Source: Akkermansiaceae bacterium
GTDB lineage: Bacteria > Verrucomicrobiota > Verrucomicrobiia > Verrucomicrobiales > Akkermansiaceae
Direction: 5' to 3'
DNA length: 50,364 nucleotides
NCBI GenBank assembly: GCA_903827375.1
Contig: CAIKHZ010000259.1
Coordinates: forward strand, 1 to 50,364
Both the position numbers and the translations under genes were made by a program. Under the pieces are notes generated by a model. That model saw only the letters and a program-made list of their open reading frames with translations, was not told the DNA's origin and made no database searches. Positions 1 to 50,364 of this stretch are shown piece after piece. Each line of letters opens with the position of its first letter. Within the stretch, counting starts at the first letter, position 1.

Positions 1-411
1 ACCGACGCCGACGTGGACGGCATGCACATCCGCCTGCTGCTGCTAACGTTTTTTCTCCAGTTTTTCCCTGAACTCATTCGCGACGGGCATTTGTTCATCC
101 TGCAAACGCCTCTGTTCCGAGTGCGCAACAAAAAGGAAACGATCTATTGCTATGACGAGGATGCCCGCAAAAAAGCACTGACCAAACTCGGCAAGAATGC
201 CGAAATCACCCGCTTCAAGGGCCTCGGCGAAATCTCCCCGGATGAATTCAAATTCATGATCGGGCCAGATATGCGCCTCGACCCCGTTGCCTACGAGGAA
301 GGCAAGGGCGTGAAGGAATTGCTAGCATTCTACATGGGCAAGAACACCCCCGACCGTCAGGACTTCATCATCGAAAACCTCCGAGAAGACGTGGATCGCC
401 AGGTGGCGTGA
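1..411 (+). CDS. parE: DNA topoisomerase IV subunit B (ParE), C-terminal fragment
   Basis: This is the 3' end of a type IIA topoisomerase B subunit, the ATPase/TOPRIM half of the enzyme that passes one DNA duplex through another. The frame is open from base 1, so the gene starts upstream of the window. The visible 136 residues begin in the TOPRIM metal-binding motif (TDADVDG, then [10 protein letters not shown]) and continue through [13 protein letters not shown] to the C-terminus with [11 protein letters not shown]. The [10 protein letters not shown] form and the short tail after the TOPRIM domain resemble Bacteroidetes-type ParE rather than GyrB, where I would expect a RYKGLGEMN-type motif. 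That ParE/GyrB assignment is from memory of the families, not an alignment. The stop is TGA at 409-411. The next gene is convergent. Confidence 0.85.
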
Positions 412-450
412 CGGATCAAATCGGGCTGTCCCGCCCAAACGGTCAAATAT

Positions 451-482
451 CAAAAACGGCCTGCGGAGGAAGCCGCAGGCCG
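451..482 (-). terminator. Intrinsic terminator of the minus-strand oxidoreductase gene
   Basis: A perfect 10-bp inverted repeat (457-466 and 473-482) with a 6-nt loop is followed, in the minus direction, by a run of five T (A452-456 on the plus strand). It lies 55 bp beyond the stop of the gene ending at 537. It sits between convergent genes, so it could also slow transcription leaving the topoisomerase gene, though there is no T run on that side. Confidence 0.8.
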
Positions 483-486
483 TGGG

Positions 487-496
487 CCCCCCCCCC
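487..496. repeat. Homopolymer tract of ten C
   Basis: Ten consecutive C follow GGG immediately beside the terminator stem, and G-rich sequence follows shortly after. It is non-coding. Such tracts slip in replication and are also a frequent sequencing-error site. Confidence 0.9.
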
Positions 497-536
497 TAGC
501 TCGACCGGGCCGGGCAGGGGGGCTGGCACCTGAAGG

Positions 537-1955
537 TTAGCCCAACTTGAGGGGAGCCCAACCCTGGCGGTAGGTTTTATTGAGGTAACGATTGGCCTCG
601 TCGTTGTTTGTGAATTTCATTTGGCTGGCATCGTACTCGAGTTTTTCGCCGAGTTTGCCGACACGCAAAGCGATGTTGCCCAACAGGATCGCCTCAGTGA
701 ACGGGGCCGCATAAGTGAAGTTGGAACCCGGGTGTTTCCAGTCCTTTTCACCGACGCACGAGTGGCGCCAATCCGAGTATTGGCCGAAGTCGCCGCCGCC
801 ATCCGGGTTGCGCTCGAGGAGTTGGGGCGGTTTGCCGACCGGAGCTTCACCGGCTGCGGTGACGATGCGCGGATTGTCGCCATAATCGCCTTGGATAAGC
901 AGATCGGCCTTGCTGCCGAAATAGACGTTGCCACTTTCGGGCATTCTCTTGTTAGCCTCAAGTTTTTCCGGACGGCGCACCCGTTCGAGTGCTGGCACTT
1001 CTTTGCCATCCTTGAGCAGTTTTCCCTCATACCAATAGATGGTGAGCTCGGGACGGGGTTTGCCGTTAGGCAACTTGCCAGCGGGGAAGACCCAGCGGAA
1101 AATCGCTCCGGATGGGAACATGTCGGCGCTGTGCTTGTAAATTTCCAGCACCTCGACGCTCTTGGGCGTGCCGGGATTCATCGACCAGAAGATACTGTCC
1201 ATGGTGTGGCAGGCCATATCGGCCAATGCGCCGCCACCAAAGTCATAGAAGCCGCGCCATTTGAAGTCGTGATAGACGCCGTTCTTGTAAGGACGCACCG
1301 GGGCCGGCCCAAGCCACAAATCCCAGTTCACATTGGCGGGCACCGGGTCTTCACCCTCCGGCCGCGGTCCGCCTTGGGGCCATATCGGGCGGTTGGTGAC
1401 GCAATGAATTTCGGACACGTCGCCGAGCATGCCACCGTTGACGTATTCATAGATGATGCGGTTGCCCTCACCGGAGTGGCCCTGATTGCCCATTTGGGTG
1501 GCGACCTTGAATTTTTCCACGCCCAATTTGAGTTGGCGAGCTTCCCAGACCGTGTGGACCAGCGGTTTTTGGGTGTAGCAATGTTTGCCTGCCGCCATCG
1601 CCAACGCGGTGGGCTGGTAGTGGCTATGGTCTGGAGTGGCCACCATGATCGCATCAAAGTTTTTCATTTCCTTGTCCAACAGCACCCGGTAGTCCTGATA
1701 GAACTTGGAGCCCGGCCAAGTGGCAGGGGCGATGCCTTGGCGGCCACTATCGACATCGCAATGGGCCACGACGATATCACCGGCCCGCTTTACGCAATTG
1801 AGATGTTCACCGCCCTTGCCGCCGGTGCCGACGATGGCGAGGCGGAGTTTGTCGCCCTTGTTCTGGGCATGAAGAATATTGAAGCCAAATTGACTGGAGA
1901 GGACGACACCGGTGGTGGTTTTTAAAAATGACCGTCGACTAATTTGAGGATTCAT
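537..1955 (-). CDS. Tat-exported Gfo/Idh/MocA family oxidoreductase
   Basis: Predicted NAD(P)-dependent sugar or inositol dehydrogenase-like protein of 472 residues. The chosen start gives MNPQIS followed by a twin-arginine motif (RRSFLK, residues 7-12), a hydrophobic stretch and an Ala-X-Ala-like end (ILHAQ), so it is probably exported folded to the periplasm. The Rossmann nucleotide loop GTGGKGGE is at 43-50. A DHSHYQPTALAM segment and a QKPL motif follow; the family usually has EKP, and the Q form is common in exported relatives. The C-terminal half matches the long 'bacterial oxidoreductase C-terminal' type. An upstream ATG at 2096 would add 47 residues ahead of the Tat signal and is rejected. 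The gene is last in a minus-strand run behind the kinase–MurQ gene (145-bp gap) and ends at a good terminator. Its substrate cannot be read from sequence. Confidence 0.88.
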   Translation of the reverse strand: MNPQISRRSFLKTTTGVVLSSQFGFNILHAQNKGDKLRLAIVGTGGKGGEHLNCVKRAGDIVVAHCDVDSGRQGIAPATWPGSKFYQDYRVLLDKEMKNFDAIMVATPDHSHYQPTALAMAAGKHCYTQKPLVHTVWEARQLKLGVEKFKVATQMGNQGHSGEGNRIIYEYVNGGMLGDVSEIHCVTNRPIWPQGGPRPEGEDPVPANVNWDLWLGPAPVRPYKNGVYHDFKWRGFYDFGGGALADMACHTMDSIFWSMNPGTPKSVEVLEIYKHSADMFPSGAIFRWVFPAGKLPNGKPRPELTIYWYEGKLLKDGKEVPALERVRRPEKLEANKRMPESGNVYFGSKADLLIQGDYGDNPRIVTAAGEAPVGKPPQLLERNPDGGGDFGQYSDWRHSCVGEKDWKHPGSNFTYAAPFTEAILLGNIALRVGKLGEKLEYDASQMKFTNNDEANRYLNKTYRQGWAPLKLG

Positions 1956-2100
1956 TGAGGTGGGGTTGGGATTGGGATTGGTTTGTTGGCAAATTTCTGC
2001 AACAGGGCGAATTAGACATTTCAGCCCCTGTCTGACAACACAATTCGTGGGTTCCAGCTTCAACCATCCGGTCAGACCCATCGGGATGGTGGGCACAAAG

Positions 2101-3936
2101 CTATTTTTTCAAACTTGGCAGGGCTTGCTGGATTGACCACTCGTGCAGTTCTAGGGCAGCGGCGGCTGTGGGGAACGGCACGCCGCTAAGTTCCTGGACG
2201 ATGCGGATGGCACGCTCGCGCAACTTGGCATTGGTTGGATAGACATCGACCATCAAATTTTCGACGACCTTGCCCAGTTGAACCATCGCAAGGGTGGTGA
2301 ACAGATTGAGCAAAAGCTTGGTTGCCGTGCCAGCTTTGAGGCGGGTTGAACCGGTTAGAACCTCTGGACCGATCGCCGGGGCAATCACCAGCGTTGGCTG
2401 ACGGCCGCGACCAAAGACGAGATTGGGATTGAAACAGACAAGAACGGTGGGGGCTCCGACGTCCCGCGCCGCTTGCAAGGCACCCCACACAAAGGGCGTG
2501 CGGCCACTCGCAGCGATGCCGATGACCACATCCTTGCTGGAAACACCGCGTTGACGCAGCGCCTCGGCACCGCCGGCAAAGTCGTCTTCGGCATCCTCGC
2601 GGGCTCCGTGCATCGCCTGCTCGCCGCCGGCCACAATTGCCTGAACGGTTTCCGGGGCGACACTGAACGTCGGCGGGCATTCATAAGCATCGAGTGCGGC
2701 CAAGCGCCCACTGGTGCCTGCGCCGACGTAGATGAGTCGGCCACCACCCCGCAAAGCGGTCACGATCAGTTCCACTGCCCGGGCAATCTTCCGTTGCTCC
2801 TTGAGCAGCGCCGTCGGCAAACTGGCATCTTCGCCAAGCATCAGGCGGATAGCCGCAGCGACTGACATCCGATCGAGCTTGCGGGACAACGGATGGCGCT
2901 GTTCTGTGGGCGAAAGTCCGTTAGAGCGAGGAATCCACTCGTCAGCCGTTGCCACCCCAGCCACAGCGGCAGCGGCAGCAGTCGGTTGGGCCAACTGTGG
3001 CATCGCGGGCTGCCGCCTCGCCAATTCCACAGCTCCCCAAGCGCCTTCCCGCTGCAGCAATTTCACCTCTGCGTCCGGCCAGCCCGCCCGGATTTCCTGG
3101 CCGACCTGACGGGCGAACCCCGGCTGCTTTTGGAGGACACTGCCTGTAAGCATGAATTCGACGCTCTTGCCCTTGCGTGCCAGACGTCTGGCGCAGGCAA
3201 GGGCATGCCCGGCAACGTGGACCGCAGCCTCGCTCAAAATCTCCTTTGCAATAGGATCGCGTGCCGCAGCCGCCGCAAACATTTCAACCGCAAGCGCGGC
3301 AATCGCTGGCTTGTCAGCACTGCCAACCCAAGCCACCAAAGCGGCCGGCGAATCCAATTCGAGCTTGAGCAATAGCCGCTGACCTAAGTTTGGCCATTTC
3401 CCGGTTAAATCCAACGCCCGAAACACCGCCTGCATCCCCCGCATCGCGATATCGTAGCCACTGCCGCCGTCACCTAGCAAGTGCCCCCAACCACCGGTCA
3501 GCACCTCCCCACCACCGGCCAGCTGACCGTAGCAGGATGCACCGGTGCCGCTGATGACGATGACGCGTATGGGGATGGGAGAATGGGTCACATCCCCGGC
3601 GGCGGCTAAGGCCGTCTCCAGATCATGCCCAGCCCAACACGGGATACCGGGCCAGATGCTGGCAGCGGCCTGGCGGATGCGTTCACGATCTCCTTCATTC
3701 AAGGCACCGGCCATGCCGATGCCCACGGCCGCCGGGCGTGGCACTTGCCTTGCAATCCGTCCTAGCAAATCGCGCAATTGTGCATCGCTGAGCAAGCGGA
3801 GGTTGCCGGGCTCAGCCAGCTCAAGGCGGCTCAGGCAATGCTTGAAGGACTCGGCGAGGATGGCCACGCACTTGGTGGCACCTGCCTCAATGCCGAGATA
3901 TACGGGTGGCGGACTTGGGATTTCGGTTAGCTTCAT
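2101..3936 (-). CDS. murQ: Fused BadF-type amino-sugar kinase – N-acetylmuramic acid 6-phosphate etherase
   Basis: 611-residue two-domain cytosolic protein. Residues 1-310 look like a BadF/BadG/BcrA/BcrD-type sugar kinase: phosphate loop GIEAGATKC (15-23), second ATP motif ISGTGASC (128-135), then GGWGHLLGDGGSG. An Ala/Pro-rich linker spans about 310-337. Residues 338-611 are a full-length MurQ SIS-fold etherase: GAGTSGRL (405-412), ECPPTF, AEDD, GIAASGRTPF, GSTRLKAGTATK and NLMVDV. E419 and E450 keep the 31-residue spacing of the two catalytic glutamates of E. coli MurQ (E83, E114). Known family roles suggest consecutive steps: ATP phosphorylation of MurNAc (or GlcNAc) at O6, then lactyl ether cleavage giving GlcNAc-6-phosphate and D-lactate, i.e. 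peptidoglycan amino-sugar recycling. Kinase specificity is inferred from the fusion. Confidence 0.93.
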   Translation of the reverse strand: MKLTEIPSPPPVYLGIEAGATKCVAILAESFKHCLSRLELAEPGNLRLLSDAQLRDLLGRIARQVPRPAAVGIGMAGALNEGDRERIRQAAASIWPGIPCWAGHDLETALAAAGDVTHSPIPIRVIVISGTGASCYGQLAGGGEVLTGGWGHLLGDGGSGYDIAMRGMQAVFRALDLTGKWPNLGQRLLLKLELDSPAALVAWVGSADKPAIAALAVEMFAAAAARDPIAKEILSEAAVHVAGHALACARRLARKGKSVEFMLTGSVLQKQPGFARQVGQEIRAGWPDAEVKLLQREGAWGAVELARRQPAMPQLAQPTAAAAAVAGVATADEWIPRSNGLSPTEQRHPLSRKLDRMSVAAAIRLMLGEDASLPTALLKEQRKIARAVELIVTALRGGGRLIYVGAGTSGRLAALDAYECPPTFSVAPETVQAIVAGGEQAMHGAREDAEDDFAGGAEALRQRGVSSKDVVIGIAASGRTPFVWGALQAARDVGAPTVLVCFNPNLVFGRGRQPTLVIAPAIGPEVLTGSTRLKAGTATKLLLNLFTTLAMVQLGKVVENLMVDVYPTNAKLRERAIRIVQELSGVPFPTAAAALELHEWSIQQALPSLKK

Positions 3937-4160
3937 GGGATGAAAAAAATGGCTAGACGTGGCGTCGGGCGGTCCTTGTGGATGGGCTCGGCCGGGACAC
4001 TAATGTCAGCCGCACACAATACCATCCCAATCTAGTCGGAACATCCTAGTGAGGCTTCGCGACAGGTCCAAGACTTGTGAGTGGGGAGCGATCCGTGTGC
4101 GGAGTGATCTCGCCTTTCCTCTTTTTGCCGAAGAACCGCTTGCTAGGGAGTGGAGAGCCT

Positions 4161-6089
4161 TCACTGCGACTCAGCGATGACCAATACCTCGGCGAACGGG
4201 AGGTCGGCAAACATCCCAAACGCCGGGTGGCGGGTGAGCCGCGCCCGGGTACAGGCCGGGCTGGACAGACCGCAGAGGAAACGTGCGAGTTGGCGTGGGG
4301 TGGCCAACGCGGCGTGTTGTTCGGCGGCGAGGGACGGCAGAAGTTGCCACTCGTCATCGCTGGGGCGGCGCGAGGGCGAGCGCTTCAGGGGGAGTGGTGG
4401 CAAGTCGTGGCAGCGATCGCAGTGGCCGCAAGGATTGGCTAGGGTTTCGCCAAAATGTTTGGTGAGATAGGCCGTGAGACAGCCGCGGTGGGTGGCCAGA
4501 CCGAGGACTTGGCGCAAGCGGTCTAAATCGGCCTGCTCGCGGGAGGCAAAGACGGCAGACAATTTTCCGGTCAGGGCGCGTAAATCCTCGGGCGGGTGTT
4601 TCATGCGGTAGCCCTGGCGCACACCGGACGACTCCAGCAGCAGATCCCCAGCAGCTGCCAATGCTCCCAGAGCCGCAACAATTTTTTGTCTGGGCACACA
4701 CCAGTCATCCGCCAACTGGGCGGGTTCAAAGACCAACCAACCGCGTCCGGGCCGCCCTGCTTCGAGCAATTTTTGCAAAAACCGTCGCTCCGCCGCCGCT
4801 CGCCCGGCGAGCACCTCGTCGATGCGGCGCATCAACTTCGCCCGGTACGTCGCATAAAAAGTCCCCGTCGCCTCAATGATGCCGTCAATTTCCAGATACG
4901 TAAGAACCGTCGCAATCACCCCCGGGCGGATGTCGCAAGTGACGGATAGATCGTAGGCCGATACATCGAAAGTATCTCCTCGGCGCAACACCCGGTCGAG
5001 CAGGTTGCCCAGCGCGCCGGGCGTAGGAGTATCCCCGTAAATGAAATTTTCCAAAACGGTGAGGTCGGAGGCGCAGGCGAGCAACTCGCACACTGCTGGT
5101 CGGCCGTCGCGCCCGGCTCGGCCAATCTCCTGAGTGTGATTTTCCAGACTCTTGGGCAGGTTGTAGTGGATCACGCCGCGAATATCTGCCTTGTCGATCC
5201 CCATCCCGAAGGCGATCGTGGCCACCATGATGCGCGTATCTCCGGACATGAATGCATGCTGAGCCTCGGCACGGAAGTCGTCCCGCAAGCCCGCATGATA
5301 GGCTTGGGCCGCGTGGCCGTGACGAGCCAGCAAGGTGGCCACTTCCTCCGCTGTTTCCTGGCGCGTCACGTAAACGACCACCGCCCCCTCAATCGCGGCG
5401 ATTCTTTCCAACAAGAGTCCCTGACGCTGGGCCGCGCTGCAGGGGGTGATGCGCAATTCCAAGTTGGGCCGGTGAAAACTGAGCTGCTCGTGATCAGCGG
5501 CCGCAATCCGGAAATGACGGCAAATCTCGCGAGCCACCCTCGGTGTGGCGGTCGCGGTGAGGGCCAGGACGCGCGGAATTTTGAAGGTCCGGCAAAATTT
5601 GGCGAGTTTGAGGTATTCCGGGCGGAAGTTGTGGCCCCACTCTGAGATGCAATGCGCCTCGTCAATGGCCACCAATTGGATCGGCAGGCCTTTCAATCGT
5701 TGGCGAAACCCTTCGTTGGCCAGCCGCTCCGGTGCCACATACAGCAACTTCAGGTCACCGCCTGCCAACCGCGCATACACCCGCTCCAGGGCATCGGCGT
5801 CGAGCGTGGAATCGATCCGGGCAGCGGCAATTCCCTTGGCCGTAAGCGCGTCCACCTGATCCTTCATCAAGGCAATCAACGGCGAAATGACCAGCGTGAG
5901 CCCGTCCAGCAGCAACGCCGGAAGCTGGTAGCAAAGGGACTTGCCGCCGCCAGTGGGAAAAACCGCCAATGCGGAGCGGCCTGCGAGCAGGGCCCGGATC
6001 ACCGGTTCCTGGCCGGCGCGGAACTCGTTGAAGCCAAAGCGGTCGTGGAGGGTTTGGAGCACTGGCAAGGCTGGACTGTGGCACCACAA
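4161..6089 (-). CDS. recQ: RecQ family ATP-dependent DNA helicase
   Basis: 3'-5' superfamily 2 helicase of about 640 residues acting in recombination and repair. Walker A is FPTGGGKSLCYQ (44-55), the Walker B DEAH box is at 143-146 within AIDEAHCISEWGH, and motifs IV-VI include FGMGIDKADIR and QEIGRAGRDGR. The RecQ zinc-binding signature C-x16-C-x2-C-x2-C is present near residues 530-553, the same spacing as in E. coli RecQ. A recognisable HRDC domain is not evident in the last 80 residues, which read like a short divergent helical tail. The start is uncertain. The longest frame begins at TTG (6087-6089), a stop lies only 7 codons upstream, and no ATG lies between that stop and the conserved helicase core; nearby in-frame TTG and GTG codons are alternatives. 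It is divergent from the FKBP gene (160-bp shared upstream region). Confidence 0.93.
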   Translation of the reverse strand: MWCHSPALPVLQTLHDRFGFNEFRAGQEPVIRALLAGRSALAVFPTGGGKSLCYQLPALLLDGLTLVISPLIALMKDQVDALTAKGIAAARIDSTLDADALERVYARLAGGDLKLLYVAPERLANEGFRQRLKGLPIQLVAIDEAHCISEWGHNFRPEYLKLAKFCRTFKIPRVLALTATATPRVAREICRHFRIAAADHEQLSFHRPNLELRITPCSAAQRQGLLLERIAAIEGAVVVYVTRQETAEEVATLLARHGHAAQAYHAGLRDDFRAEAQHAFMSGDTRIMVATIAFGMGIDKADIRGVIHYNLPKSLENHTQEIGRAGRDGRPAVCELLACASDLTVLENFIYGDTPTPGALGNLLDRVLRRGDTFDVSAYDLSVTCDIRPGVIATVLTYLEIDGIIEATGTFYATYRAKLMRRIDEVLAGRAAAERRFLQKLLEAGRPGRGWLVFEPAQLADDWCVPRQKIVAALGALAAAGDLLLESSGVRQGYRMKHPPEDLRALTGKLSAVFASREQADLDRLRQVLGLATHRGCLTAYLTKHFGETLANPCGHCDRCHDLPPLPLKRSPSRRPSDDEWQLLPSLAAEQHAALATPRQLARFLCGLSSPACTRARLTRHPAFGMFADLPFAEVLVIAESQ

Positions 6090-6249
6090 TTGACAAGCCG
6101 GAAGCCGCTATGCCCCCCTCTCTCTCGAGACTTAAAGACACCAGAGCGGAAAACTTGGCCTAACGAAAGCAACATTGGCTTTTCAACGACTCGAGGCCCG
6201 CAGTCTCGGGAAAAAAATTCATTTTACTGGGGTTGGGAAGGGTTGACAG

Positions 6250-7125
6250 ATGGGCTCCGGCCACCCACTTTCCGGCATGCGTTTCACCCAATCACTCCTG
6301 CGCGTCGTGGCTCCAGCTGGCGTTGCTTTGGCTATTTCACTCACCCCCAACCTCCACGCTGAACCGACCATGCCTGAAACTCCCGCCGATGTAGCCGCCG
6401 CCCCGGCCGATGCCGCCAAAACCGCCTCTGGCCTCGCCTCCAAAGTTCTCACCAAGGGCAGCGGCACCAAAAAGCCTGCCGCCGCTGATACCGTCACTGT
6501 CCATTATTCGGGTTGGACCACCGACGGCAAGCTTTTCGACAGCTCGGTGCAACGTGGCAGTTCCACCAGTTTCCCTCTCAACGGAGTCATCAAGGGATGG
6601 ACCGAGGGCCTCCAGCTCATGGTCATAGGCGAAAAACGCCGCTTCTGGATCCCTGCCGCACTCGCCTACGGCGAAAATCCCGGCGGAGGTCGCCCCGGCG
6701 GCACTCTGGTCTTCGACGTCGAATTGCTAGGCATCAAAGAGGCCCCCAAGCCACCGGATGTGCCCGCTGATGTGGCAGCCGCCCCTAAAGATGCCGAAAA
6801 AACCGCCTCCGGCCTCGCCTCCAAAGTCCTCACCAAGGGCAGCGGAGCCTCCCACCCCAAAGCCACCGACCGCGTCGAAGTCCACTACTCCGGCTGGACC
6901 ACTGATGGCAAACTTTTCGATAGCTCCGTCGTCCGCGGCAAATCCATCACCTTCGGCCTCGACCAAGTCATTCCCGGCTGGACCGAAGGCGTCCAACTCA
7001 TGGTCGAAGGCGAAAAACGCCGCCTCTGGATCCCCGCCGCCCTCGGCTACGGCGAAAACCCCGGCGGCGGCCGCCCCGGTGGCCTTCTCGTCTTCGACGT
7101 GGAACTCATCAAAATTGAAAAATGA
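6250..7125 (+). CDS. Exported tandem-domain FKBP-type peptidyl-prolyl isomerase
   Basis: 291-residue protein with an N-terminal signal segment (hydrophobic stretch ending near NLHA, residue 37) and two FKBP domains, about 62-162 and 188-291. Both keep the FKBP pocket residues (HYSGWT, KLFDSS, GWTEG, WIPAAL, YGENPGGGRPGG, FDVEL), so both could be catalytically active prolyl isomerases in the periplasm. The linker DVAAAP…KTASGLASKVLTKG is repeated before each domain. An internal ATG at 6277 (MRFTQ) gives a tidier signal peptide, but the ATG at 6250 has the better upstream purine-rich site (GAAGGG about 8 nt away), one of few SD-like sites in this window. The stop overlaps the next gene's start (ATGA at 7122-7125), indicating translational coupling. 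Confidence 0.92.
   Translation: MGSGHPLSGMRFTQSLLRVVAPAGVALAISLTPNLHAEPTMPETPADVAAAPADAAKTASGLASKVLTKGSGTKKPAAADTVTVHYSGWTTDGKLFDSSVQRGSSTSFPLNGVIKGWTEGLQLMVIGEKRRFWIPAALAYGENPGGGRPGGTLVFDVELLGIKEAPKPPDVPADVAAAPKDAEKTASGLASKVLTKGSGASHPKATDRVEVHYSGWTTDGKLFDSSVVRGKSITFGLDQVIPGWTEGVQLMVEGEKRRLWIPAALGYGENPGGGRPGGLLVFDVELIKIEK
6385..7122. repeat. Internal tandem duplication inside the FKBP gene
   Basis: The segment 6385-6735 (residues 46-162) is duplicated as 6766-7122 (residues 173-291). The linker portion is close to identical at DNA level over about 75 bp. This points to a within-gene duplication rather than fusion of two diverged genes, although selection on codon usage could also keep the copies similar. 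Confidence 0.8.
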
Positions 7126-7619
7126 CCCGCGCTGCGATCAGATGGATCGCCGCCGCTTGGATTCCGGCCGCCCTCTCGGCTTGCATGCCACCGTCGGCCC
7201 CTTCGACCCGTCCGCCTGACAACCGTGTGGCACCCAGCACACCGAGCCAGCCCCGGCCAAGCACAGCCGTGCCCGTGCTTGGCACCGTCACTCCTATGAC
7301 GCTGGCCAACTTCTTTCCCATCCAGCAATCCAACACAGCCCTCATCTACGACGTTCGCCCCGGCTTTTCCTATCGAATCGGCCACATTCCCGGTGCCCAG
7401 AGTTGGCCAAAAAGCCAGTTTGATGCCCAGCTTGCACCGCGCGAGGCAGAAATTCGCAGTGCCGTGGCCGCCAAACGCCCCGTCATCCTCTATTGCACCG
7501 ACCTAAGCTGTCCGGACTCCACCAAGGTGGCCACCCGCCTCGCTGCCCTCGGTCACTCTGTTTCCATCCTCGAAGGTGGGTTCGCCACCTGGAAAGCTGC
7601 CGATCTGCCAACCGAATGA
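7122..7619 (+). CDS. Rhodanese-domain lipoprotein
   Basis: 165-residue protein. The N-terminus has positive residues, a hydrophobic stretch and a lipobox (LSAC, Cys21), so it should be lipid-anchored on the periplasmic side. A Pro/Ser/Thr-rich spacer of about 30 residues follows. The rest is a single rhodanese fold: LIYDVRP, GHIPGAQSWP, the active-site loop CTDLSC, and a C-terminal EGGFATWKAADLP. The loop begins with the catalytic-type cysteine, so sulfur transfer (thiosulfate or persulfide carrier) is possible. The gene overlaps the FKBP gene by 4 nt, suggesting coupled expression of a periplasmic folding/sulfur pair. The physiological sulfur acceptor is unknown. Confidence 0.85.
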   Translation: MTRAAIRWIAAAWIPAALSACMPPSAPSTRPPDNRVAPSTPSQPRPSTAVPVLGTVTPMTLANFFPIQQSNTALIYDVRPGFSYRIGHIPGAQSWPKSQFDAQLAPREAEIRSAVAAKRPVILYCTDLSCPDSTKVATRLAALGHSVSILEGGFATWKAADLPTE

Positions 7620-7644
7620 GCCATCATCCATAACCAATATCATC

Positions 7645-7965
7645 ATGCCTACATTCCCTAACGTCACCGTCGATGCCGCTGCTAACATCTATTTCGATGG
7701 CCGCGTCGTCTCACATACGATTCATCTTGCCGATGCCAGCAGAAAAACCTTGGGCCTGATCTATCCGGGTGAATACCACTTCGGCACGGCCGCCGCCGAG
7801 CGCATGGAGATCATCGCTGGTTCCTGCTCCATTGTCATCGACGGCAGCACCGATGCCTTGGCTATTCCCGCCGGCGAGGCCTTTGATGTGGCTGCAAACA
7901 GCGGCTTCACCATCACCGTGACCGAGGGGATCTGCCAATATATCTGCTCGTTCCTGACCGCCTGA
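7645..7965 (+). CDS. ppnP: Pyrimidine/purine nucleoside phosphorylase (PpnP, DUF1255)
   Basis: 106-residue single-domain cupin-like protein. It matches the PpnP/DUF1255 family in length and in motifs: the N-terminal FPNVTVDAAANIYFDG, SHTIHLADASRKTLGLIYPGEY, the F.T…AERMEII segment, and the C-terminal half with PAGEAFDVAANSGF and CQYICSF. Family members catalyse phosphorolysis of diverse nucleosides to the free base and ribose-1-phosphate. The ATG at 7645 aligns with the family N-terminus; an in-frame ATG at 7576 lies inside the rhodanese gene and is not used here. It follows the rhodanese gene by 25 bp on the same strand, so co-transcription is likely although the functions look unrelated. 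Confidence 0.9.
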   Translation: MPTFPNVTVDAAANIYFDGRVVSHTIHLADASRKTLGLIYPGEYHFGTAAAERMEIIAGSCSIVIDGSTDALAIPAGEAFDVAANSGFTITVTEGICQYICSFLTA

Positions 7966-8018
7966 GCCTTGCTTTTTCCTTGAATTTGCTGTCAAGCTCA
8001 GGAGCCGCTCAAGAATAT

Positions 8019-8108
8019 TTGTCGGTTGTAGCAGCGTGTCTATGACCGCCGATGAGCATGAATATGCCGCGCACCGCGAGACGCAGCAGCCACGCCGCTA
8101 CAAGACAA
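8019..8108. repeat. Long imperfect inverted repeat between convergent genes
   Basis: The left arm (8019-8038) and right arm (8091-8108) can pair over 18 positions, with one A·C mismatch and a 2-nt bulge. They enclose 52 nt with smaller GC-rich hairpins of their own. It lies between the 3' ends of ppnP (7965) and the hydrolase gene (8133). There is no clean T run on either side, so it is not a textbook terminator. No obvious target-site duplication flanks it. Possible roles are a bidirectional RNA 3'-end stabiliser or a small mobile palindromic element. Confidence 0.65.
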
Positions 8109-8132
8109 CAACAACAAATTTAGCATTCCAGA

Positions 8133-10913
8133 TCACTCTGTCGGCACAGCCTGTTTGAGGGTCACCGGGCCGAACAGGCCGGAGGGCTGGAGGTCATCAT
8201 AACTGTTGTTGATGAGGTTGGCGACGCGCACGTGGATTTCGTTGTTGCCGGAGCGCATGGCGGCACCGACATCAAAGATATATGGACCCCAGAGGCGTGA
8301 GCCGACTGACTTGCCATTGACCCAGACCTCCGCAGCATGGCAGACCTTCCCAAGGTCCAGCACCATCGAGGGATCCACTTTATCCACGGGGATGGATTGG
8401 GTGTAATCCAACAGGCCGGAGAATTTAGCACCGGCCCAACCCTGCCAATCCTCCAGCGGCTTTTCCACCCCGGCCGCAAATTCGGCAGGAGGGCTTACCG
8501 GAAACTCCATCTCCGGTTGGATCTTCGCATCAAAGGAAACTTTCCACGGCGTGGAAATCGTTAGTACATTCTTCACCTTCGGCGGTTTGGGCAAGTCCTG
8601 CGACGGCAGCGCGGGATCCAGCACCAACCAATATCCTTCCAGCGGCTTGAAACTCAAATCGACCTGACCGCAGGCATACGACTGCGCCGGCCGGATCGCG
8701 CCGGTCTCGCAATCCCAGATGGACGCCGCATATTCCCTGCGGAATCCAATGTGGCATCGCTGCGGTTGTTCAGAATTGTTAGCCAGCCAGAAGAACTCCT
8801 TGCCATCGATCCGCCGGTGTTGCTGGAGCAGCGGGAACTCTTCGCCTGGAGCGAACCAGAACGGGCTTTCCAAACCCTCGCGCCTTGCGTCATCAGGCTC
8901 CGATTCAGGCTTTAAGCCCAGTCCGTCAGTTAGAAAGACGAATTGCGGTGCCGCCTTGAGCGCCTCCATGAGTTCGATCATCTTGGGATCATTCATGCCG
9001 TTGTCTGCGGAAGCTCTTGGCAAGTCACCGAGCGCGAAGACATAGCCACCGGCCTTGGCGAAATCCACCATCTTGCGCGCGGTTTCAAGCGTCAGTATAT
9101 CCAGGGACGGCAATACCAACGTGCGGAATGAAAACTCACCGCGAACCAATCTGGCCTCCTCGGCTTTCTTGCTAGCGTAAGCAGGCTTGGCAGTCTTGAC
9201 CTCCATTTGCTTCATGTAGAAACGGTCGCCTATTAGAAATTCGACCCGTGCGTCGGTCAGGTCGTTGATGGCGGTGGCATAGATCTTGTCGATTTGATGG
9301 ATGCGGCTGCCGTCGTTGCGACCTTCGAGGATTTCCCAGATTTTATCATCGAGCATGGTGGCGTCGGTGTTGATCCAAGCGGACTCCAGCGGGTTAAAGA
9401 GGAGCACGTCGGGGGCGGCGCAGCCCATGGAGTTGATATAACAAGCACGGCGGGCGAAATCCGTCCACAGGTGCATATAGGGGAACATTGGGTTTTCGGC
9501 GTACCAATCCGGAGGCCATGGATTGCCGGTGAGTTTGCGGGTGGTGAACACGCCGTGGGGGATGATATGACTGATGCCCCAAGCGGTGACTGAGTTGATA
9601 GCTTGTTTGAGGAATACCGGGTTGAAGGTGCTCCAGGGTTTGTCGTGGCCCGCGCCGTTGCCAGCCATGCCAAAGGCCCCGGCTCCCATCAACTCGGTGG
9701 TGGCACGTGTGTTATGGAATTCAGCCACCGACACAACCTCCTTGAAATCATGCACCTGCAGCGCCTTGCGCCCCAGGCAATCCTGGCCCGGCATGGTCAG
9801 CGCTCGCAACAACTTCATGTGATCGCCAACGGCGCTGACTTGCAGCGGAATGTTTTCCTCCCAGGTGTGGGCGGTGGTGTACATGCCGTGTTGCTCATGC
9901 CAGTCGGTGACCGCCTGGAAATTACCGGTGTACAAATCGGACACGAGATCAAACCACTGCCAGCGGGCCTTTGCATAGAGGCCCTCGACGTCCTTGTTGA
10001 GCATCAGGGGCAGCGCCAGGCGGATGTCTTGGCCGTTGCGCTCCTTGAAACGCCTATCTAGCGAATCCGACCATGCCAGCTTGCGGCCATAGTCGCCCTC
10101 ATGGTCACGGAACACGCCGGGAATGGATTTACCTAACTTATCACCCATGCGTTTGGCGTAAGGTTCCAGGGCGATGTCGATGAATGCCTTGGCGAGGCGC
10201 TCGTCGATGGCATTGACACCGCCGCCATCCACGCCGCTTTGAGAATACTTGTTGAAGGTATAGATACGCCAGGAACCGTCAGCCGGGGCTTTCCACGCAA
10301 AGGCGTCGCCGCTGCCTATCAACTCCAAGGTTTTGCTGCGGATCGTCGCTGTGATTTCTGTGCCGGGTTGAGCCACTTGGGCAGCCACTGCGAAGTATGA
10401 GGCTGGCACTTTCACGTCGCTGCCACCGGCTGCGTCGATGATTTGCCACTTGAGGGATTCCGCCTTGAGTTCGGGATGTTGTTTGACGACGCGGCCGTGG
10501 GCTTGGAAGCTGGGCCACCAATATTCGTCACAGTATCCGAGGTAGCTTTTTTGTAGTTCCGCCACCTTGAGTGCGGCACCAAACGCCTCGAACCACTTGT
10601 CGCCTAACCATTCCTCGGCGGGCAGGTCGGGCGTGCCGACCATTGAATTTCGGGCATGTGCATATCCTGGGTTGAAGCCTTGGGAACGGAGGACCCTCGA
10701 CATTTCCGCCATCTTCGCTGGGGCTAACGGCTCATCCCAGAACCAGAACGTGAACGGCGCATAGATCATATCCGGATTGGCAAATCCCTCGCGCAGCGCC
10801 GGATAGGCAACCACCTTGCGCTGGCCCCAGTTGGCAGGCATCAAAGGGGGGGCTGCTTTGGCCACCGCGGCCATGGCCAAAGCCAGCGAGGCGAATATCA
10901 GGTTCAGTTTCAT
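8133..10913 (-). CDS. Large exported glycoside hydrolase-like protein (GH106-like)
   Basis: 926-residue protein with a clear Sec signal peptide (MKLNLIF…AVAKAA). The N-terminal region has an aromatic, acidic block (PFTFWFWDEPL) and an NPGYAHARNSM segment. It is followed by a putative TIM-barrel with FRDHEGDYG, HTWEEN and TTELMGAGAFG acidic blocks that could hold catalytic residues. The C-terminal 150 residues read as a galactose-binding-like beta-sandwich (AEVWVNGKSVGSRLWGPY…EIHVRVANLINN), as in large rhamnosidase or GH2-like enzymes. This layout resembles GH106 alpha-L-rhamnosidase relatives, but I assign the family only tentatively and cannot name a substrate. It lies 37 bp downstream of gpmI on the same strand and could be co-transcribed. 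Confidence 0.65.
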   Translation of the reverse strand: MKLNLIFASLALAMAAVAKAAPPLMPANWGQRKVVAYPALREGFANPDMIYAPFTFWFWDEPLAPAKMAEMSRVLRSQGFNPGYAHARNSMVGTPDLPAEEWLGDKWFEAFGAALKVAELQKSYLGYCDEYWWPSFQAHGRVVKQHPELKAESLKWQIIDAAGGSDVKVPASYFAVAAQVAQPGTEITATIRSKTLELIGSGDAFAWKAPADGSWRIYTFNKYSQSGVDGGGVNAIDERLAKAFIDIALEPYAKRMGDKLGKSIPGVFRDHEGDYGRKLAWSDSLDRRFKERNGQDIRLALPLMLNKDVEGLYAKARWQWFDLVSDLYTGNFQAVTDWHEQHGMYTTAHTWEENIPLQVSAVGDHMKLLRALTMPGQDCLGRKALQVHDFKEVVSVAEFHNTRATTELMGAGAFGMAGNGAGHDKPWSTFNPVFLKQAINSVTAWGISHIIPHGVFTTRKLTGNPWPPDWYAENPMFPYMHLWTDFARRACYINSMGCAAPDVLLFNPLESAWINTDATMLDDKIWEILEGRNDGSRIHQIDKIYATAINDLTDARVEFLIGDRFYMKQMEVKTAKPAYASKKAEEARLVRGEFSFRTLVLPSLDILTLETARKMVDFAKAGGYVFALGDLPRASADNGMNDPKMIELMEALKAAPQFVFLTDGLGLKPESEPDDARREGLESPFWFAPGEEFPLLQQHRRIDGKEFFWLANNSEQPQRCHIGFRREYAASIWDCETGAIRPAQSYACGQVDLSFKPLEGYWLVLDPALPSQDLPKPPKVKNVLTISTPWKVSFDAKIQPEMEFPVSPPAEFAAGVEKPLEDWQGWAGAKFSGLLDYTQSIPVDKVDPSMVLDLGKVCHAAEVWVNGKSVGSRLWGPYIFDVGAAMRSGNNEIHVRVANLINNSYDDLQPSGLFGPVTLKQAVPTE

Positions 10914-10950
10914 GTGTGGAAAAAATGCCTGAGGTCAGGTATTGCGAAGC

Positions 10951-12492
10951 TCACCTCCGTTGCAGCAGGCTTGCACCCGTCATTTCCTTGGGTTTGGCCA
11001 CACCGAGCATATCGAGCAGCGTCGGCGCGACGTCCGCCAGAATACCGTCCTTTACTTGGTAGCCATCCGCGTCATCAGCGACGTAAACGACGTGAACGAG
11101 ATTGGTGGTATGAGCGGTGTTGGGCGAGCCATCCGGATTGCGCATGTATTCACAGTTGCCGTGATCGGCTGTGACTAACAATTTCCCTCCGAGGCGGAGG
11201 GTTTCCTCGACGACGGCCTTGACGTCGGCATCGATGGTTTCCACCGCCTTGATGGCAGCTGAGACTACGCCGGTGTGGCCGACCATGTCCGGATTGGCGA
11301 AGTTGAGGATGACCAAGTCGTAGTCCTTGAGTTTAGCGACGACGGTGGAAGTGACCTCCTGCGCGCTCATTTCCGGCTTAAAATCGTAGGTTGGCACATC
11401 CTTGGGCGAGGGAATGATGACGCGGTCCTCACCCTTGTTAGGTTCTTCAATGCCGCCATTGAAGAAATAAGTGACGTGGGGATACTTCTCGGTTTCGGCG
11501 ATGCGCATCTGAGTGAGACCTGCGGCGGCCACGGTTTCGCCGAGGCCCATGCTGAGGGTTTGCGGAGCAAAAATCACCTGGCACCGATACGTCTTGTCGT
11601 ACTCGGTAAGCGTGACGTAGTGGACCTGCGGCCAAACACCCCGATCGAAGCCGGTAAAATCCGCCAGCAAAAAGGCGTCTGACAATTCACGGGCGCGGTC
11701 GGAGCGGAAGTTGAAGCAGAGGACCACGTCACCATCGCGCACCCGTTGTTGGTTCGGCTCGGCAAACACCATCGGCGGCATGAATTCGTCCGTCTTGTTG
11801 TCGAGGCGATAACAATCCGCCACCGCCTCGCTGGCTAACACGTCGCGTTTTTCGCCCTTGCCAAGCACGATCGCATCCCAGGCGAGCTTGACGCGGTCCC
11901 AGCGTTTGTCGCGGTCCATCGCGTAGTAACGGCCGATGACCGTGGCAATGCAAGCGCCGCACTTGGCGGCCTCGTCCTCGACTTTGGCCAGGTAGGCTTC
12001 GCCGCCGGTGGGGGAGGTGTCGCGGCCATCGGTGAGGGCGTGGATGAAGATATCGCGCACGCCGGCCTGTTTGGCGAGCTTGACCATGGCGATGAGTTGG
12101 TCCTGATGGCTGTGGACGCCGCCATCCGACACCAAACCAATGAGGTGCAGACGGCTGGTTTTGGCCTTCGCGAGGGCCTCGGCGAAAACCGGGTTGGTGG
12201 CTAACGAGCCATCCTCGATGGCCTTGTTGATGCGGGTGAGGTCTTGATAGACGATGCGCCCGGCACCGAGATTGAGGTGGCCGACTTCAGAGTTGCCCAT
12301 TTGGCCGGCTGGCAGGCCGACGTCCAAGCCGGAAGCGCTGAGAAATCCTTTGGGGTACTTTTCTAACATCACATCATGAAACGGAGTATGCGCTAACAAA
12401 ACGGCATTGCCGTCTTTCTTAGCTGTTTTTTTTCCGCCGGGGTTTACCCCCCAGCCGTCGCGAATGATGAGCACCACTGGTTTCTTTGCCAT
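10951..12492 (-). CDS. gpmI: 2,3-bisphosphoglycerate-independent phosphoglycerate mutase
   Basis: 513-residue cytosolic glycolytic enzyme interconverting 3- and 2-phosphoglycerate through a phosphoserine intermediate, using two metal ions (normally Mn). Alkaline-phosphatase-superfamily hallmarks are intact: metal ligand D12 in IIRDGWG, nucleophile S68 in MGNSEVGH, YYAMDRDKRWDR, and the C-terminal metal site VTADHGNCEYM. The length equals the usual 510-515 residues. The ATG at 12492 was chosen because it gives the family N-terminus (MAKKPVVLIIRDGWG); the frame is open further upstream but that part has no homology that I recognise. It is divergent from ribH across 145 bp containing a small palindrome. 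Confidence 0.97.
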   Translation of the reverse strand: MAKKPVVLIIRDGWGVNPGGKKTAKKDGNAVLLAHTPFHDVMLEKYPKGFLSASGLDVGLPAGQMGNSEVGHLNLGAGRIVYQDLTRINKAIEDGSLATNPVFAEALAKAKTSRLHLIGLVSDGGVHSHQDQLIAMVKLAKQAGVRDIFIHALTDGRDTSPTGGEAYLAKVEDEAAKCGACIATVIGRYYAMDRDKRWDRVKLAWDAIVLGKGEKRDVLASEAVADCYRLDNKTDEFMPPMVFAEPNQQRVRDGDVVLCFNFRSDRARELSDAFLLADFTGFDRGVWPQVHYVTLTEYDKTYRCQVIFAPQTLSMGLGETVAAAGLTQMRIAETEKYPHVTYFFNGGIEEPNKGEDRVIIPSPKDVPTYDFKPEMSAQEVTSTVVAKLKDYDLVILNFANPDMVGHTGVVSAAIKAVETIDADVKAVVEETLRLGGKLLVTADHGNCEYMRNPDGSPNTAHTTNLVHVVYVADDADGYQVKDGILADVAPTLLDMLGVAKPKEMTGASLLQRR

Positions 12493-12602
12493 AACGGACA
12501 GCCGTGTACCCCGCCCCGCGCCCCCCGGCAAGCGCAGAAACACCCGAAAGAAGGAAAATTGGCAGATTTTCGGGTCCTCTGAAAACTGGCGCTGCCAACG
12601 GG

Positions 12603-12630
12603 TTGACAATTGTCGCGTGTCGGTTCATAC
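12603..12630 (+). promoter_or_regulatory. Possible promoter/operator between gpmI and ribH
   Basis: A consensus -35 hexamer TTGACA (12603-12608) overlaps a perfect 10-bp palindrome GACAATTGTC (12605-12614) about 24 bp upstream of the ribH ATG. The matching -10 (near 12625-12630) is poor and would give a nearly leaderless mRNA. The palindrome could be an operator serving both divergent genes. Seen by eye only. Confidence 0.3.
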
Positions 12631-12637
12631 CGCGTGC

Positions 12638-13153
12638 ATGTCGTCTGCACTGCCGCCGAAACCCCGTGTAATCGGACCCAAGGTCCGCATTTGCATTGTC
12701 GCGTCCAAGTACAACGAGCAGTACACTGACGCGATGGTGGAAAACACCATTTCGGAAATCAACGAACTGGTGCCTCAGGCTCGCATTGATTTGATCCGGG
12801 TGCCGGGAGCCTTCGAAATTCCGGTGGCAGTAGCATCGGTGATGGAGCGGGATACGCCGGCCTGTATTATCGCGCTCGGCCTGATCATCCGGGGATCGAC
12901 GCTCCACGGGGATCTAGTCGTTCGCGCGGTGACCGACGCGCTGATGCAGATTGCGCTGGATTGGAAGCGGCCGGTGATTCACGAAGTGCTCATCGTGGAT
13001 GATGAAAAGCAAGCCTACGCCCGCTGCATCGGGGCGAATCTCAACCGGGGCAAAGAGGCCGCCCGTGCCGCTGCCACCATGATCGATATTTTCCTAGAAC
13101 TGGATCGCTCGATGCCTCGCAACTCCACACGCCCCAGCTCACGGAATGGCTAG
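12638..13153 (+). CDS. ribH: 6,7-dimethyl-8-ribityllumazine synthase
   Basis: 171-residue riboflavin-pathway enzyme condensing 5-amino-6-ribitylaminouracil with 3,4-dihydroxy-2-butanone 4-phosphate; the family assembles into pentamers or 60-mer shells. Visible motifs are [40 protein letters not shown] (catalytic-type His retained) and EKQAYAR (phosphate-binding Arg retained). The usual HF/HY after the catalytic site is HG here and the [10 protein letters not shown] segment is also divergent, so shell assembly may differ. The ATG at 12638 is chosen: the open frame extends back to 12407 but that part is antisense to gpmI. It overlaps nusB by 8 nt, the classical ribH–nusB arrangement. Confidence 0.95.
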
Positions 13154-14036
13154 CCGACGCCAAATCCGCGAGGCGGTCGTCCAGTTTCTTTACTGTGCGG
13201 ATTTGGAGGGCGGCGCCGATCCCACTGCGCTGCGTGAGCCATTTTGGGAATTTGTGACGGAAGCGGACCGTCGCAGCCTCCATCTGGCGACCTTTCGTAC
13301 GATCCATCACCTGGCCCACGGCCGAGACGGTCGATTGCTGGAATTTCACACTCGTCTGCCAGCGGCTGCGGCACACCTCGCCGCATGCCCACAGGCCGAA
13401 GGTTTGGGCCGCGAGTTGGCGCGCACTGCCGAGCGGGAAGCCGCTTGGAGCGCGGCATTCATGGTGTTAGAGCGACTGCCACGCGATGATGACCACGCGT
13501 CGGTGGCGGACACTTTTGGCACGGCGCTTGACGGCTTATTTTTGATAGATCGGGAATTAGCGGCGAGTCGGCAGCGATTTCTCGAAGGCATCGAGGACTT
13601 TCCAACGCTGCGCGGTCCGCTGGAGGCCGTGGCCGCCAGCCTGCGCCGCTTGCAACGCATCTCAGATCGACTCCGCATGGTCGAGGACCCCGCCAAATTT
13701 CCCGAGCAAGCCGATCTGGCCAAACTCCGCGAATCCACCGCATCCCTCCGCTCGCTCCGCCAACAAGCCGATGCCCTCGTCGATGCCCTGCTCTGCCACA
13801 AACCGGCCATCGACGCCGTGCTTGCCGCCGTAGTGGAGAATTTTGCGCCAGAGCGCATCGATCCGGTGGACCGGGCAGTGCTGCGCCTAGGTACCTATGA
13901 GTTGTTGCACACGACGACACCGGCCAAGGTGGTGATCAACGAGGCCATTGAGTTGGCGCGCTGCTTTGGGACCACGGACTCGCACCGCTTTGTCAACGGC
14001 GTGCTCGACCGCATCGCCAAGCAGGCGGCGCAGTAG
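13146..14036 (+). CDS. nusB: Transcription antitermination factor NusB, enlarged
   Basis: NusB binds boxA RNA with ribosomal protein S10 in rRNA antitermination complexes. The N-terminus ([18 protein letters not shown], 3-20) and the C-terminal helices (about 220-293: [46 protein letters not shown]) are clear NusB. The protein is 296 residues against about 130-160 for typical NusB. The extra material is a roughly 150-residue, Arg/Ala/Leu-rich, predominantly helical segment inserted between the two halves. The frame is continuous with no stop, so this is a genuine insertion or a lineage-specific form. The start overlaps the ribH stop by 8 nt, implying translational coupling. Confidence 0.9.
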
Positions 14037-14103
14037 CAGGCTGAAAGAAGCATCGCTGCAGCAACGTTGCGGAGATGGCTCGTCCATCCCAGCCCACTCC
14101 ACG

Positions 14104-15537
14104 ATGAAAATTCACGCCCCCATCCATCGGTCACTCCAGACACCGCTCCATCTGCTTATCGCATCCCTTCTCAGCGCACTGCCCGCCACCGCAGATGTGC
14201 GCCTGCCAAAAATTTTCACTGACAACATGATGCTGCAGCGCAACCAACCGCTGCGGATTTGGGGATGGGCAGAAGCCGGGGAATCTGTGAGCGTGGCCCT
14301 GGCCGGCAAAACAGCCTCAACCAAAGCGGACGCCAAAGGCGAGTGGAAGGTCGAAATGGCCGCCCTCAAAGCAGGCGAAAACCTGGAACTAAACGTGAAA
14401 GGAAACAACCGCCTGAGCCTGAAAAATATTTTGATAGGCGATCTCTGGATTTGCTCGGGCCAATCTAACATGGAAATGTCGCTCGGCCAGTGCCTGGGTG
14501 CCGCAGACGATATCAAGGCCGCCAACCTGCCCACCATCCGCTCCATCAAAATCGACCGGGTCCAGGTGGCCAAGCCACTTGCCGACGCACCCGTGGCCAG
14601 TCCCTGGCAGGTGTGCTCACCCGCCACCGCAGGCAGCATCACGGCGGTGGGATTTTATTTTGCTCGGGAAATCCAACAAAAAACCAAAGTCCCCATTGGG
14701 ATTATCGACAGCAATTGGGGCGGCACCCGCATTGAGCCGTGGATCGCACCCGAGAATCCCGAAGCTGAGGCCCAATTGAATGGCGGGCTGAGCGGTATTT
14801 ACAACGCGATGATCCATCCGTTCCTGCAACTGCCCATCAAAGGCGCGCTGTGGTATCAGGGCGAGTCCAACGGTGATGAGGGCAACACCTACTTCGAAAA
14901 GATGAAAACGCTCATCGGTGGTTGGCGCAAGCTCTGGAAACAGGGGGATTTCCCATTCTACTTTGTCCAACTCGCCAGCTATCAGGGCGTCTCCGAGGAA
15001 CCCGCAGGAGGCAACGGGTGGGCCAAGCTGCGCGAGGCTCAGACCAAATCCCTGACCATCCCTAACACCGGTATGGCCGTCATCCTCGATACCGTCCCCC
15101 TCACAGAAAAAGAAGACATCCACCCGAAAAATAAATTTGATGTGGGCCTGCGCCTTGCCCGCTGGGCACTTGCCCGCGATTACGGCCAAAAACTTGAAGC
15201 CTCGGGGCCCTTATTCAAGGCGCTCAAGATCGAGGGTGGCAAGGCTCGTCTGGCATTTGATCACCTAGGAACCGGTCTGATGATCGGCAAGAAAGAGGGT
15301 CGCAACCCGGCCATTGAGGACAAGCAGGGCAAGCTCAAACGTTTTGCCATCGCCGGAGCCGACAAGCAGTGGTTCTGGGCCGATGCCCTCATCGTCAACA
15401 ACACGATCACCGTCTCCTCGCCCTCCGTGAAGGAACCCGTGGCCGTCCGTTACGGCTATCAAATGAATCCGGACGGGGCCAACCTCTACAACCGCGACGG
15501 CCTTCCCGCCTCACCATTCCGCACCGACGCCTGGTGA
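14104..15537 (+). CDS. Exported sialate O-acetylesterase-like SGNH esterase
   Basis: 477-residue secreted esterase of the sialate O-acetylesterase (DUF303) type. A signal peptide (hydrophobic LHLLIASLLSALPATA, ending near residue 30) precedes a small beta domain. The SGNH blocks follow: GQSNM with nucleophile Ser121, the NWGGTRIEPW block, the LWYQGESN block, and a DIHP block carrying the catalytic-type Asp/His before GLRLARWAL. Family members remove O-acetyl groups from sialic acid or plant polysaccharides; many bacterial homologues are polysaccharide acetylesterases. The ATG at 14104 gives the signal peptide, whereas the longer frame from 13948 overlaps nusB. It follows nusB by 67 bp on the same strand with no obvious terminator between, but is probably separately regulated. 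Confidence 0.9.
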   Translation: MKIHAPIHRSLQTPLHLLIASLLSALPATADVRLPKIFTDNMMLQRNQPLRIWGWAEAGESVSVALAGKTASTKADAKGEWKVEMAALKAGENLELNVKGNNRLSLKNILIGDLWICSGQSNMEMSLGQCLGAADDIKAANLPTIRSIKIDRVQVAKPLADAPVASPWQVCSPATAGSITAVGFYFAREIQQKTKVPIGIIDSNWGGTRIEPWIAPENPEAEAQLNGGLSGIYNAMIHPFLQLPIKGALWYQGESNGDEGNTYFEKMKTLIGGWRKLWKQGDFPFYFVQLASYQGVSEEPAGGNGWAKLREAQTKSLTIPNTGMAVILDTVPLTEKEDIHPKNKFDVGLRLARWALARDYGQKLEASGPLFKALKIEGGKARLAFDHLGTGLMIGKKEGRNPAIEDKQGKLKRFAIAGADKQWFWADALIVNNTITVSSPSVKEPVAVRYGYQMNPDGANLYNRDGLPASPFRTDAW

Positions 15538-15858
15538 CCTTGCACGGCATCAGCCAACTACTCTGCAGCCATTGATTCAAAAGCCCCGCAGAGGCGAAAT
15601 CTTTAGAACTCCGCACTCGTGCTAGCATCCGTCTTCTAAGGATCATTCCTTTGCGGTTCTTTGCCTGCACTTCAACATGGCCTTCATCCCGAACGCCTGA
15701 TCCTTTGCCTGCCTGCCACACAAGCACACGCAATTGCCAGAGAATTGCAGCAATTCACCGACCGACTGAAAAAATGAATAATTTCACTTTTTTTCTCGAC
15801 TAGGTATGGTTAGGTGAGATGCTCACCGCATGAACAATACCCTAAAACTTTAGAATTT
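15538..15858. other. Intergenic region, 321 bp, no gene seen
   Basis: No credible coding frame. It holds a weak hairpin (CTCTGC at 15561-15566 with GCAGAG at 15588-15593, 21-nt loop, no T tail) that might end the esterase transcript. It also has an A/T-rich stretch with a candidate promoter at 15783-15810 and a small hairpin (GGTGAG 15813-15818 with CTCACC 15822-15827) just before the next gene. Confidence 0.6.
15783..15810 (+). promoter_or_regulatory. Candidate promoter of the first DUF1549/DUF1501 cassette
   Basis: TTCACT (15783-15788) and TATGGT (15805-15810), separated by 16 bp, each match four of six sigma-70 consensus bases. They lie in the most A/T-rich stretch upstream of the gene starting at 15859. 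Weak, read by eye. Confidence 0.35.
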
Positions 15859-18800
15859 ATGGTCTTTTTTCCAAAAACCCTCGGCACGTCAGTGCTTTTG
15901 CTCATCATCGGCAGTCCTCTTTTCGCAGCAGCCCCCGGGGCCAAACCGGCGCGCTCGCCCGATCAAGCGGTTTCCTACTATGAGGAGCTGCTGCCGATCT
16001 TTCAGGCCAATTGCCATGGCTGCCATCAACCCGCCAAGGCGAAGGGCGAGTACGTGATGACTGCGTTTGACAAGCTTCTGGCTGGGGGCAAGACGGCCGG
16101 GGCCATCGTTCCGGGAAAGCCCGAGAAGAGCCACCTGCTCGAACAAATCACGCCGAACCCAGCTGGCGAGATTGAGATGCCGAAGAATGGCAAACCTCTC
16201 GCCACCGCCGAAATCGACCGGATCCGCAAATGGATCGCCGAAGGGGCGCTTGATGACACGCCGCTCAACGCCCGCGAACGCTACGATTCCGAACATCCTC
16301 CGACCTATTCGCGGCCGCCGGTCATCACGTCCCTCGATTATTCCCCGGATGGAACCCTGCTCGCCATCTCCGGATTCCATGAAGTCATCCTCCAGAAAAT
16401 CGACCCCAGCGGCACTGCCACACCCGTGGCTCGACTGGTGGGTTTATCAGACCGGATTGAATCGCTGCGTTTTTCGCCGGATGGCAGCCGCCTAGCGGTC
16501 ACCGGCGGGCTAGTTGGGCGGATGGGAGAGGTACAGGTTTGGAACGTGGAAAAACGCAAACTTGAACTCTCGGTCCCCATCACCTTCGACACCGTTTACG
16601 GTGCCTCATGGTCGCCAGATGGCTCCAAAATCGCCTTCGGCTGCGCTGACAAAACCGCCCGTGCGATCGATTCGAAATCCGGCAAGCAGGTGTTATTCAT
16701 GGGATCGCATGGCGATTGGGTGCTCGATACGGTCTTCTCCACCGACGGCACCCATCTGATTTCCTCAGGCCGCGACCAGACAGCCAAGCTCACCAAGGTC
16801 GATGAAGAACGCTTCGTTGATAACATCACCTCGATCACACCGGGTGCCCTCAAGGGCGGCCTCGCCTCCGTCGCCAAACACCCCGCACGCGACGAAATCC
16901 TCGTCGGCGGCTCCGATGGCGTGCCCCAGATCTATCGCGTATTCCGGATCACAGAGCGGAAAATCGGCGACAACTCAAACCTCATCCGAAAATTCCCCAG
17001 CATGCCCGGCCGCATCTGGTCGGTGGCCTACCGCCCCGACGGCAAGCGCGTCGCAGCTGCCTCCAGCCTCAACGGCAAGGGAGCTCTCCATATTTTTAAA
17101 TCCGAGTTCGACACCGCCCTGCCAGCTGATGTGAAAGGCATTTTCGACAAGGCCACTCCAGAACGCTCCGCCGAGCAAAACGCCCGCGTCGAGCAATATC
17201 TAACAGAAGGCACCGAGCGCCTGCACGGTCTTGATTTCGACACGCCGATCTTCGCGCTGCGATTTTCACCAGATGGTTCAAAAATCGCTGCCGCCGGCCA
17301 GGACGGCGTCGTTCGCATCATCGACGTGGAAACAGGAAAGCTCGCCAGCTCGTTCATCCCGGTGACAGTCACTCGTCCGCAGGATGCGCCTGCGCTGGCC
17401 GCCAAGCCCGGGGCCGCAGCCATCAACGCCGATCTCGCTGCCACCGGCAAACCCTTCCCAGTCATCGATCCCGAACCGCTGCCAGAAGGGCGAAAACTCG
17501 CTGGCATCTCGGTATTCCCTCTGGAAATCGCGCTGGATTCCCCACACGCCTATCGCCAGATCCTTGTCACCGCACGCTTTGAAAATGGCGAAACAGCTGA
17601 CGTCACCCGTCATGTAAAATGGTCCCTATCAGCTCCACTGCTCGCGATTTCCAAACGAGGGCTCGCCCGACCTGCGGCCGATGGAGCGGCTGAATTATCC
17701 GTTCAGTTCAGCGGGTTCGAAGCCAAGGCGCGCGTCAACATTTCCGGCTTTGGGACCACCGCTGCGCCGGATTGGGTCCGTGACGTCACCCCGGTGATCG
17801 CTTCCCTCGGCTGCAGCGCCGGCACCTGCCACGGTTCCAAGGATGGCAAAAATGGCTTCAAACTCTCCCTCCGCGGGTACGACCCGATCTTCGATGTGCG
17901 CGCCTTCACCGACGACCACGCCTCGCGCAGGACCAACCTCGCCTCGCCCGACGATTCGCTCATGCTGTTGAAGGCGACCGCAGCTGTCGCCCACGAAGGC
18001 GGCCAGCGCATGACCGTCGGATCGATTGACTATCAGGCGATCCGCGATTGGATCGCCCAAGGTGCCACCCTCAATCCCGCCACGAAGAAGGTGGCATCGA
18101 TTGAAATCACCCCGAAAAACCCGGTGGTTCAAAACATCGGCGGGCGCCAGCAGTTCAGCGTGATCGCCACGGATCCAGATGGAAAGCAACGCGACGTCAC
18201 TGCCGAGGCCTTCCTTGAAATTAGCAACCCGGAAGTCGCCGAAGCCGACAAATTTGCCCTTGTCTCGGCGATCCGCCGCGGAGAAGCCCCCGTGCTCGCC
18301 CGCTATGAAGGGGCCTACGCCTCCACAACCCTAACCGTCATGGGCGACCGTTCGGGTTTCGAGTGGCAAGCCCCTCCCAGCTTCAATGAGATCGACGGGC
18401 TCGCCGCCGCCAAGTGGCAGCGAATGAAAATCCTTCCATCCGGGCTGGCGGAAGATACGGAATTCCTTCGCCGCGTGCGCCTCGACCTCACCGGTCTGCC
18501 GCCCACCCCAGAGGCCGTGCGCGCTTTCATCGCCGATCCCCGCGAATCCCGCGTCAAACGCGATGAGCTCGTCGATCAACTCGTCGGCTCACCCGATTTT
18601 ATCGAATTCTGGACCAACAAATGGGCCGACCTCCTGCAGGCAAACGGCAAGTTTCTCAGTCCGGAAGGTGCCAAATCGCTGCATGGATGGATTCACAACG
18701 AAGTCTCCAAAAACACTCGCTACGATGAATTTGTCAGGAAAATCCTCACCGCATCCGGGTCGAACAAGGAGAACCCCGCCGCTTCCTACTTCAAGATCCT

Positions 18801-21006
18801 CCGCACTCCGGAAACCGCGATGGAAAACACCACCCACCTCTTCCTCGCCACCCGCTTCAACTGCAACAAGTGCCACGACCATCCGTTCGAACGCTGGACC
18901 CAGAACCAATATTTTCAAACCGCCGCTTTCTTTGCCCGAACGGGTTTAAAAAAGGATCCGGCCTCAGGCAACAATCAGATCGGCAAGACAGAGGTTGAGG
19001 AAGGCAAACCCCTCTTTGAAATCGTCGTCGATAACCCAGACGGCGAACAAAAACACGAACGTACGGGCGAAATCATCGCCCCAGGGTTCCCCTATCCGGT
19101 CACACATCCGGACTCGAACCACTCCACGCGCCGCGAACAACTCGCCGCCTGGATCACTGCCGCTGAAAACCCGCTCTTCGCCCGTTCCTACGCCAACCGA
19201 ATCTGGGGATATCTGTTCGGAATCGGCATCATCCAACCCATCGATGACATTCGCGCCGGCAACCCCGCCTCCAATCCAGAACTGCTCGACTGGTTGACAT
19301 CACAGTTCACCGGGCACCAGTTCGATGTCCGACATCTCTTCCGGACGATCTGCAAATCCCGCACCTATCAACTCGCTGTGCGTACTAACAAATGGAACCA
19401 GGACGACACCATCAACTTTTCTCACGCCATCGCTCGACGCCTGCCCGCCGAGGTGCTTTTCGATTCCATCTACAACACCACCGGGGCCAAGTCCCACTTT
19501 CCGGGCGTCGAGGCAGGAACCCGCGCCTCCGCGCTTCCCGATTCCGGCATCACTCTGCCCGATGGCTTCCTCGGCAATCTTGGCCGCCCACCGCGCGAAA
19601 GTGCCTGCGAGTGCGAGCGGGTCTCCTCGCTCGAGCTCGGCCCGATTATGGCGCTGGTCAGCGGCCCCACCGTGGGTGATGCCATCAGCGACCCTGGCAA
19701 CGTCATCAGCAAGCTTGCATCATCAGATATGGACGACGCCAAACTGGTCGATGAACTCTTCATCCGCATCCTCAACCGACCCGCCACCTCGCAGGAAATC
19801 CAAGCTGGCGTCGAGACCATCCGCGCCATCCCTGCCGAACACACCAAGCTGGCTTCCTCCCTCGAGGCGTTCCGCAACAGTCTCCCACCCGATGTCAAAA
19901 CCGCCATCGCCGCCCGCGCCGAGGCCATCACCAAAGCCCGCTCCGTTCTAGCAGATGCGACCAAGACCTGGAACGAACACAAGGTGGAAACCGAAAACGC
20001 CAAACGCCTGAAAACCGAGTCACTGACCGCCGAACTGGCCAACTGGGAGAAAAACCTGCCCGCAGGTCTGGTTGAATGGGAGAAGGCCGGGCACTTCGGT
20101 ACGACTTGGACAATTCTCAAATTCGTGGAAATGACGTCCACCAACGGTGCAAAACTCGATGCCCTGGACGACGGCTCGATCTTCGTCAGCGGCCCTAACG
20201 GCAAGACCGAATACTCGCTGGCCGCGGACACCGACCTGACGGGCATCACCGGCATCCGCCTCGAAGCCCTCGCCGACGACAAACTCCCCGCCAAAGGTCC
20301 GGGGCGCAGTCCCAATGGCAACATCGTGCTGTCCGAATTCGCCATCAGCGCCGCACCCAAGGCGCAAAGCAACCCACTGCGGCCCGTTGTCCTTCAGAAT
20401 GCGCAGGCAGATTTCAGCCAGAGCGGCTATGACGTCAAGAGCTTGGTCGATGGCCACGCCGGAGATCAAACCACCGGATGGGCAATCAGCCCGGAGTTAG
20501 GGAAAGACCACACTGCCCTCTTCGAAACCAAGGAAAACATCGGCTCGGCTGGCGGTACGCGGCTCAAGATTGTCATGAACCAGCAATTTCAGGATGGCAA
20601 CCACTCGCTGGGTAAATTCCGCCTCTCGATCACCACGGATCCCCGCCCCCACCACTCAGGACTCCCGGCTCCCATCGCCTCCGCCCTCGCCGTCCCCTCA
20701 GACCATCGCAACCCTGAACAGACGAAAATTCTCACCGACTACTTCCGCTCCATCGATCCCCAACTCCACCGCCTCCAGACCGACCTCGCCGAAGCCAAAT
20801 CCCCTCTTGCCGAACCCGTCGATCTCAAGGCCGCACGCGAATCCCTCGACAAACTCTTGGCCCAGCCCCCCGTTTCAACGCGCCTCGCCAACCTTGAGCG
20901 TGATGTGACCCTCAGCAGCACCCAAGCCGCCAACCCACGCCTCACTGCCGCCCAAGACCTCACCTGGGCCTTGATCAACAGTCCCGCTTTCCTGTTCAAT
21001 TACTAA
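15859..21006 (+). CDS. Exported WD40–Big–DUF1549–DUF1553 cytochrome-like protein
   Basis: 1715-residue protein with a Sec signal (hydrophobic LGTSVLLLIIGSPLFAAA). Order of parts: planctomycete-type cytochrome c motif C-x2-C-H at C52/C55/H56 with a distal MPKNG; WD40-like repeats about 153-500 (repeated FSPDGSRLAVTG-type blades); a Big-like beta domain about 545-630; a second haem-like motif with unusual C-x4-C-H spacing (C652, C657, H658); a second Big-like domain; DUF1549 about 838-1034 ending in CNKCHDH (C1002/C1005/H1006); DUF1553 about 1090-1310; and a 400-residue tail with a charged helical stretch and beta modules. It is probably periplasmic and haem-binding. Family function is not established. 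The ATG at 15859 gives the signal peptide. A DUF1501 gene follows by 45 bp, the standard partner. Confidence 0.88.
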   Translation: MVFFPKTLGTSVLLLIIGSPLFAAAPGAKPARSPDQAVSYYEELLPIFQANCHGCHQPAKAKGEYVMTAFDKLLAGGKTAGAIVPGKPEKSHLLEQITPNPAGEIEMPKNGKPLATAEIDRIRKWIAEGALDDTPLNARERYDSEHPPTYSRPPVITSLDYSPDGTLLAISGFHEVILQKIDPSGTATPVARLVGLSDRIESLRFSPDGSRLAVTGGLVGRMGEVQVWNVEKRKLELSVPITFDTVYGASWSPDGSKIAFGCADKTARAIDSKSGKQVLFMGSHGDWVLDTVFSTDGTHLISSGRDQTAKLTKVDEERFVDNITSITPGALKGGLASVAKHPARDEILVGGSDGVPQIYRVFRITERKIGDNSNLIRKFPSMPGRIWSVAYRPDGKRVAAASSLNGKGALHIFKSEFDTALPADVKGIFDKATPERSAEQNARVEQYLTEGTERLHGLDFDTPIFALRFSPDGSKIAAAGQDGVVRIIDVETGKLASSFIPVTVTRPQDAPALAAKPGAAAINADLAATGKPFPVIDPEPLPEGRKLAGISVFPLEIALDSPHAYRQILVTARFENGETADVTRHVKWSLSAPLLAISKRGLARPAADGAAELSVQFSGFEAKARVNISGFGTTAAPDWVRDVTPVIASLGCSAGTCHGSKDGKNGFKLSLRGYDPIFDVRAFTDDHASRRTNLASPDDSLMLLKATAAVAHEGGQRMTVGSIDYQAIRDWIAQGATLNPATKKVASIEITPKNPVVQNIGGRQQFSVIATDPDGKQRDVTAEAFLEISNPEVAEADKFALVSAIRRGEAPVLARYEGAYASTTLTVMGDRSGFEWQAPPSFNEIDGLAAAKWQRMKILPSGLAEDTEFLRRVRLDLTGLPPTPEAVRAFIADPRESRVKRDELVDQLVGSPDFIEFWTNKWADLLQANGKFLSPEGAKSLHGWIHNEVSKNTRYDEFVRKILTASGSNKENPAASYFKILRTPETAMENTTHLFLATRFNCNKCHDHPFERWTQNQYFQTAAFFARTGLKKDPASGNNQIGKTEVEEGKPLFEIVVDNPDGEQKHERTGEIIAPGFPYPVTHPDSNHSTRREQLAAWITAAENPLFARSYANRIWGYLFGIGIIQPIDDIRAGNPASNPELLDWLTSQFTGHQFDVRHLFRTICKSRTYQLAVRTNKWNQDDTINFSHAIARRLPAEVLFDSIYNTTGAKSHFPGVEAGTRASALPDSGITLPDGFLGNLGRPPRESACECERVSSLELGPIMALVSGPTVGDAISDPGNVISKLASSDMDDAKLVDELFIRILNRPATSQEIQAGVETIRAIPAEHTKLASSLEAFRNSLPPDVKTAIAARAEAITKARSVLADATKTWNEHKVETENAKRLKTESLTAELANWEKNLPAGLVEWEKAGHFGTTWTILKFVEMTSTNGAKLDALDDGSIFVSGPNGKTEYSLAADTDLTGITGIRLEALADDKLPAKGPGRSPNGNIVLSEFAISAAPKAQSNPLRPVVLQNAQADFSQSGYDVKSLVDGHAGDQTTGWAISPELGKDHTALFETKENIGSAGGTRLKIVMNQQFQDGNHSLGKFRLSITTDPRPHHSGLPAPIASALAVPSDHRNPEQTKILTDYFRSIDPQLHRLQTDLAEAKSPLAEPVDLKAARESLDKLLAQPPVSTRLANLERDVTLSSTQAANPRLTAAQDLTWALINSPAFLFNY

Positions 21007-21051
21007 ACTCGCGGCCAGCCAACTTTCCGCACAACCCGATCCCATCCCACC

Positions 21052-22530
21052 ATGTTTCGCATCGCCGGCCCTTCCTCCAAGGATCTTTGTGATCCACTCC
21101 TCAACCCCAGCCGCCGAGACTTCCTCCGCGTCGGTGGCTCAGGCATGTTAGGACTCACCCTCGGCTCAATGTTCCAGATGAAGGCTCTCTCTGCCGAGCC
21201 CTCCGCCAAGCCCTCCGCTGGCGCTCCAGGATGGGGCAAGGCGAAAAGCATCATCCTCGTCTATCTGCAAGGCGGGCCCAGCCACCTCGACCTCTGGGAT
21301 CCCAAGGAAGACGTGCCCGACAACGTGCGCTCCGCCTTCAAGACCATTCCTACCAAGATCCCCGGTGTGCATTTCACCGAAATCCTGCCCCGGCTCGCCA
21401 AGATCAATGACAAGATGACCATGATCCGGTCGATGTCCTATAGCCCTAACGGACTTTTCAACCACACTGCCGCCATCTATCAAATGATGACCGGCTACAC
21501 CACGGACAAGGTCAGCCCCTCCGGCCAGCTCGAACCACCCAGCCCAAAAGATTTTCCCAACTTCGGATCCAACATCGTGCGCCTCCGTCCCACCGACGAG
21601 CCAATGCTGCCCTTCGTCATGCTACCGCGCCCGCTCCAAGAGAGCAACGTCATCGGCAAGGGAGGTGCCAGTGGATTTCTCGGCAAGTCCTTCGATCCCT
21701 ACACGCTCTATCCGGGAGGCGATGACATGGACATGGAGAAGATGTCCCGCATCAATATCGACGACCTCCAACTCCGCCCGGATGTTTTCTCCGCCCGCCT
21801 CCGCCGCCGCGCCCTGCTGCGCGATGCCATCGACGCCCGAATGCCAGACATCGACAAGGCCGTCGCAAGTTACAAACTCGACGAACATTACACCCGCGCT
21901 CTCGAACTCATCGTTTCAGGCCGCGCCCGTGATGCCTTCGCCCTCAACGACGAGCCCGACAAAATCCGCGACGACTACGGGCGCAATACCTTCGGTCAAA
22001 GCTGCCTGCTCGCACGCCGCCTCATCGAAGCCGGCACCAAAGTCGTTGAGATCATCTGGCCGAAAGTCGCCAACTCCGACAACCACTCGTGGGACCACCA
22101 CGTGGATCTGACCAAGCGCATGAAAAGCCAATCAGGGCCGATGCTCGATGCCGGTCTCTCCGCCCTCATCGACGACCTGGATTCCCGCGGGCTGCTCGCA
22201 GAGACTCTGGTCGTGGCAGTCGGCGAATTCGGACGCAGCCCGCAGAAGGGCCTCAGCACCTCCGGCAATGGCAACAGTGCGGACGGCCGCGACCACTGGC
22301 CGTATTGCTATACCGCATGCATCGCCGGTGCGGGAATCAAGCGCGGCAACATCCACGGCGCCTCAGACAAAACCGGCTCCGCTCCGATCGAAGAGCCCGT
22401 CCACCCGGCCGAGTTGCTCGCCACCATCTATCATGCGTTCGGCATCGACCCCGCCACCATGGTCATGAACCACCTCAACCAGCCCCGCGAACTCGTCAAG
22501 GCGGAAGCCGTAACCCGCCTCTTCACCTGA
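21052..22530 (+). CDS. Tat-exported DUF1501 family protein (first copy)
   Basis: 492-residue protein. A twin-arginine signal ([10 protein letters not shown], Arg21-Arg22) indicates folded export. The mature part is a DUF1501 domain, related to the alkaline-phosphatase/sulfatase superfamily: [15 protein letters not shown] near the N-terminus, [15 protein letters not shown] and SWDHH mid-protein, [11 protein letters not shown], and a C-terminal [13 protein letters not shown]. The metal-site-like pattern (Asp/His-rich blocks) is suggestive, but no enzymatic activity is established for the family to my knowledge. It lies 45 bp after the DUF1549/DUF1553 gene and is very likely co-transcribed. The mRNA leader is C-rich with no SD motif. 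Confidence 0.92.
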
Positions 22531-22877
22531 GCCCATCGGATCGCGCCGTCATCCCATGCCCCGAGTTCTGAAATAAGCAAAAATCAAACCGAGACGACGT
22601 TTATAGCAGGGCCACCGCACGATAGAAGCGGGTCCTAAAAACGCTCGTGGTATCCCCATAAACCATGCCATTGCGGCTGTTGTTGAGCTTTTGTTCGGCC
22701 CTGGACGTTCAATGTCGGACGCTAGGTGTTCGCGTTCATCCAATCGACGTGAGGGCCGCCAAGTGGCCTTTGAAATCAGGCTGCGATCTAGCGGTTAGGG
22801 TATTATTGCAAGAATTGGTGCATTTTCGCGTTTAGGACCTTCTCCAAGCCCGCAAACGTCCGCATCTACCCTTCCGC
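22531..22877. other. Intergenic region, 347 bp, between the two cassettes
   Basis: No convincing gene. One small hairpin (GGCCGC…GTGGCC near 22751-22765, then a short T run) is too weak to call a terminator. The last 80 bp before 22878 are relatively A/T-rich (TATTATTGCAAGAATT) and could hold the promoter of the second cassette, but I cannot align a confident -35/-10 pair. Confidence 0.5.
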
Positions 22878-24455
22878 ATGGACCCCACACCCGCCCCTCC
22901 TCCCGTCGAATCCGTTGCCCGCCTGCGCTGGCTGTTGGCCGCCTCCCTTGGCCTCGGCATGGCCGTTGCTGCCCCCTTGATCGATAAAGTTGTCTGGCAA
23001 CCTGAATTTGTGGATACGGCCCGCTGGCTGGGGCATTTTCACCCTTTCATCCTGCACTTTCCCATTGTGCTGCTGCTCGTTGCGATGGCGTTTGAGTTGG
23101 CCCGCTTGCCCTTGCTGGGGCGTTTGCTGCCCCGTCCTGACCACGCGACGGTGACGGTGGTATTGGCGTGGGGGGCGACGTGCTGCACGCTGGCGCTAGT
23201 CTGTGGGTGGCTGCTGGCACAGAGCGGCGGGTACGAACCGGAACTGCTAGGTCGGCATTTGTGGGCGGGAGCCGCCACCGCCCTCGGTGCCAACCTTGCC
23301 TTGGTCTTGCGCCTGTGCTCGGGCCGTCCTGGCACTGGCTTTCTGAGTGGCGTCGCCAATCTGGTCCTGATGGCCACCTGCGTGGTGCTGACCGTGGCAA
23401 GCCATTACGGTGCGAGCCTCACCCATGGCGAAACATACCTGACAGAGCAAGCGCCCGACTGCATTCGTGAATATCTGGGTCTCCAGCCCAAGCGCAAAAC
23501 TGGCGTGCTCGTGGTCAAACCGCTCGATGAGCGCCAACTGTGGGCCGACGTGGTGCAGCCAATTTTGGAAGAGCGCTGCAATTCCTGCCACCACGAAGGC
23601 AAGTCGAAGGGTGGCTTGCGCCTCGACAATCTGGCAGCCTTACTCAAGGGCGGAGCGAGCGGAGCGGCTATTAACCCGGGCAATCCAAAGGATGGCCTCT
23701 TGATGAAATATCTCCAATTGGATCCAGACGACGAAAAACACATGCCGCCAAAGGGCAAACCCCAACCCAGCCCGGCCCAACTCGCAGCTCTTGCCTATTG
23801 GATCGAGGCGGGGGCTCCCCCAGAAAAAACCGCCGGCGATTTTGACCTGCCAGCTAGCCTGCGGGCCAGCCTCGAGTCGCTGCTGAGCCCAGCTCAACGC
23901 CAAGCAATCGAAGCCAAGACCCAGGCCGAAGCCAAGACGATTGAAGCCTCACTGGCGGCTCTCCGCAGCAACCTGCCCGGGCACCTTACCTGCGTGGTGC
24001 CGGGCCACCCCGAACTCGTGTATGCCCCCGGCAACCAATTTGCCGCAGTAGGCGATGAGCAGCTTAGCGCCCTCGCCCCGCTTGCCGGCAGCGTCGTTTC
24101 ATTGGAGTTGCAGCAAACAAAAGTGAGCGACGCCGGTCTGGCCGCTTTAGCGCCCTTCTCCCACTTGCGCTCCCTGCAACTCCAAAACACCGCCATCACC
24201 GACGCCGGCCTGCCGCACCTGGCCAAATTGGCGTCCTTGGAGAACCTCAACCTCTACGCCACCACCATCACCGATGACGGCCTCCAACAACTCGCCTGCC
24301 TCAAAAACTTGAAAAAAATCCACCTTTGGCAATCGAAGGTGACCGCCGCAGGTGCCGACAAGCTTCGGGCCGCCATCCCCGGCCTCGACGTCAACCTCGG
24401 TCTGCCACAAACTCCTGAGACCAGCCCCGCCACCCCTTCCCCTAACAAACCCTGA
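22878..24455 (+). CDS. Membrane-anchored DUF2231–cytochrome c–leucine-rich repeat protein
   Basis: 525-residue protein. The N-terminal 180 residues form about four to five membrane helices with the DUF2231-type motif HFHPFILHFPIVLLL. A periplasmic planctomycete-type cytochrome c domain follows, with C234/C237/H238 (CNSCH) and a HMPPKGKP segment giving a possible distal Met ligand. After a charged helical linker (about 300-380), four leucine-rich repeats (LRSLQLQNTAITDAGL type) close the protein, ending in a Pro/Thr-rich tail. This suggests a membrane electron-transfer module carrying a protein- or glycan-binding LRR. It is first gene of a five-gene run; the next gene begins 12 bp after its stop. 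Confidence 0.87.
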   Translation: MDPTPAPPPVESVARLRWLLAASLGLGMAVAAPLIDKVVWQPEFVDTARWLGHFHPFILHFPIVLLLVAMAFELARLPLLGRLLPRPDHATVTVVLAWGATCCTLALVCGWLLAQSGGYEPELLGRHLWAGAATALGANLALVLRLCSGRPGTGFLSGVANLVLMATCVVLTVASHYGASLTHGETYLTEQAPDCIREYLGLQPKRKTGVLVVKPLDERQLWADVVQPILEERCNSCHHEGKSKGGLRLDNLAALLKGGASGAAINPGNPKDGLLMKYLQLDPDDEKHMPPKGKPQPSPAQLAALAYWIEAGAPPEKTAGDFDLPASLRASLESLLSPAQRQAIEAKTQAEAKTIEASLAALRSNLPGHLTCVVPGHPELVYAPGNQFAAVGDEQLSALAPLAGSVVSLELQQTKVSDAGLAALAPFSHLRSLQLQNTAITDAGLPHLAKLASLENLNLYATTITDDGLQQLACLKNLKKIHLWQSKVTAAGADKLRAAIPGLDVNLGLPQTPETSPATPSPNKP

Positions 24456-24467
24456 TTCCCTCCACCC

Positions 24468-27400
24468 ATGCCAAATCGGAAATTTTCCAGCTCCCTCGCC
24501 CTATTCGGGTCATTGGTTCTTGCCGGCGGCGCGATCGTCGGCCTGCGCGGCGTGCCCGGTGTGTCGTGGAAGAATCTGCCTCTAGCAAATTTACAGAATC
24601 TCGCCGACAATGATTGGAGGCGACTCTTCGACGAAGAAAAATCGCCCCCGGCACCCGCGGCCCCCATCTCTGCAGAGACGGCACTGCCCGCAGTGGTGAC
24701 GTTCAACGCCCACATCCAGCCCATATTTTCCGAAAATTGCTACCACTGTCATGGTCCGGATTCCGGCTCTCGCAAGGCGGACCTGCGCTTGGACCGTGCG
24801 GAATTTGCCTTCAAGCCGTTGAAGAGCGGGCAACTGGCGATCATCAAAGGCCAGGCGGTCAATTCGGAAGTGATTCGGCGGTTGCGGAACAAGGATCCCA
24901 AGGAGGTGATGCCACCGCCAGCCACCCATAAAGTCATCTCCGAACGGGACATCGCGCTGATCGAAAAATGGATCAACCAGTCCGCCAGCTACGAGGAACA
25001 CTGGTCGCTTATCCCTCCCCAACGCCCACCCGTCCCCACCCTGATAGATAAATCCTGGACCAAAAATCCCGTTGACTCATTCATCCTCGCACGCCTCCAA
25101 AAAGCCGCCCTCTCCCCTGCCCCAGAGGCCGACAAACCCGCCCTCCTGCGCCGCGTCACCCTCGACCTCACCGGCCTGCCGCCCACCCCCGATGCCGTCA
25201 CCGCCTTTCTCGCCGACACCCGCGCCGACGCCTACGAGCGGGCCGTCGATGGCCTGCTGGCCTCCACGGCCTACGGCGAGCATCAGGCGCGCTATTGGCT
25301 GGACGCCGCCCGCTACGCGGATACCCACGGCATTCACATCGATAATTACCGGAGTATCTGGCCGTACCGCGACTGGGTGATCAACGCGTTCAATTCGAAC
25401 CAGCACTTCGACCAGTTTACCATCGAGCAACTCGCCGGCGACCTCCTACCCATTCCGACTCTGGAACAACGGGTGGCCACCGGCTTCCACCGCTGCCTGC
25501 CAACCACCGGCGAAGGCGGTGCCATCGCCGAAGAATACCTCGCCACCTACGCCAAAGACCGGGTGGACACCACCTCCGCCGTCTGGCTCGGCCTCACCAC
25601 CGGATGCGCTGCCTGCCACGACCACAAGTTCGATCCGATCTCACAAAAGGATTTCTATCAACTCACCGCGTTTTTCCGCAACAACCCGATGTCAGCCCTC
25701 GATGGCAACTCGGCGGATCACCCACCCAACCTGAAGCTGCCGACCCCGGCGGATGCCGCCCGTGCCAAGGAACTCACCCAGCTCCTGCCCACCAAGCAAC
25801 TGGCACTCAAGGAGGCCGAAAAACTCGCCGCCGAGCAGCTGAAAGCCAGCTTGGCCACTGCCATCACCACCTTGCCGGACGCGCCCGCCGACCCTCTGCT
25901 GGCCTTGGCTGCGGCCGAAGGCAGCGGTGGGTCTGCCGCTTTCACCGCGCAAGGGAAGCCGGCCACCACGACGTTCGGCGGGGCCTATCAATGGGTGAAA
26001 CACGGGCCGCTGGCGGCGCTGGCACCCGGTGAGGCATTCACCGCCGAGCTCGGGGATATCGCCAACTTCCCCAACACCCAGGCATTTTCCTATGGTGCCT
26101 GGGTTCGGGGCGAAAAACTGGCTGGTGCCTTGCTCTCGAGAATGGATGAGGCCCATGCCTTCACCGGCTGGGATCTCTGGTTCGAAAATGGCACCTTCGG
26201 CATTCACCTGATCCATAATTGGCCCGACAACGCAATCAAAGTGCTCTCCACAGCAAAACTCCCGCCTAACGAATGGTGCCACGTCCTCGCCACCTACGAC
26301 GGCTCATCCAAGGCCGCCGGCGTCAAACTTTACCTCAACGGACAGGCGGTCGAAGTCAAGATCGAGAGCGATTCCCTCACCGGCCCACTCACCAACACCG
26401 CTCCCGTCCAAGCCGCCCGCCGCACCCCAGGCCAACCCTTGCGCAATGCAGCCTTCCATGACATCCGCATCGACGCCCGTGCCCTCACCCCCGCCGAGGT
26501 GCCCGCCGTCGCCCTCGCCGCCTTCCGCCCCCATCTCGCAAAACTCGCTCCAGACGCACTCGACCCGGCGCTGCGAACCATCCTAGCCGCCAATATCACT
26601 TCCACCCCCACCCCCGCCGACGCCCTGCGCCGCGAGGTGGCCGCCCTGAAGGCCGAACTCGAGGCCATCGACAAGCGCGGCGTGACGACCCTGGTGATGG
26701 CGGAAAATGCCGAGCAACCCACCGCCTACATCCTCAACCGCGGCGATTACACCCAGAAAAAGGACAAGGTCGATGCCGATGTGCCCGCCGTCTTCGGCAT
26801 TCGCATCGCCAAGGGAGATCCCAAAAATCGTCTCGGCCTCGCTCGCTGGCTCGTCAATCCCGACCACCCGCTCACCGCCCGCGTCACCGTCAACCGCTTC
26901 TGGCAACAACTCTTCGGCACCGGCCTCGTCGCCTCCTCAGGCGATTTCGGAGTCATGGGCGAGCGTCCGGCCCATCCAGAGTTGCTCGACTGGTTGGCCG
27001 TCGAATTCCGCGAAAACAGCTGGGACGTCAAGCGTTTGATGAAGTTGCTCGTCACCTCCGCCACCTACCGCCAATCCGGCGTGACTACCCCGGCCAAGCT
27101 CGAACTCGACCCCGCCAACCGCCTTCTTTCCCACGGCCCGCGCCAGCGCTTGGACGGAGAAATGATCCGCGATCAAGCGCTTTTCGTCAGCGGCCTGCTG
27201 GTCCAAAAAATCGGCGGTCCCAGCGTCAAACCCTATCAACCTGATGGCGTCTGGGAATCCGTGGCCATGAAGGAATCTAACACCAGCAGGTACTCCCGCG
27301 ACGCCGGCGAGGCACTCTACCGCCGCAGCCTCTACACGTTTTGGAAACGCAGCGCCCCGCACCCATCGCTCGAAGCCTTTGGCTCTCCGTCCCGCGAATC

Positions 27401-27770
27401 CTGCACCGTCCGCCGCGAACGCACCAACACCCCGCTCCAAGCCCTCGTCACCTTGAATGATATCCAATACGTCGAAGCCGCCAGAGTGCTCGCCGAACGC
27501 GTCCTCAAACAGGCACCCGGTGATCCGGAACGCCTCGCCTGGCTCTACCTCCAGGTCCTCGCCCGCCAACCCAAACCCCCTGAAGTCTCAATCCTCACCG
27601 CCGCCCTAGCGGATTTTAAAACCACCTTCGAGCACGCCGCCGAAGACGCCAAAAAACTCGTCACTTATGGCGAACATGTCGCCGACCCAGCCCTCAACAT
27701 ACCTGAGTTGGCAGCCTGGACGCTGCTCGCCAGTGATACCCTCAACCTCGACGAAGCCCTCAATCGTTAA
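24468..27770 (+). CDS. Exported DUF1549–LamG-like–DUF1553 cytochrome-like protein
   Basis: 1100-residue protein with an N-terminal hydrophobic segment ([17 protein letters not shown]) acting as signal or anchor. Parts in order: planctomycete-type cytochrome c with C91/C94/H95 (CYHCHGPD) and a VMPPPA segment; DUF1549 about 195-405, ending in [12 protein letters not shown] (C380/C383/H384); a helical stretch about 430-480; a LamG/concanavalin-like beta-sandwich about 497-680 ([33 protein letters not shown]); then DUF1553 about 780-1085 ([50 protein letters not shown]). The LamG-like insert suggests carbohydrate contact. Paralogous in its DUF1549/1553 halves to the 1715-residue protein upstream. 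17 bp to the following DUF1501 gene. Confidence 0.9.
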
Positions 27771-27787
27771 CCCAACCCATCGATCCC

Positions 27788-29245
27788 ATGGCCTGCGAAT
27801 CCTACTACCGCTCACTCACCCGCCGAGATTTCTTCGGTCAATCCGCCCGCGGACTCGGCGTCGCCGCCCTCGCCAGCCTGCTCGGCGAAAGCCTCCGCGG
27901 CGACACCCACGCCGCCCTTGCCGTGGACAAGCTGCTGCCGCATTTTGCGCCCAAGGCAAAGCGCGTGATCTATCTATTCATGTTAGGCGCGCCATCGCAG
28001 CTCGACCTGCTGGATTACAAACCGGCATTGGACAAACTCTTTGACACCGACTTGCCCGATTCCGTCCGCAAGGGCCAGCGCCTCACCGGCATGACCTCCG
28101 GCCAGGCTCGCTTCCCCGTCGCCCCTTCCAAGTTTAAGTTCGCCCAGCACGGCCAAGGCGGTACTTGGTTCAGCGAATTGCTCCCCTGGACCGCCAAAAT
28201 GGCCGACGACCTCTGCGTGATCAAAACCATGCACACCGAGGCGATCAACCACGAACCCGCCAACACTCTCATCAACACCGGCAATATGAACGCCGGCCGC
28301 CCATGCATCGGCTCCTGGCTCTCCTATGGCCTCGGCTCATTGAACGAAAACCTCCCGGCCTTCGTCGTCCTTCACGCCCAGCACTCAAACCCCAATTCCA
28401 ACGTCCAGGCCATCTCCGCTCGCCTCTGGTCCAGCGGCCCTCTCCCATCACAACACAGCGGCGTCGCCATCCGCCCAAGCGGCGGCGGTATCCAATTCCT
28501 CGACGACCCACCAGGACTCGACCGCGCCACCCGCCGCCGCATGCTCGACAGCCTCGCCGAGCTCAACCACCAGCAAGCCGATACCTGTCTCGACCCGGAA
28601 ACCCTCACCCGCATCGCCCAGTACGAAATGGCCTTCCGCATGCAGGCGTCCGTTCCCGAACTCACTGATCTATCCAAAGAATCCGAGCAAGTCCGCGCAC
28701 TCTACGGCCCCGATGTCAAAAAACCCGGCAGCTTCGCCCACTGCGCCCTCCTCGCCCGCCGAATGGCCGAACGCGGCGTGCGCTTCATCCAGATCTATCA
28801 CCGCGGCTGGGACCAGCACGGCACCCTCCCCGCCCACATCACCTCTCAGTGCCTGGACGTCGATCAAGCGAGTTATGCCCTCGTCCAGGACCTCAAAGCC
28901 CGAGGATTGTTAGATGATACGCTCGTCGTCTGGGGCGGCGAATTCGGCCGCACCGTTTATAGCCAAGGCACACTCACCCGCGACGACTACGGCCGCGACC
29001 ACCACCCAAAAAACTTTTCCATTTGGATGGCCGGTGGCGGAGTCAAGGGCGGCATGACGTATGGTGAGACCGATGATTTTTCCTACAACATCGTCAAGGA
29101 TCCGGTGCACATCCGCGACTTCCACGCGACCATGCTCAACTTGCTAGGCATCGACCACGAGCGCATGAGCATTCGCAGTCAGGGGTTGGATATGCGCCTC
29201 ACCGGCGTTGAGCCCTCCAAGATCATCACCGACATCCTCGCCTGA
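27788..29245 (+). CDS. Tat-exported DUF1501 family protein (second copy)
   Basis: 485-residue protein with an N-terminal twin-arginine motif ([10 protein letters not shown], Arg12-Arg13). The DUF1501 core is shown by [93 protein letters not shown] and [21 protein letters not shown]. It belongs to a different DUF1501 subgroup from the copy at 21052 (different mid-region and longer C-terminus). Pairing with a DUF1549/1553 gene is the usual context. The 17-bp spacing and C-rich leader (ending GATCCC) support co-transcription with no SD. Confidence 0.92.
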
Positions 29246-29276
29246 TCCCCTCTTCTAACACCCAACCAACTCCCTC

Positions 29277-30179
29277 ATGTTGCGCCCCCTATCCATCACC
29301 CTCAGCTATCTCTTGGCTCTCGCCACAGCCACCCCCGCCGCCGAGGAACCCAAACCCATTCGCGTGCTCGTCTGGGACGAACAACAGCCCCAGCAAAAAT
29401 CCGCTTATGGCGATAAATTCCTCGGTGAGACCATCGCCGCGCATCTGGCAAGCCGTCCCGGCCTCAGCGTGAAATCCACCAGCCTCAGCGCCGCCGGGCA
29501 AGGTCTCGACGACGCCACGCTCGATGCCACGGATGTCTTGGTGTTCTGGTGCCACCAACGATCCAAGGACCAAGACGACGCACGAGTCGAGGCCGTCGTC
29601 AAACGGGTCATGGCTGGCAAGCTCAGCCTCATCGCGCTGCACTCCGCTCACTGGGGCAAGCCCTTCGTCCGCTTGATGCAGGAGCGCGCCAAAGCCGATG
29701 CCATCCTGCAGGTACCTGAGGCCGACCGCGCCACGGCCAAATGGCAATTTGCCAATGACAAACCCTATGGCATCATACGCCCGGCAACCGATCGCATCAC
29801 CCCATACATCGAACCGAACGGTTCTAACACTTGGACGCTAACCTTGCCACAGTGCGTGTTCCCAACCTATCGGCCCGATGGTGCCCCTGGTCACATCAAG
29901 GTTCTGATGCCGGAGCATCCGATAGCTAAAGGTCTCCCACTCGCATGGGACATTCCGCAGACGGAGATGTATGGAGAGCCCTTTCACGTCCCGCCGCCCG
30001 ATGCCGTTGTCTTCGAGGAGCATTGGGACAAAGGTGAACATTTCCGCAGTGGTTGCCTCTGGCAAGTCGGCAAAGGCCGCGTCTTCTACTTCCGCCCCGG
30101 CCATGAAACTTTCCCGGTTTACAAGCAAGCCGAGCCGCTCCTCGTGCTAGAAAACGCAGTGCGCTGGCTCGCCCAATGA
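29277..30179 (+). CDS. Exported ThuA-like domain protein
   Basis: 300-residue protein with a signal peptide (LSYLLALATATPAA). The rest is a ThuA/type-1 glutamine-amidotransferase-like fold: RVLVWDEQQP, DVLVFWCHQ, KLSLIALHSAHWGKPF, a TEMYGEPFHVPPPD block and VGKGRVFYFRPGHETFPVY. ThuA-like proteins occur with sugar catabolism genes (named for trehalose utilisation in rhizobia), but the reaction is not established for this exported group. The elbow residue in SAHWG is not the classical Cys of true amidotransferases. It sits 31 bp after DUF1501 in the same direction and is part of the second cassette. Confidence 0.87.
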   Translation: MLRPLSITLSYLLALATATPAAEEPKPIRVLVWDEQQPQQKSAYGDKFLGETIAAHLASRPGLSVKSTSLSAAGQGLDDATLDATDVLVFWCHQRSKDQDDARVEAVVKRVMAGKLSLIALHSAHWGKPFVRLMQERAKADAILQVPEADRATAKWQFANDKPYGIIRPATDRITPYIEPNGSNTWTLTLPQCVFPTYRPDGAPGHIKVLMPEHPIAKGLPLAWDIPQTEMYGEPFHVPPPDAVVFEEHWDKGEHFRSGCLWQVGKGRVFYFRPGHETFPVYKQAEPLLVLENAVRWLAQ

Positions 30180-30261
30180 TATATCGCTTGCCTCGTGCAA
30201 AAAACCATCTTAAAGCTACCCTTCCTTTTGTCCTAATCCTTGAAAAAATAGAATCCAAGCC

Positions 30262-30705
30262 ATGCGTATCAATTTCACCTCACAGAAACTCCTGATCACC
30301 GTTGTTGCGGCCGTTGCCCTCCCACTCATCGTCCAAGCAGACGACAAAAAAGCCCGCGCCAAAGTGGATGCCAGCAAGCTCCCTCCCGCCTCGGACAAGG
30401 GGAACGTGACCTATGCGGGCGATATCAAGGCAATCCTGGATAAGTCTTGCACCAAATGCCACGGCGCCGAAAAACAAAAGGGCAAACTGCGGCTCGATAG
30501 CTTGGCAGACACCCTCAAGGGCGGCGCGGATGGCAAAGTCCTCGAACCCGGCAAGAGCGCCGAAAGCCCGCTGGTGGCCAACATTGCCTGCATAGGCGAC
30601 GAGGACGACTGGATGCCGCCAAAGGACAACAAGGCCAATATTCCTCCGCTCACTCCCGCACAGATCGGCCTGATTCGAGCCTGGATTGATCAAGGCGCAA
30701 AATAA
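30262..30705 (+). CDS. Small exported planctomycete-type c-type cytochrome
   Basis: 147-residue protein: signal peptide (KLLITVVAAVALPLIVQA, about residues 9-26), then a single haem c domain with C63/C66/H67 (CTKCHG) and a distal DDWMPPKDN segment offering a Met ligand. The pattern (YAGDIKAILDKSC…KQKGKLRLDSL…GLIRAWIDQGAK) is the same module found as one domain in the larger proteins upstream. It could be the soluble electron carrier for them. It is last gene of the cassette, 82 bp after the ThuA-like gene. Confidence 0.9.
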   Translation: MRINFTSQKLLITVVAAVALPLIVQADDKKARAKVDASKLPPASDKGNVTYAGDIKAILDKSCTKCHGAEKQKGKLRLDSLADTLKGGADGKVLEPGKSAESPLVANIACIGDEDDWMPPKDNKANIPPLTPAQIGLIRAWIDQGAK

Positions 30706-30768
30706 TGGGCCTCATTGAAGTGAGGTGAACTGCCGGGTTCAGGGGATAGGTTGATTTTGCTATCAGCC

Positions 30769-31707
30769 CTAACCCAGTGCATAGTTCGGGTTGAAGTGAT
30801 CGGAGTGCAGTCTGGACTCGGGGACGTCTGGAAGCCCCTGCAAAAAGACCGCGCCGGAATGGTGTCCGCAGTACCCCTCAAAGATCAACTCGCTCCAATA
30901 GCGCAGCCTCGGCCCGAATTTGAGAAACTGCCAGAGGCGCTGCTCCATCCCAAGTTCGCCGCTGCGAATGCCGTTGCGCTCAAACAGGGCCAACCACTCG
31001 AAGCGCCCCGGGGCTCGCAGCACATAGGGGGTGCCCATGCCGACCCAATAGTGGAAAGAAAGCGGCGGTGGCACGGCACGGACGAACCACAACTCACCCT
31101 TGCTGCCAGCGTATCCGGAACAACCGACAAAGGGAATCTCTTTGTCAGTCACCAACTCGCGCAAACAAGTGCGCCCTCTTTTCAACCCGAAGTGCTCAAA
31201 GATACCCATTCTTGAGTTAGCCAACGCCTTTGCCAGCGCCAGGTAATCGGCACCGAAACCAAAGACGTCCCCAATCTCGGCAAAGATGCCGGCCAGGGTT
31301 TCGCTGCCGTCGCCAACCCGCAAGTCACAGTGCGTCCACATGGCAAAGTGGGATTCTGTGACGGGGCTCATCGGAGGAATGCCTGGCACGTAATCGCTGT
31401 CGAGCGTCTCAAGCCGTTTGCTGAATGTCCTCAGATCCGGCAATTGCAGAAGCACCTTGGCAAACTGGGACACCGTCTCCAGCACGCTGGCATAGAGCGC
31501 AAACGCAGGATCCCCGCCGCCCCCCACCGATCCTTCGCGCGTCGAAAGCCCCGCCTCATAATCTTCCCCCTCTCTCTTGATTTTCGCTAACATCTCAAAG
31601 GATAGAATTTTCCGCTCCATAGCGGCAATCAGCTGCGCTTTAATCTTCGCAACAAGGGATACTTGAGGCTTGAACGGCTTGCGCATGCCGGTTTTGTTGT
31701 CGGTCAT
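30769..31707 (-). CDS. Conserved-looking hypothetical cytosolic protein
   Basis: 312-residue protein that I do not recognise. It has no signal peptide or membrane segment, so it is cytosolic, unlike almost all its neighbours. A helical, lysine-rich N-terminus (about 1-60) leads to a well-mixed globular region with features that look constrained: PGIPPMSPVTESHFAMWTHC, DLRVGDGSETLAGI, VGMGTPYVL, and a C-terminal GYCGHHSGAVFLQGL. Three Gly/Pro/aromatic blocks plus scattered His/Cys could suggest an enzyme, but no catalytic motif is evident. It is convergent with the cytochrome gene (63 bp apart) and lies beside a pseudogene, an accessory context. The ATG at 31705-31707 lacks an SD motif. Confidence 0.7.
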   Translation of the reverse strand: MTDNKTGMRKPFKPQVSLVAKIKAQLIAAMERKILSFEMLAKIKREGEDYEAGLSTREGSVGGGGDPAFALYASVLETVSQFAKVLLQLPDLRTFSKRLETLDSDYVPGIPPMSPVTESHFAMWTHCDLRVGDGSETLAGIFAEIGDVFGFGADYLALAKALANSRMGIFEHFGLKRGRTCLRELVTDKEIPFVGCSGYAGSKGELWFVRAVPPPLSFHYWVGMGTPYVLRAPGRFEWLALFERNGIRSGELGMEQRLWQFLKFGPRLRYWSELIFEGYCGHHSGAVFLQGLPDVPESRLHSDHFNPNYALG

Positions 31708-31884
31708 GTCCGGTTTTCACAAAATGCGAACCAAAATGTCAAGCGCTTCTGAGCAAGGAATGCAAAAAGCTTGGCCTCGCTGTTCGAACTCTCGAACACG
31801 CAGCAGCCGACGAACCAGCCTGTCACCTGATCACTCGCATGCCTGCAACGAGCGGTAGTGGATTGCCTCCCATGGTTGTGCTAG

Positions 31885-31926
31885 AAAAAATAGTCGGGAC
31901 CGCCGATTTTGAAGCGACGGCCCCGA
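31885..31926 (-). terminator. Intrinsic terminator after the beta-strand pseudogene
   Basis: A 9-bp stem (31918-31926 with 31894-31902, one G·U pair) with a 15-nt loop is followed in the minus direction, after three bases, by six T (A31885-31890 on the plus strand). It lies 30 bp past the stop of the pseudogene ending at 31957. Confidence 0.75.
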
Positions 31927-31956
31927 GGTTAGAGTTGGCTATTGCTACCGGTGCTG

Positions 31957-33404
31957 TTACGGTGCGACCACTTCCAGGCGGATGAACCGTTCCGGTGTGG
32001 TCTTCGGCAGGGTGTAGGTCACAAACCCGCCGACATCCACTGCACCAGCAGTCACATCGGTCCAATTCTGCAGGTCTTGGGACGTCATGACCTTCCAAGT
32101 GATGCCGGTGGCGTTTGCGTCGTGTGGCCAGGCAATCTGCCCATGCACGATGCCAGGAAGAGTGGCCTTGCCGGTTGCACCCATGAAGTAGGCAATGCCG
32201 TTCTGCACACCGTCACGGTTGTAATCCTTCTCAGCCGTCTGACCGCCGGCGTGCTGTGTCGCCCAACTGGCGTAACCCGCTGACACCCCGCCGCCAGTGA
32301 CGGTCACGGTATAGTCCTGTGTGGAACCGTCAGTGGCTCTCACCACGTAATGCACCGGATTGGTGAAGTCCTGCTGCGATATATTCGCCAGGGTCGGCGA
32401 AACTACCGTTGCCATTCAAGTCCATGTAAACGACGCTACCGTCATCGCTGGATGTCCCGAACGTATAGTCGCCGTGTCCACCGGCAGCGAGCACGTCAAA
32501 CCAGCCTTCCCAGAGAATCGAGAAGTTATTGGGACCAGGGCTCCCCGGAAGCGCGGTAAAGCCACTGCCGTGGTAGTCAATGGCATCAATTTGATGACCT
32601 GTCGCAGATGGAATGAGCGCCATCAAATTGGAGATGGGAGCCAGCAATGCCTGGCTATTAGACCGGCGGCGCTGAGGCTGAGGACGCCACTCGTTTGGTT
32701 GAACTTCCAGGTTTGGGCCCCAGCCACTTTCGTCCAGACGGGACCAGGACCGGTGAATTCAGCCACGCTGAAGGTGCCACCATAAACCGGGTTTGCAACG
32801 TCCACCACGGTCCAGGAACCCGTTGCAACACCAACGCCAAGGCCCGAGGTATCAATGGCAAAATGGCCATTCAAATTGGCTGTGCCCTGGCCTGTGAGCT
32901 TATTGCAGGTGGTACCATCGGTGGGTTTGAAGGTCATTGCAGCGGCGGAGTCGAGGACCAGTGAACTGCCGCTGGCGACGGTGGTGTTGCCGCTGTAGGT
33001 ATTGAGGCCGGACTGCTATCCGAGGAATCGGCGATCGCCCCAGTGAAAATGATCGCCTCACGGTCGCCGTTCCCATTGTTACCTGTGAATATTGCCAGAG
33101 TTTTCGGACCCGTCCCGGTGGCGGTCACCTCGCCGAACGTCAGGCTGGCGTCGTTGTCATTATATAGAATCGACACCGTTCCGGCACCACTGCCTGCGAG
33201 GTTCAAAGGTCGGTTGGTCGATTGGTTCACACGTGGGTTACTGCCATCACTCCGCAGGGCGGCCCCGTTGTGAAGGTCGATGATGGCGGCAGGGCCGGTG
33301 GGAGCACCAAACACGCCAGGAAGCCCATCGTCCGAGAGATAGGCTGAACCCGAGAACTTCAACGTGCCGCTATTGACGATGGTCTTGGGGTGCCCGGAAT
33401 TCCG
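31957..33404 (-). pseudogene. Remnant of a secreted autotransporter-associated beta-strand / PA14-like protein
   Basis: Four coding pieces in three frames line up as one decayed protein. Piece 1 (33404-about 33015) reads like autotransporter-associated beta-strand repeats (TIVNSGTLKFSGSA, NLAGSGAGTVSILYNDN). A frameshift near 33012 leads to piece 2 (about 33012-32650; LNTYSGNTTVASG…WKFNQTSGVLSL), whose frame has a stop just upstream. A second shift near 32660 leads to piece 3 (PA14-like: ILWEGWFDVLAAGGHGDYTFGTSSDDGS). A third near 32330-32400 leads to piece 4 (ATDGSTQDYTVTVTGGG and a beta-sandwich C-terminus RFIRLEVVAP). No signal peptide or N-terminus remains; a stop sits at 33405-33407. Sequencing error alone is unlikely to make three shifts plus 5' truncation. 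Confidence 0.78.
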
Positions 33405-33609
33405 TCATTCTAATGATAGCCAAAAGGCCAACAAAATCGTGTTTAAGACGAGACCAGCCGAGCAACAAGTTTTTTCACAAAAAATTTCTTCAGGCTATTT
33501 ACTGAGGAGTCCTTGGTTTGGAATACAGATCTATCATTGGCTCCCTGCCATCAAGAAGCAAAAGATATGGACAGTCTGATCCGTATTGGGCGAGATGCGT
33601 GTTCTCCTC
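33405..33609. other. A/T-rich junk between the pseudogene and the macroglobulin-like gene
   Basis: No gene seen. It is richer in A/T than its surroundings and includes an A/T-only hairpin (33467-33486). The abrupt loss of beta-strand repeat similarity near 33400 marks a probable deletion or recombination junction. No insertion-sequence ends were recognised. Confidence 0.5.
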
Positions 33610-36600
33610 CTACTCATTGGGGGGGGCTACTTCTCGGGTAGCAGCACCGTTGGTATCACTGAGGATGAGAATGGCAAATTTGTCGATCTGCGGCAACTCA
33701 GCGGGCTTGAGCATCTGATAGTCCAGACCGTTGGCAGGCGCGAGTGCGGGGCCGGAGCGCGGTTGCGGCACGGGCACCGGTTGGCCCGGTCCGCTGCCGT
33801 TGAGGCTGGCGTAATCGAAGCGGCCGCGGAGGTCGGTGTAGCCGTCCTTGAAGAAGCGAACGGTGCCATTTTTGAGCCTCGCGTAAACCTTGACGTACGT
33901 CTTTCCTAAGGCCCGGTCGCTGGCGCTATCGCGGGTTTCCAAGCGGCTGTAGTTTTCGGCCACAACGAGCTTGAGGGTGTTGGCATGATAGGCCTGGGCC
34001 TTGCGCTGGCCGGCGGCGACGATTTCCACCAGTACATTGGACTTGGCAAACTCGGCAGGCAGCGCCACATCGAGCGTGTCCTTGCCCTTGGGCAAGGCCT
34101 GCACGGCGGACTTGTTCGGCTTGATGATGCTGAAGCGAGAGGCGTCCTCGCTCACGAATGGATTGCTGCTGAACGAGAACTCGGGATCCATCAGGTAGTA
34201 ATTGACGGCGACCTCGCTGAGGTTCCGATAGGTCAGCGCAATCGTCTTGTTTTCCACCTTGAACTCGAAGCCCGGCTCGCTGGCGGCAAGCTCGCTCTGC
34301 TGCTTTTCGCGGTCGGGCTTGTCGCCCTTTTCGACCTTGGCGAGTTTGCCTTCGATCTCGTCGAGTTGGTTGGTCACGTCGGCAAACAGCAAGCGCCACC
34401 GCGCAATCGGATAGTCGCTGTAGCCTGCCGCAATGCCTCGGGCATCGGCAAGAGTGCCTTCATAAAAGCTGGCATAGCACTGGAAATAGTCGTGCTGAAG
34501 GTGGGTTGGCAAGCCCTTGGCAGCCACCTGGTGGAAGCGGCCGAGCGCCTCATCAACGCGGTCCTGAAGGAATAGATAGTAGGTGGCGCTCATGTTGTCG
34601 GCAGCATCTAACACTGGCTTGTGGGCCAAAATGTCCAACAATGAGCGATATTCGCCGAGCACAGCGGGGTTGGCGATGCGCGGCTCGTTGCCTAGCCGAT
34701 GGGCCCGCTGGTTGACCAACGGACTGTATTCAAGGTGCTCGTAAGCACGGCGTTCGACCGGATCGAGCCGCACGAGGCTGCAATCGAGATAGGGACCGCA
34801 CTGGGCGACGAATTCGTTCTTGTGCTGGAGCCATTCACGCAAAGCGGCCGTCTCGTTATGGAGCAATGCATAACTGTAAAGGGTCTCGTCCCAGATGTGG
34901 TGCTGGCCGAGGAAACCGGCCAGTTTCTTGAAAAACTTGGCGTCGTGGCAGCGCCAAGCGATGCGCGGCCATGCCAGTGAGGCCAGGTTATTTTGATCGA
35001 GGAAGGCAAACACGTCGGCCTCACTGCCATATTGCGAGATATAGTCCCAGGACGCCTTGTCCACCTGGGTGAGCTTGGCGACAACGTTGAAGTCGAACGG
35101 CTTGGCCGCGCCAGCGACGTTGCCATTGACGGCGACGTTGACCGGGAAGTGGGCGAATTTGTTAGCGCCGGCGGTTGCCGGGAAATAGAAATGATATTCG
35201 AACGTCTTTGTGGTGTAGGGTTCGAGGCGGACGGAGCGCGAATCTGTGGTTTTGCTGCCGAGAGCGGGCATCGCGCCTTGTGGGAGTTGCAGGAGCACTT
35301 CGGCCTTGGCTGGGGCGCTGGTTGGGTTGGTCACCACGACGTTGGCACCATACACGGTACCGGTGAGGAATTCGAAGGTGACGTATTTCTCAAATTTCTC
35401 GTTGCCTTCCATCCGGTAGCGGTCGCCAGCGCGGAAGAAACTCTGCGAGACTAACAACGGCACCGCCTGGGCATTGGCGGCTAACGGTGCAGGTGGCTTG
35501 ATTTCCTTGTGAAACACAATGAGTGGCCCACCTGCTGTGAGTGTGAACTGGCCGGCGGCGGTTTTGCCGGCATGCTTGGGCGCTTCGAATGGCAGATCGA
35601 GCACGGCGAGGGCTAGCATCATCTCGGCGAAGTTGTGACTGGCCTCTGCGACGTTAGGCGAAACAAAGGCACCATGGGCACCGTCGGCGGCCCATTTGGC
35701 GTAGTCGCGCCAGAAGCCGCTCACTGGAATTAGAGCGCCGTCCTGTTGGGTGATGCGCAGATGATAGTAATTATTTTCGGCCCATTCCTTGGTGGGGCCG
35801 AGTTCGCGGTAGTAAGCGCGGATGATCTCACGGCTTGCCGCTGCGAGGTCGCGGCCGAAGTAGTCGGTGGATTCGTCTTGGCCTTGGCCGCCAACACCTC
35901 CACCTCCCCCACCCTGCCTGAGTTGGACCTGCCGCTTGCGTGCAAACTGTGATTCTTTCTTGAGATCTTCCATTTCAGCAGGTGCCGGCGCCTCGGCGAA
36001 TGCATCCGCCGACATTTCGGCAAGCTGCTCCATCTCGCCCGCATCCCGCGCCAAGCCGTCTTTCATCTTGGCGGCCATGCGCAGGGCTGCCGGGGCTGCC
36101 TTGGCATTTCTCGTCATCGGCTGCGGTGCCGGCGGTGCGGCTGCGACTGCCGGGGCGGCCGGAGCTCCCGCCGGGCGATCGGCAGCTTTGGCTAGATTGC
36201 CCAAGGTCGTAATGCCTTTGGCGGTTTCCTTGTCTTTTTCGCGGTTGAGTGCTTCAGTTATGCCATTTTGGCCAGTGGCGGTTTCGAGGGCCCGGCCGCG
36301 GAGGGCGGTTTCGAACAGACGGTCCTGCAAATCGGGGTTGGGCGGCAGCAATTCCCACAGCTCCCGCAGGCTGCGTGCGACGTCACCCGCCCCGCCCTTG
36401 GTGCGTTGTCCTAACAACGCCCGTTCGACCACGTTCAATCTACCGTAGGCGGTGGGCAAGAGGTAGCTCTCGAGGTTGTTTTCCAGCAGGAAATCGTCCA
36501 TGAAGGTCTTGTCCTTTTTGTTAGTCAATTCGGGTTTGATGATCTTGGTGAAGAAGGCGGCGTCCTTGCGGGCGAGGAAGAGGTTCAACTCATGGCAGGC

Positions 36601-39600
36601 GAACTCGGAATACTTGGCGAGTTTTTCCCCATCCTTGAGTTGTGGCCATTGCAGGACCCAGGCAAACTTGGCGAGCGTGGGATCTCCGCTGAGGGTCGTG
36701 AACAGGGCGTGGACACTGCCGAGCGTGTCATAAGTCTCCATCTCGCTCGTTAGAATATCTGCGAGTGTGAGGGTCTTGCCCTTTTCCAGCACAGTCACTT
36801 CCTTGCGTTGGGTGAAGGGTTTGGCCGGATCGAGGTTGCGGGCGAGCCGCTGGTCGGCAAATTGCGTGGCAGCCTCGGGCAGCGCAAACGAGTGCCACAC
36901 CGCATTGGCTAGATCCTCGGCATACACTTGGACGTGCTGGCGGTCGCCCAGCGCCTTCCGGTCGATGCGGACGATTCCGTCCTTGTCAGGCAGCAAGTTA
37001 TAGATTGCCGGTTCGCTGGAGGCGAGAAAGTCGAGATTCGTATCGGCTGCTGCGCCGCCAGGGCCGGCATTGGGAGGGGTGGCGGGAGGTTCTGCTGCGG
37101 CAGCTGCGCGGCGTTCGCCGCGGCCGCCGGCGGTGGCGGCAGCCTGTTGCATGCCCTTGAGGGAAAGTTCGTCGATGCCGGTATCGCGCACTTCCCAAGG
37201 ATTGAGCAGGAGGCCCGGGCGGGTGAGCATATTGCCTGGATAGAGTTTGCCGTAGCGGCGTTCGAGGATATAACGGTATTCGTCTCCGATCTGGCGGCCG
37301 GCGGCAAACAAGTTTGGCTGTTTCGCCGGCGAGCCGGACGCCTCGCCGAAGCGTGCGAAGCCGCCAAACCCGGCAAAAAGTCCCCTGCCCGGCTCAAAGC
37401 GCGAGGCGGCGACGTGGACGCGGGTGAACAGGCCGGCGTTGGCCAGCTTGATGGTTAGGACATCCTTGTCGGTGTTGACGCCAGTGATTTGCAGAGGCGC
37501 GGTTTGCTTGAGTTCGAGGTTGCGGTGTTTTCCTAACAACCATCCAGCCACCTGTTTGCCTTCGCTCACTTGGATGGCGAAATCGCGTTCCTCGCCGAGT
37601 TGCCGCAATGAATAATCGCCGGGAGCCAGACCGGTGATTTCGACAAATCCATCCTTTGTTGTGAGTTTGGCTGCGTGGTCGGCGGTGAACGTTCCAGCTC
37701 GCACTTCCAGCAGGGAGAGCGCCGGCTGAACGCCAGCAGCCAGAACCTGTCCCAACTGCGGCACCCGCAACACGCTGCCTGCCGCCGCGTGCAATTCTGA
37801 CGACCACGTGCGTTCATCCTCATCGAGTTGCCAATTTGACTCTCGGCCGTTGGGGCATTTTGACTGGACGTTGGTGATGCCGGGCAATTCGCCAAGGGCG
37901 ATGCGGCCTTTTTCGTCGGACTTGAGGGCTACGCTTTGCGGGTTGGCAAACCCGCGTTGACGGAAAGTGAAGACCACTTGCTGGTCGGCGACGGCCTCAC
38001 CATTTTTGCCTAGCAATTCAAACACATAGTTGCCGGCGAATTTTGCCAGATGGCCGTCGTTGGTGGCGTCGGTCTTGTCAATGCCATTGAGCGACCAGGT
38101 GTGGGAGGCGCTGAGGTCGCGTTTTTCGCCGCCAGCGCTGAGCAGGTCGATCTTTCCGGTTAGAGTAACCGTGAGTTGGGCGAGTCGCTCGGGGACATTG
38201 AGTGTGTGGGTGAGGACGCTGGCGGCGCTGAGTTTAAGGTCTTTGACTTCGCGGGTGGTGGCGATGCCGTCGAGCGTGGTCGAGGTGATGGTAAGTTTGG
38301 GTTCGGAAATGAGCGCGGGATCGAGGTGAGACTCACCGAGCATGAGCGTGGTGCGCAGGGCCAGGGTGGCTTCGCGCCTGGCTAGCAATTGTTCGCGCTC
38401 GATGTGGAACTGGGCGTCGAGGCGGTAGTCCTCGGCGTGGTGCTCGAATTGGGTTAGGGTGGCGAAGGTGCCCGCCGGATCAGTGAGGACCACTTGACGC
38501 ATTCCCGGCTGTTTGGTGAATGGCACCACGATTCGACCTAGTTTTTCGTCGCGGCTGAGCTTGCGCCCGTCGAGCCAAACCACGGCATCCTTGACCGGTT
38601 GGCACTTCTCATCGAGCACTAACAACAAATCGCCACTCGGGCCGGTTTGCTGGATAATCTGCCACTGGCCGACGCGAAGCAAGGCGCGGCTGCTGCGGCC
38701 GGTGCCGATGAATTCAATGATCCAAGCGCCGCGCTGGCCCTTGAGTTCGGGAAATTTGAATGTTTGGCGAACGCGTTTGAAGGGGCCAGTGTCGAAGCTG
38801 TGAGTCTGTTCGCTGTTAGCCACGAGACCGTCGAGATTGAGGTCGGTGTTGAGCTGGCGCTTTTGAGTTAGAAAAAAGTTAAGTGCGTTGAGTTCATAGA
38901 TTTTGACGATAAGTTTGGAGGTGTTTTTGACGACCACATCAAACTGTGCGACGTCACCTGGTTGGAAGAGTGGCGGGTTGGTGGCAGGAAACTCGATGTC
39001 CACACGTTCCTTGAGTTGTTGAAAGGCGCTCGGATTGAGCAGTGAGGCCCAGCGCTGGGCGTCTCCGTGGCCGCCGACGATGAGAGCCTCGGCCAGCAGC
39101 GGTTTGAGCCATGAATCCAACACATAACTCGTGTAGGGTTCCATCATGGCTTCGCCGAGGGCTGCTGGATTGGCCTTGGCGGCTTGATCGAAGAGAGCGA
39201 GGAAATACTCGCGCACCAAGGGTTCGTCGTTAGGCACTGGGCGGTGAACCACCAGTGCGGCGCTGAGGTCGGCGTTGAGGTCGCAGCGCGGGTCGTTGGC
39301 GGCCGCAGTTTTCTCCAACCACTGAGGGTTCACATAACCGAAGCCACGCGGCAGTTTTAGATATTCGAGGAAGCGTGATGGGTCGTACACCCCCTTCATG
39401 CGATCGTGGTCGAGCCGTTGATAGAGCACCTGAGCCTTAAGTGTGTTGAAGGCAGGAGGCAGTGTCTTGGCGTAGGCCCACAGATTTTCGAGCCAAGCCT
39501 CGCGTTCTGCGGGGTCGAATGCGACATCGACGTCCTGTGATGGGGAAAGTTTGCGCAAGCGGGAATAGACGAAGGCCGAGTTGGTGGCGAGGGTGGGAAT

Positions 39601-40308
39601 GGCTTGAACGAGGGTATCGAGCTGTGCGGGCAGCAAGGCACGATGAATGGAGAACTCACCGAAGCCTTTGGATTCCGGGGTTTTGAGGTCGGCGATGACC
39701 AGTTCGGGCAGATTCGGCACATCCGGCCGTTGGAGTTTTGAAAGCAGCGCTCGGCGCTGTTGGGGGCTGAGCGCGGCCTTACTGCGCACCAAAATCTCGA
39801 GGGCGTTTAGCGTCAATCCGCCTAGCCCTTGGTCGTGGGCGAGGGCATCGCGCTCAAACACGTCGCGGGCTACCGACTTTGGGTCCAGCGCGCTGGGAAG
39901 GTTGGGCTTTTGGTCGCGCACCTCCTGCTGGTGATTGTGGGTGACGCCGAGTCGGCGCTTGAGGTAATCGATCGTCTGTTGGGGGGTGGCATCGTAATCG
40001 AGCAATGCCTGGCGGTTTTCAATGATGCGGCGACGGGCGATTTCGTCTGGAAAGCGCTTGCGCCATTGTTCCATGAATTCAGTGAATTTGGCTGGGTTGC
40101 GGCTGCTCTGGTAATGCAGGCAGTGGTAAAAATAGTAGTCTTCACTGCCAGGCACCAATTCGCCAAGGGCCTTTTCGCGGTCGGCGGCAAGAGCAAAGCG
40201 CTCGATGAAGCCAATTTCATTTTCGGCGCGCAGAGGAGGCGGGGCGAAGCTGCCAGCAGTCAGAACGATGGCGGCGAGCCATGAGAGAATCGACGGGCGG
40301 GATTTCAT
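33610..40308 (-). CDS. Giant exported alpha-2-macroglobulin-like protein
   Basis: 2232-residue protein with a Sec signal (ILSWLAAIVLTAGSFAPPPLRA). Residues about 30-450 are helical and repeat-like. From about 455 a series of beta domains resembling macroglobulin (MG) domains follows (QPGDVAQFDVVVKNTSKLIVKIYELN, DLLLVLDEKCQPVKDAVVWLDG, FAGNYVFELLGKNGE). Low-complexity Ala/Pro/Gly linkers occur near 1066, 1386 and 1467. A helical region and a final beta domain (TYVKVYARLKNGTVRFFKDG, TDLRGRFDYASL) close it. I find no CGEQ-type thioester, so covalent protease trapping is not expected. It may be an envelope protein binding peptides or proteases; function is inferred only. Its last codons contain a run of eight C. 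The ATG at 40308 gives the signal peptide. Lies alone behind a 303-bp gap. Confidence 0.7.
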   Translation of the reverse strand: MKSRPSILSWLAAIVLTAGSFAPPPLRAENEIGFIERFALAADREKALGELVPGSEDYYFYHCLHYQSSRNPAKFTEFMEQWRKRFPDEIARRRIIENRQALLDYDATPQQTIDYLKRRLGVTHNHQQEVRDQKPNLPSALDPKSVARDVFERDALAHDQGLGGLTLNALEILVRSKAALSPQQRRALLSKLQRPDVPNLPELVIADLKTPESKGFGEFSIHRALLPAQLDTLVQAIPTLATNSAFVYSRLRKLSPSQDVDVAFDPAEREAWLENLWAYAKTLPPAFNTLKAQVLYQRLDHDRMKGVYDPSRFLEYLKLPRGFGYVNPQWLEKTAAANDPRCDLNADLSAALVVHRPVPNDEPLVREYFLALFDQAAKANPAALGEAMMEPYTSYVLDSWLKPLLAEALIVGGHGDAQRWASLLNPSAFQQLKERVDIEFPATNPPLFQPGDVAQFDVVVKNTSKLIVKIYELNALNFFLTQKRQLNTDLNLDGLVANSEQTHSFDTGPFKRVRQTFKFPELKGQRGAWIIEFIGTGRSSRALLRVGQWQIIQQTGPSGDLLLVLDEKCQPVKDAVVWLDGRKLSRDEKLGRIVVPFTKQPGMRQVVLTDPAGTFATLTQFEHHAEDYRLDAQFHIEREQLLARREATLALRTTLMLGESHLDPALISEPKLTITSTTLDGIATTREVKDLKLSAASVLTHTLNVPERLAQLTVTLTGKIDLLSAGGEKRDLSASHTWSLNGIDKTDATNDGHLAKFAGNYVFELLGKNGEAVADQQVVFTFRQRGFANPQSVALKSDEKGRIALGELPGITNVQSKCPNGRESNWQLDEDERTWSSELHAAAGSVLRVPQLGQVLAAGVQPALSLLEVRAGTFTADHAAKLTTKDGFVEITGLAPGDYSLRQLGEERDFAIQVSEGKQVAGWLLGKHRNLELKQTAPLQITGVNTDKDVLTIKLANAGLFTRVHVAASRFEPGRGLFAGFGGFARFGEASGSPAKQPNLFAAGRQIGDEYRYILERRYGKLYPGNMLTRPGLLLNPWEVRDTGIDELSLKGMQQAAATAGGRGERRAAAAAEPPATPPNAGPGGAAADTNLDFLASSEPAIYNLLPDKDGIVRIDRKALGDRQHVQVYAEDLANAVWHSFALPEAATQFADQRLARNLDPAKPFTQRKEVTVLEKGKTLTLADILTSEMETYDTLGSVHALFTTLSGDPTLAKFAWVLQWPQLKDGEKLAKYSEFACHELNLFLARKDAAFFTKIIKPELTNKKDKTFMDDFLLENNLESYLLPTAYGRLNVVERALLGQRTKGGAGDVARSLRELWELLPPNPDLQDRLFETALRGRALETATGQNGITEALNREKDKETAKGITTLGNLAKAADRPAGAPAAPAVAAAPPAPQPMTRNAKAAPAALRMAAKMKDGLARDAGEMEQLAEMSADAFAEAPAPAEMEDLKKESQFARKRQVQLRQGGGGGGVGGQGQDESTDYFGRDLAAASREIIRAYYRELGPTKEWAENNYYHLRITQQDGALIPVSGFWRDYAKWAADGAHGAFVSPNVAEASHNFAEMMLALAVLDLPFEAPKHAGKTAAGQFTLTAGGPLIVFHKEIKPPAPLAANAQAVPLLVSQSFFRAGDRYRMEGNEKFEKYVTFEFLTGTVYGANVVVTNPTSAPAKAEVLLQLPQGAMPALGSKTTDSRSVRLEPYTTKTFEYHFYFPATAGANKFAHFPVNVAVNGNVAGAAKPFDFNVVAKLTQVDKASWDYISQYGSEADVFAFLDQNNLASLAWPRIAWRCHDAKFFKKLAGFLGQHHIWDETLYSYALLHNETAALREWLQHKNEFVAQCGPYLDCSLVRLDPVERRAYEHLEYSPLVNQRAHRLGNEPRIANPAVLGEYRSLLDILAHKPVLDAADNMSATYYLFLQDRVDEALGRFHQVAAKGLPTHLQHDYFQCYASFYEGTLADARGIAAGYSDYPIARWRLLFADVTNQLDEIEGKLAKVEKGDKPDREKQQSELAASEPGFEFKVENKTIALTYRNLSEVAVNYYLMDPEFSFSSNPFVSEDASRFSIIKPNKSAVQALPKGKDTLDVALPAEFAKSNVLVEIVAAGQRKAQAYHANTLKLVVAENYSRLETRDSASDRALGKTYVKVYARLKNGTVRFFKDGYTDLRGRFDYASLNGSGPGQPVPVPQPRSGPALAPANGLDYQMLKPAELPQIDKFAILILSDTNGAATREVAPPNE

Positions 40309-40611
40309 GATGGGCGGATTGGTTGATAATGCTGAGATCTGAGAGCCGCAGACGAGTATTGGCATGCGGGAGAAGGCGCAGACTGGTGCCGCACGCTATA
40401 ACGACACACCAAGCGGGAAATTCCTAGAAAATTTCTGCGGCCGTGAATCCTGCTTCATGCTCCATTTTGGCGCTAAGCCCTCGTAAGACCCGGAGCACAT
40501 GACTGCCCATGCTTGAAGAATGCCCCGGGCTGGGCGCATGCTGCAGTCACTTTTGCATGGGCACAGCGGCTGGAGGCACGGAGTCACGGCCTGCCGCGAG
40601 ACACGGAAACG
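40309..40611. other. Intergenic region, 303 bp, upstream of the macroglobulin-like gene
   Basis: No gene seen. It contains an inverted repeat GAAATT/AATTTC (40417-40422 and 40430-40435, 7-nt spacer), about 110 bp upstream of the minus-strand start at 40308, that could be an operator. A TATAGC-like -10 on the minus strand lies downstream of it, but no good -35 is paired. No clear terminator was found for the gene ending at 40612. Confidence 0.5.
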
Positions 40612-43600
40612 TCAGTGCTTCAAGGTGGCCGTCGGGCGGAAAAAGCGCGCCGGACGGTCGTAGGTGATGGATTTAGTGAACTCACCGCCGCCTGCGTCGC
40701 TGGCAGTGAATCCGGCGGGCGCAGACCAAGTGGAAAGGTTGTCGGACACCTCGAAATTGACGTTGATGAAATCCTTGTAAGCGGCGGGCCAGTTGGTGAT
40801 GAGCCAAGGCGTGCCTAGGCCGTCGCGAACGAGGCGCAGGTTGGTGAAAATCAGCGGCGTGGGCGGGCCGGCGGGAGAACTGGCGGCATTGCGCGGATCA
40901 GTGCCGCTGAGGTATTCTTCACCTAACGAATAAGGCGAACCGTCGCCATGCGTGTCGGTGCCATAAGTGAGGGTACCGAAGTGGCGCAGTTCCCACGAGT
41001 CGGCAAGCAGGTCGCCGTCGCTGTCGGCATCCATGGGAGAAGGCAGCGAGTTGACCACGAGGCTGGTGACTTCAAGCGTTGCATAGCTGCCGAGTGCCGG
41101 AAGATCGTTGAAGGCGGTAACACTCAGTGCTGTGCCTGCGGGCAGGGCGATATCGGTGGGCAGTGCTACGGGCGAGTGGCGCGAATCAAACAGAGCATAG
41201 GTGGCGGTGCCGGCGGCGTTTTGCACGAGTGTCAGGCCGGTGGGGCTTGCCGTGCTGCGCACGTAAAGGATGATAGCGGTGCTGCTGCGGGTGGGCACAT
41301 TGGCCAGGATGGTGCTGCGGGTGGTATTAGCGAGGTCGAGCTCGGTGGCGATGACACCGCTGCCGCTCTGGTATTCGGTCGGGAGCACGCCGATACTCAC
41401 ATAGGTTTCCAAGGCAGCCAGCGGGGCCGACAAGTTTGCGATATCGGCATCGGCGAGGGCTTGCGAACGGGCATAGACGTCGCGGGCAAGTTTGCGCAGG
41501 GCGGCGGGGCCGCTGCCAGTTGCGTTGATGGCCGAATCGAGGTAGCTGACCAGAGCGGACATGCGCATCACGGGTGCGGCTGGGTATCCGGGCGAGGGCA
41601 AGCGCAGATCGCGTGGGCTGACGATGCCGGTGAGCGTCAGGCCATCACCGCCGGGTGTGATGCCTCGGGCGATGAATGCGTCACTTAAGATTTTGCGGGC
41701 TAGCAGCGCGGAAAGGGTCGTCTCGGGGGAAAGGGCTGCGCTGACGTAAGGCTGACCGTTGCGATTGGCAGCGGCTACGAACGTGGGAATCCAAGCGGCG
41801 GCGGCGGCGCTGGCACCATCGATTGGGAATGTTAGATTTTGCTGGGATGGGCTCCAAGCATCATCGAAGCCGGCGGTGGTGGCGATGCCCTTCCAGTTGG
41901 TGGTGGTATCGCTCCAGTTGCAGCCACCGAAGCTCCAGCTGGTACCGGTGGCTACCCGAGTGCCCTGAGTGCTGCCAAAACTCCAACCGTCCTCACTAGG
42001 CACCGGAATCAGGGCCGCCATCTCACGGCCGTAGTGCGTGGTAAGAGCCCCATTGGTGGTGCTGTAATTCATCGGCGTGCGGGCAATCAGGTAGCCCCGA
42101 TCCCCCGTGGCGTTGAGCGCCTGAACCCGGGCATAGTAGATGGCCGCGCCACCAGAGCCGGTCACCGCGCTGCCTAGCGGATTGCCCAGCGCATCGCACA
42201 GGCTCATCAAGGTGCCGTCGCGCGGCGCGCCGAGAGTGCCGCCGCCGAGGGATTCCATTTTCATCGAGGCATCCACCACGAGCGTGCTCATGGACGCCGC
42301 ATTGCTAGCTGGAGTGCTGGAATTGTTGTTAGGATCGGATCCTGCGGCCAGTTCAGCGGCATCACTGAAACCATCCCCGTCGCTGTCCGGGCCGGCGGCT
42401 GGATTGAGACCCTTGGCCACTTCGATAAAGTCAGGCACGCCGTCCCCATCCTGGTCTTGCAACGCCGGTGGCTTGCTGAAGCTGTAGCTGGCGCTACGAG
42501 TGGGGGAGATGCCGACGCCCGGTTTGTTAGCATAATAGAAAACACTGCCGCCGGTAAATATCCACGGCGGGGAGGTGCTGTTCCATAGTTGGAAGGCACC
42601 GCTGCTGCCGAGCCGATAGAACACACTGGTGCCTGCACTCATGCCGCTAAAGGTCAACTGGATGCCGTGGCTGTACGTTCCCGCCACCGGCGAAATCGTC
42701 ACATCTTCCACCACCGAACCGAGACTGGCATCAAAGGTGACCATCGAAAACTGCGCGTTGAGCTGGTTGATGGCGGTACCCGCAACAGCGCTGCCCGCAT
42801 CGCCGACAACTTGCGCGGAAGATGCACCGATGCCTTGGGCGGAATCGACAAAGGTGGCAGCTTGCGCGGTGACGTTGAACGGACCGCCGCCCACCGTGAT
42901 GCCGGTACTCCAGTCGGCAGCCTTGTAGCTTCGCAGCGTGGTGACCGAGTCGCTTCGGTAGATCGGTCCAGAAAGCAGCATCACATTGGCATAACTCGCA
43001 TAAACATTGATCACCGGAAGATGAGTGATGCCCGTTTGCACCCAGCCAGCTCCTGTGTTGGCGAAAGTGACCGCCAGGTTCGATGGTTGTCCAGCGGCAG
43101 ATGCAAACAACAAGTGAAATTGGGCGCTGCCGGCCATCGGCACCATCCCGCTAACCACACCCGCTGCCCCACTTGGCAATATACTGATAGGCGCGCTGAA
43201 GCCGCTGCCACTGGTGTAGCTGTAGATGGCGATGCTCCCGTCAGTGAAGCGCAACAGGCACTTTTGGCCCGTGGTGTCGGTGAGTGGCACAGCCTGTGCC
43301 AGAGGGCTGCCAAAGGTGGTGGCAGCATCGGCACTCAGGCCCCAACCGGCCCCGCCGGAGGTGATGCGGCGAACATGCACCAGAGGGGATCCTGGTACGT
43401 AAAACAGCAGGTCTATGTTGGGCGATTGAAACGCCACCGCCGTGTAACGCGTCCCTAGCGGCAGCGAATTACCCACGATTTTCTCGGTGAACCCAACACC
43501 CGTTAGGCCATAGGCATGAAAACTATCGTTAGGCCCGTCGCTGCGGATGAAGCCCATGAACGGAGGGCTGCCGACGGCGGGAACGAGCGGGTTGGCCTGG

Positions 43601-44184
43601 GAGACCGGGAGATCCGGGCAATCGCCGCCATCAAGGAAACTCCACGTCCCGGCATTGGAACGGATTTTGCGCAGCGCATACCCCAAAACAGGATCGTTGG
43701 CCACGAGGATGCCGAGGTCGTCCTCAGCCGTGGGCGAGGCCCCGCTGGGAATGTCCAACGCCGCCATCGTCACCGGACCTATGCCGGCATCGGCGATGGT
43801 CTTGGGCTCAATATATCCTCCGCTGTTAGGCGAAAGGACCTGTACGCGGTTCTGCGCCGGGGCGGTCACCGCAAAGCTGTCGCAGGCCACACCGCTAAGC
43901 TTGCCCACAGCCATGCCGGTGACTTCAGCGGCGCCAGTGGCACGGGCGGCAACAAATACCGGCGGACCGGTTGTGCCATCGCCGCTGCCAATCCGATAGA
44001 GACCGGTCAGCTTGTCCAGCACGAGTACGTCCTGCTTGCCATCGCCGTTGAAATCGGCGCTGGCACAAAACTCGCGCTCAGTCTCAAACACCGGAGAGGA
44101 GGCCAAGGCGCTGGTGGCCAGGCCAAGCAGCAGCCACAAGCCGTGGCGGATGGCGGTGGCCGGGAAAGATGGGTGAAGGTTCAT
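40612..44184 (-). CDS. Exported FG-GAP/TSP3/chitobiase-like multidomain protein
   Basis: 1190-residue protein with a signal peptide (HGLWLLLGLATSALASS). The first 450 residues look like an FG-GAP/VCBS beta-propeller (ADFNGDGKQDVLVLD near residue 42 and further blades). A chitobiase/hexosaminidase C-terminal-like domain follows about 495-568 (GTYSHGIQLTFSGMSAGTSVFYR). Next are thrombospondin type-3-like Ca-binding repeats about 575-620 (DQDGDGVPDFIEVAKGLNP, DSDGDGFSDAAELAAGSDP) and a globular mid-region about 640-960. A second TSP3-like repeat (DADSDGDLLADSWELRHFG) precedes a C-terminal beta-sandwich. Probably a Ca-stabilised surface or matrix protein. No sorting anchor (LPxTG or PEP-CTERM) is seen. 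It is 34 bp behind the FN3-like gene, so co-transcribed. Confidence 0.78.
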   Translation of the reverse strand: MNLHPSFPATAIRHGLWLLLGLATSALASSPVFETEREFCASADFNGDGKQDVLVLDKLTGLYRIGSGDGTTGPPVFVAARATGAAEVTGMAVGKLSGVACDSFAVTAPAQNRVQVLSPNSGGYIEPKTIADAGIGPVTMAALDIPSGASPTAEDDLGILVANDPVLGYALRKIRSNAGTWSFLDGGDCPDLPVSQANPLVPAVGSPPFMGFIRSDGPNDSFHAYGLTGVGFTEKIVGNSLPLGTRYTAVAFQSPNIDLLFYVPGSPLVHVRRITSGGAGWGLSADAATTFGSPLAQAVPLTDTTGQKCLLRFTDGSIAIYSYTSGSGFSAPISILPSGAAGVVSGMVPMAGSAQFHLLFASAAGQPSNLAVTFANTGAGWVQTGITHLPVINVYASYANVMLLSGPIYRSDSVTTLRSYKAADWSTGITVGGGPFNVTAQAATFVDSAQGIGASSAQVVGDAGSAVAGTAINQLNAQFSMVTFDASLGSVVEDVTISPVAGTYSHGIQLTFSGMSAGTSVFYRLGSSGAFQLWNSTSPPWIFTGGSVFYYANKPGVGISPTRSASYSFSKPPALQDQDGDGVPDFIEVAKGLNPAAGPDSDGDGFSDAAELAAGSDPNNNSSTPASNAASMSTLVVDASMKMESLGGGTLGAPRDGTLMSLCDALGNPLGSAVTGSGGAAIYYARVQALNATGDRGYLIARTPMNYSTTNGALTTHYGREMAALIPVPSEDGWSFGSTQGTRVATGTSWSFGGCNWSDTTTNWKGIATTAGFDDAWSPSQQNLTFPIDGASAAAAAWIPTFVAAANRNGQPYVSAALSPETTLSALLARKILSDAFIARGITPGGDGLTLTGIVSPRDLRLPSPGYPAAPVMRMSALVSYLDSAINATGSGPAALRKLARDVYARSQALADADIANLSAPLAALETYVSIGVLPTEYQSGSGVIATELDLANTTRSTILANVPTRSSTAIILYVRSTASPTGLTLVQNAAGTATYALFDSRHSPVALPTDIALPAGTALSVTAFNDLPALGSYATLEVTSLVVNSLPSPMDADSDGDLLADSWELRHFGTLTYGTDTHGDGSPYSLGEEYLSGTDPRNAASSPAGPPTPLIFTNLRLVRDGLGTPWLITNWPAAYKDFINVNFEVSDNLSTWSAPAGFTASDAGGGEFTKSITYDRPARFFRPTATLKH

Positions 44185-44218
44185 GAGGGGTGAGGTGAGT
44201 GGTTTACTGGATAAAATG

Positions 44219-47200
44219 TTAGAGCGGAACATCCACAGGGTTGGTCACAATGACCCGCTCGATTTCCTTGCTCGGGTTGAAGCGAACGAGCAGGTACTTG
44301 TAGGTGGCGCCCTTGAGCACGGGTTGGCGGTCTAGAAGGAAAATATCGTGATCGAAGTTGCTGGCACTGGCTGCCAGCGGGCTGTCGGCACGGTGCAAAA
44401 TGGTAATGAATGGGTCGGTCACCTTGGTGGTCGGGCCGCTTGCAAATTGGGCGATTTTTTCCATCATGGGAGACACTTGGACGATATCGCCGGAGACACT
44501 GGAAAAGTTGGCATTGGCGATCTGCACCCGGTACAAGGCGACGGGGAAAATGCAACCCGGGAGGGTTTCGTTAGGTTCAGCAAGACCCACGGCATCATTG
44601 ATATAGAGGAATTGTTCGGGGGACCGCAACGTGCTGATGCTGAAAGCGACGCGCACTGCGGATGATGAGCCCTGGAGGTCTTTGGTGATGACGGTGGATG
44701 TCGCGTTGGTGGCAGGATCAGCGTATTCGCCGATGCGCACGGCATTACCCTTCCACGGCGAGAGCTTGCCAATATTCAGGTGGGTGGCGCTGATGCCACT
44801 GTGAAAACTTGCCTGACCCGGCAGCGGGCGCTGCGGCCATGGAACCTGAGCGGAGAAGCTAAGCAAAGGGAGGGTGTAGCTGTAGGTTTCCAGATTACTG
44901 AATGCGCCCATGGTGCGGCTGCCATAAGTACCGGGGCCAACGGCACGGATCATAACGCTGTAGGTGTCACTGGTGGACACCGGCAGATCCGCGCTGAACT
45001 GCGGCGTGCCGTCAACGCTCAGATGCCGAGCCACGGAGGATTGAAACACCGCAAAGTCAAGCCCATCAGCACCTTCTATGCCGGCGGCCGTGTTGGGGTG
45101 GGTGGCAGCTTGATCGACGGAGAGGCTGCTGCCGGTATTGGCCGCCGCCGCACCGGAGGCGCGGGCGACCCACACTTCAAAGCGCTCAACACCGGCAATG
45201 TTGCAGAACCAAGAAACGTGCATCTTACCGGCAATGTAAGGCGCGACGTTGGTGATCGGCTCTAACATCGGAGTGGCTAGGAAGCTTGAGTCGTAGTGTT
45301 CAAGGCACTCGCCTTGCTGGGTCATCGGGCTGGGATTGCCGTGCTCATCGTAGAGTTGGAGGTAATAACAGAGTGTGCAATAACTCGCAGGCGGTGATGT
45401 GTCCGTCCAGGTCACCGGCGCGATGCTTCCGGCGGGGATTTCGCCTTGTGCCATGAGTGTTTGCACACTGTTATTGACGCGGCGATAGATCTTCCACTCG
45501 CGTGAGCCGACACTCGGAATAAACACCCCACTGAGGTCCGTACTCAGGCCTGTGGTCGGATCCACGGCCTCATCGCGCCAACCACAATCCGCCCCGCTCA
45601 TCAGACTGCTCGCGAGCGTGGCACTCCACTTCATCTGCAGCCGCCGGTCGGCCTGCGGCGTGAATTCACCTTGCCCGCTGGCAGGCACCCAGACTGACAC
45701 CTTGCCGCCTGTCGTGCTCACGCGACAATAAATCACACCCTTGCCAGTGTAGTCCGGCAACGTCTTTCGCAGTTGAGCCTGCAAGGTGCGAGCGGCACTC
45801 AGGGTGAATGTCGCCCGGCCTAACATCACCTCGCGGGTGGCGTCAGGTTGGAACTTCCACTCGGCCCATGCGAGCCCCTTGGTAAGCGGGCTGACGCTGA
45901 GCAACTCGAGATGCCCCTGATCGGCGGGCAAGCCGCTGGCTGGGATCTGGGTGGTGCCGGCATACGTCAGATTGGGCCTGTAACAATTGATCAGGATGTC
46001 GCCGGTGGCACCGCGCGGACCTTGGCGGTCGCGCAGCACACCCCACACCGGCGCACTGTTGCCGGAGATGTTGGTGCTCACGCTAGAGTCGGCAGCTCGC
46101 ACGGTGTAGAAGTAGGTTTTACCGTTGTCGGCGGGCCAGTTAGGCATCGCATAATCGTTTTCCGCCCAGGCCGGCGGGGCGCTGCTGCCGTCGTCAACAA
46201 AACTCAGTTGAGAGGCGGGAAGCACCGCAATGAGGTTGTGGTCCGGTTTTCCAGAGACCGGATCAAGATGTGTGCATTTGCCGGGAATCTCATTCGGTGT
46301 TCGCCAACGATAGACATAGTATGCGCTGATGGATTCACCCGCCTCAAGGACCGGCGGGTGCCACTCGATGATGAAGTGCTGGGCGTGGGTGGTGCCGCTG
46401 TAGGTGGCCTGATTGCGCACCTGCACCTTGCGCGGTGCCCCGGGCGGCAACCGGTCGCAGAGCGTCACCAGCGTGCCCTGCGATGGAGTGCCTCCGTGCC
46501 CCAACAAATCCCGTGCCACCACAAAGTAGTAGAACTGGTCGTTATCGGTGAAGGGCACGCCCGCGCTGCGGAAGCGGTTGTTGTCGTCATCCAGATAAAC
46601 CGTTTTGTTAGTGAGATCAGCCGCCTCGGCGGCGCTAAGCGTGACGGGGGTGAGGATGGCCAACGTGTTGACCTTTTTGGCGGCGGGCTCGGCGGCCAGC
46701 AGCGCGGTGCTGGCGGGCGGCGCGCTCTGCCAGCCATGCGCCAAGGTGGCGGCCTTGGTCACGCGATAGACGTCAAAGCCGTAGTGTAGAGGAGCGAGGT
46801 CGCGAAGGTTGTTAGGCGTGGCCCAGCGAAGGGTGGCGTTGAGGTTGCCTTTGGCCGAGGCGTCGGGAAGTTCCACCGGTGCGCCCGGTGCCGGCAACAC
46901 CAGTGGCGCGGCCGGGTCGAGGGTCAGGCGGCCGAGCACGCCCAGATCGGCAAGTTTTGTGCTATCAAAGTCGCGCAATTCATAGGTGAGCATGCCCAAG
47001 CCGGTAATTTTTTCGGCGTGAGCCAAGCCGGCGCACAAAGCGACGGAGGGTCGCTGGCGGGCGAGCAGCATCACGCGCCTCATTTTGTCGTCATGTCCGA
47101 CGGCGTTGCAGATGAGGGATGACATGAGTTGTGGAGGGGCGATGGCAGCAGCCGGAGATGCGCCCTGCAACAACTCGCTGAGCACGGCCTGTAGCTCAGT

Positions 47201-47548
47201 TAGGTTTTCACCAAGACTGCCCGCCCGGGCCATCAGCGAAGCGATTGTGTGGACGTCTCCCTCTGGTTGGATTACCGCCACCCGTGAGTACGGGTTGGCC
47301 GAGGCAGCGTTGCCAGTTTTTCGATAGACTGCGATCTGTTTGCCGGAAAGCAGTGCCGGATCGGTCGGTTGCAGGGCGATCCAAGCGAACGTCTCCCCGC
47401 CAAACTTACTGGTGGTGCCGGCGACCGTCAGGGATTTCGAGATACCTGATTGGGCGGGGGCTGCCGGGGATGTTAGAAAAATCGCTGTGGCCAGCAGCAC
47501 GGGCACTCGCCAAGAGCTGCAAATCACACGGGTGAGGAGGCGCGACAT
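44219..47548 (-). CDS. Exported FN3-like multidomain protein
   Basis: 1109-residue protein. The ATG at 47548 gives a signal peptide (VPVLLATAIFLTSPAAPAQS); an upstream ATG at 47596 would extend it by 16 residues. The first 200 residues are mixed and include a helical stretch. Several fibronectin type III-like domains follow, recognisable by tryptophan/tyrosine patterns (LHYGFDVYRV, ISAYYVYRWRTPNEI, TYFYTVRAADSS, VERFEVWVARASG). Between them are regions without recognised domains. The C-terminal 150 residues (YRVQIANANF…KYLLVRFNPSKEIERVIVTNPVDVPL) also read as beta sheet. It carries no catalytic motif that I recognise. It lies between the partial helical/beta gene (129-bp gap) and the FG-GAP gene (34-bp gap) on the same strand, suggesting one surface assembly. 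Confidence 0.75.
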   Translation of the reverse strand: MSRLLTRVICSSWRVPVLLATAIFLTSPAAPAQSGISKSLTVAGTTSKFGGETFAWIALQPTDPALLSGKQIAVYRKTGNAASANPYSRVAVIQPEGDVHTIASLMARAGSLGENLTELQAVLSELLQGASPAAAIAPPQLMSSLICNAVGHDDKMRRVMLLARQRPSVALCAGLAHAEKITGLGMLTYELRDFDSTKLADLGVLGRLTLDPAAPLVLPAPGAPVELPDASAKGNLNATLRWATPNNLRDLAPLHYGFDVYRVTKAATLAHGWQSAPPASTALLAAEPAAKKVNTLAILTPVTLSAAEAADLTNKTVYLDDDNNRFRSAGVPFTDNDQFYYFVVARDLLGHGGTPSQGTLVTLCDRLPPGAPRKVQVRNQATYSGTTHAQHFIIEWHPPVLEAGESISAYYVYRWRTPNEIPGKCTHLDPVSGKPDHNLIAVLPASQLSFVDDGSSAPPAWAENDYAMPNWPADNGKTYFYTVRAADSSVSTNISGNSAPVWGVLRDRQGPRGATGDILINCYRPNLTYAGTTQIPASGLPADQGHLELLSVSPLTKGLAWAEWKFQPDATREVMLGRATFTLSAARTLQAQLRKTLPDYTGKGVIYCRVSTTGGKVSVWVPASGQGEFTPQADRRLQMKWSATLASSLMSGADCGWRDEAVDPTTGLSTDLSGVFIPSVGSREWKIYRRVNNSVQTLMAQGEIPAGSIAPVTWTDTSPPASYCTLCYYLQLYDEHGNPSPMTQQGECLEHYDSSFLATPMLEPITNVAPYIAGKMHVSWFCNIAGVERFEVWVARASGAAAANTGSSLSVDQAATHPNTAAGIEGADGLDFAVFQSSVARHLSVDGTPQFSADLPVSTSDTYSVMIRAVGPGTYGSRTMGAFSNLETYSYTLPLLSFSAQVPWPQRPLPGQASFHSGISATHLNIGKLSPWKGNAVRIGEYADPATNATSTVITKDLQGSSSAVRVAFSISTLRSPEQFLYINDAVGLAEPNETLPGCIFPVALYRVQIANANFSSVSGDIVQVSPMMEKIAQFASGPTTKVTDPFITILHRADSPLAASASNFDHDIFLLDRQPVLKGATYKYLLVRFNPSKEIERVIVTNPVDVPL

Positions 47549-47677
47549 GAAGAGGGGCTTAGGCAGAGCGATTGGAGTAACCGGGATGGAGCTCATAACT
47601 TATTGCTGGGAAGGAAAGAAGGGTCGATGCGGATCAAATGTTGGAAAAAATTTGCCAGACTGGTGATTGGGCTTCGC

Positions 47678-50364
47678 TCAGTAGTCCACCGACCAGCCGC
47701 CGGCGTCGGTGTAGCTGAAGTTGATGGTGAAGGAGGCCTCAAGGCAGATCGGGCAGTAGCCGGCTTTGCCATACATGCTACCGGTGCCGGCGAAGGCATA
47801 ACTATCGCCACTCTTGAGGCCGACGAGCGATACTTCGCCGCCGATTTCGATTGCGCAGAGGGCTTCGCCATAGATGCCCATGGTGAGTCTGCCGCCGTAG
47901 GTTGGGCCTTCGACGAAGTAGAAGACACCGGCGCCGGCCTTGCCGCTGATATTGAACAGGCAAGTGCCGGTGCCATAGATTGGGAAGGTGGCCTCGCCAT
48001 AGACATAGATGCCGGTGAAGCTGGCCATGGTTAATACTTGTGCGACGAGCGGATCGATCATCTCCAACGGCTCTCTGGTACAGCAGTGGCCGAGAAAGAC
48101 ACCCCCTGACATGGCATACTCGCCAAACTCCATGCCAATGGTAGCCGCCAGATAATTCTCATCGCCGCCAAACATGCAAGCGGCACCCAGCGCGGTGATT
48201 TTGAATGTCTCGAAGCTGAGGGTACCGGACGTCATTTCAAACATGCCTCCCAGGCCCACGGGGGCACCGGTGCTGCTGTTGAGCGCAAACTTCACCCCGA
48301 CGTCGGCATGCACACTGTCGCCGCTCATCCCCACCGTGCCGAGAGGAACATCAAGCGCCCCGATCGTTACCTCGGTGAGCGGGTCGCCAGAGCCATTGCA
48401 GCCCGACGGGCCATCCGAGTCGAGTTCCTTGATTTCCAGATAGGCGGCTATCTTCAACGCATCGGGTGCCTTCATCTCAAACTTGCCGTCGATGCGCAAC
48501 TCATCGAGGCTGTCGCCATTGATATGTGCAAAGCCATCCAATGAGCCGCTGCCGCAGTAGTCGGCCACATCGCCGAGCATGTTATTGATGGAGTCGTCCA
48601 GGCCGGCGAGCGCCTCGGACAAGGCGTTGCGGATCATCTGGTTGAGGGAGGCGAAGGCGGTATCCACGGCGTTGTTGAAGGCACCCTGCAAGTCATAGAT
48701 GCGCTCCTTGATCGCCTCTTGGATGTCGGCCACAAACTGGCTGCCGAAAATAGCATCGGTGAGTGCTTGCGCGATTTGGGCGCTGATGTCATCGACCAGA
48801 TCGTCGATGTCGGCCATATCTTCAGTGGTTAGATCATTGATCACCCGTTCGGCGATTGCGGCAGCGGCAGTGCATGCGGTTTGCAATTGGGTGGAGGCGG
48901 CGGTGATGATGTCGCTGAGTTCTTTGGCCATGCCGGAGGCCCCTTCCAACTCGACGCGCACCTGGGTGACCAGCGTTTTAACCTGGGTGAGCGCCTGGGT
49001 GACGGCTTCCAGCGTCGGTTCCAGCTCCGCGAGCAAGTCATTGATTTTGGTGGCCACATCGGACGAACTCACTGCAGTGGCCAAGGTATCGATCAAGGCG
49101 TTGGCCAAGCCCTTGAAGATGGCGCGCTCAGCAGGCGAACTGCCAACACTGAATTTTTCCAGCAATCCATGAACCTCGGCTATGGCCGCGCCGGTGTCCG
49201 GATCCGTGTTGATGGTGCTGATAACCGAATCAATGGTCTGCTCGATTTGTTTCAGTTTGTCGTGGATTTCCTTGAGTGTGCTACCAGCCGTGTTGACGTT
49301 GCTCTTGAGCTGGTTGAGCGCGGTGATCATATTGTTGGAACCCATGAGGAAATAGCTATCTAGCAGGTTCGCAAGTTCCAGCGGGGTAAGCCCGTCGCTG
49401 GTGCTACCGGCGTTCTTGATCTCGTTGCGCACCTTGGTGGTAAACTCCTCTATGACAGGGGTGGTCAGGCTGCTAAGGATGGTGCCAATGGTGTCTTCCA
49501 TCTTGTCACTGAGCATCTTTGTGAAGTCATCTATGCCATTTTCCAACGAACGGAACACCGCGTCGCCAGCGGCATCCACAAACGCGCTCGAGGCACCAGT
49601 GGCTTCATCCAACGCGTTGAATGCGAGGCTGCTTATGTTGATGGTGGGCACTCCCTCATACTGCACGCCAAAGGTGATTTCGGCGTTCTTGGCATCCATG
49701 TATTTGAGGGTGTGCTGGGTATTGAGCACTAACAGGTCTTGAGTGATCGGGGCGAATCCAGAGAAGCTGAAAGTTGTGTTAGCCCAGACCAAAGGATAGT
49801 CGAAGTTAACGACTCCGAGCCATAGTTTTTGAGCACGCGCCAGATAAGTTTCAGCGGTGCTTCCGCGATAATCGGCGAGGGTGGCGGCGGCGTCACGACC
49901 GGTGTTGTTTTCATCGAAGCAGGCGACGTCGAACGGGGACAGTGAGTGCTCAAACCACCCGTGTGCCGGCCAACCGCCCATCACATAAATACTGGATAGA
50001 GCCTCGGGATCCGGGGTGCCGGCCACCGAATTGCCACCGCGCGTCTGCAGATGCACCTGCATGTCATTGAAAAACGGCACGTCCAACTTGCCGAACAAAC
50101 TCCAGAACCCCTCGCCATCCGCCGTCGGGTCGTGATTGAAGTAAGCTCCCTGGGTCGGGAAAAACGTGTAGGTCTCGCCGGTGGTGCCGGTCATGGTTAG
50201 ATCGCCGGGCAGTTGCAGGCGGGTCGGCACGGCGTCGCTGGCATGATCGATTGGCCGGGAGAAATAGCCGCTGTTCTCGATACCGAGGGAACCGGTGAAA
50301 GCGGTGGTGAAATGCGATGCGTGGCCGCTGAAGCCCAGCACCATGGTGGTTCCAGCCCCCGGCA
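47678..50364 (-). CDS. Very large secreted protein, helical region plus beta C-terminus (5' end outside window)
   Basis: The frame is open through the window edge, so at least 895 residues are visible and the start lies beyond 50364; an ATG at 50344 is internal. The first 250 visible residues are beta-type (TTAFTGSLGIENSGYF, FSFSGFAPITQDLL). About 450 residues follow with long Ala/Leu/Thr-rich amphipathic helices suggestive of coiled coil (KLKQIEQTIDSVISTINTD, LEAVTQALTQVKTLVTQVRV, ISAQIAQALTDAIF). The last 250 residues are Gly-rich with alternating hydrophobic strands and at least seven cysteines (including CPIC), ending in GGWSVDY with a terminal aromatic residue. An outer-membrane barrel or stacked beta scaffold is possible, but unproven. 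It is the visible first gene of a three-gene minus-strand cluster. Confidence 0.72.
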   Translation of the reverse strand, partial: PGAGTTMVLGFSGHASHFTTAFTGSLGIENSGYFSRPIDHASDAVPTRLQLPGDLTMTGTTGETYTFFPTQGAYFNHDPTADGEGFWSLFGKLDVPFFNDMQVHLQTRGGNSVAGTPDPEALSSIYVMGGWPAHGWFEHSLSPFDVACFDENNTGRDAAATLADYRGSTAETYLARAQKLWLGVVNFDYPLVWANTTFSFSGFAPITQDLLVLNTQHTLKYMDAKNAEITFGVQYEGVPTINISSLAFNALDEATGASSAFVDAAGDAVFRSLENGIDDFTKMLSDKMEDTIGTILSSLTTPVIEEFTTKVRNEIKNAGSTSDGLTPLELANLLDSYFLMGSNNMITALNQLKSNVNTAGSTLKEIHDKLKQIEQTIDSVISTINTDPDTGAAIAEVHGLLEKFSVGSSPAERAIFKGLANALIDTLATAVSSSDVATKINDLLAELEPTLEAVTQALTQVKTLVTQVRVELEGASGMAKELSDIITAASTQLQTACTAAAAIAERVINDLTTEDMADIDDLVDDISAQIAQALTDAIFGSQFVADIQEAIKERIYDLQGAFNNAVDTAFASLNQMIRNALSEALAGLDDSINNMLGDVADYCGSGSLDGFAHINGDSLDELRIDGKFEMKAPDALKIAAYLEIKELDSDGPSGCNGSGDPLTEVTIGALDVPLGTVGMSGDSVHADVGVKFALNSSTGAPVGLGGMFEMTSGTLSFETFKITALGAACMFGGDENYLAATIGMEFGEYAMSGGVFLGHCCTREPLEMIDPLVAQVLTMASFTGIYVYGEATFPIYGTGTCLFNISGKAGAGVFYFVEGPTYGGRLTMGIYGEALCAIEIGGEVSLVGLKSGDSYAFAGTGSMYGKAGYCPICLEASFTINFSYTDAGGWSVDY

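Follow-up and report, generated by a model that had tools for sequence, protein, structure and literature searches.

A conserved three-gene unit of giant, probably exported proteins in Verrucomicrobiota with a candidate outer-membrane barrel

Introduction

Three adjacent minus-strand open reading frames (40612-50362) encoding very large proteins, designated here A, B and C, close the window, i.e. the whole stretch of 50,364 nucleotides that was analysed. The preliminary description of this DNA regarded them as same-strand giants of secreted type, possibly a surface or appendage system, with no anchor accompanying them. The locus raises a twofold question: do the three genes constitute a unit, and, if so, what could hold their products at the cell surface? 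Both parts have been addressed through in silico analysis of the locus, of its relatives and of structure models.

Organization of the locus and its second copy

The genes were delimited as follows:

47678..50362, minus strand: gene A, C-terminal 894 codons (ORF call; 5' part cut off by the end of the contig)
44219..47596, minus strand: gene B, 1125 aa from the first ATG (ORF call; signal-peptide-like N-terminus, tandem FN3-like modules)
40612..44232, minus strand: gene C, 1206 aa from the first ATG (ORF call)

The contig ends at base 50364, where the A frame is still open, and A thus comprises at least 894 aa. By homology, the window A corresponds to the C-terminal half of longer A proteins; where the ORF is complete, in other loci, the median length of A is 1866 aa (quartiles 1797-1936, n=90 ORFs). 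For B and C, internal methionines near 47548 (1109 aa) and near 44184 (1190 aa) are the more likely starts, as they stand directly before signal-peptide-like stretches. With these starts the overlap between B and C is gone, and the lengths are those given in the preliminary description, whose three adjacent giants are confirmed as ORFs. The size of the trio unit is roughly 12 kb. The G+C content of the trio stretch is 56-62% in 2 kb steps, vs 56-63% in the remaining window.

The source genome (370 contigs, 96% complete) contains a second trio in the same gene order on another contig, C139. Its A' protein has 1395 aa and is 35% identical to the window A in the alignment, B' has 1147 aa (34% identity to the window B), and C' has 1204 aa (30% and 28% identity to the window C over two segments). 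A' represents a short form devoid of the N-terminal part present in longer relatives, and a comparable short A of 1353 aa is encoded at locus L058. The paralogous trio in the same order, together with the conservation of this order elsewhere in the phylum, indicates that the arrangement is not a product of chance.

Gene order and co-inheritance

Gene order was analysed in 119 pooled loci: the window, C139, 40 loci of the order (picked from A matches) and 77 loci from the genome scan described below. One locus lacking an A ORF (L144) was dropped and loci sharing the last 200 residues of A were removed, which left 101. In a six-frame profile search, B was counted if its match started -400 to +2500 bases from the point where the A match ends; for C, the start had to lie 2000 to 7000 bases past that point. 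B follows A in 91 of the 95 loci with room (94/101 overall), and C follows B in 79/79 loci with room, plus 2 of the 15 classed as without room. Four loci deviate: a permuted order, B-C-A, is found in L084; C is followed by A in L079 and L086, and in L079 B sits upstream of C, just outside the fetched stretch, so that the order is B-C-A as well; in L067 A stands alone. Because the loci were found via A and the profiles derive partly from the same loci, these counts measure the companions of A. The fixed adjacency spans loci from several orders and classes.

B by itself was covered by a separate genome search. A (query: two A proteins) is present in 47 of 239 genomes of the order, in 18 of 48 genera, a count that includes fragments in G178 and G224 (E about 7e-10). 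B (query: 29-row B alignment) is present in 46/239, and 45 genomes carry both. A occurs without B in G124 and G178, genomes that are 80% and 79% complete, and B without A solely in G037, where the match (E 7.7e-4 over 87 profile positions) is probably another FN3 protein. The genome-wide search for C covered the source genome. Verrucomicrobiota that possess the genes keep A, B and C as a set, with few departures from one order, and the co-conservation that the preliminary description had proposed to examine is clearly borne out. Over 73 trios, pairwise identities are correlated (A-B 0.92, A-C 0.88, B-C 0.92), as is also expected from common ancestry alone.

In a draw of genomes across the phylum, A was matched in 26/387, or 23 after removal of weak helical-region matches in short frames (G085, G300, G397); the distribution of the trio is thus patchy. 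A scan of the genomes of 84,980 species with three peptide patterns yielded 81 relatives; 80 of them were retained, making up 77 loci. Going by title, all but one are Verrucomicrobiota, broadly defined, and include Verrucomicrobiaceae, Opitutales, Kiritimatiellales, Pontiellaceae, Pedosphaera and Victivallales; the exception, L134, is an uncultured bin titled Marinovum, possibly mis-binned. The peptide-pattern step favours close relatives, and hence the scan is no proof of absence outside Verrucomicrobiota.

No fixed fourth gene was found beside the trio among 92 locus groups (flanking ORFs of at least 100 aa). The largest neighbour cluster, whose longest member is the PSCyt/PSD1 protein of the window, reaches 15/92 groups, with varying offsets and in either orientation, and therefore no neighbour cluster can be called fixed.

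Proteins B and C

At E <= 10 the window B has no Pfam match, and among 29 B rows the fn3 family is matched in 2 (best E 0.0031). The structure model of B (mean pLDDT 82.8, pTM 0.48) matches FN3 tandems in Foldseek with E 2.7e-11. The region recognized by VIA fold comparison is:

44870..46909, minus strand: B residues 230-909, FN3-matched stretch (VIA fold comparison)

Within this stretch, residues 232-521 align with the FN3 pair 4yfg_A (Z 13.1, rmsd 6.9, 189 aligned), residues 229-381 with the single titin FN3 8os3 (Z 10.2, rmsd 2.6, 102 aligned) and residues 525-910 with Ihog FN1-2, 2ibb (Z 10.8, rmsd 19.1, 188 aligned). The FN3-like modules named in the preliminary description are thus supported for B by the model and by both fold comparisons, and B is best described as a predicted tandem of such modules. 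It resembles FN3 tandem proteins in fold and differs from them in rarely matching Pfam fn3 and in a first module with helices between the strands (residues 115-188 of the model).

Three elements were recognized in C:

43963..44064, minus strand: C residues 57-90, FG-GAP-like repeat (FG-GAP_3 E 0.0019, FG-GAP E 0.012, neither reaching the gathering score)
42325..42387, minus strand: C residues 616-636, bacterial TSP3 repeat (PF18884 E 1.3e-9, 38.1 bits vs cut-off 25)
40615..41094, minus strand: last 160 residues of C, conserved C-terminal module (alignment of 13 C termini)

Among 28 C rows, one of which is a 180-aa C' fragment, TSP3 occurs in 19 and FG-GAP_3 (E <= 0.01) in 8; many other Pfam families come from a single member, e.g. 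a very long C. For the modules previously attributed to C, the TSP3 repeat is corroborated by Pfam and the FG-GAP repeat weakly so, while the chitobiase-like module (CHB_HEX_C_1) is absent from the window C at E <= 10 and present in 3/28 C rows. The C-terminal module is Asp-rich with an 'FYR/FFR' motif, and similar stretches are located on other contigs of the source genome. Like TSP3 surface proteins, C matches the NCBIfam models MtsD and CglD locally, over about residues 590-636 only; it is unlike them in scoring 31 and 16 bits vs cut-offs of 800 and 400.

Architecture of protein A

The AlphaFold2 model of the window A (894 residues; mean pLDDT 76, pTM 0.47) is divided into three regions:

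49655..50362, minus strand: A residues 1-236, beta-rich domain (AlphaFold2 model)
48557..49636, minus strand: A residues 243-602, helical region (AlphaFold2 model; weak coiled-coil-type matches)
47681..48556, minus strand: A residues 603-894, about 16 antiparallel amphipathic strands, candidate outer-membrane beta-barrel (model, strand statistics, conservation)

The helices followed by a beta C-terminus, as read earlier from the letters, are supported by this model. A 54-residue helix (residues 542-595) closes the helical region, the strands are mostly 11-14 residues long, and the window A ends in Tyr. Six conserved cysteines (positions 655, 761, 801, 836, 870 and 873) are kept in 89-96% of those of the 73 trios having a letter there; on the model they lie at turns or turn ends, a pair on one rim and the remaining four on the opposite one. 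Both these cysteines and the short last strand would be atypical of an outer-membrane barrel.

The window A has no Pfam match above cut-off. The Pfam matches of 24 A rows are mostly to coiled-coil-type families, each with few members; at E <= 0.01 they include no barrel, autotransporter or Vitellogenin_N family. No SLH family appears among the Pfam matches of A rows, and no TonB receptor or plug family in the 24 rows (Pfam) or in two A proteins (NCBIfam). A PDB sequence search with A returned 498 sequences at E <= 1; the best 60 of the 498 all fall in the helical region and include apolipoproteins, Cry6Aa, spike and tektin, matches which are read as reflecting composition.

Several candidate origins were rejected. 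A has no match in phage records and no relative in IMG/VR (two peptide patterns), and B has no match in plasmid records. A defence system was set aside, the PADLOC matches lying only in the helical region of A (residues 312-602), where they are read as coil, with none for B or C. A tail tape-measure was likewise dismissed: the PHROGs matches of A are confined to the helical region (E 6e-4 at best for the window A, 7e-5 for a relative). In the same library C has one match (E 0.022), in the TSP3 stretch, and B none.

Outer-membrane barrel or lipid-binding sheet

The cell setting is diderm: Omp85 was found in 57/57 genomes checked and the porin family PF07396 in 54/57. Besides a barrel, the strand-rich C-terminus of A could be a soluble domain binding hydrophobic ligands or lipids, in which case A, B and C would constitute a secreted or periplasmic carrier complex, a reading we hold to be rather unlikely.

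The last residue of A is aromatic in 55 of 98 ORFs (Y 29, F 24, W 2), vs 2/81 for B and 2/76 for C, a frequency that speaks for a barrel and against the carrier; among the control rows, 6/24 BamA and 4/16 porin sequences, possibly misframed or truncated, have a last residue other than F, Y or W. The strand density of the domain, 5.88 per 100 columns, equals that of BamA barrels of the same order (5.88; porins 5.09, POTRA 4.14), but it is not specific by itself, since the helical part of A reaches 5.04. Among the five sets compared, the A strands have the largest amplitude (3.82) and the least charged hydrophobic face (0.035).

In a single-sequence strand scan, the median z was 2.4 for 91 A C-termini, 0.9 for A N-terminal windows, 0.4 for B windows and 0.0 for C windows. 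Barrel controls gave 2.6 (OmpF), 1.7 (FadL), 2.2 (Ag43 barrel), 2.1 (FhuA barrel) and 3.6 (BamA barrel), and non-barrel controls -0.1 (BamA POTRA) and 0.0 (Ag43 passenger). The strand domain of the window A scores 1.6, the same value as A 1-240 and as a part of C, and that of the paralogue A' scores 3.1.

Face conservation points in the other direction. In the A strands, conservation is higher on the hydrophobic than on the polar face (entropy difference -0.36, p 0.00012), and the strands of the model itself give the same direction (p 0.004). The control values are -0.54 for soluble POTRA, +0.05 for BamA barrels and 0.00 for porins (+0.20 in 'best9', a subset of 5 sequences); B windows range over +0.13, -0.56 and -0.24. 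In this respect A is like POTRA and unlike BamA barrels and porins, which would fit a buried or lipid-binding sheet; the controls for the scan, the density and the face conservation contained no lipid-transfer protein.

Fold comparisons are divided as well. The VIA list for A is headed by outer-membrane barrels, e.g. V. cholerae OmpT (Z 12.3, rmsd 10.1, 223 aligned), a row tied with many others; as the superposition on porins has an rmsd of about 10 A, the modelled sheet is no clean barrel. The lowest Foldseek E-values for A belong to MTP (2.0e-4, probability 0.18) and ApoB100 (2.5e-4, probability 0.72), and the succession of beta domain, helices and amphipathic beta-sheets over 894 residues resembles MTP. 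Against the carrier stand these low probabilities and the lack of a global superposition in the same matches (TM-scores 0.03-0.12, 0.06 for MTP; rmsd 40-62 A), as well as the missing vitellogenin family in the 24 A rows. No lipid-transfer chain is found among the 50 best VIA rows, a comparison that aligns no chain above 3,000 residues and thereby leaves out both listed ApoB100 chains. Moreover, large lipid transfer proteins such as MTP, ApoB and vitellogenin have an alpha-alpha superhelix fold, unlike the long helices of the A model.

Taken together, an outer-membrane barrel is favoured over a soluble lipid-binding sheet, not strongly. If A ends in such a barrel, the missing anchor may lie within A, and the earlier statement that no anchor accompanies the proteins becomes doubtful.

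Export and the proposed complex

A signal-peptide-like core was identified by a simple hydrophobicity rule in 63/70 A proteins (the 5' end of the window copy is off the contig), 62/73 B and 58/73 C proteins, in agreement with the secreted character first ascribed to them. Internal hydrophobic 19-mers occur in 5/73 A, 2/73 B and 9/73 C proteins.

The mean pairwise identity of whole proteins over 73 trios is 31.4% for B, 30.2% for A and 26.4%, the lowest, for C. Within A it is highest in the strand domain (40.7%), followed by residues 1-242 (33.1%), the part upstream of the window A (23.0%) and the helical region (22.8%). Such a gradient would fit outer parts that vary more than a conserved base, though it is no proof of this arrangement.

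We consider it quite possible, at a little under even chances, that A, B and C form one extracytoplasmic complex at the cell surface, anchored via A; contact among the three is suggested by gene order, and none of the findings points to an appendage. In the proposed sequence of events, each protein would be exported by Sec, and the BAM machinery would insert A into the outer membrane through its C-terminal barrel of about 16 strands. Upstream of the barrel, A would have its long helices and, towards the N terminus, a further portion of roughly 1000 residues or more. B, a putative rod of FN3-like modules, and C, with TSP3 modules of the calcium-binding type and FG-GAP-like modules, would both stay at the surface through binding to A, with C lying farthest out and touching neighbours, particles or polymers.

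A more far-reaching version sees in the trio a new kind of surface-assembly system, known up to now almost exclusively from Verrucomicrobiota: A, with its own disulfide-rimmed barrel of a new family, would anchor itself and present or export B as the FN3-like rod and C as the calcium-binding-type tip, with no other dedicated machinery. To this version we give about one chance in four in plain terms, i.e. it is unlikely as it stands.

Alternative explanations

Apart from the carrier discussed above, the three exported proteins might be unrelated to each other and have nothing but an operon in common, with no complex formed. This is improbable, given an adjacency fixed in several orders and classes, the near-identical genome distributions of A and B, and a set kept together even when permuted to B-C-A.

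A little less probable still is a complex for the uptake of large polymers, in which A would be the pore and B and C the surface binders, like a SusCD pair. The candidate barrel, the FN3-like and FG-GAP-like modules and a glycoside hydrolase elsewhere in the window (8136-10913) are compatible with such a role; against it, no enzyme, transporter or regulator is fixed next to the trio in the 92 locus groups, and TonB receptor and plug families are missing from A in the searches described above.

Toxin delivery or contact-dependent inhibition is very improbable: systems of this type typically employ giant modular proteins that are secreted, and A has one NCBIfam effector match (XopZ, E 0.024, 12.6 bits vs cut-off 1300), which lies in the helical region and is read as a coil match, but no RHS, haemagglutinin-repeat or toxin family was found by Pfam at E <= 0.01 (24 A, 29 B and 28 C rows), the C-termini are conserved and not swapped (A ends in its most conserved part, and the 13 C termini align), and no small immunity-like gene is fixed downstream (92 locus groups, ORFs of at least 100 aa).

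Relation to known systems

PMC10540074 deals with two autotransporters of Akkermansia, whose passengers are of the sialidase and adhesin type. A resembles Type V autotransporters (e.g. Ag43) in its signal-peptide-like start, its large N-terminal part, the helix before the C-terminal strand-rich domain and the frequent aromatic last residue. The differences relate to the number of strands (about 16, in contrast to the 12 of an autotransporter barrel), the six conserved cysteines, the long helical region, the two fixed partner genes and the lack of a family match in 24 A rows.

Deinococcus SlpA/SDBC and Veillonella OmpM are tethers in which a helical stalk leads into an outer-membrane barrel at the C-terminus, an order of parts shared by A with its candidate barrel. 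In contrast to these tethers, A has no SLH family match, is accompanied by the partner genes B and C, and matches the fold weakly (SDBC chain 8agd_A in the Foldseek list, E 0.46, probability 0.47).

Neither A nor B corresponds to a named family in Pfam, NCBIfam, PHROGs or PADLOC, and no description of the trio was found among the open-licence papers listed, judged on titles and abstract openings. The parts are of known kinds (FN3-like modules, TSP3, a possible barrel), and the fixed trio is not described within the literature searched. That a unit of fixed order persists in scattered members of this environmental phylum, and that neither A nor B is covered by the family libraries searched, strongly suggests a dedicated machine that has yet to be named. 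The trio is carried by the named strains Roseibacillus ishigakijimensis, Roseibacillus persicicus and Luteolibacter marinus, which makes it experimentally testable. If A is an outer-membrane anchor, the trio would show how these bacteria, which have been little studied, build large surface structures without the known secretion or adhesin systems.

Other genes of the window and genes around the second trio

Further genes in the window that holds the trio of giant exported-type proteins A, B and C, and genes around the second, same-order trio of this genome (contig C139, flanking stretches L007 and L008), are as follows:

33610-40365, minus strand: 2251-residue exported-looking protein, next gene downstream of C
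15814-21006 and 24468-27770, plus strand: two large PSCyt1/PSCyt2/PSD1 proteins (domain matches)
8133-10913, minus strand: Glyco_hydro_106-type protein, alpha-L-rhamnosidase family (domain match)
L007:9527-11662: 357-residue protein and radical SAM-like protein, upstream of the C139 trio
L008:3095-3775: 226-residue protein, downstream of C' on C139

The 2251-residue protein has no Pfam match at E 1e-3; judged by eye, its sequence recalls the bacterial alpha-2-macroglobulin type, for which it is a candidate. The sizes of the ORFs following C at other loci indicate that a counterpart of this gene is not fixed beside the trio. One of the two PSCyt1/PSCyt2/PSD1 proteins carries WD40 repeats and the other a Laminin_G_3 domain; the neighbour cluster including the protein at 15814-21006 was found in 15 of the 92 locus groups, at scattered offsets. 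On C139, visual inspection suggests a putative radical SAM enzyme upstream of the trio and a putative DUF1573-type protein (226 residues) downstream of C', and two further locus groups have small proteins resembling the latter after their trio.

Variation in trio organization

The length of C is usually 1140-1220 residues, whereas it is only about 550-790 residues in trios L071, L072, L073, L076, L078, L149, L150 and L151. Instead of the usual A-B-C order, the genes are arranged B-C-A in L084, and C-A was seen in L079 and L086. In L159 a single ORF of 2315 residues (7199-14146) joins most of A in frame with the last part of B, lacking the strand domain of A and the start of B; it represents either a genuine deletion fusion or an assembly artefact. 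All three genes are also present on contig L134, whose title names the alphaproteobacterium Marinovum; either mis-binning or transfer may account for this.

Several A loci may occur in one bin. The Opitutales bin Super_Day6_Bin.11 contains five (L109, L119, L129, L136 and L160), four of them with A, B and C, the fifth ending at a contig edge. Another such bin, CSSed165cm_301R1, contains four (L115, L116, L123 and L165), some of which reach contig ends. The multiple A loci of these two bins are a lineage expansion.
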